Origin: Terrabacter tumescens
Lineage (GTDB): Bacteria > Actinomycetota > Actinomycetes > Actinomycetales > Dermatophilaceae
Reading direction: 5' to 3'
DNA length: 36,594 nt
Assembly (NCBI RefSeq): GCF_014646815.1
Contig: NZ_BMNZ01000005.1
Location: forward strand, 143,777-180,370
Of this stretch, positions 1 through 36,594 are shown one piece after another. The position numbers and the translations under genes are program-made. The first letter of the stretch is position 1. Each line of letters begins with the position of its first letter. The notes under the pieces were generated by a model. The model was not told the DNA's origin, did no database searches, and saw only the letters and a list, made by a program, of their open reading frames with translations.

Positions 1-3
1 TCA

Positions 4-58
4 ACGAAGCCGCTGGTCATCCCCCTGTTGACCAGCGGCTTCGTCCTTTTCGAAGGAC
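4..58. terminator. Strong hairpin terminator plus second small hairpin at the left end
   Basis: Bases 4-19 and 29-44 form a perfect 16-bp stem with a 9-base loop, followed on the plus strand by CCTTTT. This is a classic intrinsic terminator for transcription entering from the left. A second hairpin, GTCCTT-TTCG-AAGGAC (43-58), shares two bases with the first, so the two are partly exclusive. If an intact tRNA gene lies just outside the window, this would be the terminator the island supplies to it after integration. That role is inferred. Confidence 0.7.
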
Positions 59-103
59 CTGACTGGCTCTCTCGGGCTGTCCCTTTTGTCGCCCAACGCG
101 CAC

Positions 104-127
104 GTTGATAGCAGCGCTGATAGCAAC
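104..127. repeat. Left copy of a 24-bp terminal motif, probable integrase/excisionase site
   Basis: The motif reads GTTGATAGC-N5-TGATAGCAAC and contains two TGATAGC direct repeats exactly 12 bases apart. The same motif, in the same orientation, recurs at 36400-36423. The copies differ only in the 5-base middle (AGCGC here, GCTTC at the right). It lies a few bases past the integrase stop codon. The position next to int and near both ends fits arm-type binding sites of a tyrosine recombinase. This is inference from repetition and position. Confidence 0.6.
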
Positions 128-132
128 GTCCA

Positions 133-1260
133 TCAGGCGAGCCTCTCCCCGAGCAACTGGAGGGCCTTTCGCTTCTCGTCCAGCGACGTGTGGGCGTAGA
201 TCGTCATCGTCACGTCGATGGCGCTGTGGCCCACGATCTCCTGGACGATGTGCGGCGCGACTCCCTCGGTCAGTAAAAGCGTCACGCATGTGTGCCTCAA
301 GTCGTGAAACCGAGGCAGCGGCTCGGGCAGGACCGTGCGCACCCGGTACCAGCTGCGGCGCAGGTTGTCCGGCTCCATCGGGGTGCCCACCTTTGAGGCG
401 AACACCATGTCCGAGTCGTGCCAGTCGGGACCGGCTGCCAGCCGTTCCTTGCCCTGTGCGAGCTTGTGCGCCTTGAGTGCCTCGACGACCGGGGACGGCA
501 GCGGAACTGTACGTCTGGACTTGCGGGTCTTGGGCGCCTTGAGCTGCAGCTGGCCACCTACACGTTGGAGGCTCTGCACGACCTGGAGAGACTCGGCCTC
601 GAGGTCGACGTGCTGCCACTGCAGGCCCAGGAGCTCGCCCCGGCGAAGCCCTAGGTAGAGCGCAACGACGTAGAGAGCATGCAGCCGCTCCGACTTCGCC
701 GCCTCCAACAGCTTCTTCGCCTCGTCAGGGTTGAGCCCATGGCCGACGACGTACTCGGGTGCCGGGATTTGCACTAGCTTGGCGACGTTGCGGGTCAGGA
801 GCTCGTCGCGCATCGCGTTCTGCAGGCCGGCGCGCAGGACCGCGTGCGCGAACTGGACGCCACGGCGTTGCATGCCCTTGGCCGCGAGGTGCTGACACAT
901 GAGCCGGACGTCGCGGACGGTCAGGGCGCGGAGCTTCTTGTTGCCGATGAGTGGGCCCAGGTGCAACCGCACGACGAGCTCGTACCCCTGGTAGGTCTTG
1001 GGCGCTCGGTTCGGTTTGACCACCGTGTCGAGCCAGTGCTCGAGGTACGCCTGGACGGTCCAGTTCTCGACGGAGACGCGGACGCCGGCGTCGAACTCCT
1101 TCTGCAGGTCGCCCAGCTTCTTGCGGGCCTCTGCGCGTGTGCGGCCATAGACCACGACGCGCTTGCGGCCGCCGGTGTTGGTGTCTGCGTATGTCGCGCC
1201 GACCCATCGGCCCTGCTTCGTCTCGTAGACCGACCCTTCCCCGTTGGCACGCCGACTCAT
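133..1260 (-). CDS. int: Tyrosine recombinase (integrase)
   Basis: This 375-residue site-specific recombinase would integrate and excise the island at a tRNA gene. The catalytic set is present: Arg206 in the GLRRGE motif, His319 and Arg322 in FHDLRHT, His345 in GHS and the nucleophile Tyr355 in MTIYAHT. The N-terminal half has the basic arm-binding and SAM-like core-binding regions of phage-type integrases. The start ATG at 1260 (MSRRANGEG) overlaps the excisionase stop as ATGA, so the two are translationally coupled. A longer reading frame extends upstream but would run through the excisionase gene. The stop lies close to a 24-bp terminal motif. Length and motifs look intact. Its location at one end, with a tRNA 3' part at the other, is the usual AICE arrangement. 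Confidence 0.95.
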   Translation of the reverse strand: MSRRANGEGSVYETKQGRWVGATYADTNTGGRKRVVVYGRTRAEARKKLGDLQKEFDAGVRVSVENWTVQAYLEHWLDTVVKPNRAPKTYQGYELVVRLHLGPLIGNKKLRALTVRDVRLMCQHLAAKGMQRRGVQFAHAVLRAGLQNAMRDELLTRNVAKLVQIPAPEYVVGHGLNPDEAKKLLEAAKSERLHALYVVALYLGLRRGELLGLQWQHVDLEAESLQVVQSLQRVGGQLQLKAPKTRKSRRTVPLPSPVVEALKAHKLAQGKERLAAGPDWHDSDMVFASKVGTPMEPDNLRRSWYRVRTVLPEPLPRFHDLRHTCVTLLLTEGVAPHIVQEIVGHSAIDVTMTIYAHTSLDEKRKALQLLGERLA

Positions 1261-1436
1261 GCCGACTCCTCGACCATGCGCTTGACCATCTCCTCGCATG
1301 CCTGGACGGGCACGAGACGGCGCCGGCCAATCTTGATCGACGCCAGGATGCGCATCCGCATCAGGTCGTAGATCGTCGACCTTGTGACGCCGAGGATCTC
1401 GGCCGCCTCCTCTGGACTCAACAGCAGCTTCTCCAC
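1257..1436 (-). CDS. xis: Excisionase / MerR-type helix-turn-helix protein
   Basis: This 59-residue protein is almost entirely one winged helix-turn-helix of the HTH_17/excisionase type. SPEEAAEILGVTRSTIYDLM is the helix-turn-helix and the following KIGRRRLVP is the wing. Such proteins bend DNA and steer the integrase towards excision. I chose GTG at 1436 because GAGAGGTGA lies five bases upstream. A GTG at 1445 is the alternative. The open frame continues far upstream, but that part is low-complexity shadow of the rep region. The last codons overlap int by ATGA, which is the standard xis-int pair of actinobacterial integrative elements. Confidence 0.88.
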   Translation of the reverse strand: MEKLLLSPEEAAEILGVTRSTIYDLMRMRILASIKIGRRRLVPVQACEEMVKRMVEESA

Positions 1437-1485
1437 TCCACTCACCTCTCCCAGTTGGATTCCTTGTCGTGCGGGCTTCGAACCG

Positions 1486-2865
1486 TCAGTTGGCTCGTGC
1501 CATTGCGGCGGATCGCACGGCCTCGGCGGCTTGATCGAGCTGCAGGTAGCCGCGGCCGACGTAGACGAAGCTCGACACGAGCTCGAAACCCTCGGGAGCC
1601 GTCTCGTCGAGGACCTCTCGGATGTCTGCGTCAGGGTCGAGCGCTGCGGTCCGCGCCCGGAAGAGTCGTCGCGCACGCCGGATCTGTCCGAACGTCACGG
1701 AGTAGCGCCGCGACTTGGTGATCGGGTGGCCGCGGTAGCCCAGCGTGGAGTAGCGGTCGGCGATCCGGGCGTAGTCATCGCCCTCCCGGCTCAGCGCCTC
1801 GGCAGCTTGGATGATTCGCACGACGTGGGGCGTCGCCCCGAGCAGACGAGCATGCACGGCTGACCCGACCGTGCTGGGCAGCCCGAAGTCCTCGGTCGTC
1901 TTTGTCAGGTACTTGGCCAGGTAGGCGGCGACCTGTTCGGGGTGGACGCGGCTGCCTCGGCGGCCGGAGTCGCGACCCGCCCCGTCGCTGATCGTGCGTG
2001 CGTCTGCCTGCCTACCCCAGCGAAGCCGGTATGAGGCACTGTCACGCAGTGGAGTCGAGTCGAGGTATACCGCGGCGGCGGATGCCGCGACAGACGCCTC
2101 GAGTTCGGCAATGGTGAGCGGCAGCGAGCAGGCTGGTCCGTCAGGGCCGGCGGGGCCGTCGAGCCGAATCGGTGCGTGGACGTGGACGAGGCCGCGGGCC
2201 TGGAACTCGACGACCTTCGAGTACGAGATCCGACAGGCCCTGCGGAATTGGGTGATTTTGAGACCGGCGCGTTTTGCAAGGTCCCGTTGCAGAGCGATGG
2301 TGAAGCGCCGACACAGCTCGGGCGCGTGCCACTGCCACAGAACGTGTCCGAGGTAGTCGTAGCATTCCCAGCACAGGGGCTGACCAACCTGCCGGTCGTC
2401 GAGCGCATGACGCTTGCGGCACCACTGAGGACGGCCATGCGCGCACACGGGGCTGTCACGCCGCGCGCGGCAGGGGCCTTTGTCCCGCACCCCATGCACA
2501 GGCCCGAACGAGGGAGCGGTAAGCGTGACGAAGGTGCAGGGTCGGTCAGCGACCGACTCGGGCACACCCTTTCCACCCGCGAGACCGCACATGAGTAGGT
2601 GCCAGGCATCGCCTTTGTACTCCCGACTGCAGGTCGGACACACGCTGGCACGACGGTTGTTGCACCTGACGTACGTGTGTCCGTCGAGTTCTCCGGCGGA
2701 GCTGTACAGGGTCTGCACCTCGCCGGTGGCGGTGTTCACCATTTGCTTCGAGCCCTGCAGGCGCACCGGGCGCGCACAGCCAGAAGCGCGCCGTTCGGCT
2801 GACTCGAGCCCGGCTGAGCCCAGGAGCGAGTCAGATGGTCCCGAGTCGCGACGTGTCGCACTCAT
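1486..2865 (-). CDS. RepSA-like rolling-circle replication initiator
   Basis: This 459-residue protein resembles the RepSA replication initiators of pSAM2-type elements. It would nick the excised circle at a double-strand origin and start rolling-circle replication. Visible signs are a Cys-rich N-terminal segment (CPTC near residue 77), the FVTLTAP motif, the metal-binding HUH pair His228-Val-His230 in LVHVHAPIRLDG, and YLAKYLTKT near residues 313-321, which holds the candidate nucleophilic tyrosines. The start ATG at 2865 follows the ribosome site GAGGGG. It sits between whiB and xis in the minus-strand maintenance operon. No separate relaxase was recognised in the window, so this HUH enzyme may also nick for transfer (inference). 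Confidence 0.87.
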   Translation of the reverse strand: MSATRRDSGPSDSLLGSAGLESAERRASGCARPVRLQGSKQMVNTATGEVQTLYSSAGELDGHTYVRCNNRRASVCPTCSREYKGDAWHLLMCGLAGGKGVPESVADRPCTFVTLTAPSFGPVHGVRDKGPCRARRDSPVCAHGRPQWCRKRHALDDRQVGQPLCWECYDYLGHVLWQWHAPELCRRFTIALQRDLAKRAGLKITQFRRACRISYSKVVEFQARGLVHVHAPIRLDGPAGPDGPACSLPLTIAELEASVAASAAAVYLDSTPLRDSASYRLRWGRQADARTISDGAGRDSGRRGSRVHPEQVAAYLAKYLTKTTEDFGLPSTVGSAVHARLLGATPHVVRIIQAAEALSREGDDYARIADRYSTLGYRGHPITKSRRYSVTFGQIRRARRLFRARTAALDPDADIREVLDETAPEGFELVSSFVYVGRGYLQLDQAAEAVRSAAMARAN

Positions 2866-2919
2866 GCTCGCCCCTCGACATCGAGCGCTCGTGGCTAGCT
2901 TCCTCGGGCAGCGGCTTCA

Positions 2920-3360
2920 TCAGGCCGCTCCCTGCTGATCAGTCTGGGTGCGGCGACGGAGGCCGGCGGAGAGGACGTCCCCGAGTGCATGGCCTCGCAT
3001 CAGCCGGCCTTCAAGTGGCCGACGCTGGCTGGGGGTGAGTCCACCGCTGATGCCGTATTCCTCACGGAAGACCAGAGCGGAAGCGAGGCACATCGCTCGG
3101 ACTGGGCACTCATGGCAGAGCGAGATGGCACGCCGAGCCGACGAGGTGTCGGACTCCTGGAACCACAGCTCAGGGTCGACGCTCGAGCAGATCGCATCGC
3201 GCATCCACGTCGGCTCGAGGAGCGACTGCAGACTCGGCCCACGCTTCGTGTTCAGGCATTTGATCGGCTGGCCGTAGTCACGCAACCAGTTTCCGGGAGT
3301 CGCCTGGGCCCGGACGTAGGCCATGGGTTGGCGGTGCTGGGTCGTCGCTCGCACACTCAT
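2920..3360 (-). CDS. WhiB-family iron-sulfur regulator
   Basis: This 146-residue protein has the WhiB signature. An isolated Cys in DAICSS is followed by LCHECPVRAMC (Cys-x2-Cys-x5-Cys) to ligate a 4Fe-4S cluster. Then come the turn GISGGL (usually G-V/I-W-G-G, so the Trp is replaced) and a basic tail PSQRR for DNA or sigma-factor contact. WhiB proteins are confined to Actinobacteria and their phages and act as redox-sensitive transcription partners of sigma factors. The ATG at 3360 overlaps the preceding gene's stop (ATGA). The N-terminal extension of about 50 residues before the first Cys is longer than usual, so an internal start is possible. It probably regulates the island's own transfer or maintenance genes. 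Confidence 0.9.
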   Translation of the reverse strand: MSVRATTQHRQPMAYVRAQATPGNWLRDYGQPIKCLNTKRGPSLQSLLEPTWMRDAICSSVDPELWFQESDTSSARRAISLCHECPVRAMCLASALVFREEYGISGGLTPSQRRPLEGRLMRGHALGDVLSAGLRRRTQTDQQGAA

Positions 3361-3764
3361 GACGCCTCCAAGGTGTTGGTCGGCGGGTAATAGCCCTGCC
3401 GGCTGATGTCGGTCTGCGCGAAGTCGAGCACCTCACCAAGACGACTTGCGTGTCCGGCCGCGACGCGCATGCTGTCCATGGCGTAGGCGACGCTCTCCTC
3501 GGGGTTGCCGCCGTCCTCCTCGAAAACCGCGTAGACCGCCAACGAGGAGGCCAGGGAACGTGCAAGCTGGCGAAGCGCTTGCTCGAGGCCGTAGCCGAGG
3601 CACTTGAGATCGCCAAGGATCTCGAACATCTGTGGCGCCGGAATCGCGGGCGATCCCACTGTCAGATGGTTGATGCCACGGATGGCTTCGGTCGCGGCAT
3701 GGGCGAGCTCGCACTCCTCCGCGCCTGCCGGCCCTGTCGGCTGTTGCATGTCGTTCGTCGTCAT
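3357..3764 (-). CDS. Small helical protein of unknown function
   Basis: I do not recognise this 135-residue acidic, Ala-rich protein. It is predicted mostly helical, without membrane segments or Cys clusters. The centre (APQMFEILGDLKCLGYGLEQ) and following ALRQLARSL look like an amphipathic helical pair. It overlaps the FtsK-like gene upstream and whiB downstream by ATGA at both ends, so it is made stoichiometrically with them. A partner of the translocase or a structural protein of the transfer machinery is possible, but that is only position-based inference. Confidence 0.75.
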   Translation of the reverse strand: MTTNDMQQPTGPAGAEECELAHAATEAIRGINHLTVGSPAIPAPQMFEILGDLKCLGYGLEQALRQLARSLASSLAVYAVFEEDGGNPEESVAYAMDSMRVAAGHASRLGEVLDFAQTDISRQGYYPPTNTLEAS

Positions 3765-5281
3765 GAGGGGCCTCCTTCAGGAGTGGGCCGCATCGTCGCC
3801 GGCAGGTCTGCCGTGGTCAGAACGGGCTCACCAGTTTTGTGGGTGTTGGTCCGGTTCGCCCGTTGAGTAGTGACGCCGTCCACCAGGCGAGCGATGGCCT
3901 GGTCGTCGAGGTATGCGGCACGGACGCGAAGGATCTCCCGCGTGCCGTCGGTGCGGACGTACGCGACCCCAGGAGTCAGCTCGCTGATCTCGTCGGCTCG
4001 CGCGCCGTCGTCGCGAGCGGAGTCGCCCAGGACCATGGCGACCTGGACGGGGTTGTCCAACCGCATGGCAACCCGCGTCGGGAAGAGGTCTCGCCACCCG
4101 ACGATGTCCTTGCCTGGGTCCTGCACTGCAGCGACAACGGTGATCCCACAGGCCCTGCCCTGCGTCAGGAGCAGCCCGAGGGCCGTGTCGATGCGCCGGG
4201 TCACTGAGCGGTCTGCAAACGCCGTTAGGGTCGCCAGCTCGTCCAGGATTGCGATGATGTGCGGCGACTCCGCGGTCCGCTGGTGGAGTCGGGCACCGGA
4301 GTCAGCCAGATCCTTCGATCGGGCGTCCTTGACCTCGACCAGGTCCTCGAGGAGACGACACATGTCCTCGGGCGAAGCGTCCTCGTAGCGGCTGAACAGC
4401 GCGCGGCCGGGACGAAGTTCCATCCCGCCCTTCGGGTCGACAGCCCAGATCTGCACGTCCTCACTGGCCAGACCGCGCGAGACTCCTTGCAGAAGTGACC
4501 ACAGGACCGAGCTCTTTCCGGCACCAGTAGCGCCCGCGACCAGAAGATGCGTGCCGGCCAGCTTCAACTGCCAACCCGTCCCGTCCTCGCAGGCTCCGAC
4601 CGGTACCGCGGCCAGGTCGACGAGGCCCATCGAAGGCAACGGGTCGACGACACCGCGAAGCGTGTCTCTGCGTGCCAGTTCGAGCCAGCAGCGCCCGGGG
4701 CGATCCGCCCGAACCCGTGCATGAAGACACCCGGTTGCGTGGGCGATCGCCTCCGCGCGGGCGGCGACGTCGGCCGGGACCAACCCATTGGGCAGACGCA
4801 ACAGCAGTCGGTCCGTGCCGTGACCCGTGGCGCGGACCCTGAGGACGCGGACGGAGCCATCGGTAGACCGGCGCCCACCCACACGTCCGCTGCGCCCGCG
4901 CTGCCCGGGATAAACGACGAGATCTACGCTCCGGGCAATGCGTGGCCAACGGACTCGGTAGTAGGGGGAACGGATCAGCGTCAGCAGGCGCACTGCGACA
5001 TACCGTCTGTAGCTGGTCGGGTGCCACAGGCGCCAGACGGCGAGGCCGAGGGTGATCGCGACAAGACCAAGGGACAAGCTGCGCCACCCGAAAAAGAGCA
5101 GCCATCCAATGGCCACGAGGGCAGCGCCAGCCTGGAGCGGGAAGCGAACCAAGGCCGTCAGCGTGGCCACGACCGCGCGGACGAGGCCCCAGCCGCTCCA
5201 AAGGATCGCCTCTAGTGCGATGGCCGGAATGTCGTCGCTGCCGAGCAGCCCCTCCTGTCGGTTGCGATCACGGTGGCTCAT
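3761..5281 (-). CDS. FtsK/SpoIIIE-type DNA translocase (TraB/TcpA-like)
   Basis: This 506-residue membrane-anchored ATPase would pump the island's DNA during conjugation. The N-terminus (residues about 15-90) has hydrophobic membrane segments. The motor domain has Walker A GATGAGKSS (Lys256) and Walker B ILDELATL (Asp347-Glu348). LLTQGRACGITVVAAVQDP matches the FtsK region after Walker B. The start ATG at 5281 (MSHRDRNRQEG) overlaps the upstream stop as ATGA. A longer frame from 5509 would overlap the upstream gene. In Streptomyces AICEs one such protein (TraB/TraSA) moves double-stranded DNA alone. In Tn916/ICEBs1 the homologous TcpA/ConQ couples single-stranded DNA to a VirB4-based channel. 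Because a VirB4 operon is also present here, the second role is a real option. Confidence 0.92.
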   Translation of the reverse strand: MSHRDRNRQEGLLGSDDIPAIALEAILWSGWGLVRAVVATLTALVRFPLQAGAALVAIGWLLFFGWRSLSLGLVAITLGLAVWRLWHPTSYRRYVAVRLLTLIRSPYYRVRWPRIARSVDLVVYPGQRGRSGRVGGRRSTDGSVRVLRVRATGHGTDRLLLRLPNGLVPADVAARAEAIAHATGCLHARVRADRPGRCWLELARRDTLRGVVDPLPSMGLVDLAAVPVGACEDGTGWQLKLAGTHLLVAGATGAGKSSVLWSLLQGVSRGLASEDVQIWAVDPKGGMELRPGRALFSRYEDASPEDMCRLLEDLVEVKDARSKDLADSGARLHQRTAESPHIIAILDELATLTAFADRSVTRRIDTALGLLLTQGRACGITVVAAVQDPGKDIVGWRDLFPTRVAMRLDNPVQVAMVLGDSARDDGARADEISELTPGVAYVRTDGTREILRVRAAYLDDQAIARLVDGVTTQRANRTNTHKTGEPVLTTADLPATMRPTPEGGPS

Positions 5282-5541
5282 CGGCGTACCTCTCTGAGGA
5301 GCGCGCGACGAGTTACGCCGATCTCCATCACCATGAAGCTCATGGCGTCGGACAGCCGGCGGCATACGTCTTGAAGCTCCTCGTTGGGCGCGCCCCTTAG
5401 GCGTCGGGCGAACCGTGCGTAATCCGCCGCTGCGTCGATCGCATCCCGCTGGAGTGCGCTCATCGCCTCCTCGAGGGCCGAGTTCGACACGTCGAGAAAG
5501 CTGCTCCACTCCGGAGCCGTCCCGAGGTCCCGGACAGTCAT
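5278..5541 (-). CDS. Small coiled protein, paralogue of its upstream neighbour
   Basis: This 87-residue hypothetical protein starts at ATG 5541 (MTVRDLG) after a GAGG site. It overlaps the stop of the preceding gene and the start of the translocase gene by ATGA. The second half (RRLRGAPNEELQDVCRRLSD, then repeated hydrophobic helices and a basic tail) aligns with the same part of the upstream 83-residue protein (AAFRDAPDDELLLSIRSATR). The pair therefore arose by tandem duplication. There is no catalytic motif and no membrane segment. Close coupling to the DNA pump suggests a structural or regulatory transfer role. Confidence 0.72.
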   Translation of the reverse strand: MTVRDLGTAPEWSSFLDVSNSALEEAMSALQRDAIDAAADYARFARRLRGAPNEELQDVCRRLSDAMSFMVMEIGVTRRALLREVRR

Positions 5542-5789
5542 GCTGAACCTCGGCTGATCTGCCGGATGGCGATCTGCAGGCATTCGACCGCTTGTGTCAT
5601 CGACCTCGTGGCGGACCTGATCGACAGGAGCAGCTCGTCGTCGGGTGCATCCCTGAACGCTGCGTAGAGGGCACGGAGCTCCTCCTCCATGTCCTGGAGC
5701 CGGCGCAGACGTTGCTGAAGAGCGCGATCGACGAAACCGTGGTGGACGCCGAACGCTTCAGCCCATGCAGTGGAGTCAGCCGTGTACAT
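5538..5789 (-). CDS. Small coiled protein, paralogue of its downstream neighbour
   Basis: This 83-residue hypothetical protein starts at ATG 5789, about 14 bases after the Pra-like gene stops. It is rich in Leu, Arg and Glu, consistent with a helical coiled coil (ALQQRLRRLQDMEEELRALY). The shared A-F/L-R-x-A-P-x-x-E-L core pairs it with the next gene. No function is recognised. It belongs to the minus-strand maintenance/transfer operon by position. Confidence 0.7.
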   Translation of the reverse strand: MYTADSTAWAEAFGVHHGFVDRALQQRLRRLQDMEEELRALYAAFRDAPDDELLLSIRSATRSMTQAVECLQIAIRQISRGSA

Positions 5790-5803
5790 CCCACGTCACC
5801 GGC

Positions 5804-6289
5804 CTACGCGGCCTTGTTCGGCGGGGTGGCTGTCTGCGATGGCTGGCTGTCGGTTGCCTTGCTCGCTGCCGACTTGCCCGGGGCGGACATGCCATCTGCA
5901 CGCAGGGACCAGGCGGCCTGAGCCGCGCAGCGGTGTGACCGACCGTCCTCGGGGGGCCGGCACTTCGACGAATCCACCCACAGGGTCGCGGTCAGGTTCT
6001 CAAACACGACACTCGTGAACGGGGACGTGCCGTCGCCGGCCGGCGGAACCGGCTGGACCTTGGCGAGCATCTTGACCGACACGGTACGGTCCTTCTTCCG
6101 TGCTTCGGGGTCAGCGTCGATGACGTCGATCGACCACATGGGAAGGCCTGTGTCAGCGTCGATCTGCTGGACGCGGTTCTCCCTTGTGGAGCGGTCAAAG
6201 TCGATGACCGGAACGACCTCCGACACGATGTACGCGCCGTGAGGAAACACCTCGTCGTGGCCGAGCTTGAGCTTGCGTGCGACTGCCAT
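5804..6289 (-). CDS. Pra-like replication/integration/excision activator (AICE-conserved protein)
   Basis: This 161-residue protein resembles the actinomycete family usually annotated as 'plasmid replication, integration and excision activator'. Typical parts are an N-terminal HGAYIVSEVVPVIDFDRS strand region, the GLPMWSIDVIDADPEARK block, a KVQPVPP segment and a C-terminal SLRADGM. These suggest a compact beta-rich domain of about 130 residues followed by a disordered Ser/Pro/Ala tail. It is the first gene of the minus-strand block and starts at ATG 6289, next to the palindromes at 6315-6359. In pSAM2 the Pra protein switches on rep, xis and int. Whether this protein activates transcription or binds DNA directly cannot be told from sequence. 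Confidence 0.7.
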   Translation of the reverse strand: MAVARKLKLGHDEVFPHGAYIVSEVVPVIDFDRSTRENRVQQIDADTGLPMWSIDVIDADPEARKKDRTVSVKMLAKVQPVPPAGDGTSPFTSVVFENLTATLWVDSSKCRPPEDGRSHRCAAQAAWSLRADGMSAPGKSAASKATDSQPSQTATPPNKAA

Positions 6290-6314
6290 CTCGATCTCCT
6301 CAGACTGGCAACGA

Positions 6315-6359
6315 TGCCCTATGCATCACTGCATAGGGCAATGCTATGCACATGTGCAT
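6315..6359. promoter_or_regulatory. Two adjacent palindromes, probable operator of the maintenance operon
   Basis: TGCCCTATGCA (6315-6325) and TGCATAGGGCA (6330-6340) are perfect 11-base inverted arms around four bases. ATGCACATGTGCAT (6346-6359) is a perfect 14-bp palindrome six bases further on. Both share TATGCA/TGCAT half-sites. They sit between the divergent Pra-like gene (starts 6289) and the CoiA-like gene (starts 6490), where a repressor could control both. Regulators encoded in the window that could bind here include the XRE-type proteins and the HTH protein at 22274-22561. No KorSA/GntR repressor was found. Confidence 0.6.
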
Positions 6360-6489
6360 GAATCGCGCGAAGAGACGTCTGCATCTGCGTGTCGGACCGA
6401 CCAGGATCAGCGGTAGGACCCACAAGGCCGGCTGTCATTTGTCAGCAATTTCCGGACACGGCCGCCCGGCCATGTGCACAGTTGACGTC

Positions 6490-7779
6490 ATGCCGCTGAC
6501 TGCGCTCCACGCGACCGCAGGCGCCCTTGACCTGACCGCGCCGGATGTGGGCGCGATTCCCTGGGAACAGTTCCATCGGACTCGCCCACGAGCTCCGCTG
6601 ACATGCCGGGAGTGCGGTCACGGGCTCCATGCGAAGGTGTCCCGTCTGGGCACGCGCTTCTTCGCGCATGACGCCGGAGCGCCGGAGTGTTCGCTGACCG
6701 GCGAGACGATGGCTCACCGCATGTTGAAGATGGAGCTTGCCACTGCGATTCGCTCAGCCGGGTGGCATGCCGAGCTCGAAGTCCCGGGCACGGGGTGGCG
6801 AGCCGATGTGTTGGCGACAAGTCCGGACGGCCAAACGCGGATGGCTTGGGAAGCGCAGCTGGCGTCGACCACCGCTCAAGATTTGACCAAGCGCACTGCG
6901 ACGATGGCGGCCGAAGGCGTCGACGTGTGCTGGGTCAGCGACAAGAACACTCCATGGATGGGGCAAGTGCCATCCATACAAGTGCGAAGTCCAGGCGGGA
7001 GCGAGCACGCGACGAACAGCGGCCTAGCTGTGATTGCTGGTCCTGCAGTCTTCGATCCGCTGTGGTGCGAACGCCTCCACCGCTGCCACCGAGTCAATAC
7101 GCCATATGGTCGACCTCCCGGACCGTGCGCCGGGCACGGCCATTGGACGGCACTTGGGCACCCGATGGATTTGCACCGTTTCGTTCAGCACGTCCTCAGA
7201 GGAGCCGTGAAGGCGGTTCGAAGCTCGACAGCCTTACACCTAGGGTTCGACCGTTACAACGCCGGTCCATACGTGTGGACCACCCACCCCCACTGGGCTG
7301 CCGAACAAAAGCAACTTCAGGCACAGGCCGCAAGGGATGCATGGGTCGCCGACCGCGGACCCCATTGGGACGCCATCCCGTCACAACGCGCCCTGCATGA
7401 GGCCGCCAAAGCCGCACTTCTGGCTCGACAGGCTGTCCTTCGTCCCCTAGCGGTGGAGTTTGTCGCTCAACAAGCCGGCGGCCCTGTCGGCGTTCGCGAC
7501 CCCGACCCGGATTGGGCGATGGGTACACCCCTGTACGTGGATGATCTCGCCCAAGCCGTCATCAGTCCCGTTGCGAGCCGGATCAACGACCAGATTAAGC
7601 AGCGCTTGGCGGCGGTGACCGTCATCGTTGCCAGCACGAAGGAGCGAAATCGCCTCGCCAAGGCATGCGCGGATGAGCAGCGATTTGAGCAGTTCGAGGT
7701 GGAAACAGCCGAGTCGATGAAGCCATCCACCGCGATCAGTGTCCAGAAAGCTTCAGGCCGCCTCTTTCTGCGCCACTGA
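6490..7779 (+). CDS. CoiA-like protein with PD-(D/E)XK nuclease domain
   Basis: This 429-residue protein resembles the competence protein CoiA family. Near the N-terminus a zinc-binding module has Cys39 and Cys42 (LTCRECG), His60 and Cys67. A PD-(D/E)XK nuclease core follows: Glu97, Asp106 in WRADVLAT, then MAWEAQLAS with Glu121-Ala-Gln123, the E-x-Q variant typical of CoiA. The remaining 250 residues are mostly helical and unrecognised. I chose ATG 6490 (MPLTALHATAGA) because the open frame upstream runs through the palindromic operator. ATG 6472 is an alternative. It is divergent from the Pra-like gene and could be controlled from the same operators. In an integrative element such a nuclease could serve DNA processing or defence. 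The role is not established. Confidence 0.72.
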   Translation: MPLTALHATAGALDLTAPDVGAIPWEQFHRTRPRAPLTCRECGHGLHAKVSRLGTRFFAHDAGAPECSLTGETMAHRMLKMELATAIRSAGWHAELEVPGTGWRADVLATSPDGQTRMAWEAQLASTTAQDLTKRTATMAAEGVDVCWVSDKNTPWMGQVPSIQVRSPGGSEHATNSGLAVIAGPAVFDPLWCERLHRCHRVNTPYGRPPGPCAGHGHWTALGHPMDLHRFVQHVLRGAVKAVRSSTALHLGFDRYNAGPYVWTTHPHWAAEQKQLQAQAARDAWVADRGPHWDAIPSQRALHEAAKAALLARQAVLRPLAVEFVAQQAGGPVGVRDPDPDWAMGTPLYVDDLAQAVISPVASRINDQIKQRLAAVTVIVASTKERNRLAKACADEQRFEQFEVETAESMKPSTAISVQKASGRLFLRH

Positions 7780-7956
7780 TGACCGACGAGACCAGGGAGT
7801 CATCAGGCTCAAGGTGTGCAGCGTGGGTACTGCCCGCACGAGGAAAGCGGCTTGCTCGGCTGTCGTGCCAGGAGCGGCTAGTCCGGACGTGAGCTGCTGC
7901 TAGCGCGGGTGTGACCAACGCGGTCTACCGCGCCGCATCGTCAGTGTGGCGGTTGG

Positions 7957-8670
7957 CTAGTGCATCGCGGCCGTTGCATCCAGCACCCGTTCGGCGTACC
8001 GGTCTGCCGCACGGCGCACCCGCGTCTCGCTCGGAACCAGCCACCACCACATCCCGACCAGAGCGCAGACGCCGGCGAGGGCTAGCGTGGTGCCGACGGA
8101 GACGTGGCCGCTACGCGAGCCGACGACAGCGCCTGCCCACAGGGCGAGCACGCCACATCCGGACGTGGTCAGGGCGACGGCGCGAAGCCCCAGCGCGTTG
8201 CGTTCGAAGCCGTAGGTCTTCAGCTCCGCCCACACAACTGGGAACTTGGCGCGGTCCCGGGTGTTCTCGATGAGCCAACGCACGGCGGCCTCGTAGGTCT
8301 GCACGGTCGAGTCACTCAAATTTGGGCCGGTCGGCAAGCTGATACCACTGACGCGCTCGAGGCGGCCCCGACGCTGGCGCAGCAGCTCCCCGCCCTGGCC
8401 ATCTGGCGTCGGGATCAACTTCAAGGTGGTTGGAGGCGCTCCCCACTTGGCGAAGAGCGTCTTCTCGACGGCTCGTCCGCGATCGGCGACCTGCTTGGCC
8501 ACGACCATCGGCGCCCCAATCGCCAGCAGCACTGCGACGATCCCGGCCAAGACGGGGTTGTCCTGCACTCCGAACCCGATCGCGACGAGGACGAGAGGGA
8601 GGACTGTGAGCAAAGCCGGCACCAGCCGGGCTTCGCGGTCGTACTCGTCAAGCCAGCGGCCCCAGTTCAT
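7957..8670 (-). CDS. Four-helix membrane protein paired with the MBL-fold gene
   Basis: This 237-residue membrane protein has two hydrophobic hairpins: helices at about residues 16-34 and 38-58, then 165-184 and 190-212. They are separated by a soluble domain of about 100 residues, and there is an amphipathic end at each side. The opening (WLDEYDREARLVPALL) and the KWGAPPTTLKL segment just after the first hairpin look conserved-family-like, but I cannot name the family. ATG 8670 follows a good AAGGAG site 32 bases after the stop of the metallo-beta-lactamase-fold gene, so the two form an operon. A pore-forming or membrane-sensing partner in a two-gene defence or stress module is possible by analogy with 4TM effectors. 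This is inference. Confidence 0.75.
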   Translation of the reverse strand: MNWGRWLDEYDREARLVPALLTVLPLVLVAIGFGVQDNPVLAGIVAVLLAIGAPMVVAKQVADRGRAVEKTLFAKWGAPPTTLKLIPTPDGQGGELLRQRRGRLERVSGISLPTGPNLSDSTVQTYEAAVRWLIENTRDRAKFPVVWAELKTYGFERNALGLRAVALTTSGCGVLALWAGAVVGSRSGHVSVGTTLALAGVCALVGMWWWLVPSETRVRRAADRYAERVLDATAAMH

Positions 8671-8702
8671 CCCTCAGCTCCTTCTCCGTAGGCACGCCCA
8701 GT

Positions 8703-9695
8703 TCATGCGGTTGCCGAGCTGAGCGGCGGCAGGGTGTGCAGGCGGTCCCCATCGCGATCGTCGATCCAGATCTCGCCATCCGCCCAGATGCGGGCGGTGA
8801 TGGTGCCGTTGTAGCGGGTGGAAAGGACGGTGGCGTCGTGCTTGCGGTACTCGTCGGAGGCGTCGGTGGAGGGCTTCTTCCCAACCGAGCAGATGACGAA
8901 CTCGGGGTCCATGGCGTTGACGGCGGTCTCGCTGTAGCCGGACTCGCGGCCGTGATGAGCGGCCTTGAGGATGTCGCAGTCGAGTTCGCCCTCGTCGTAG
9001 TCGGCTTCGATGCTGTCCCAAGCGGGCTTCTCGGCGTCGCCCGGGAGGATGACTCGGCGGCCGCCGTAGTCGAGGCGCAGCACGTAGGAGGAGTTGTTGT
9101 AGTGCTCGATGCGGTCGCAGTAGTCGACCAGGTCCTGCGTGGGACCCAGGATGGTCAGGCCGTCCTCGGTCCAGTAGTCGCCGGTCTCGTCGCGCAGGCG
9201 CGCGTGGACGGAGTGCGTGGTGCCGTCGCCATGGTTGCCCTTGCGCAGCTGCTGGTAGGCGAGCCAGTCGTTCCAGTCGTAGTGGTTCTTGTCGAAGCTG
9301 GACTCGGTGAAGGTCTTGGCGTGCTGGGTGTCCCAGAAGTTGTACAGGGCGACTTGCTCACCCCAGAACAGCGAGGCAAGCCCACTCATGTGGTCCATAT
9401 CCGGGTGGGTCTGGATGTACCGGAAGAGGGAGCGGTTGTCGAAGTTCGCGCGCCAGTACTCGCGCGGGTCGTCGAGGAGGCTCTTGTAGTACTCCTCCCA
9501 GCTGCGGGACGTGTAGCTGCCGGTTCGGAACTGCGACAGGCTGAGGCCCTTGGCTTCGGCGAGGGCGACCTCGTCGTCTTCGGGAAGGGCCTTGCTGTTG
9601 TTGATGTCGATCATCGTGAGACGCCCCGACGGGTGCTCGATGATGGTGCAGTCACCGTGACCGACGTTCAGAAAGTGGATCGTGGTGCTCTCCAT
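8703..9695 (-). CDS. Metallo-beta-lactamase-fold hydrolase (ComEC/Rec2-type)
   Basis: This 330-residue protein starts at ATG 9695 and has the ComEC/Rec2-type MBL fold. THPDMDH (His97, Asp99, Asp101, His102) is the main metal motif. YVLRLDYGGRRVILPGDAE holds the second metal Asp in LPGDAE, and LKAAHHGRES is the C-terminal motif of ComEC-like hydrolases. Unlike ComEC it has no membrane channel domain of its own, but the next gene encodes a four-helix membrane protein. Substrates of stand-alone members are usually nucleic acid or nucleotide phosphodiesters. The insertion between residues about 35 and 90 is larger than in minimal MBL proteins. It is divergent from the XRE-ImmA gene, which may control it. 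Confidence 0.85.
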   Translation of the reverse strand: MESTTIHFLNVGHGDCTIIEHPSGRLTMIDINNSKALPEDDEVALAEAKGLSLSQFRTGSYTSRSWEEYYKSLLDDPREYWRANFDNRSLFRYIQTHPDMDHMSGLASLFWGEQVALYNFWDTQHAKTFTESSFDKNHYDWNDWLAYQQLRKGNHGDGTTHSVHARLRDETGDYWTEDGLTILGPTQDLVDYCDRIEHYNNSSYVLRLDYGGRRVILPGDAEKPAWDSIEADYDEGELDCDILKAAHHGRESGYSETAVNAMDPEFVICSVGKKPSTDASDEYRKHDATVLSTRYNGTITARIWADGEIWIDDRDGDRLHTLPPLSSATA

Positions 9696-9892
9696 GCCGG
9701 GACTCCGTCCGCGAGTAGTTGAAGTGATTGCTCAAGTCCGCACTTACATTTTCGACACGATCCTACCCCCGGTTCCGCACGGATTCGGGAGTAACGTCTC
9801 GGACATTTCTGGCGAGCGTCTTTGGAACGTGGGGCCGGGCGAGGCAGACTGGCCATGATGGCCGCACCCCCGCGGGAGACAGAAGGAGTTTG

Positions 9893-10942
9893 GTGGCAAC
9901 CGTAGGAACGTTCCAGCCGGGCCGGCTCCGGCTCGCTCGGGAGTTGGAGAGCAAGAGTCAGGCGGACCTCAGTGGCCCGGCGGACGTCACGCCGGCGGCC
10001 ATCTCCCAGTTCGAGTCAGGGGACGCGAAGCCGTCGAGCGACACGTTGGGTCTCTTGGCGCGAGCGCTGGACGTTCCGGTCGAGTTCCTTTGTTTGCCGA
10101 TGGAGGAGACCCACGAGGGGTTCTTCAGAAGCTTGCGCAAGAGTTCGGTTGCGCAGCGGCGACGCGCTCGTTCCCTGGCTCACCTGGTGCACGACCTTGC
10201 GGTCGCTCCGGAGGGAGACTCCGTTCTCAAGCCGCTGTCGTTGCCGCGGTTGGCGGTACACACTCTCGATGTCGACTCGCCTCTGGTTCCCCAAGCCGCG
10301 CGCATGGTGCGATCCGCCTGGGGTTTGCCTCGGGGCCCGGTGCCAGATGTCGTCGCTGCACTTGAGGGGCATGGCGTTCTCGTCCTACGCCTGCCCCTGG
10401 ACGCAGCCGAGGTCGACGCATTCTCACTACCCTTCCCAGACCGTCCGGTTGTCGTCTTAAGTGCCGATAAGGGCGATCGGGGGCGGTCCCGATTCGACGC
10501 GGCACATGAGCTCGGCCATCTGGTCATGCACGGCCAGTCCGTCTGGGGTGTGAAGGAGGTCGAGACGCAGGCGCACAAGTTCGCGGCCGAGTTCTTGATG
10601 CCAGCGGATGACATTCGTGCCGAACTGCCGGCGCGAGCCGACTGGGCGCAGTTGTTTGAGCTCAAACAGCGCTGGCATGTCTCCATCGCGGCGTTGTTGA
10701 TGAGAGCCAAAGACCTTGAGGTGATGTCCCCGTCCGCCTACACGACCGCAATGAAGGGCATCTCTGCCCGTGGGTGGCGCCGCTCTGAACCGATTCAGCT
10801 TGGCGTTCCGGAGGGCCCAACGATCACGACGCACCTGCTCAAGGTCGCGAACGCGAATGCGACCTGGTTTCCTCGAGCGCTGATGCCTGCCCTGGAGAGG
10901 TCCATCTGCAGCTACGACATGTCTCCCCGCTCGCGTGGCTAG
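9893..10942 (+). CDS. XRE-family regulator fused to ImmA/IrrE metallopeptidase
   Basis: This 349-residue protein has an N-terminal Cro/C1-type helix-turn-helix (about residues 8-65; SQADLSGPADVTPAAISQFE, then PSSDTLGLLARALDVPVEFL). A C-terminal ImmA/IrrE domain carries the zinc motif HELGH (His205, Glu206, His209) and AAEFLMP. Such proteins repress mobile-element or toxin genes and respond to stress or partner proteins. ImmA of ICEBs1 cleaves the repressor ImmR to induce excision. GTG at 9893 is chosen because GAAGGAG lies just upstream and translation begins right at the HTH domain. It is transcribed divergently from the MBL/4TM pair across about 200 bases, consistent with regulating that pair or the island. 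Confidence 0.88.
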   Translation: MATVGTFQPGRLRLARELESKSQADLSGPADVTPAAISQFESGDAKPSSDTLGLLARALDVPVEFLCLPMEETHEGFFRSLRKSSVAQRRRARSLAHLVHDLAVAPEGDSVLKPLSLPRLAVHTLDVDSPLVPQAARMVRSAWGLPRGPVPDVVAALEGHGVLVLRLPLDAAEVDAFSLPFPDRPVVVLSADKGDRGRSRFDAAHELGHLVMHGQSVWGVKEVETQAHKFAAEFLMPADDIRAELPARADWAQLFELKQRWHVSIAALLMRAKDLEVMSPSAYTTAMKGISARGWRRSEPIQLGVPEGPTITTHLLKVANANATWFPRALMPALERSICSYDMSPRSRG

Positions 10943-11100
10943 GTGAAGATCACGCCGCGGACGACGCCGCCGCGGTAGTTCAGGACGAGCTTGTCGTTAC
11001 GTGGTGGCGCGCGCCACTGCCTAAGGACGTTGAAGGATCGCTCGATGACGGCCAACGTGGAGTACGGCGGTGGTTGCCGACCATAGCCACCGAGGCCAGC
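10939..11100 (-). pseudogene. C-terminal remnant of an IS5-type transposase
   Basis: Translating the minus strand gives an uninterrupted tail ending at a TAG (10941-10939). It contains VIERSFNVLRQWR and, after a short stretch, NDKLVLNYRGGVV. This matches the conserved C-terminus of IS5-family DDE transposases: V-E-R-x-F-N, L-K-x-W-R, then R-Y-D-K and Y-R-x-A-V. VIE at about 11049-11041 marks the final catalytic Glu motif. No start, no N-terminal catalytic domain and no terminal inverted repeats are visible. The piece is a decayed fragment whose stop overlaps the end of the XRE-ImmA gene on the other strand. Its upstream limit is approximate. Confidence 0.65.
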
Positions 11101-11407
11101 GCGGTCGCAGACCCCACCTCGTCAACTGATGGCTGGCTCGGATATCGCTGTGGCCCACCCACATGACCAGCGCGCTGGCCCCACCGCCACATGGCCGCGC
11201 AGTCGCTGCTGCAGGGCACCTCGACCCGGCGTAGCCTCAGCGCCGCTGAGGCCTCCGAGCACACGAGCTGACCATGAGTCGGCACGATAGGGACCGCCTC
11301 TCAAGGCAGTCCGGGCGGCGAACGGCGAACTAGGGCTCACTAGGGCTCATCGGCAGATCCGGTTGAGTATTCACTCGCTAACCGCTCACACGTCCTCTGC
11401 ATAGTGG
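11101..11407. other. Intergenic stretch between convergent genes, no gene seen
   Basis: I see no credible coding frame here. It lies between the XRE-ImmA gene (plus) and the MFS gene (minus) and probably includes further decayed insertion-sequence DNA. It contains a perfect hairpin GCCTCAGC-GCC-GCTGAGGC (11234-11252) that could stop transcription from either side, although no T-tract follows. A short tandem duplication CTAGGGCTCA also occurs near 11330-11350. Confidence 0.5.
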
Positions 11408-12670
11408 CTACCTGAGCCCGTTGCTGGCCTTCCTTTGGATCTCAGGGGGAGCCGAACGGCGCATTACAAGCATCAGGAGTGAGCCAAAACCCGCTATTGC
11501 GCTGGCGGACAGGATTGGCCAGGCCAAACTCGTGCCGTTGGCAATAAGCCCGCCGCATATCGCCCCAAGCGCCGCCATGCCAATGCCGGCCACGCGGGTT
11601 GTGGCACTGACCCGACCCATGAGCGCATCGGGAGTGAGTCGCTGACGCGCCGTACCCCCCAGCACCGTCACGGTCATCGATGCCGCTCCGACCAGCGCGA
11701 GAGCAACTCCAGCGATCCATCCGTTGGGCGCAACGAACAGCAGCAACCAACCCAGCCCCTGTGCCAACAGACCCGCTGCGTATATCGCACGTGCTGTGAA
11801 GTGTCTGCGTGACTTGGGCACGAGGTAACCGGCCACAAGTCCCCCGACTGCGGACGTCGCCAAGAGCGCGCCAAACCATCCCTCAGGCACGTGCAGGCGG
11901 TCACGCGCGAACAGGACCAGAGTTGAGAAGGCGACGTTGTAGATGAAGTTGAATGTGGCCATGCCGATCGTGAGCCGTCGAAGTTCCCCATGGCGCACGA
12001 GATAGCCGAGCCCTTCTCGTACGGAACGGAAAACCGGAGGATGCGCGCCCGTGCGAACTGGCGGTGCCATTCGTCCCAGTCCGACAAGCAGCGCAGCGGA
12101 GATGAGGAATGCCAGCGAATTGCCGAAGAACGGAATGGAGGCGCCGAGCGCGAACAATGCTGCGCCAAGGGGCGGTCCGATCAGGCTTCGCCCCAAGAGA
12201 TCCAGGGACCAGATCTGACCGTTTGCGGTGGCGAGCCGGCGCTGGTCGCGGCCCACGACGAGAGGTAGTGCTGATTGGGCCGCGGGGTCGAAGAAGCAAC
12301 CAGCAACGCCGAGGAAGAAGACGCAAGCAACGAGGACCCACAGCTGCGCAGCCTCGGTTAGGACCGCCACCGCTAGGGCGCCAACGATCAGGGCTCGCGC
12401 CAGGTCGGCGACCACCATGGTGATGCGCCGGGGCCACCGATCCACGAGCGCGCCCGCGGGAAGGCCTACGACCAGCCATGCGGCATACGTGGCGGCGACC
12501 GTCAATGAGACTTGGAGTGGGTCACTGGTCAGACGGGCAGCGAGCAGCGGCACAGCCGCAAGCACCATGCCTTGGCCTGCGATGGAGACGCCGGTGGAGG
12601 CCAGCAGCCGGTTAAGACCTCGCCCTGGCGAAGCATCGACCGACTGCTGGTCTTCCATGGCTTCGGTCAT
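11408..12670 (-). CDS. MFS-family efflux transporter
   Basis: This 420-residue inner-membrane transporter has 12 predicted helices. The MFS loop motif lies between helices 2 and 3 (GLPAGALVDRWPRRITM), and a related second-half motif is present. It resembles the MdfA/enterobactin-exporter-like MFS proteins often annotated as drug or macrolide efflux pumps. The start ATG at 12670 (MTEAMEDQQ) overlaps the DUF397 gene stop by ATGA, making it the third gene of a XRE-DUF397-MFS unit. The substrate cannot be inferred. On a mobile island it is most likely resistance or export cargo for the host. Confidence 0.9.
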   Translation of the reverse strand: MTEAMEDQQSVDASPGRGLNRLLASTGVSIAGQGMVLAAVPLLAARLTSDPLQVSLTVAATYAAWLVVGLPAGALVDRWPRRITMVVADLARALIVGALAVAVLTEAAQLWVLVACVFFLGVAGCFFDPAAQSALPLVVGRDQRRLATANGQIWSLDLLGRSLIGPPLGAALFALGASIPFFGNSLAFLISAALLVGLGRMAPPVRTGAHPPVFRSVREGLGYLVRHGELRRLTIGMATFNFIYNVAFSTLVLFARDRLHVPEGWFGALLATSAVGGLVAGYLVPKSRRHFTARAIYAAGLLAQGLGWLLLFVAPNGWIAGVALALVGAASMTVTVLGGTARQRLTPDALMGRVSATTRVAGIGMAALGAICGGLIANGTSLAWPILSASAIAGFGSLLMLVMRRSAPPEIQRKASNGLR

Positions 12671-12888
12671 CCCGACGTCTTGAGGGCGTCGTAGTCGAAC
12701 TCTCCGTCGACGACTCCACCGACGAACGCGCGCCACTCAGCCTCGGTGAACTCGAGGATCGGACCGCGGCCATTAGCCTTCGTGTCCCGGACTCCGATCA
12801 GACCTGCAGACTGCGCGACTTCGACGCAGGCGCCCGTGTCGCTGTGCACGGACTTTCGCCAGACCGCGGCGCTCCAGTCGGGTTCCAT
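12667..12888 (-). CDS. DUF397 small regulatory partner
   Basis: This 73-residue protein matches the actinobacterial DUF397 family: W-x-K-S-x-H-S in VWRKSVHSDTGACVEVA, GLIGVRDTK and the end motif FTEAEWRAFVGGV. Members are nearly always found beside a DUF5753-type XRE regulator and are thought to act with it as an antitoxin-like or co-regulator pair, as in BldB/AbaA-like modules. ATG 12888 follows AAGGGGAAG. It sits 19 bases after the XRE gene and overlaps the MFS gene start. Confidence 0.92.
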   Translation of the reverse strand: MEPDWSAAVWRKSVHSDTGACVEVAQSAGLIGVRDTKANGRGPILEFTEAEWRAFVGGVVDGEFDYDALKTSG

Positions 12889-12907
12889 CACTTCCCCTTT
12901 CGTTGGG

Positions 12908-13723
12908 TCACGTCGCCCAGTGGCGCCGTGCGTCCTCGATCGCCTTGCGTGAATCCGCGGCGTCGAGAGCGTCCTTGTGCAGCCCCCGGAAGAGCTTCTG
13001 GTATGCCGTGATGTCGCGTTCAGAGGACAGGTAGAGATCGGCGGTCTGAGCCTCGCAGAGGACAACCGGTGATCCCTTCCTGAAGTCGTAGAGCACGAAG
13101 GAGCCGACCGCGAATGTAGGAACTGCTCCGCCGAGCTTGAGCACGCGCACGTCGGCGTAGCCGGCTTCGAGCAGCTCGAGCAAGTGCGACATCTGGTCGG
13201 CCATGTCCGCCGACGTCGATCGCGGAGAACGCAGGAGCACGGATTCGTCCAGCACCGCCTCGTAGCGAACGCCGCGACGCTCAGCTAGGAGCCGCTGCCG
13301 CTCGAGTCGTGCCGGCACCACCATGTCGGCATTCAGGCCCGCTGCCTGACAGACGGCCGTGGCATACGCGGCGGTCTGCAGCAGTCCAGGGATCCAAGCC
13401 GTCTGATATTGCCGCAGCCGCCTGACGCGGGTTTCCACAGCTTCGACCGCCGCCTGTCGCCGTGGAACTCCCCCCGCACTGACGACCCAAGCACCCTCGA
13501 GACCGCTGCTTCGAGCCACTGAACCGAGGATCTCGGCCCGAACCTCCTCGGCGACACCGTAGTAGGCAAGCAGCTCAGCCACCTCGCCGACAGACGCCCC
13601 GAAGCGGCCAGTCTCCACCCGGGAGATCTTTGACTGCGACCACCCGAGGTCACGGGCCACAGCCGACCCGGAGATGCCCGCTGCCTCCCGGATCCGTCGC
13701 AGCTCGAACCCAACGTCTGCCAT
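12908..13723 (-). CDS. XRE-family regulator with DUF5753 domain
   Basis: This 271-residue protein has an N-terminal helix-turn-helix (about residues 5-60; AVARDLGWSQSKISRVETGR). Beyond it lies the large C-terminal DUF5753 domain, with the typical YQTAWIPGLLQTAAYA opening and MSHLLELLE, then VVLCEAQTADLYL. These regulators pair with DUF397 proteins in Actinobacteria. ATG 13723 (MADVGFELRR) is preferred because GGAAGG lies six bases upstream. ATG 13744 (MSAWKDE) is an alternative. A TATATC -10-like hexamer on the minus strand (13762-13757) is suitably placed for either. With DUF397 and the MFS exporter it forms a regulatory-cargo unit. Confidence 0.9.
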   Translation of the reverse strand: MADVGFELRRIREAAGISGSAVARDLGWSQSKISRVETGRFGASVGEVAELLAYYGVAEEVRAEILGSVARSSGLEGAWVVSAGGVPRRQAAVEAVETRVRRLRQYQTAWIPGLLQTAAYATAVCQAAGLNADMVVPARLERQRLLAERRGVRYEAVLDESVLLRSPRSTSADMADQMSHLLELLEAGYADVRVLKLGGAVPTFAVGSFVLYDFRKGSPVVLCEAQTADLYLSSERDITAYQKLFRGLHKDALDAADSRKAIEDARRHWAT

Positions 13724-13824
13724 CTCATCCTTCCATGCACTCATGAATAGGACGACGATATAGACCCTCGGCGTGAGTGGACGAAGGGCCGCGCCGGACG
13801 ACCTACCGAGGTGCGCTAGTGGTC

Positions 13825-14511
13825 TCATTCCACCCACAAGCCCTCGGCTGGCAGGTGACCCACCGTCCGGTCCGCCGCGGTGTAGCTGCTCTGATGCCAC
13901 CGGTACCACTGTGACTCGGCCACCACGGCGACCGCCAGCATGCCCTCACTGCTCATCATGGGTCCCGAGACGGCGCGTAGATCGACGTCATACCTGCCAT
14001 CTCCCAAGGCGCGTACGACTCGCGCGCCGATGAGATGGGGGCGCCCTGCCACAGGATGCAACGGCTCGATGTGCGGTGCGTTTTGGTCTTCCAGCACTGG
14101 TCGAAGCCACGACTCCTCGGTTGAGACTCGCGATCGAGGAACATGCACCAGCTCTTCGACCCAGACGCGGGAGATGTCCACCCAGACAGCCTCTTCGCTC
14201 CGCCCCAGGTAATGCTCGCGCTCGTCCACCAGCTGCACTCCCGGCTCCTTGAGTCCAGGGACGTCCCTAAGCTCCGAAGACCCGATTCGCAGATCGGTGC
14301 GCCAACCGTGCGCAGCCAACTGCTCCCCTTGGAACGTCGTCATCAGGAACCGTGCCCTAGCGTTCACCGGAACGGCGTCCCCCAGACGAAGACGCCGAAC
14401 CAACGTCGCTGGCACGCCGCTCGTCAGGTCATCGGACTGGTTGTCCCACCCGAACGCCCCGACGAGGGCTCCAAATCTGCGGTCCACATCTCCGGGCGTC
14501 AGCTCATCCAC
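13825..14511 (-). CDS. Conserved-looking protein of unknown function, transfer operon
   Basis: I do not recognise this 228-residue protein. It is soluble, rich in beta-forming stretches (WVDISRVWVEELVHVPRSRV; DGRYDVDLRAVSGP), and has many Trp and no Cys, membrane segment or signal peptide. ATG 14511 overlaps the end of the NlpC/P60 gene by eight bases, so it is the last gene of the secretion-like operon and is translated with it. A cytosolic transfer accessory protein is the simplest guess. Confidence 0.7.
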   Translation of the reverse strand: MDELTPGDVDRRFGALVGAFGWDNQSDDLTSGVPATLVRRLRLGDAVPVNARARFLMTTFQGEQLAAHGWRTDLRIGSSELRDVPGLKEPGVQLVDEREHYLGRSEEAVWVDISRVWVEELVHVPRSRVSTEESWLRPVLEDQNAPHIEPLHPVAGRPHLIGARVVRALGDGRYDVDLRAVSGPMMSSEGMLAVAVVAESQWYRWHQSSYTAADRTVGHLPAEGLWVE

Positions 14512-15622
14512 CGTTCGCCACCCCCCGAGCCGAAGAACCGGACCCGCCGACGCGGCCCACGAAAGCCACCTCGCGCTTGTAGTAGTCCACAGTCATGAAG
14601 TCATGCACGACCTCGACAGTCAGACCCGGCCGAGGGGCATGCACGATGCCTCCTTGCCCGTCGTACATCGCCACGTGGTGGAAGTAGTCCGGGGGATCGC
14701 CAGCCGCGTGCAGAAACACCAGGTCGCCGGCCCGCCAGACCTTGGGGTCGAGAGGCAACCGCTGAACCACGGTGGCCTGCGCGCTGGCCACGCGCGGCAG
14801 ATCCACGCCCGCCCGATGCCACGCGTACTGCATCAATGACGAGCAGTCGAAGCCGAGGACTCCTGCGCCAGCCCCGAATCCGTTGGTCGGCCCGTCAGGA
14901 CCACCACCGCCCCAGGCATAAGGCACCCCTACCTGGGTGAGCGCGGCCGCCACGGCCTTTCCTCCCGCACTACCGTCGCTCAAGAAGGCGGCGTTGGCGT
15001 AACACGCTGCGGAGAGCACGGTAGGGCTTGCGACAACTTGAGTCGCGAGCCGCTGCCACTTTGCGTACGCGTTCGGGAACGCGCTGCGCTGCACCGCCTG
15101 TGCGGCATCCGTGACTGACATCCGCTCGAAGCCGGCGATGTCGACCAGCCCTGGCTGTCCCTGACCGCCTCCGGTGTAGAACATTCGTGCTGACTTGGCC
15201 GGAGCCAACCGGTCAGCGGCGCTGCCCCACGCAGTGCGTTGCTGGAAGAGGCCCACGCTGTCGCGGTCCCCGTACGGGATGTTCCTGAGGTTGGACTCTT
15301 GCATCGCCGTGGCCACCGCGACGACCCAGCCGTACGAAGGCACGTGGAGCTCGCGTCCGACGGCGACGATCGTCTTCGCGTTGGCAGCTTGTTCAGCGGT
15401 GAGCCCCTTCGGTCCTCCGCTTGCGCTCACGCCCTCCACCGCCACCCCCGGGCAGCCCCCTCCCGCGGACGGAACTTCCTGACTGCCCGAACCGCCCACC
15501 AGGGCGAGCAACAGCGCCACCGCAAGGGCGGCGACCACCGCGAGAGGGAGAACGGCGATGAGCAGACGGCGAACCCGGCGCCACAGCAGCGCCCGACCTG
15601 CGACGACGAGAGGAGCGACCAC
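14504..15622 (-). CDS. Lytic transglycosylase plus NlpC/P60 cell-wall hydrolase (CwlT-like)
   Basis: This 372-residue peptidoglycan hydrolase would open the wall for the transfer channel. The N-terminus has a basic stretch and one membrane helix (about residues 18-45). A lysozyme-like transglycosylase domain follows (AVATAMQESNL with catalytic Glu near 109, then DSVGLFQQR). The C-terminal NlpC/P60 domain has the nucleophile Cys260 in FDCSSLMQYAW and its His near 316 in YFHHVAMY. This two-domain order matches CwlT of ICEBs1 and Orf14 of Tn916. The start is a GTG at 15622, two bases past the preceding stop. Confidence 0.9.
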   Translation of the reverse strand: MVAPLVVAGRALLWRRVRRLLIAVLPLAVVAALAVALLLALVGGSGSQEVPSAGGGCPGVAVEGVSASGGPKGLTAEQAANAKTIVAVGRELHVPSYGWVVAVATAMQESNLRNIPYGDRDSVGLFQQRTAWGSAADRLAPAKSARMFYTGGGQGQPGLVDIAGFERMSVTDAAQAVQRSAFPNAYAKWQRLATQVVASPTVLSAACYANAAFLSDGSAGGKAVAAALTQVGVPYAWGGGGPDGPTNGFGAGAGVLGFDCSSLMQYAWHRAGVDLPRVASAQATVVQRLPLDPKVWRAGDLVFLHAAGDPPDYFHHVAMYDGQGGIVHAPRPGLTVEVVHDFMTVDYYKREVAFVGRVGGSGSSARGVANGG

Positions 15623-15623
15623 G

Positions 15624-16247
15624 TCAGCCTGCCGCCGCCGAGGGGGTCAGCGAGGGCGTCGGCGCACCTTGCACGTCCCCCGTTGGTTCAATGTCGCTGA
15701 CGACGCAAGCCGAACCCCGCTCCTGCGTCGACGCGTCGACCCGGCCCCCATCCGTTGCGAATCGAAGAACGTGAGCACCTGCCTGGGTCACGACACCTAC
15801 CGGCCTTCCGGTGACCCTGCTCGCCGGAACACGCGCGGGGTCAGTACGGCTCAGCTGGGTCAGGAGATCAGGCGACGCGAAGGGGCGCATCCCACCGAGC
15901 CACTCGTCGGCGGGTAGGTTCGTTCGAACCCAGGCGTTCATGAACGAAGTGGCGACGTCCTCGCACGGGGCACCGGCCTCGGCTGCGTCAGTCGACGAGT
16001 GGCTGGCCTGGGGAGCCGGGACAACCGCGGCCGTGGCACTCGACCAGGTCACCGAGCTCGTCGGCGGCGCTGACGGTGTCACCGGCGCTGTGGCGGGCGC
16101 TGCGGTGGCCTGAACGCTGAGAGCGTTCGTGGCCTTTCCGACCAGTGCCAATGCGGCAAGGAGGACGACTGTGGTGATCGCGAGATGCCGCCACGACCAC
16201 AGCGGCCACTCGATCAGTCGATGAAGACGGCTAGACACCTCGTGCAC
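15624..16247 (-). CDS. VirB8/TcpC-like transfer membrane protein
   Basis: This 207-residue protein has one N-terminal membrane helix (about residues 22-42). A Pro/Ala/Ser-rich linker leads into an extracellular domain of about 110 residues (EDVATSFMNAWVRTNLPADE onwards) of the kind seen in VirB8/TcpC-type NTF2-like modules. It contains two Cys (GAPCED and GSACVV) that could form a disulfide. Assignment rests on topology and operon position between the VirB6-like and wall-hydrolase genes, not on a sequence motif, so it is moderate. Its start lies within the end of the VirB6-like gene. Confidence 0.65.
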   Translation of the reverse strand: MHEVSSRLHRLIEWPLWSWRHLAITTVVLLAALALVGKATNALSVQATAAPATAPVTPSAPPTSSVTWSSATAAVVPAPQASHSSTDAAEAGAPCEDVATSFMNAWVRTNLPADEWLGGMRPFASPDLLTQLSRTDPARVPASRVTGRPVGVVTQAGAHVLRFATDGGRVDASTQERGSACVVSDIEPTGDVQGAPTPSLTPSAAAG

Positions 16248-18291
16248 CTCGCTCGAACTCGCCGGGCTTGACCGTGACCATCGACTTGGTGTCTGCGTCG
16301 AACATCCGCACCCGCAGTCCCTGGCCAGTGACTTCGGCGTGTGAGTCGTGCGTGCGAGCGATGGGCGTCAGGACCTTGAGGCCAGTCGGGACCTCGTCGA
16401 CGAGCTGGCCCTCGATGCCTCGATCCGGCATCGTGCCTGTGGTGTGGTGCGCTGCCGAAGGCCGGACTTCCACCGTCTCAGGAACACCGCCACTCGACGG
16501 GTGCGCACCCCTCCCGGGGTAGGAGTGCGCCGCTGCGGCGCGTTCAGTGTCGGCTGGCGTCGAGCTTGGAAGCCCCCGCTGAAGCTCGCTGACCCGCCCA
16601 GCCACATGGCGTTCGTGGTCCGGCACGTCCGGCTGAGTCCACGTGACGCTGTCGAACCGCCTCCCAATCGACTCCGGAGGCAGGTTGACCCGACGGACGT
16701 ATCGAGAAGGGCCGGCGTCGTTCGGAAGACCCTGACCCTCCTCATGCGACGTGGTCCCGGCGTGCTTCCCACCGACGATTTTCTTCGCGGCATCCTCCTC
16801 GCCGTCCTCCACGGCCTTTCGCCCGACGAAGTACCCCGCCGTGGTGCGGCCGACCTTGCGCAGCAGGGAACGGTGCGAGGTCTGCCCGAGCATGCTCGTC
16901 AGCGACAGGAGCGGCATGAGCAGGACGAAGGCAGCGACGGAGACGACCAGGCACAGGATCAGGGACAGGACGCCCATCCCGACTCCGTTGGCCTGCTGAA
17001 TGATGGCTGCGATCGCCACACTGTGGATCGCGGAGCCGACCCCGAACGCGATGACGTTGACGACGGAGGCACCAGCGATGTTGCCGATTCGCCGGACGAT
17101 GCTGGCCATCGGAGCGATGACACCGAAGACGGCGGCGGCCGGGAAGAACATGACCAGCAACCGCAGCATGACCAGGCCGGCGAAGACGAAGATGTCAGCG
17201 ACGAGCCTGAAGACGGCCGTGAAGGTGACTCCAACGAAGGCCATGAAGCCCGCCCCGGCTCGCCCCTTCGCCTTGCCTTGGACTGCGGCATAGGCGAGTG
17301 GATCCTGGTCCTGGATCTCCTGGGTGGTGGCAACCCAGTCGTTGGCCTTCTGCTCCGTCTTCTTCTGGACCCCGTCGGGGACGGACCGCGCAGCGGCGAG
17401 CTCGGCTCGGCTGAATGTCGACTCCCGGAACAGAAGAGGGCCCCACTTCTTGGCCGCCGGACTGCCTGGATCGCCGAACTCCCCTCGCAACCACGACTGG
17501 TAGATGATGTCGTCGACGATGAGGGCACCTTGGGCGCGAGTGGCGTCTCCCGTGTTCGAGCCCGTGAGGTCCGCCGCACTTTGGTTGACCGATGCGACGG
17601 AACTGGTGACCGCCTGGTCGAAGAAGCCTGCGACGCGCGTCGGGTACTGGGATACCCCGGACAGAACGACGAGGACGAACAGCGCCCAAACCGCGCCGGA
17701 CATCAGGGCGGAGAGCCGGCCCTGCAACGAGTAGACGAGCAGCAGCACTGCCACGCCGAGCAGGGAGACCATGCCCCACGGCGACCAGATTGAGTCATGG
17801 AGGCGGTTGGTGACCGTGGCGATGACGTTGTCCAGTGGCTTCATGTACTGCTGTGGCTGCGAGACGCGATTGTGAATCCCATTGGTGGCAGAGCTGATCC
17901 AAACACCACCGCCCATCAGTGCGTTGCCGATGAAGGTGTCGACGGTCGCGTCCATCTCCCCCAGTCCGCCGACGCAACCGGTGTCGTAGGTGGTCCATCC
18001 GAGCCCGGCATACCCGTACTGGTCGTACAGGGTGGTGCTCCGGGGCCGCGCCCACGGGTCACCCTGCGAGGGGATGGGATCCGGCGCCGGATCGAAGAAC
18101 CCGGGCAGACCAGTGTCTGGCAACGACGCCGTCGGCGCGGACTTGCAGTCCCACGGTGCCGCTGGAAGGGCCGCCTGGGTGGCCAGCGAGGTCATGGGAG
18201 TAGCCGACGCCGGTGCGGAGAGGGTGACCAGTGCACCCATGCAGGCCAGTAGGGCGAGCAGCAGGCGCCGACGGCAAGTAGCGGCCGACAT
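16231..18291 (-). CDS. VirB6/TrbL-like polytopic transfer protein
   Basis: This 686-residue protein starts at ATG 18291 (MSAATCRRR), two bases after the VirB4 stop. A signal peptide ends near APASATPM. A soluble loop follows, then about seven to eight membrane helices between residues about 190 and 510, and a long hydrophilic tail of about 170 residues. The helix group (FVFAGLVMLRLLVMFFPAAA, then IAPMASIVRRIGNIAG) looks like VirB6/TrbL/ConG proteins that form the inner-membrane part of the channel. The long upstream extension of the open frame overlaps virB4 and is not used. The large cytoplasmic tail is typical of Gram-positive VirB6 members. Confidence 0.85.
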   Translation of the reverse strand: MSAATCRRRLLLALLACMGALVTLSAPASATPMTSLATQAALPAAPWDCKSAPTASLPDTGLPGFFDPAPDPIPSQGDPWARPRSTTLYDQYGYAGLGWTTYDTGCVGGLGEMDATVDTFIGNALMGGGVWISSATNGIHNRVSQPQQYMKPLDNVIATVTNRLHDSIWSPWGMVSLLGVAVLLLVYSLQGRLSALMSGAVWALFVLVVLSGVSQYPTRVAGFFDQAVTSSVASVNQSAADLTGSNTGDATRAQGALIVDDIIYQSWLRGEFGDPGSPAAKKWGPLLFRESTFSRAELAAARSVPDGVQKKTEQKANDWVATTQEIQDQDPLAYAAVQGKAKGRAGAGFMAFVGVTFTAVFRLVADIFVFAGLVMLRLLVMFFPAAAVFGVIAPMASIVRRIGNIAGASVVNVIAFGVGSAIHSVAIAAIIQQANGVGMGVLSLILCLVVSVAAFVLLMPLLSLTSMLGQTSHRSLLRKVGRTTAGYFVGRKAVEDGEEDAAKKIVGGKHAGTTSHEEGQGLPNDAGPSRYVRRVNLPPESIGRRFDSVTWTQPDVPDHERHVAGRVSELQRGLPSSTPADTERAAAAHSYPGRGAHPSSGGVPETVEVRPSAAHHTTGTMPDRGIEGQLVDEVPTGLKVLTPIARTHDSHAEVTGQGLRVRMFDADTKSMVTVKPGEFERGARGV

Positions 18292-18292
18292 C

Positions 18293-20914
18293 TCAGGCAC
18301 TCGCTCTCTTGGCATCGACTTCCGACTCGTCTGCCTCGGCGCCGGGGCTCCAATCGCCGGTTTCCAACGTGCCGCTGGCCCGCTCGATGCGGTTTCGAGC
18401 CTTGTCGGGTGCAGCGGTGGTGTTGAGAGCCTCGAGCAGGTGCGGGTGGGCCGAGAGGTCCATCCGGATGCGCTCGATGCCGCCGGAGCCATCGCTGAAG
18501 ACGAACTCTCGAGGTCCCCGCAGCCCGTCCCGGGAGGGGCGCGACAGGGTGCCGAAGATCTGCTCGTAGCCCAGGCCGTCGCGGATGTTGGGAAGAAAGC
18601 GCAACGCGTCCGTCTGCGCGTCTTCGCCGGTCAGGCGGCCGATGAACGCGGCGGAGCAAAGGTTGGCTAGGTCGAGCTTGAGCAGGTCGGCCGGGTTCTG
18701 GGAAGCCATGAGGACGCGGGTGTTGTGCTTGCGAGAGTCCCGGGCGGCGCGATCGATGAACCGTCGACCGCTCGAGAATGTCGACAGAGCCCACGCCTCG
18801 TCGATAAAGATTCCCTTGCGGGCATGGACGTCGCCGAAGTACATGCCGCGTTGAGTCAGCCACGCCGCGAGGTACATGACGCACATCGACAGGCGCTCGT
18901 CGAGATCCTCGCCGCCTGTGGTCGCCTCATCGGGCAGCGCCAGGCCGCGCAGCGAGTAGACCGTCAGGAGCGGATCCGCCTCGGTGTCGGCGGCGGGACG
19001 CCCTGCGGGGAAGATCAACCGGCCGTGGCTGGTCTTGGCAGCCTCTCGCAGGAAGTCGGCCATGTAGCCGGCGTGTCGGGCTAGTTCCGGATCGCCAGTG
19101 TGTTCCCCGCTCGGCCCCCGATCGAGTTGAGCCAAGGCCGTGACGACCTGGTCGCACGAGGACCAGGCGTTCGCGGGTACCGAGCCAACCGCTCGCATCA
19201 GTGCGACTTCGGAGAGCACATGTTCTTGGAGTTGCTTCGGAAGCATGGCGCGCAAGACGCTGCTCGTGAGGAGCCGTCGGGTGTCCTTGGCCTGTTCCAT
19301 CGCGGCCCGCCAGCCGGCCTCGTCCGGGTAGTGACGACGATCGGGCTCCGCGATGACACGGTAGGTCGAGAGAGAGCCCGAAGCCGCGTCGAGCAGGTCG
19401 ACCGCTCGTGAGTACGGTGCCAGCTCGGGCAGCCGAGTGAGGGCGGTCAGCCTCCCGGACGGGTCGAGCACTGTCCACGGAACGCCCTGGATGACCGTGC
19501 GGTAGATGATGTTGCCGCCGGCCGTGGACTTTCCGCCCCCGAGCCCTGCACACAGGACCGCCAACCCGGACTCCTCGCCGCGTTCGGTGGCCAGCCAGGG
19601 CTCCCACGTCACCACTCGCGCCGATGTTCCGGACGTCTGGCCGAGATGGATCCCGACGCGGTCGCCGACAGTGGCCGTGGCCGCGGGCACCGCCGCAGCA
19701 AGTGTCGTGACCGGCATACGGCGCCGGTACGCAGTCGAGCCGAGACGTTCCCCGGGGATGAACTCACGAGCGACGGAGTACTGGTCCTGTGGGCGGGCGA
19801 TCGTCACCTGTGGCGCGTAGAGCTTGCGAACGAGGCTCGCGCGATCGATCGCCTCATCCTCCGTGGCGCCTGAGACGGCGATCCGATACCACCCGGTCGT
19901 GCGGGTCGAGAGCCCGGAGAGGCCCATGGAGATCTCGTCCTCGACCGCGAGGGCACGGGACGCCTGTCGTTCCAGGGCTCCGGGAGCAGGCTCGTGGTGC
20001 TCGAGCTCGTAGTGGTTCGCCTGAGCTCGGATCTTCTGGATGTTGCGGCGCATCGCAGCACCCACCTTGGCGGCGTCCTCGACCTGGACGCGTCCAGACC
20101 ACTCCACCGGAAAGGGGAGCTCGTCCGTGCGCTGCATCCACGGGATGCCTGGCGGGATCTCGAGGTCGGTCATGCGTCCGACGGAGAGCACGCATACGTG
20201 TCGTTCGATCCGCCGGTCGTCGTGTTCTCCGACGACACGCAGGGTTCGTCCGTACGGCGTGGCGAACCAGTTCACCCGATCCGTGAACTCGCCAAGGTCA
20301 TCCACGTCCCACCTCGGCTCGTCGACGCCTCCGAGCGTGAGGGGGGCTGGTAGCCCGAGAGAGCAGGATCGGTGCAACAGCCACTCCAGCTCCCGAGGGG
20401 TCGCGGGAGCCGCCTCGATACCCGGTGAGCACATCAGCTCGTCAGTGGCGCGAACCTGCTTCTCGAGGGCGGTGACTTCCCGGTGCGCCGCGACACCGCC
20501 CAGGACATCGCTCACGCTGTCCCCGATAGAGCCGAGCGCCTTGAACAGCGGGCTGCGGTTTGGGATCTCGACGCCGAGATAGACCTCCTTGTCCGCCATG
20601 GACAGCGACGCGAGGCGCTTCTGATCGGTCGTCAGATGGTTGCCCCACCCCGGGAGCGGGGCCGGCGCGTTCGCATCGTGATCGCGCGCCCACTTGGCCA
20701 CCGGATACGGGCGCGTGGTCACACGGAGGTGAATCTCACGCTTCGTGAGCTGCGACAACACATCGGCGCCGTCGATGATCAGCTGCTCCCGAACCCTGTC
20801 GGGGCGGAAAGACCAGCCCTGCGGGTCGAGTAGGTACCAGGCCATGACCTTCTGAGCGGTCACCGTGCAGTGCCCGGAGATGCGCCGCAGCGCCAGGCCA
20901 CGCTTGCCAGTCAT
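18293..20914 (-). CDS. VirB4-type conjugation ATPase
   Basis: This 873-residue ATPase would power assembly of the transfer channel. The C-terminal motor has Walker A GLGGGKST (Lys462), Walker B GIFIDEAWAL (Asp705-Glu706) and MASQNPADLL, which is the VirB4/TraC sensor region. The N-terminal half (residues 1-400) is the VirB4 N-domain that docks to VirB3/PrgI-type partners. It starts at ATG 20914, overlapping the PrgI-like stop, and is followed immediately by the VirB6-like gene. It looks complete. It marks this operon as type IV secretion-like, not typical of AICEs that use a lone FtsK-type pump. Confidence 0.92.
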   Translation of the reverse strand: MTGKRGLALRRISGHCTVTAQKVMAWYLLDPQGWSFRPDRVREQLIIDGADVLSQLTKREIHLRVTTRPYPVAKWARDHDANAPAPLPGWGNHLTTDQKRLASLSMADKEVYLGVEIPNRSPLFKALGSIGDSVSDVLGGVAAHREVTALEKQVRATDELMCSPGIEAAPATPRELEWLLHRSCSLGLPAPLTLGGVDEPRWDVDDLGEFTDRVNWFATPYGRTLRVVGEHDDRRIERHVCVLSVGRMTDLEIPPGIPWMQRTDELPFPVEWSGRVQVEDAAKVGAAMRRNIQKIRAQANHYELEHHEPAPGALERQASRALAVEDEISMGLSGLSTRTTGWYRIAVSGATEDEAIDRASLVRKLYAPQVTIARPQDQYSVAREFIPGERLGSTAYRRRMPVTTLAAAVPAATATVGDRVGIHLGQTSGTSARVVTWEPWLATERGEESGLAVLCAGLGGGKSTAGGNIIYRTVIQGVPWTVLDPSGRLTALTRLPELAPYSRAVDLLDAASGSLSTYRVIAEPDRRHYPDEAGWRAAMEQAKDTRRLLTSSVLRAMLPKQLQEHVLSEVALMRAVGSVPANAWSSCDQVVTALAQLDRGPSGEHTGDPELARHAGYMADFLREAAKTSHGRLIFPAGRPAADTEADPLLTVYSLRGLALPDEATTGGEDLDERLSMCVMYLAAWLTQRGMYFGDVHARKGIFIDEAWALSTFSSGRRFIDRAARDSRKHNTRVLMASQNPADLLKLDLANLCSAAFIGRLTGEDAQTDALRFLPNIRDGLGYEQIFGTLSRPSRDGLRGPREFVFSDGSGGIERIRMDLSAHPHLLEALNTTAAPDKARNRIERASGTLETGDWSPGAEADESEVDAKRASA

Positions 20915-21354
20915 GAGCTCGTCCCCTCGACGGCAGCGTCCCCTAGGACGGCGGCCTGCCCAGCACGGTGCCGGGCCTTTGCTTGAGCCCGGCTCGGGCG
21001 CGAGGGGACGGCACGCACTCGAGCCGGGCGGACTGTGTGCACCGTGACCTTCTGGTCGTCTCGCGGTGCAGCCACCTCATGGGCGAACGCCGCCAGCACG
21101 GCACCCAGAGGCCGGTCGGGATTCACCACGGAAAGGATGAGACGCGTCAGCGCGACCGTCCCAAGCAGGCTGTACGCCAGGGAGAAGAAGCCGAGCCCAA
21201 TGCCGAGACGCCGCTCAACGATCTGCAGCAGCACGAAAACGATCGAGCCGACCATGTATGCGCTGTAGCGGGCTCGGAATGGCAACGTGCGGTTGGGCGG
21301 CCCAAGCCAGACCGAGTTGACGTTGTAGATCTCGTCGTCGACAGGTAGTCGCAT
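20911..21354 (-). CDS. PrgI/VirB3-like small membrane protein
   Basis: This 147-residue protein starts at ATG 21354 (MRLPVDDEIYNVNSVWLGPP). It has two closely spaced membrane helices (about residues 27-70) and a basic Arg/Ala-rich C-terminus. The N-terminal VWLGPPNRTLPFRAR segment leading straight into the helix pair is like PrgI/TcpE/VirB3-type proteins that partner VirB4. It lies between the pilin-like gene and virB4 and overlaps virB4 by four bases. Confidence 0.72.
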   Translation of the reverse strand: MRLPVDDEIYNVNSVWLGPPNRTLPFRARYSAYMVGSIVFVLLQIVERRLGIGLGFFSLAYSLLGTVALTRLILSVVNPDRPLGAVLAAFAHEVAAPRDDQKVTVHTVRPARVRAVPSRPSRAQAKARHRAGQAAVLGDAAVEGTSS

Positions 21355-21361
21355 GATCAGC

Positions 21362-21613
21362 TCAGCCCGTGATGAGCGAGGCCATCCACGACCCCACGCT
21401 GTCTGCCTTGCCACTCGTGGCGAGGCCCAGGACGGCCAGGGCGATGACAACGCCGGCGACCACACGCATAGCCTTGGCGTTGTCCCCGCGCTGCGCCAGG
21501 ACGAACAGCATCGTCGCGACCAAGAGGAGCAGCAGCGGAATGATGTTGGACTTGATCCAGCCTTGGAGGCCGGTGGTGCCGGCGGCGGTGGCCAGCGTCG
21601 CGATGGTGCTCAT
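21362..21613 (-). CDS. Pilin-like (VirB2/TrbC-type) small membrane protein
   Basis: This 83-residue protein starts at ATG 21613 after GGAAGGGG. It has two hydrophobic helices (IIPLLLLLVATMLFVLAQ and VVAGVVIALAVLGLA) joined by a short charged loop, with a small C-terminal cap. Size, topology and place as first gene of the VirB operon fit a VirB2/TrbC-type pilin or TcpD-like channel peptide. No cleavage site is obvious. Confidence 0.68.
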   Translation of the reverse strand: MSTIATLATAAGTTGLQGWIKSNIIPLLLLLVATMLFVLAQRGDNAKAMRVVAGVVIALAVLGLATSGKADSVGSWMASLITG

Positions 21614-22273
21614 GGTGTGTCCCCTTCCGGATGGAATCGGGCAGATCGCCCACTCCAGAGCACCGTGACACCTGCGATCGGGAAGAAGAAACACGCCGAG
21701 GGAGACGAAGTCTTGAAGCGCCTCACGACGTTGTTCACCTGACGTCTGCCGCATGTCTATGCCGAGGGCCGGGTCTCAGCTAGGCGACGCGTGGGTGCCA
21801 GCCACGTTTCAGGCGCCGAGGACGAGGGAGGGAGAGCGCCCAGCTTGGCTCGGTCCCGCGCCCTCACCACTGCCCACCTCAGGAGCTGGGCCGGGATTGA
21901 AGACCCGCAGGGTCGAGACGCGTACGGCGCCTCGCGCGAAACAGTGAGTGGTCATCCTCGTTGTTTCACTGCGCAACCCCCTCGTGGTCGCCGCTAGGCT
22001 GCTCGGCGACCTTCGTCGTGCCGCCTCGTCACGACTGTCGGAGGGATGACGTAGGGTCAGCGGCGCGACCCGATCGCAGGGATGCTGGCCAGGCGCCCCA
22101 CGCCAAGATCACGGCCAGCACAGTCCCCCGTTCACCAGCCATGGTGGGCGGGGGCTCCGCTTCGCCAGCGCGCTGAAGAGCCAAAGAGCAGAAGAGCAGA
22201 TCACGTGGCACTCTGGCCCTGGTCACTGGCCGTGCCCCTGGGCGCCCGCTGTGCACCTCACTTCGATGTGGCG
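21614..22273. other. Intergenic region upstream of the transfer operon, no gene seen
   Basis: I see no convincing gene in these 660 bases. The right part lies downstream of the minus-strand HTH gene, so the promoter of the transfer operon must lie in the left part. Small inverted repeats occur: GACCC-GCA-GGGTC at about 21903, CAGTGA/TCACTG at about 21942-21971, and GCTGGCC/GGCCAGC around 22084-22119. An origin of transfer could be here by position, but none of these repeats is strong enough to name. Confidence 0.5.
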
Positions 22274-22561
22274 TCAGGTATTGATGGGCGGTGCTCCCCG
22301 GTCTCGCAACGGCATGTCCAGGTCCCGCAGGGCGCGTCGGATTGCGGTCTGGGTTCGGTCGGTCTCGGCCGCCAGGACCCGCAACGACTTCCCTTCGAGG
22401 TAACCCTTCCCGACGTATTCGAGGAGCCTCTTGCGTTGCTCGGGTGTCTGCCGGTTCGTGGCTGTCCCCAGGAACTGCGGCAGCGGCTCGGGCACCGGCC
22501 GCGATGGATAGGGCATGGGCCAAGTCTCGGGCACCGGCGATCGATCCTCCCTCACGCGCAT
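22274..22561 (-). CDS. Small helix-turn-helix DNA-binding protein
   Basis: This short protein has a Pro-rich N-terminus and a helix-turn-helix in its second half: RKRLLEYVGKGYLEGKSLRV, then LAAETDRTQTAIRRAL and a basic tail DMPLRDRG. It resembles the resolvase-type HTH proteins common in actinobacterial genomes. The ATG at 22561 gives 95 residues. GTG or ATG starts further in (for example ATG 22516) are possible because no start has a clear ribosome site. It is divergent from the small gene at 22633 and lies upstream of the transfer operon, so a role as transfer regulator is plausible. Confidence 0.7.
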   Translation of the reverse strand: MRVREDRSPVPETWPMPYPSRPVPEPLPQFLGTATNRQTPEQRKRLLEYVGKGYLEGKSLRVLAAETDRTQTAIRRALRDLDMPLRDRGAPPINT

Positions 22562-22620
22562 ACTGCGCAATCCCCAGATGTCTGACGGGCGTCCACGACG
22601 ATGGCCGAGCTCGCTCGTCC

Positions 22621-22626
22621 TAGGCT
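22621..22626 (+). promoter_or_regulatory. -10 hexamer of a leaderless promoter
   Basis: TAGGCT lies six bases before ATG 22633, and no ribosome-binding site is visible. The spacing fits transcription starting at or next to the start codon, which is common in Actinobacteria. The same hexamer and spacing precede the Lsr2 gene. Confidence 0.55.
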
Positions 22627-22632
22627 CGTGAC

Positions 22633-22935
22633 ATGAGCAAGTCGGGCAAGACTCCGCGGATGAGACGCGCAGCGAGGGAGCACGCCGCGAGTCTCGGACC
22701 AATCCTGAATGTGAAGCCCTCGCGCGGATACCGTGCGGCAGACGACTCCCCTCGGGCGGGGGCCCATCAGGCCTACGTCACCCCGACAGGATCCGTCTTC
22801 CACCCGGTGTGGTGCCGCACCGTTGGAGAACGGTGGGACATGAATCCGAACTCCATCCACGTTGTCGACCGCTCAACCGTCGGGCGACGCACCGTGTGCC
22901 GCACCTGCGATACCGACGGACCGATCGCGGACTGA
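22633..22935 (+). CDS. Small protein of unknown function with C-terminal CxxC
   Basis: This 100-residue hypothetical protein has a basic N-terminus (KTPRMRRAAREHAASLG), a central YVTPTGSVFHPVWC segment and a terminal CRTCD. Three Cys and one His (HPVWC; CRTC) could bind zinc. A -10-like TAGGCT six bases before the ATG supports the start and a leaderless message. I do not recognise the family. Confidence 0.6.
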   Translation: MSKSGKTPRMRRAAREHAASLGPILNVKPSRGYRAADDSPRAGAHQAYVTPTGSVFHPVWCRTVGERWDMNPNSIHVVDRSTVGRRTVCRTCDTDGPIAD

Positions 22936-23259
22936 GGCCTCCCTGCTCGGATACTCGACGTGCCGGGCTCGTGACCTCCCCCGGGTGCAGAGAACCGTGT
23001 GGGTGCGTCCCGTCATCTATGCCAACTCTCGAATAGAGCGCGCTGCCCTACTCGCGCAGCGCAGAACGCAAGGAGGCACGTGCGCTGCGCAGGGTCTGGC
23101 GCGTTCAAACCGGTGCAACGAATCGGGCAGCACCCGAGTACTGGCCGACCGGGGCAAGGCACCCGAGAGGGGTTGGCATCCCGTGTCACAAATGCCGAGG
23201 CCGGACATGAAGGATCCCCTGCCACACCCTGCAGCGACGCATGTTCTCGACCCCGATAC
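22936..23259. other. Intergenic stretch between convergent genes
   Basis: No credible gene is seen. A 7-bp hairpin GCGCTGC/GCAGCGC (23040-23046 and 23056-23062) may end transcription of the small gene to its left. It lies downstream of both flanking genes. Confidence 0.45.
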
Positions 23260-23583
23260 CTACTGCGCCGCGTCGTATTGCCGCTGAACTGCCTTTGGGA
23301 TTCGGCCACGTGCAGGAATCTCGAGGCCCTCCTTCGCCGCCCACGCACGGATGAGCGCATTTCTCGAGTCCCCCACTGCCTTGATGTTGCGCCGGGCACC
23401 CGTCCGGTTCCCAATCTGCCGAGCTTTGCCTGCCCACGCCGCGACGGTTACGCGCAGCGCCTCCGCATTCTTGCTGCTGAGGTCGATCTCGTAGGTAGTG
23501 CCGTCTAGAGCGAAGGTCAAAGTCTCCGCCGCTTCGGTGCCATCCACGTCGTCAACAAGGGTGGTGATCAACTTTGTTGCCAT
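23260..23583 (-). CDS. lsr2: Lsr2-family nucleoid-associated protein
   Basis: This 107-residue protein has the Lsr2 layout. The N-terminal oligomerisation domain starts MATKLITTLVDDVDGTEA and includes TLTFALDGTTYEIDLSSKNA. The C-terminal DNA-binding domain ends IPARGRIPKAVQRQYDAA with the RGR AT-hook-like loop. Lsr2 bridges DNA and silences AT-rich foreign genes. A copy on a mobile island may mute the island's own cargo after transfer or interfere with host Lsr2. TAGGCT six bases upstream of ATG 23583 suggests a leaderless message. Confidence 0.93.
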   Translation of the reverse strand: MATKLITTLVDDVDGTEAAETLTFALDGTTYEIDLSSKNAEALRVTVAAWAGKARQIGNRTGARRNIKAVGDSRNALIRAWAAKEGLEIPARGRIPKAVQRQYDAAQ

Positions 23584-23589
23584 GCCGAT

Positions 23590-23595
23590 AGCCTA
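23590..23595 (-). promoter_or_regulatory. -10 hexamer of the Lsr2 gene, leaderless
   Basis: On the minus strand TAGGCT ends six bases before ATG 23583, with no ribosome site between. Hexamer and spacing are identical to those before the gene at 22633. Confidence 0.55.
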
Positions 23596-23772
23596 AACGG
23601 TCCACAGTGCGCCGTACCTCGCGATGGGGACGCCGCTGCCCAAGAGCCCGCCATGCCGCGACGTGATTCTCCGCTTCCCGATGTGGCAATTGACGAAGCG
23701 TGCGGCAACGGCCGCGCGTCATCTGCTCTCATGCGCTCACGCATGGACCCAGGGCCGGTGGGTCGCGACCGC

Positions 23773-24600
23773 TCAGTTCGCGGCGTGGACGTGTTCGTCG
23801 GCGGCTTCCTCGACCCTATCCGCGTCGACTGTTGGGACCTCTGCGCGTCGGTGTCCTGGCTTGGTGAGTTCCAGGCTCGCCAGGTGCCCCTGCAGCTTCT
23901 TGCACATGGGGAGAAAGGTGGCCAACGTCAGGCCGCCGGAGAACAGGGCCCCCAGGAGAGGGATGAACTTCGCAACTCCGCTGGCGAAGACCTTCTTGGT
24001 CATCGCAACACCAAGAAGGCCCGCAACCTTCTTCACGATGGGGTAGATCGCGCCCTTGGTGAGCGCCTGCTGCGGCAACTTCTTAACGACCTGGGCCGCG
24101 ATCATTGCGGACACCTTGGCCACCCCACCCTGAGCGAGTTGCACTCCGAGCATGACCCCAACGAAAAGCGTGAGGATCCCCTCGGTGGCCTCATCCATCT
24201 CATCGCCACCATCGGCAAAGAGATCGGGCCAGCTGTAGATGTAGGCGAGCTTCTGGGCAATACGCAGCATGTGGCCCATGTACTGGGCCATGTCGGCGGG
24301 CACAGTCCCGATCAGTGCAATGCCCCCCGGCAAGCCCGCCAGCGTGGACGCTCCGGTTGCCTTGCTCGTCTCGTAGGCGATTGACGTGTCTGCAACTTCT
24401 TTGATGATCTCGAGCGGGATACCCGCGGCCGCCGGACTCTCGGCAATCGCCTGAGCGATCTGCTCCTCAGTGCAGTGTCGCTTCAGCGCAACGCGGAGAT
24501 AGGAGGCTCGGTTGATCCGCACGCCAGGGAGTTTGGCAGCGGCGTCCAACACCTGAGTGAACTTCGAGCCGGCGCTGTCCAGTTCTTGCCTCTTGACCAT
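23773..24600 (-). CDS. EcsC-like helical protein
   Basis: This 275-residue protein starts at ATG 24600 (MVKRQELDSAG). The central part (GASTLAGLPGGIALIGTVPAD, then MAQYMGHMLRIAQKLAYIYSW) resembles the EcsC family: a Gly-rich hydrophobic stretch, a PAD motif and a helix running into a Tyr-Gly/Tyr-Ser turn. Several further hydrophobic helices (residues about 165-255) suggest membrane association. EcsC-like proteins have no established activity. TAAGAT seven bases before the ATG and the absence of a ribosome site suggest leaderless expression. It lies divergent to the defence operon, with about 390 bases between, and could be part of its regulation or an unrelated passenger. Confidence 0.62.
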   Translation of the reverse strand: MVKRQELDSAGSKFTQVLDAAAKLPGVRINRASYLRVALKRHCTEEQIAQAIAESPAAAGIPLEIIKEVADTSIAYETSKATGASTLAGLPGGIALIGTVPADMAQYMGHMLRIAQKLAYIYSWPDLFADGGDEMDEATEGILTLFVGVMLGVQLAQGGVAKVSAMIAAQVVKKLPQQALTKGAIYPIVKKVAGLLGVAMTKKVFASGVAKFIPLLGALFSGGLTLATFLPMCKKLQGHLASLELTKPGHRRAEVPTVDADRVEEAADEHVHAAN

Positions 24601-24607
24601 GGGGAGG

Positions 24608-24613
24608 ATCTTA
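24608..24613 (-). promoter_or_regulatory. -10 hexamer of the EcsC-like gene, leaderless
   Basis: TAAGAT on the minus strand lies seven bases before ATG 24600. The intervening CCTCCCC is not a ribosome site. The position fits leaderless transcription. Confidence 0.5.
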
Positions 24614-24989
24614 AGCGCGCCCCCGGCCTGCAATGCCGTTTCGCGAGGCGCCAGCCCCAAACGTGTCACTGGCTCCTGACCCCAAGACACTCTGGGACAC
24701 TTCAAGTCGCCCTGCATTCAGCAAGCGGACTCTGCGCAGTCCAGCCCACCTACCCACGCTCCTCTTGCGAAGAAGCGCGGTGGCCCGGTCCGTGTCCGCC
24801 CATGGAGCACCCCTGCAACCGCGCCGCTCTGATACTCGCGCCTTCCGCCCCGTGTCCGGGCGCACCAACGGGTGCAGCAGTCCCCGCCTCACCGGCGGAC
24901 GGTCCGTTGAGGCGTGGGCCAAGCAGCATAGGAGCAAGGCCGGGCGAAACCGGCAAAAACCGGGCCCGCATGGGGCTAACCTTCGACGC
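24614..24989. other. Divergent intergenic region carrying the defence-operon promoter
   Basis: No gene is seen in this divergent spacer, which is G+C-rich with no long inverted repeat. It should hold the promoter of the plus-strand defence operon. The best -10 candidate is TAACCT at 24977-24982. No good -35 is evident. Confidence 0.5.
24977..24982 (+). promoter_or_regulatory. -10 hexamer of the defence operon, leaderless
   Basis: TAACCT lies seven bases before the GTG start at 24990, with no ribosome site between. It supports this GTG as start of the HTH gene and suggests the whole six-gene operon is transcribed from here. Confidence 0.5.
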
Positions 24990-25187
24990 GTGACCGAGCA
25001 CTGGGTGTCTGCCGACGTGATCGCTGAGCACCTCGGCGTGACCAAGGACAGCATCTACGTCTGGATCGCCAACAGGGAGATGCCCGCTCACAGGGTCGGG
25101 CGGCTGTGGAAGTTCCAGATCACTGAGGTGGACGCGTGGGTGCGCGGTGCCGGCGCGCCCGACGCCGCCGACGAGAAGCTCGACTGA
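24990..25187 (+). CDS. Excisionase-type HTH protein heading the defence operon
   Basis: This 65-residue MerR/excisionase-type winged HTH protein has SADVIAEHLGVTKDSIYVWI as the helix-turn-helix. HRVGRLWKFQITEVDAWVRG is the wing and last helix. GTG 24990 is the only start giving a compact HTH domain and has a -10-like TAACCT seven bases upstream. Its stop TGA overlaps the helicase ATG (TGATG), so translation is coupled. It is a second excisionase-like protein, distinct from the one beside int. Here it more likely controls the operon or guides it to DNA than acts in excision. That role is inferred from position. Confidence 0.85.
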   Translation: MTEHWVSADVIAEHLGVTKDSIYVWIANREMPAHRVGRLWKFQITEVDAWVRGAGAPDAADEKLD

Positions 25188-28100
25188 TGAGGATCATCGA
25201 CAACCTCAACGAACTCCTCGGCGACGATCTAAGGGGCTCAATTAAGCCCGGGTCAAGGCTGCGGATCGCGGCAAGCACGTTCTCGATCTTCGCCTACGAG
25301 GCGCTGAAAGATGAACTCCAGTCGATCAAGGAGCTGGAGTTCATCTTCACGTCGCCGTCGTTCACAACGGCGAAGGCGACCGACAAACCTGCGGCGGAGA
25401 AGCGGCAATTCTTCATCCCGAACGACAAGAACCGGGATGCCGCGCTGTACGGCACCGAGTTCGAGATCCGCCTGCGGAACAAACTGACCCAGCGCGCCAT
25501 CGCGCGGGAGTGCGCGGAGTGGGTGCGGCAGAAGGTCACCTTCCGCTCGAACCGCACGGGCGCACCGATGCAGTCGTTCGCCGTGGTCGACGACACCGCC
25601 GCATACGCCCCGCTCCAAGGCTTTACGACAGCTGACCTCGGCTATGAGCGAGGACCGGCCGTGTCGAACATGGTGCACAAGATCGATGATGCGCCGTTCA
25701 CGCAGCAGTACATCCAGCTCTTCGACCAGATCTGGCACAACCCCGACCAGGTCGAGGACGTGACGACGGCCGTACGCGAGCACATCGCCAGCGTGTACGC
25801 GGAGAGCTCCCCGCAACGGGTGTACTTCCAGATTCTGTTCAACCTGTTCAGCGAGTTCCTCGACGACATCAGCGAAGACGTGCTGCCCAACGACCTGACT
25901 GGCTACCAACAAACCGAGGCCTGGAAAGCCCTGTACAACTTTCAACGGGATGCTGCGACCGGCGTGATCAACAAGCTTGAGACCTACAACGGCTGCATCC
26001 TCGCCGACAGTGTGGGCTTGGGGAAGACGTTCACGGCGCTGGCGGTGATCAAGTACTACGAGCTGCGCAACAAGACCGTGCTCGTCCTGGCGCCGAAGAA
26101 GCTCGCCGACAACTGGACGAACTACAACAGCAACTACACGACGAACATCTTCGCCAAGGACCGCTTCAGCTACGACGTCCTCGCCCACACCGACCTATCG
26201 CGCGACGGCGGCGCGTCGCTAGGCAAGCGGCTCGATCTGATCAACTGGGGCAACTACGACCTCGTCGTGATCGACGAGTCACACAACTTCCGCAACGCCG
26301 ACTACGTGCAGGATCGCGAGACCCGCTACCAGCGGCTGATGCGCAGGGTCATCCGCGAGGGCGTGAAGACCAAGGTGCTGATGCTGTCGGCGACCCCGGT
26401 GAACAACCGGTTCAACGACCTGCGCAATCAGCTCGCCTTGGCCTACGAGGGCGAGTCGGCGCAACTCGCTGCAAAGCTGAACATCCAGACGGGGATCGAG
26501 GAGATCTTCCGGCAAGCTCAGCGCGTCTTCAACGAGTGGTCCGACCTGCCGCCCGAGGAACGCACGACGGAAGCGATCCTTGCCCGGCTGGACTTCGACT
26601 TCTTCGAACTACTCGACGCGGTGACCATCGCCCGCTCCCGCAAGCACATCCAGGCGTTCTACGACACCACGGACATCGGCCTATTCCCCGAGCGACTAAA
26701 GCCCGCCTCGCTGCGACCGCCCCTCACCGACCTGGCCGAGGCGCCTACATTCAACGAGATCTTCGAGCAACTCCAGCTCCTGACGCTCGCTGTTTACACG
26801 CCCTTGGCGTACGTGTTCCCGAGCCGACGCGACAAGTACGAATTGATCTACGGGGCCGGGTCGGGCCAGAACTACATGGGCGGGGAGACCGCAAACCTCG
26901 GTGCGGCCAGCCGCGAGCAGGGCATCCGCAAGCTCATGACCGTGAACCTGCTCAAGCGGCTGGAATCCAGCATTCAAGCATTCCGGCTGACGCTGAACCG
27001 TCTCGAGTTCACGCTCGCCGAGGCGATCGAGGCCGTCGACAACCACACCGCAAACATTGCAGACATCGTTTCCGCGTTCGCCGACATCGACGCTGACGAT
27101 GACGACTTTGAGTTCCCGACGAGCGGGAGTGTCGGCCGGAAGGTTCAGATCGACCTGGCCGACATGGATGTCGACTCGTGGAGCCTCGACCTTATAAACG
27201 ACCGCAAGGTCATCCAACAGCTCCTCGCCTCGATCAGCGGCATCACTCCCGAGCGCGACTCGAAACTGGGCACGCTACGCGAGCTCGTCTCCGGTAAGTT
27301 CGCCGAGCCGCTGAACCCCGGTAACCGCAAGGTGCTGATCTTCTCCGCCTTCGCCGACACGGCCGAGTACCTCTACAAGAACCTCGCCCCAGTGCTGAAG
27401 CAGCATGGCTATGACAGCGCCCTCGTCACGGGCCAGGGCCACCCATCCACGACGGTCGGCAAGGGCTACGGCTTCCAGCAGACCCTCACGCTGTTTTCGC
27501 CCCGGTCGAAGCAGCGGCACCTCGTGATGCCCAAGGAGTCCTCCGAGATCGACGTCCTCATCGGCACCGACTGCATCAGCGAGGGTCAGAACCTTCAAGA
27601 CTGCGATTTCCTCGTCAACTACGACATCCACTGGAACCCGGTGCGGATCATTCAGCGGTTCGGTCGCATCGATCGCATCGGCTCGACCAATGAGCGCATC
27701 CAGCTCGTCAACTTCTGGCCGGACATCTCCTTGGACGAGTACATCAACCTCAAGGAGCGCGTCGAGAACCGCATGGTCATCGCCGACCTTGCCGCGACCG
27801 CCGATGACAACGTGCTCACCCAAGAGGCCAGCGACGCGGCCTTCCGCAAGGAGCAGCTTCGTAAGCTCCAGGACGAAGTCATCGAACTCGAAGACGTCCG
27901 CACGGGTGTATCGATCACTGACCTTGGCCTGAATGACTTCCGCATGGACCTGCTCGGCTACATCAAGGAGTACGGCGATCTGGCCGGCACCCCGAAGGGC
28001 ATACACGCCGTCGTGCCCGCGGACAGCGACAAGGGCCTCAAGCCAGGTGTCCTGTTCGTGCTGCGCAACATCAACGCCGACGAGCACATCAACCGTGGCA

Positions 28101-28459
28101 ACCGCCTCCACCCGCACTACCTCGTGTACCTCGGCGAACGGGGCGAAGTAATCGCCGACCACACCGAGGTCAAACACCTTCTCGACCTGGTCCGCGCCGG
28201 ATGCCGCAACCGCGACGAACCAGCCTGGGAGGTTTGCCGCGTCTTCAACACCGCCACCCGCGACGGTGCCGACATGGCCAAGTACAGCCACCTGCTCACC
28301 GAGGCGATCCGCTCCATGGTCGACGTCACCGAGGAGCGCGACGTCGACAGCCTCTTCAGCGCCGGGCACACCACCGCCCTTGTGCAGACCATCGCCGGGC
28401 TCGACGACTTCGAGCTGATCGCCTTCCTTGCCATCGTCGAGGAGCCCGCCGGTGCCTGA
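25187..28459 (+). CDS. SNF2-like helicase with degenerate PLD-like N-terminal domain
   Basis: This 1090-residue superfamily 2 ATPase would translocate on DNA as the motor of the defence operon. The N-terminus (residues about 1-175) looks like a phospholipase D-type fold: SRLRIAASTFSIFAYEAL, then ELEFIFTSPSF. I see no HxKxxxxD motif, so this domain is probably inactive as a nuclease and may bind DNA. The helicase has motif I ADSVGLGKT (Lys280), DESH (363-366), LSATPVNNRF, motif V GTDCISEGQNLQDCD and motif VI QRFGRIDRIGS (from Gln823). The C-terminal 250 residues are a helical and beta region without a known motif. ATG 25187 is coupled to the HTH gene by TGATG. A longer open frame upstream would overlap that gene. 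The end overlaps the DUF4391 gene. Confidence 0.9.
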   Translation: MRIIDNLNELLGDDLRGSIKPGSRLRIAASTFSIFAYEALKDELQSIKELEFIFTSPSFTTAKATDKPAAEKRQFFIPNDKNRDAALYGTEFEIRLRNKLTQRAIARECAEWVRQKVTFRSNRTGAPMQSFAVVDDTAAYAPLQGFTTADLGYERGPAVSNMVHKIDDAPFTQQYIQLFDQIWHNPDQVEDVTTAVREHIASVYAESSPQRVYFQILFNLFSEFLDDISEDVLPNDLTGYQQTEAWKALYNFQRDAATGVINKLETYNGCILADSVGLGKTFTALAVIKYYELRNKTVLVLAPKKLADNWTNYNSNYTTNIFAKDRFSYDVLAHTDLSRDGGASLGKRLDLINWGNYDLVVIDESHNFRNADYVQDRETRYQRLMRRVIREGVKTKVLMLSATPVNNRFNDLRNQLALAYEGESAQLAAKLNIQTGIEEIFRQAQRVFNEWSDLPPEERTTEAILARLDFDFFELLDAVTIARSRKHIQAFYDTTDIGLFPERLKPASLRPPLTDLAEAPTFNEIFEQLQLLTLAVYTPLAYVFPSRRDKYELIYGAGSGQNYMGGETANLGAASREQGIRKLMTVNLLKRLESSIQAFRLTLNRLEFTLAEAIEAVDNHTANIADIVSAFADIDADDDDFEFPTSGSVGRKVQIDLADMDVDSWSLDLINDRKVIQQLLASISGITPERDSKLGTLRELVSGKFAEPLNPGNRKVLIFSAFADTAEYLYKNLAPVLKQHGYDSALVTGQGHPSTTVGKGYGFQQTLTLFSPRSKQRHLVMPKESSEIDVLIGTDCISEGQNLQDCDFLVNYDIHWNPVRIIQRFGRIDRIGSTNERIQLVNFWPDISLDEYINLKERVENRMVIADLAATADDNVLTQEASDAAFRKEQLRKLQDEVIELEDVRTGVSITDLGLNDFRMDLLGYIKEYGDLAGTPKGIHAVVPADSDKGLKPGVLFVLRNINADEHINRGNRLHPHYLVYLGERGEVIADHTEVKHLLDLVRAGCRNRDEPAWEVCRVFNTATRDGADMAKYSHLLTEAIRSMVDVTEERDVDSLFSAGHTTALVQTIAGLDDFELIAFLAIVEEPAGA

Positions 28460-29144
28460 GGCTGCCCAGACGCCGGTCCTCTTCCGGTGGCCTCCAGCTG
28501 CCGCGTTCGGGCGCACCGTGCCGAAGACGAAGTTCTACGAACACGGCAACGTCCGCGCCGGGCTTCGCGAGAAGTTCGTCGAGGAGATTCAACGCGTCGC
28601 TTGGGCCTACAAGCTCGCGGACGACACCATTCACCTGCGCGGCACGACCTCAGTGCCCGAGATCCAGGTCTTCATCGTCGAAACCAAGGGCGCGGACGTC
28701 TCCGACGACGTCCTCACCGCCATCGACAAGACGGTGCACTTCCCGATCGTCTTCGAGGTCGCCAGCGGCGACCGAGTGCGTACCGTTGCCGCCCAGAAGT
28801 CTCTACACGACAGGTCCCCTAGGATCGGCACCTACTTCACCACCGGCTGGCAAGCCGCCGACGCCCAGCGCCGACCTCTGCCCAGCGCACTCGACCTACC
28901 TGGCCTGTATGAGGCGATCCTCACGGCTCTGCTGCCAGTAGCGACGCGCGCTGGCGAGACAGTGGCGACAGCGACCGTCAGGCTAGACCGAGCCCGAAAA
29001 CTTCAGCGCGAGATAGCCGCACTGGAGAAGACGTTGCGCACCGAACCACAACTCAACCGCAAGATCGAACTCCGGAGGCAGATCAAGCAACGCACGGTAG
29101 TGCTCACCGGGCTGATTGATCCCGCACCGACCAATAAGGAATGA
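28452..29144 (+). CDS. DUF4391 protein
   Basis: This 230-residue protein matches the DUF4391 family. Shared blocks are the start VLFRWPPAAAFGRTVPKTKF, then EIQRVAWAYKLADDTIHL, EIQVFIVE, DVLTAIDKTVHFPIVFEV, and a Lys/Arg/Leu-rich helical C-terminus that looks like a coiled coil (KLQREIAALEKTLR). Biochemical function is unknown. The family is recurrently found between a PLD/SNF2-type helicase and a DNA methyltransferase in defence islands, which is the order here. GTG 28452 follows GAGGAG and overlaps the helicase end by eight bases. The stop overlaps the next ATG (ATGA). It may be an adaptor between the helicase and the modification enzymes. Confidence 0.87.
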   Translation: MPEAAQTPVLFRWPPAAAFGRTVPKTKFYEHGNVRAGLREKFVEEIQRVAWAYKLADDTIHLRGTTSVPEIQVFIVETKGADVSDDVLTAIDKTVHFPIVFEVASGDRVRTVAAQKSLHDRSPRIGTYFTTGWQAADAQRRPLPSALDLPGLYEAILTALLPVATRAGETVATATVRLDRARKLQREIAALEKTLRTEPQLNRKIELRRQIKQRTVVLTGLIDPAPTNKE

Positions 29145-31111
29145 CCGTGGACAAGCTCCAGATGCGCTCGCCAGATCTCACCCAGCGCAAGATCGACCAC
29201 ATCGCCGAACTGTTTCCCACGGTCGTCACCGAGACCCTCGACGCCGACGGCAACCCCATCCGCGCTGTCGACTTCGACGCACTCCGCCAAGAGCTCTCCA
29301 ACCACATCGTCGAAGGACCCCAGGAGCGGTACCAACTCGACTGGCCCGGCAAGCGTGCCGCCGCCTTGGCCGCCAACGCGCCGATCGCGATGACGCTGCG
29401 CCCCGTGCGCGAGGAATCGATCGACTTCGATACGACTAAGAACCTCTTCATCGAGGGGGACAACCTGGAGGCACTCAAACTCCTCCAAGAGTCGTACCTC
29501 GGCAAAGTCAAGGTCATCTACATCGACCCTCCGTACAACACCGGCAACGACTTCGTCTACGACGACGTCTTCGCCGAGTCGAGCGCTGACTACCTCGCCC
29601 GTTCGGGCCAGAAGTCGGAAACGGGCGACCGCCTCGTCGCTAACACCGAGGCGAACGGCCGATTCCATTCCGACTGGCTCAGCATGATGTACTCCCGGCT
29701 GAAGCTCGCGCGTGGCCTGCTGACCGACGACGGGATCATCATCACCGCGATCGGCGACCACGAGCATGCGAACCTCCGCCTACTCCTCGATCAGGTCTTC
29801 GGGGCCCAGAACTTCATCTCAGACGTCGTGTGGCAAGGCGGTCGCAAGAACGACTCACGCTACGTATCCAACGGCGCGGACTACATGCTCATCTACGCGA
29901 AGAACGAGACGCAGCTGAGCGAGCTCGGTGTGCGGTGGCGAGAGCCCAAGGTCGGTCTCGACACGGCGTTGGCGAAAGCCGCATCGATTTGGTCGACCCG
30001 TCAGAGCGACGACGACGCCTCCGTCCAGTGGAAGGCCTGGCTGAAGAGCAAGAAGACCGCCGGTGAGATCACCGATTCGGTAGCGCGGTACGACCAGCTT
30101 CAGTCCGGGACGGGCCGACCGATGAACACCTACGGCAACATCACGTGGCCCGGCCGAGGCGGGCCCAGATACGAGGTTCTCCATCCGACGACGCGGAAAC
30201 CGGTGTCGCTTCCGAAGACCGGCTGGCGCTTTCAGAATGACGAGATGGATCGTCGGATCGCGGCGGGACAGATCTGGTTCGGCGCGGACGAGACAGCGAT
30301 CCCTCGTGGGATCTCCTTCCTTGACGAGACCAACGAGCAGGTTGCGATCTCCGTGTTCGAGCAGGACCGCAAGGCCGCTAGCACCGACATGCGCAACCTC
30401 ATGGGCGAGATCGTCTTCGAGAATCCCAAGGACCGGCGCGTCCTTGCGCGTTGGATCCGTCTCGTCACCGGGGGGACGAAAGACGCCGTCGTCCTAGACT
30501 TCTTCGCTGGCTCTGGCTCGACTGGCCACGCCGTCATGGACCTCAATGCGCTAGATGGCGGGGATCGCCGATACATCCTTGTCCAGCTTGACGAGGAGGT
30601 TCACCACCCTCACTACGACACCATCGCGAGTATCGCCCGTGAACGCCTGCGCCGCGCCGGCGTACAGGCGAAGCAGGCTGCTGGGCTGCTGGGCGCGGAT
30701 CTCGACGTAGGCTTCCGATCGTTACACGTGGCGACGACCAACATGGCTGACACCCTCGCGACCCCGGACGACCTGACGCAGTACGCGCTCTCCGAGGCAG
30801 TCGGCAGCGTAAAGCCCGACCGCACCGACGAAGACCTGCTCTTCCAGGTGCTGCTCGACTGGGGACTCGATCTCGCTGAGTCGATCATGGCCGAAGACAT
30901 CGGTGGCCGACGAGTGCTGTCCGTCGCCGATGACGCTCTGGTTGCGTGCTTTGCCGACGAGGTCACCGACGCCATCGTGCAGCACATTGCCAACAGGCAC
31001 CCGCTGCGTGCCGTGTTCCTGGATGCGGGCTTCCCCAGCGACGCCGCGCGGATCAACGCCGAGCAGTTCTTCCGCGAGGTGTCACCCGAGACAGAGGTAA
31101 GGGCGATCTGA
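29141..31111 (+). CDS. mod: Type III-like DNA methyltransferase (Mod)
   Basis: This 656-residue methyltransferase should modify a short DNA sequence and protect the host. It is a beta-class enzyme: motif IV IDPPYNTGND (Asp129-Pro-Pro-Tyr132) precedes motif I DFFAGSGSTGH (453-463). The DPPY motif and architecture are those of N6-adenine/N4-cytosine enzymes, and with an adjacent res gene adenine is the likelier target. The target-recognition region lies between, about residues 230-420. The C-terminal 120 residues form an extension. The start ATG at 29141 overlaps the DUF4391 stop by ATGA. It is full length with no visible breaks. The res gene begins four bases after it. Confidence 0.95.
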   Translation: MTVDKLQMRSPDLTQRKIDHIAELFPTVVTETLDADGNPIRAVDFDALRQELSNHIVEGPQERYQLDWPGKRAAALAANAPIAMTLRPVREESIDFDTTKNLFIEGDNLEALKLLQESYLGKVKVIYIDPPYNTGNDFVYDDVFAESSADYLARSGQKSETGDRLVANTEANGRFHSDWLSMMYSRLKLARGLLTDDGIIITAIGDHEHANLRLLLDQVFGAQNFISDVVWQGGRKNDSRYVSNGADYMLIYAKNETQLSELGVRWREPKVGLDTALAKAASIWSTRQSDDDASVQWKAWLKSKKTAGEITDSVARYDQLQSGTGRPMNTYGNITWPGRGGPRYEVLHPTTRKPVSLPKTGWRFQNDEMDRRIAAGQIWFGADETAIPRGISFLDETNEQVAISVFEQDRKAASTDMRNLMGEIVFENPKDRRVLARWIRLVTGGTKDAVVLDFFAGSGSTGHAVMDLNALDGGDRRYILVQLDEEVHHPHYDTIASIARERLRRAGVQAKQAAGLLGADLDVGFRSLHVATTNMADTLATPDDLTQYALSEAVGSVKPDRTDEDLLFQVLLDWGLDLAESIMAEDIGGRRVLSVADDALVACFADEVTDAIVQHIANRHPLRAVFLDAGFPSDAARINAEQFFREVSPETEVRAI

Positions 31112-31115
31112 CCTG

Positions 31116-34100
31116 ATGAAGCTCCAGTTCAAGGTCCAGCAGTACCAGACCGAGGCCGTCGATGCCGTGGTCGACGTGTTCACCGGGCAGCCGTATGCCG
31201 ACGGGGTGAAGTACCGCATCGACCCGGGCAAGGAGGCGGCGATGACCTTGCTGGAGGACGCGGGCCTGCGCAACGCTGCGATCGCGCTGACGCCACCGCA
31301 GCTGCTGACGAACGTCCACCGGGTGCAGCAGGCGCGCGGGCTAGAGTTGTCAAAGGATCTGAGAGACCCGGTCAAGAAGTCGGCGGCCCCAATCAATCTC
31401 GACATCGAGATGGAGACCGGCACCGGCAAGACCTATGTCTACATCAAGACGATGATGGAGCTTCACAAGCGGTACGGGTGGTCAAAGTTCATCGTGGTCG
31501 TACCGTCCGTCGCGATCCGCGAGGGGGTGAAGAAGTCGTTCGACATCACCGCCGAGCATTTCCAGCACTTCTACGGCACCAAGCCGCGCGCATTCATCTA
31601 CAACTCCTCACGGCTGCACGAGCTGGAGCGGTTCTCGTCCGACTCGGGCGTGCAGGTGATGATCATAAACATCCAGGCGTTCAACGCCACTGGCAAGGAC
31701 GCCCGCCGCATATACGAGGTGCTTGACGACTTCCAGTCCCGCAGACCCATCGACGTGATAGCGGCGAACCGACCGATCCTCATCATCGACGAGCCACAGA
31801 AGATCGAGGGCGATGCGAAGAAGCCGTCGAAGTCGTTGGAGGCGCTCGGGTTGTTCAACGCCCTCTTAGCACTGCGGTACTCGGCCACGCACAAGATCGA
31901 GCGCACCAAGGTGCACCGCCTCGACGCGGTCGACGCCTACAACCAAAAGCTCGTGAAGAAGATCGCGGTGCGCGGCATCACGGTCAAGAACTTGGCCGGC
32001 AGCAGCGCCTACCTGTACGTCGACGGGCTAGAGGTCGGCAAGGGAACAGAATTCCCAAAGGCTAGGGTCGAGCTGGAGGTGCAGACCGCCCAAGGCATCA
32101 AGCGGCAGGTGAAGCGCCTGAGCCGTGGCATGAACCTGCATGACATCTCCGGCGGCATAGAGGCATACAAGGGCCTGTTCATCCGCGACGTCGACGCCAA
32201 TCGCGACATTGTCGAGCTGAGCAACGGCGACATCGTCAGCGCAGGTGAGGTCACCGAGGACGTCGCTGAGGACCAGAAGCGACGCATCCAGATTCGCGAG
32301 GTCATACGAGCCCACCTCGACAAGGAGCGCGAGCTGTTCGCGCAGGGCATCAAGACGCTGTCGCTGTTCTTCATCGACGAGGTCGCCAAGTACCGAGACT
32401 ACGAGCGCGACGACACGCTCGGCGAGTACGCGCGCGTCTTCGAGCAGGAGTACCAGGCGGTGCTCGACGACTACCTCGGCCAGCTCGACTTCGACGAGGC
32501 CGCCGAGCGATACCACAAGCACGTCGAGGCGATACCGGTGCGCTCGACACATGAGGGCTACTTCTCGATCGACAAGAGGACCGGCCGCTCCATCGACGGC
32601 AAGATCGCCGCGCGCGGCGACTTCGCCGGTCAGTCGGACGACGTCGACGCGTACGACCTGATCCTCAAGGACAAGGAGCGGCTGTTGTCGTTTGAGGAGC
32701 CAGTGCGATTCATCTGGTCGCATTCGGCGCTGCGCGAGGGCTGGGACAACCCGAACGTATTCGTGATGGGGATGCTCAAGAAGAGCGACAGCACCACCAC
32801 GCGGCGACAGGAGATCGGCCGCGGGCTGCGGCTGTCAGTCGACCAGCACGGCGAGCGAATGGACAATCCGGTCACCGTGCACGAGATCAACGAACTGACC
32901 GTCGTGACCGACGAGTCCTACACCGACTACGTCACTGCCCTGCAGAAGGAGATCGTCGAGTCGCTGTCGGCCCGGCCGCGCAAGGCGAGCGTCGACTACT
33001 TCACTGGAAAGCAATTCAAGCTGGCCGACGGTTCAACGAGCGTGCTGGAGAAGGCGGTGGCCCAGGCGCTCTACAACCACCTGATCCGTCACGACTACAT
33101 CGACGATGACGGCCTGGTCACGCAGGCGTACAAGGACGCCCGCACTGACGGCACCCTCGCCGCACCGACCGCCGAGGTGCTCAAGCCGGTGATCGACTTC
33201 GCCTGGCCGCTCGTCGATGCGCTATACCTCGACGTTCCCAAGCCGATCGATGGCCGCAAGCCGAAAAAGATCCCGCTAAACGAGGCCAACTTCACGAAGC
33301 GCGAGTTCCAGGAGCTGTGGAGCCGCATCAGCCACAAGGCCGTCTACCAGGTCGAGTTCGACTCCGCCGAATTGATCCGCAACTGCATCCGTGTTCTCGA
33401 CACATACCTGAACGTCACCGTCATGCAGTACCTCGTCGAGACAGGCAAGCAGCTCGTGGGCCTCGAAGTCGAGCAGCTCGAAGCAGGAACCGGTTTCAAG
33501 GTGTCTGAGACGAAGGTCGAGCACTCGGCCGTGTCAGCGGGCTCGACGGTCGAGTACGACCTCCTCGGCGAGATCGCGGAGAAGACCCAGCTCACCCGCC
33601 GGACTTGCGCGGCAATCCTTGCGGGCATTAACCCCGGCACGTTCGCAAAGTTCAAGCAGAACCCCGAGCAGTTCATCACCGAGACCGCCCGGCTCATCAA
33701 CGAGCAGAAGGCCGCGGTGATCGTGGAGCACCTCAGCTACGACCCTCTCGACAACCGCTACGACTCCTCGATCTTCACCGAGAACCAGACCGCCCAGGAC
33801 CTGTCGAAGGTGGGCCAGAAACTGAAGAAGAGCGTCTACGAGTACGTCGTCACCGACTCGAAGGTCGAGAGATCGTTCGTCGAGCAGCTCGACGTGTCCG
33901 CCGAGGTCGTCGTTTACTCCAAGCTGCCGCGCGGGTTCTTCATCCCGACACCGGTCGGCGACTACAACCCCGACTGGGCCATCGCGTTCCGAGACGACGT
34001 CACGCAGCTCAAGCACGTGTACTTCGTCGCCGAGACCAAGGGCTCCATGTCAACGCTCCAGCTCAAGGGTGTCGAAAACGCCAAGATCGAGTGCGCCCGC

Positions 34101-34199
34101 AAATTCTTCGCCTCGCTCAACGGCAAGGCCGAGCACGACGGTGTGAAGTACGAAGTAGTCGACAGCTACTCCAAGCTCATGGACCTTGTAACGGAGTAA
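31116..34199 (+). CDS. res: Type III-like restriction subunit (Res)
   Basis: This 1027-residue helicase-nuclease would cut unmodified DNA. The motor has motif I METGTGKT (99-106), motif II DEPQ (225-228), LRYSATH and, further on, motif VI EIGRGLRL. The C-terminal PD-(D/E)XK nuclease has YNPDW (Asp953), then VAETKG (Glu973, Lys975). These motifs are all intact, so it is expected to be active. Like EcoP15I/EcoP1I Res proteins it would act together with the Mod subunit encoded just upstream, four bases away. ATG 31116 is the only good start. What the added helicase and DUF4391 gene do in this complex is unknown. Confidence 0.95.
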   Translation: MKLQFKVQQYQTEAVDAVVDVFTGQPYADGVKYRIDPGKEAAMTLLEDAGLRNAAIALTPPQLLTNVHRVQQARGLELSKDLRDPVKKSAAPINLDIEMETGTGKTYVYIKTMMELHKRYGWSKFIVVVPSVAIREGVKKSFDITAEHFQHFYGTKPRAFIYNSSRLHELERFSSDSGVQVMIINIQAFNATGKDARRIYEVLDDFQSRRPIDVIAANRPILIIDEPQKIEGDAKKPSKSLEALGLFNALLALRYSATHKIERTKVHRLDAVDAYNQKLVKKIAVRGITVKNLAGSSAYLYVDGLEVGKGTEFPKARVELEVQTAQGIKRQVKRLSRGMNLHDISGGIEAYKGLFIRDVDANRDIVELSNGDIVSAGEVTEDVAEDQKRRIQIREVIRAHLDKERELFAQGIKTLSLFFIDEVAKYRDYERDDTLGEYARVFEQEYQAVLDDYLGQLDFDEAAERYHKHVEAIPVRSTHEGYFSIDKRTGRSIDGKIAARGDFAGQSDDVDAYDLILKDKERLLSFEEPVRFIWSHSALREGWDNPNVFVMGMLKKSDSTTTRRQEIGRGLRLSVDQHGERMDNPVTVHEINELTVVTDESYTDYVTALQKEIVESLSARPRKASVDYFTGKQFKLADGSTSVLEKAVAQALYNHLIRHDYIDDDGLVTQAYKDARTDGTLAAPTAEVLKPVIDFAWPLVDALYLDVPKPIDGRKPKKIPLNEANFTKREFQELWSRISHKAVYQVEFDSAELIRNCIRVLDTYLNVTVMQYLVETGKQLVGLEVEQLEAGTGFKVSETKVEHSAVSAGSTVEYDLLGEIAEKTQLTRRTCAAILAGINPGTFAKFKQNPEQFITETARLINEQKAAVIVEHLSYDPLDNRYDSSIFTENQTAQDLSKVGQKLKKSVYEYVVTDSKVERSFVEQLDVSAEVVVYSKLPRGFFIPTPVGDYNPDWAIAFRDDVTQLKHVYFVAETKGSMSTLQLKGVENAKIECARKFFASLNGKAEHDGVKYEVVDSYSKLMDLVTE

Positions 34200-34208
34200 G
34201 GACCAACG

Positions 34209-36068
34209 GTGACCGAACTAGACCGCACCATCGATGGCGTCGCCAAGACGATCGCTGAAGTACTCGAGAAGAAGAAGTACTCGATCGACTACTACCAGCG
34301 CGAATACAAGTGGGAGTCGAAGCAGATCGCAGAACTCGTAGCTGACCTCACGGCCAAGTTCCTCGACCTCTACGAGCCTGACCACGCCCGCAAAGATGTG
34401 GCCAAGTACGCCGGCTACTATCTCGGCTCGATCATCATCTCCCAGAAGGGGAGCCAGCCGTTCATCGTTGATGGACAGCAACGACTCACCAGCCTGACCC
34501 TTTTCCTTACCTACCTCCGAAGGCTCCAGCAGGGGCGCGAAGAGGTGGTCAACATTGACGAGCTCATCTACTCTGAGAAATTCGGCGAGAAATCGTTCAA
34601 CCTCGACGTCCCTGACCGTAACGACTGCATGGAGGCCCTGTTCGAGTCTGGCGAGTACGAGGTGCCCCCGGACGCGGCGGAGTCGGTTCACACGTTGGTC
34701 GCGAGGTATTCGGAGCTCGATGGGCTGTTCCCTGATGAGTTGAAGGAAGCAGCGCTGCCGTTCTTCATCGACTGGCTGAAGGACCGGGTGCAACTCGTTC
34801 AGATCACGGCGTACAGCGACGACGACGCTTACGCGATCTTCGAGACCATGAACGACCGTGGATTGAAGCTCACCCCGGCCGACATGCTCAAGGGGTACTT
34901 GCTCGCCAACATGGAGGACGGCAAGCCCCGCACCAAGGCCAACGACCTCTGGCGCAAGCGTCTGCGGGGCTTGGACGAGCATGCGGAGGACGCGAGCTCA
35001 GACTTTCTCAAGACCTGGCTCCGGAGCCAATACTCGACGAAGATTCGCGAGCGTAAGAAGGGCGCAAGACCAGAGGACTGGGACCGCATCGGCACTGAGT
35101 TCCACCGTTGGCTCCGAGGGGCGCACGACAGCGTGGGCCTGAAGTCGCACGACGCCTTCTACCAATTCGTCGTCCGCGACCTCGACTTTTACAGCCATCA
35201 CTATGCCCGGATCCTCGACGCGTCCGCCGGCACGTTTAAGTCGGACAGCCCTCTTCGGTTCATTCGCTTCAACGCGGACCTGGGGTTCACCCTGCAGAAC
35301 CAACTGCTCCTTGCCCCGCTGTGCGTCGACGACAACCTGCCCGTCATTGACCGAAAGCTGGAGATCGTCGGCCGATTCACAGACACCCTGCTTGCTCGCC
35401 GCATCTGGAATTTCCGCTCGACGGCGTACTCAACGATGCAGTACGCCATGTTCACCGTCATGCGCGACATTCGTGGCCTCAGTACGGACGCACTCGCGAC
35501 GGTCCTCCGAGATTATCTGCTGAAGATCGATGAGTCCTTCGACTACGACGGCCTATACGTGCACCAGCAGAATCGGAGCCAGCTCCACAAGATCCTTGCC
35601 CGGATCACCGACTACGTCACCGTCAGCGCGGGCCAGGCGTCCAACTACATCGAACTCACCAACGGTGCGAAGGTGAAGTACGAGGTTGAGCACATCTGGG
35701 CCGACCACCCCGAGCGGCATACCGACAACTTCAGCCACGAAGCTGACTTCGCCCGCCACCGGAACCGAATCGGTGACCTGCTCCTGCTCCCCAAGCAGTT
35801 CAACGCCAGCTACAACGACGAGACCTACGCGCAGAAGCGCCCGAGGTACTTCAGCCAGAACCTGCTTGCCGCCAGCCTGGATCCTCAGGCCTACGAGAAG
35901 AACCCAGGATTCCTGGCCTTCGTCAAGCAGTCGGGTCTACCGTTTCACGCCCACGAGGAGTTCAAGGCCGCTGACATCATCGAGCGTGGGGATTTGTACA
36001 GGGACGTCGCGAAGCGGCTGTGGAACCCTGACGACCTCGTCGCTCTCGCGACGAGCAGCGAGCCGTGA
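34209..36068 (+). CDS. GmrSD-type DUF262/DUF1524 nuclease
   Basis: This 619-residue protein fuses the DUF262 (GmrS-like) and DUF1524 (GmrD-like) domains. DUF262 has DYYQREYKW near residue 27 and the DGQQR motif (88-92) used for NTP-dependent activity. The C-terminal DUF1524 domain has the HNH-like VEHIWADHP (His495) and RNRIGDLLLLP (Asn519), followed by FNASYNDETYAQKRPRYF. GmrSD enzymes are type IV restriction nucleases that cut modified, for example glucosylated-hydroxymethyl, phage DNA. GTG 34209 is nine bases after the res stop, with AGGA upstream. It is the last gene of the operon. The combination suggests that both unmodified and hypermodified phage DNA are targeted. Confidence 0.92.
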   Translation: MTELDRTIDGVAKTIAEVLEKKKYSIDYYQREYKWESKQIAELVADLTAKFLDLYEPDHARKDVAKYAGYYLGSIIISQKGSQPFIVDGQQRLTSLTLFLTYLRRLQQGREEVVNIDELIYSEKFGEKSFNLDVPDRNDCMEALFESGEYEVPPDAAESVHTLVARYSELDGLFPDELKEAALPFFIDWLKDRVQLVQITAYSDDDAYAIFETMNDRGLKLTPADMLKGYLLANMEDGKPRTKANDLWRKRLRGLDEHAEDASSDFLKTWLRSQYSTKIRERKKGARPEDWDRIGTEFHRWLRGAHDSVGLKSHDAFYQFVVRDLDFYSHHYARILDASAGTFKSDSPLRFIRFNADLGFTLQNQLLLAPLCVDDNLPVIDRKLEIVGRFTDTLLARRIWNFRSTAYSTMQYAMFTVMRDIRGLSTDALATVLRDYLLKIDESFDYDGLYVHQQNRSQLHKILARITDYVTVSAGQASNYIELTNGAKVKYEVEHIWADHPERHTDNFSHEADFARHRNRIGDLLLLPKQFNASYNDETYAQKRPRYFSQNLLAASLDPQAYEKNPGFLAFVKQSGLPFHAHEEFKAADIIERGDLYRDVAKRLWNPDDLVALATSSEP

Positions 36069-36145
36069 CATGCGGCGATGACGCCGGGGCCCGCGCCTGC
36101 CGCCTTCGCGACTCGCTTGGTGAGGATTGTCTTTTCTCCGTCAAG

Positions 36146-36164
36146 GCGCCGGCTCCGCCGGCGC
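36146..36164 (+). terminator. Hairpin downstream of the defence operon
   Basis: GCGCCGGC-TCC-GCCGGCGC is a perfect 8-bp G+C-rich stem with a 3-base loop, about 80 bases past the last stop codon. There is no T-tract, which is common for actinobacterial terminators. It probably ends the operon's message. Confidence 0.55.
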
Positions 36165-36266
36165 AGGGCCCAGCTGCGGGCGGCGCTGGCGCGCCGTCCT
36201 CGCCCGGGCCCAGGCACAACTCGACCGGGGCACGACGAAGCCCGACACCCCGCAGCCAGATCGTCC
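36165..36266. other. Intergenic DNA, nothing recognised
   Basis: This is G+C-rich DNA between the operon-end hairpin and the large inverted repeat. I see no gene or clear signal. Confidence 0.4.
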
Positions 36267-36349
36267 GGACCCCGGCCAGCGCGTCAAGGGCGCAAAAGCG
36301 TCGCTTCGCGATCGAGCAAGCTCGACCCTTGACCCACTGACCGGGGTCC
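36267..36349. repeat. Large imperfect inverted repeat with two internal hairpins
   Basis: Arms 36267-36290 and 36326-36349 are complementary at 21 of 24 positions (GGACCCCGG at one end, GTCAAGGG at the inner end). The 35-base centre holds two smaller hairpins, AAGCG-T-CGCTT (36296-36306) and TCGAGC-AA-GCTCGA (36312-36325). The whole can fold as a long stem topped by a junction of two small stems. It lies outside any gene, about 170 bases before attR. Possible roles are a single-strand origin for rolling-circle replication, a structured RNA or a recombination/transfer site. Confidence 0.6.
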
Positions 36350-36399
36350 TGGTGCTGGCCGCTATCGGGGTGCCGGGACAGATGTGGCGCGCGGCTCGC

Positions 36400-36423
36400 G
36401 TTGATAGCGCTTCTGATAGCAAC
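36400..36423. repeat. Right copy of the 24-bp terminal motif
   Basis: GTTGATAGC-N5-TGATAGCAAC, same orientation and TGATAGC spacing (12 bases) as at 104-127, with middle GCTTC instead of AGCGC. It lies about 95 bases before the tRNA-derived sequence. Conservation of the outer 19 bases at both ends marks it as a protein-binding site, probably for Int or Xis. Confidence 0.6.
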
Positions 36424-36517
36424 ACGACCACACCGAGCCGGCCGTCCCTAGGACCGAGGCGGCCGGCGACAACTCGGGCGACGACAGATCAGGACACCCG
36501 CGAAGAACCGCCGACAC

Positions 36518-36562
36518 CTGAAAATCGGAAGGTCGGCGGTTCGACCCCGCCCCTGGCCACCA
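36518..36562 (+). other. attR: 3' part of a tRNA gene, probably tRNA-Phe(GAA)
   Basis: From CTGAAAA (anticodon loop, GAA) the sequence follows a tRNA to its end: 3' anticodon strand TCGGA, variable loop, T-arm GGCGG-TTCGACC-CCGCC, acceptor strand CCTGGCC, A73 and an encoded CCA. Just upstream the sequence does not pair as a 5' anticodon stem (TCCGA would be needed), so only the 3' part is present. This is the usual product of integration into a tRNA gene. The intact copy should lie left of the window. Confidence 0.75.
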
Positions 36563-36571
36563 CCGAAACCG

Positions 36572-36594
36572 CAGGTCAGAAAGCCTCTGACCTG
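36572..36594 (+). terminator. Hairpin after attR (chromosomal flank)
   Basis: CAGGTCAGA (36572-36580) and TCTGACCTG (36586-36594) form a perfect 9-bp stem with a 5-base loop. It starts ten bases after the tRNA 3' end. It probably is the original terminator of the host tRNA gene, so DNA here is chromosome, not island. The window ends before any T-tract could be seen. Confidence 0.6.

Follow-up and report, generated by a model that had tools for sequence, protein, structure and literature searches.

The methyltransferase (Mod) and restriction subunit (Res) of a type III system are encoded in the window (the whole 36,594-nt stretch of Terrabacter tumescens DNA analysed here) beside a SNF2-family motor (HEL) and a DUF4391 protein. 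The view that these four genes make one dedicated system holds, as judged from sequence comparison. Together they are apparently a widespread, unnamed variant of type III restriction, with a second motor and DUF4391 beside Mod-Res. The textbook type III system has just two genes. Many loci of the window's Res family have, in addition, the conserved second motor and DUF4391, in a combination that belongs to no named system of the libraries searched.

The six genes of the operon (Table 1) are all plus-strand open frames in the window, with predicted starts as picked in the initial annotation. Its description of a single six-gene operon with short overlaps and gaps agrees with the frames and coordinates. 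In gene order, the proteins match above Pfam cut-offs HTH_17; SNF2 and Helicase_C; DUF4391; N6_N4_Mtase; ResIII and RE_endonuc; and GmrSD_N and GmrSD_C. An integrative element inserted in tRNA-Phe carries the operon as cargo near its right end. The attachment-site pattern has two copies in the genome, 36.6 kb apart, with two masked bases in the left one; the tRNA-Phe is intact at the left copy and none is called at the right copy.

Table 1. Features of the operon and of the right end of its carrier element.
Feature	Coordinates	Strand	Description	Junction with next gene
HTH gene	24990..25187	+	GTG start at 24990; small HTH_17 (excisionase/MAD1-like) protein	1-bp overlap (stop ends 25187, ATG at 25187)
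HEL	25187..28459	+	ATG start at 25187; 1090 aa; SNF2-family motor	8-bp overlap (28452 vs 28459)
DUF4391 gene	28452..29144	+	230 aa	4-bp overlap (29141 vs 29144)
Mod	29141..31111	+	type III DNA methyltransferase; 656 aa	4-bp gap (31111, 31116)
Res	31116..34199	+	type III restriction subunit; 1027 aa	9-bp gap (34199, 34209)
GmrSD-type (type IV) nuclease	34209..36068	+	619 aa	
Right attachment-site copy (tRNA-Phe 3′ end) of the integrative element with the operon	36531..36562	+		

Both marks of a type III enzyme are present in the window: a Mod with N6/N4 methylase motifs and, adjoining it, a Res that joins an SF2 ATPase to a PD-ExK nuclease. Mod scores 662 bits against the PADLOC family MTase_III and matches the EcoP15I Mod at E 2.9e-67. 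Its DPPY motif is intact, and DPPYN is found in 57/57 loci. Res scores 1035 bits against PADLOC REase_III and 111 bits against PF19778, and matches the EcoP15I Res at E 5.4e-63; its nuclease is C-terminal (about nt 33825-34163), with PD...ExK retained. The homology to EcoP15I/EcoP1I covers most of both proteins, including the DPPY of Mod and the ATPase and nuclease of Res. Unlike these enzymes, the window operon adds HEL and DUF4391. The P1 stretch holds mod and res and neither HEL nor DUF4391, and the Res tree places window-type Res in lineages far from P1 Res. Efficient cleavage by known type III enzymes needs two head-to-head unmethylated sites, and their methylation is one-strand (PMC3874151, accessible part).

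The initial annotation proposed a single system in which a type III Mod/Res core is extended by the helicase and DUF4391, an idea that would fail if the helicase/DUF4391 pair were rarely found with Mod/Res. The search was run and left the idea standing. All four genes are present, in the order HEL-DUF4391-Mod-Res, in 62/64 roomy helicase loci (those with at least 9 kb downstream), and the set is complete in 73/80 helicase loci overall, the sample being the best 80 matches of a contig profile search and thus biased towards near relatives. One row (L022) of the first HEL profile was off-frame; the profile nevertheless scores HEL above 1,000 bits. In the window's phylum, Actinomycetota, DUF4391 occurs in 13/396 genomes. 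Mod adjoins it or lies near it in 13/13 of these, and HEL in 12/13. Viral contigs have all four genes in 40/49 roomy loci, and four of the remaining nine are of a sister class described below. The order is found again across many phyla, which argues that it is more than chance, and one locus with a permuted order retains all four genes. A copy of the four-gene set is also present on a Methylotuvimicrobium alcaliphilum plasmid.

HEL and DUF4391 form the tightest gene pair, being 30 bp apart or less in 68/76 cases. Partial distance correlations over 57 loci are also highest for HEL-DUF4391 (0.60), followed by HEL-Res (0.44), DUF4391-Res (0.26) and DUF4391-Mod (-0.04), values that are built on non-independent pairs and are suggestive at most. 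Conservation among the four proteins, measured as median pairwise identity, is highest for HEL (65%), ahead of Res (60%), Mod (49%) and DUF4391 (40%). The catalytic motifs of HEL (those of its ATPase), Mod and Res are retained in 57/57 loci, rare single residues aside. Exceptions to the complete set do occur. Among roomy loci, L092 is without Mod and Res, and L116 has a Mod fragment only. L314, from the viral contigs, has no Mod, L306 holds HEL and Res only, and L026 has DUF4391, Mod and Res with HEL absent; L085, scored as having two Mods, appears to have one split Mod. Most loci reached from Res in a second sample have Mod and Res without HEL, and two such loci (L222 and L213) lie inside HEL-type Res lineages.

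The N-terminus of HEL (about residues 1-240) is a PLD-like domain in which the catalytic H and K of the HKD motif are missing. The initial annotation had already called it PLD-like. The label does not stand on a Pfam match, as Pfam finds no family in the N-terminus of the window HEL and sees PLDc_2 in 2/33 relatives (best E 0.0049). It stands because sister helicases, which adjoin an Eco57I-like methylase, have PLDc_2 above cut-off and align with the window HEL along the entire N-terminus. The HEL model is of middling quality (pLDDT 68.8), and the 50 Foldseek matches listed for it include SNF2 proteins and further SF2 ATPases; the N-terminus was therefore assessed by sequence; its profile finds nothing in the PDB below E 0.28.

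The state of the HKD motif fits the partner type in 50/50 helicases, on a tree built without the N-terminus. H-x-K is absent from the window HEL, from 32/32 sampled type III-linked HEL and from one Res-only HEL. HKD is intact in 17/17 sisters, of whose methylases six were assigned by Pfam and eleven by a profile made from four of those six. In a wider set of 177 helicases, the window's included, H-x-K is missing in 140/141 complete loci and 20/20 partial loci; the sole H-x-K among the complete loci (L259) is a chance match just before the motif column. The 16 helicases without a visible partner comprise eight flagged HKD-intact (L297 by chance match) and eight not. Seven of the latter are on contigs that end with HEL, and the eighth, L242, is HKD-intact in a separate alignment but fell out of the 177-helicase one. 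A plain H-x-K search of 101 helicases gave six matches, all of which their context places outside the motif column. With H and K missing in 32/32 type III-linked HEL, the PLD domain is ruled out as an active nuclease.

The DUF4391 protein (PF14335, 150 bits) is modelled as an alpha/beta domain with a long helical hairpin (pLDDT 93.8). The model has no fold match in PDB or BFVD at E <= 0.001, and the best sequence match in the PDB is at E 0.92. The protein has no invariant nuclease-like residue set either, and on these grounds we do not put it forward as a nuclease. By hhalign, DUF4391 resembles part of the N-termini of the sister Eco57I-like methylases (P 5.5e-5, probability 66%); ten control comparisons in the same run gave P 0.008 or worse. 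A first comparison had given a probability of 41%, and single-domain hmmsearch scores against the sister methylases are weak, with none in the more distant ones. We take the likeness to be moderate, and propose that DUF4391 may be a coupler of helicase and methylase. Its distances track those of HEL and Res, not Mod, which is a poor fit with direct Mod contact. In the open-licence literature searched, DUF4391 appears in one paper, on an unrelated subject. Together, the switch in HKD state and the segment like DUF4391 in the sister methylases offer DUF4391 a first testable role, and would link type III restriction to DISARM/BREX-like helicase systems.

The initial annotation could not match the whole set to a named system, and none matched in the libraries searched. 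The open-licence literature matches listed hold no description of the four genes as a system, which may be in print elsewhere. A helicase-family comparison finds a homologous PLD-SNF2 helicase in the PADLOC candidate family C3a139 'HKD+Snf2' (425 bits over HEL residues 167-1082), a family with near full-length matches in L019 and L020. The sister systems have their own HKD intact and one large methylase, whereas the window HEL is without H-x-K; in the stretches examined, neither Mod nor Res is found beside them, and DUF4391 is not present as a gene of its own. BREX-related (BR) type 2 systems share an HKD-SNF2 helicase and an N6-methylase but have a core of their own, a DUF499 ATPase and DUF3780, and in BR systems HKD can be swapped for other nucleases (PMC12839542, accessible part). 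The main text of that paper has no occurrence of DUF4391 or ResIII. DUF499 and DUF3780 are absent from the Pfam matches of the six operon proteins.

DISARM has a core of DrmA and DrmB, with the DISARM methylase. The likeness to DISARM raised in the initial annotation is real at the superfamily level, DrmD being a related SNF2 helicase and both combining a methylase, a helicase and a PLD element. It breaks down at the family level, where HEL reaches 142 bits for a DrmD family with a cut-off of 610, and 91.5 for one with a cut-off of 950, and has lost the H and K of HKD. Unlike DISARM, the window operon holds a true type III Res. Among the best 25 PADLOC families for each of the six operon proteins, DrmB and DrmMI are missing and DrmA appears as a 65-bit cross-match of HEL alone. 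MADS membership was also rejected: the HTH protein (PF12728, 42 bits) scores 57.8 bits against NF047737 (MAD1), under the cut-off of 80, and among the families listed there is otherwise a 20-bit mad2 cross-match of Mod. ARMADA is YprA-based (PMC12458937, accessible part), and no YprA-named family is among the matches listed for the window proteins.

We lean, if only slightly, to reading the locus as a type III Mod-Res with a built-in SNF2 motor and a DUF4391 coupler, GmrSD being swappable and the whole being element cargo. By their motifs and EcoP15I homology, Mod would mark host DNA at recognition sites and Res would cut once Mod meets unmarked ones. HEL would be a SNF2-type dsDNA motor whose PLD domain, its nuclease motif lost, is non-catalytic and probably holds DNA. 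DUF4391 would tie HEL to the methylase complex, the counterpart in the sister systems being the DUF4391-like segment built into the methylase chain. After an unmarked site, HEL-DUF4391 likely drives or remodels Mod-Res along the DNA, and may let restriction succeed where plain two-site type III enzymes fail. GmrSD would be a back-up effector. More tentatively, the locus may belong to a widespread class of two-motor, ATP-dependent restriction, in which an HKD-SNF2/methylase system was joined to Mod-Res, HKD decayed as the nuclease role passed to Res, DUF4391 was kept as the SNF2-methylase coupler and the two-site need was lifted. If true, this would mean restriction of DNA that lacks the paired, head-to-head sites on which classic type III enzymes depend. 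The presence or absence of HEL opens a direct test of the two-site rule.

HEL-DUF4391 could instead act on the modification side, an alternative that we consider unlikely: Mod would need the pair to methylate, or the pair would shield half-marked host sites from Res just after replication, with no direct part in cutting. SNF2 helicases of the HEL superfamily do recur beside adenine methylases, and HEL cross-matches PADLOC DrmD, BrxHI and HmaA. A DrmD-class helicase adjoins Mod-Res in L160, L161 and L166, and by profile also in L208. The sister HEL adjoins an Eco57I-class methylase, and it is in the methylase chain that the sisters carry their DUF4391-like segment. However, canonical type III Mod methylates unaided, and the distances of HEL and DUF4391 follow Res more than Mod. 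The sister helicase, moreover, holds an intact nuclease motif and is therefore on the restriction side there.

The initial annotation took the type IV nuclease to be a second line within a composite system. We consider it improbable that all six genes act together in this way, with GmrSD built in to counter phages whose DNA is modified. The sixth gene does encode a chain with both domains of type IV GmrSD (PF03235, 116.2 bits, cut-off 33.2; PF07510, 36.7 bits, cut-off 23), it follows Res by just 9 bp, and the equivalent position is occupied by a close relative in Blastococcus L085 (1275 bits) and by weaker ones in L130 (148) and L131 (145). But GmrSD_N is found in only 6/76 accessory ORFs, the window counted, and the same slots are also filled by AlbA_2, RhuM, Bro-N, SIR2, Mrr, Fic and others. 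In L091, L080 and L095, which the Res tree places nearest to the window, no match to the window GmrSD lies behind Res. On the sequences compared, GmrSD is swappable accessory cargo and, unlike in type IV systems, not core. The HTH protein is not a fixed component of the set either, a detectable homologue lying 400 bp or less upstream in only 22/78 loci; it is probably a regulator and a variable part of the system.

We give as little credence to HEL-DUF4391 and Mod-Res being two independent systems that co-travel as defence cargo. Defence genes cluster in islands, accessory genes insert freely and Mod-Res occur without HEL, but HEL-DUF4391 is scarcely ever without Mod (the roomy L092 and L116, and L314 from viral contigs), the order is constant across phyla, with all four genes kept in the permuted locus, and HKD loss tracks the type III partner without exception in the 50. 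Least probable is an ordinary type III system with passenger genes, for although Mod and Res bear EcoP15I motifs, the Res of HEL loci fall in lineages far from P1 Res, and passengers would decay, whereas HEL is the best conserved of the four.

A modifying enzyme (Mod, the type III methyltransferase), a cutting enzyme (Res, the restriction subunit) and a second motor without a nuclease motif (HEL, an SNF2-family helicase with a PLD-like N-terminus) are kept together, as the anatomy of their loci makes plain. The window practically coincides with a single integrative element, about 36.6 kb long and inserted in tRNA-Phe(GAA), and the operon is the final cargo ahead of its right attachment site. 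A genome pattern search found this 32-base stretch (36531-36562) repeated 36.6 kb leftward, with two masked bases in the left copy, which is the 3' end of an intact tRNA-Phe (L177:1456-1530). The six plus-strand genes of the initial annotation, with its overlaps and gaps, held up when open frames and sequence were checked. Mod and Res of EcoP15I align with those of the window, PD-ExK end included. The element also encodes, at 23260-23583 on the minus strand, what we take, by eye, to be an Lsr2-like silencer.

Integrase-like frame and operon genes in the window
Feature	Position	Strand	Remark
Integrase-like frame	133-1299		identified by eye
HTH	24990-25187	+	
HEL	25187-28459	+	
DUF4391	28452-29144	+	
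Mod	29141-31111	+	
Res	31116-34199	+	
GmrSD	34209-36068	+	

A helicase-centred scan took one genome per species and kept the best 80 of at least 583 confirmed matches. Among these 80, HEL, DUF4391 (PF14335), Mod and Res follow in this order on one strand in 62 of the 64 loci that have 9 kb or more of sequence downstream of the helicase, the exceptions being L092 and L116, and in 11 of the 16 with less than 9 kb. These best 80 loci come from Actinomycetota, Pseudomonadota, Acidobacteriota, Planctomycetota, Verrucomicrobia, Spirochaetes, Bacteroidota and other phyla. L116 has a Mod fragment only, and its 721-aa frame at 13279-15441, which holds DUF4391, is a possible fusion. Viral contigs carry 77 loci, 49 of them with at least 8.5 kb of room; all four genes are present in 40 of the 49, and four of the nine incomplete ones are sister systems, in which an HKD-SNF2 helicase related to HEL stands beside an Eco57I-like methylase. 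On plasmids the four genes are annotated in four of six loci examined. In a Listeria plasmid locus an unnamed 185-aa protein occupies the place of DUF4391, and in one from Desulforapulum only a Res fragment is left. The permuted order Mod, Res, HEL, DUF4391 is found in locus L237.

A sample independent of the helicase, 396 genomes of the window's phylum searched for DUF4391, gave 13 genomes with this gene. HEL is present (E <= 1.2e-160) in 12 of the 13 and in no other of the 396; the weak matches in three further genomes (E 1e-62 to 3e-68) are sister helicases. The sole DUF4391 genome without HEL (G380, locus L026) has DUF4391, Mod and Res. Mod adjoins DUF4391 in all 13, sometimes with one gene between, and Res lies within the examined stretch in 11. 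One of the other two has a cut contig. The other, G346 (L025, L169), reads HEL-DUF4391-AAA-Mod, and the same contig has Res, preceded by a Mod fragment, at a distance of about 137 kb; this is a rearranged or shuffling system.

Viewed from Res, the association is one-sided. The same 396 genomes hold 23 strong PF19778 loci (E < 1e-17): 10 with HEL and DUF4391, one with DUF4391 only, three beside a DrmD-class SNF2 helicase (581-678 bits), and nine with neither helicase nor DUF4391 in the examined stretch, three of these on contigs shorter than 8 kb. The class of G396 (Pseudomonas, the genome of L130), sampled with 369 genomes, has 28 strong loci, which divide into seven with HEL and DUF4391, including the centre genome (HEL of L220 is only fragments), one with DUF4391 at a contig edge, one with a DrmD-class helicase by profile match, and 19 with neither, eight of them on contigs ending at Mod or Res. 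Thus, Mod-Res often occurs without HEL, whereas HEL-DUF4391 hardly ever occurs without Mod-Res. A 74-row tree of Res, made by a quick method and with several long branches, places 36 of the 44 HEL-DUF4391 rows in one clade of 42, the rest of which comprises four cut or unknown rows, one without HEL-DUF4391 and one with DUF4391 only. The other eight belong to an adjacent group of 25 that also contains DrmD-type and plain rows; the Res of P1 is far from HEL-DUF4391 rows. DrmD-class helicase with Mod and Res makes a second composite (L160, L161, L166, L208), and DUF4391, looked for in these four loci, was not found. The DrmD models of PADLOC may also catch type III-linked helicases.

The PLD-like N-terminus of HEL lacks H-x-K, the PLD nuclease (HKD) motif, and sister helicases retain it together with a GSSNFT-like motif; PLDc_2 is over cut-off in all four sister helicases scanned. 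A sample of 50 helicases divides without exception: the motif is dead in the 32 that are type III-linked and in one Res-only helicase, and intact in 17 sisters. A tree of their SNF2 parts, with some long branches and an uncertain root, needs two changes of HKD state. Of the 141 complete type III loci in a larger set, 140 lack H-x-K, and the single match lies off the motif column. The sister helicase adjoins a methylase of 1,200-1,560 aa with an Eco57I domain on four viral contigs, Eco57I-domain genes in the two own-phylum loci scanned, and homologues of the viral-contig methylases in genomes of the Bacteroidota sample (phylum of G397). Mod, Res and a separate DUF4391 gene were looked for in the sister-locus stretches and none was found. 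Sister loci include L300, L301, L303, L313 and L410-L417, with the motif intact wherever the helicase N-terminus is complete; in L301, the one scanned for it, an AAA ATPase gene lies behind the methylase.

Three of the four sister methylases scanned match PF14335 in their N-terminal part, with E values of 9e-5 to 1e-3 that fall short of the family cut-off. A four-row sister profile compared with DUF4391 first gave E 2.9e-4 (probability 41%). When 13 sister N-termini were built into a profile and compared with one of 89 DUF4391 rows, the match spanned 89 columns at P = 5.5e-5 (probability 66%). P ranged from 0.0079 to 0.73 in ten controls, which comprised reversed columns, four further methylase segments and five segments taken from HEL, Mod and Res. 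From these matches and comparisons, DUF4391 and the sister methylase N-terminus probably share a domain, which would stand alone in the type III form and be built into the methylase in the sisters. Scores of DUF4391 against single sister methylase sequences are weak, and by such scores no DUF4391-like segment was seen in more distant sister methylases.

Pairwise identity across 57 loci has a median of 65% for HEL, 60% for Res, 49% for Mod and 40% for DUF4391. The HEL ATPase motifs, DPPYN of Mod and GTGKT of Res are each present in 57/57, as are E and K of the Res PD-ExK nuclease, with the D of its PD motif kept in 56. HEL and DUF4391 nearly always touch (spacing <=30 bp in 68 of 76 loci); intervening genes widen the gap beyond 300 bp between DUF4391 and Mod in 11 of 72 and between Mod and Res in 24 of 61. 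Distance correlation (57 loci) is strongest for HEL-DUF4391 (partial 0.60), followed by HEL-Res (0.44), and Mod correlates least. The DUF4391 model, of high confidence (pLDDT 93.8), shows an alpha/beta domain from which a long helical hairpin extends, with no match at E <= 0.001 in PDB and BFVD; confidence in the HEL model is middling (pLDDT 68.8).

We prefer the view that Mod would mark host DNA and that unmarked sites would engage Mod-Res. DUF4391 may tie HEL on, and HEL would then drive or remodel the complex to enable cutting by Res, perhaps with no need for the two-site geometry of classic type III enzymes (PMC3874151; for the structure of EcoP15I, see PMC4490356). The main rival is that HEL-DUF4391 acts in modification or self-protection.

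HEL matches PADLOC C3a139 'HKD+Snf2' at 425 bits, and PADLOC models gave no match to four proteins in the DUF4391 place (E 0.001 for the window, 1e-20 for three others). BREX-related type 2 (PMC12839542) shares the theme of HKD-SNF2 plus methylase, and nuclease exchange is described there, but it is built on DUF499 and DUF3780, unlike the system here. PMC2292703 (2008) notes, for MORC operons, that their type III-like helicases bear HKD instead of the customary nuclease. A passage of PMC12757443 places a type III REase, a Mod-family methylase and an SNF2 helicase on one island, naming no system there. The sole mention of DUF4391 in the open-licence literature searched is a row of a comparative-genomics table in PMC7784981. 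We therefore regard the system as a variation on known restriction themes, whose gene set was not found described in that open-licence literature.

GmrSD, proposed initially as a built-in second line, is one among many back-ups. The 76 accessory ORFs scanned (75 from 51 of the best 80 of at least 583 loci, plus the GmrSD of the window) include SLFN_AlbA_2 (14), GmrSD_N (at least 6, slightly low because the GmrSD of L085 did not pass the accessory filter), RhuM (5), 23S-IVP (4), SIR2_2 (3), Bro-N (3), Mrr (2) and Fic (2). Two full-length Mod genes precede a single Res in L083, L088, L110, L153 and L024, and L222 has several Mod frames and no HEL; such loci perhaps combine two specificities with one common cutter.
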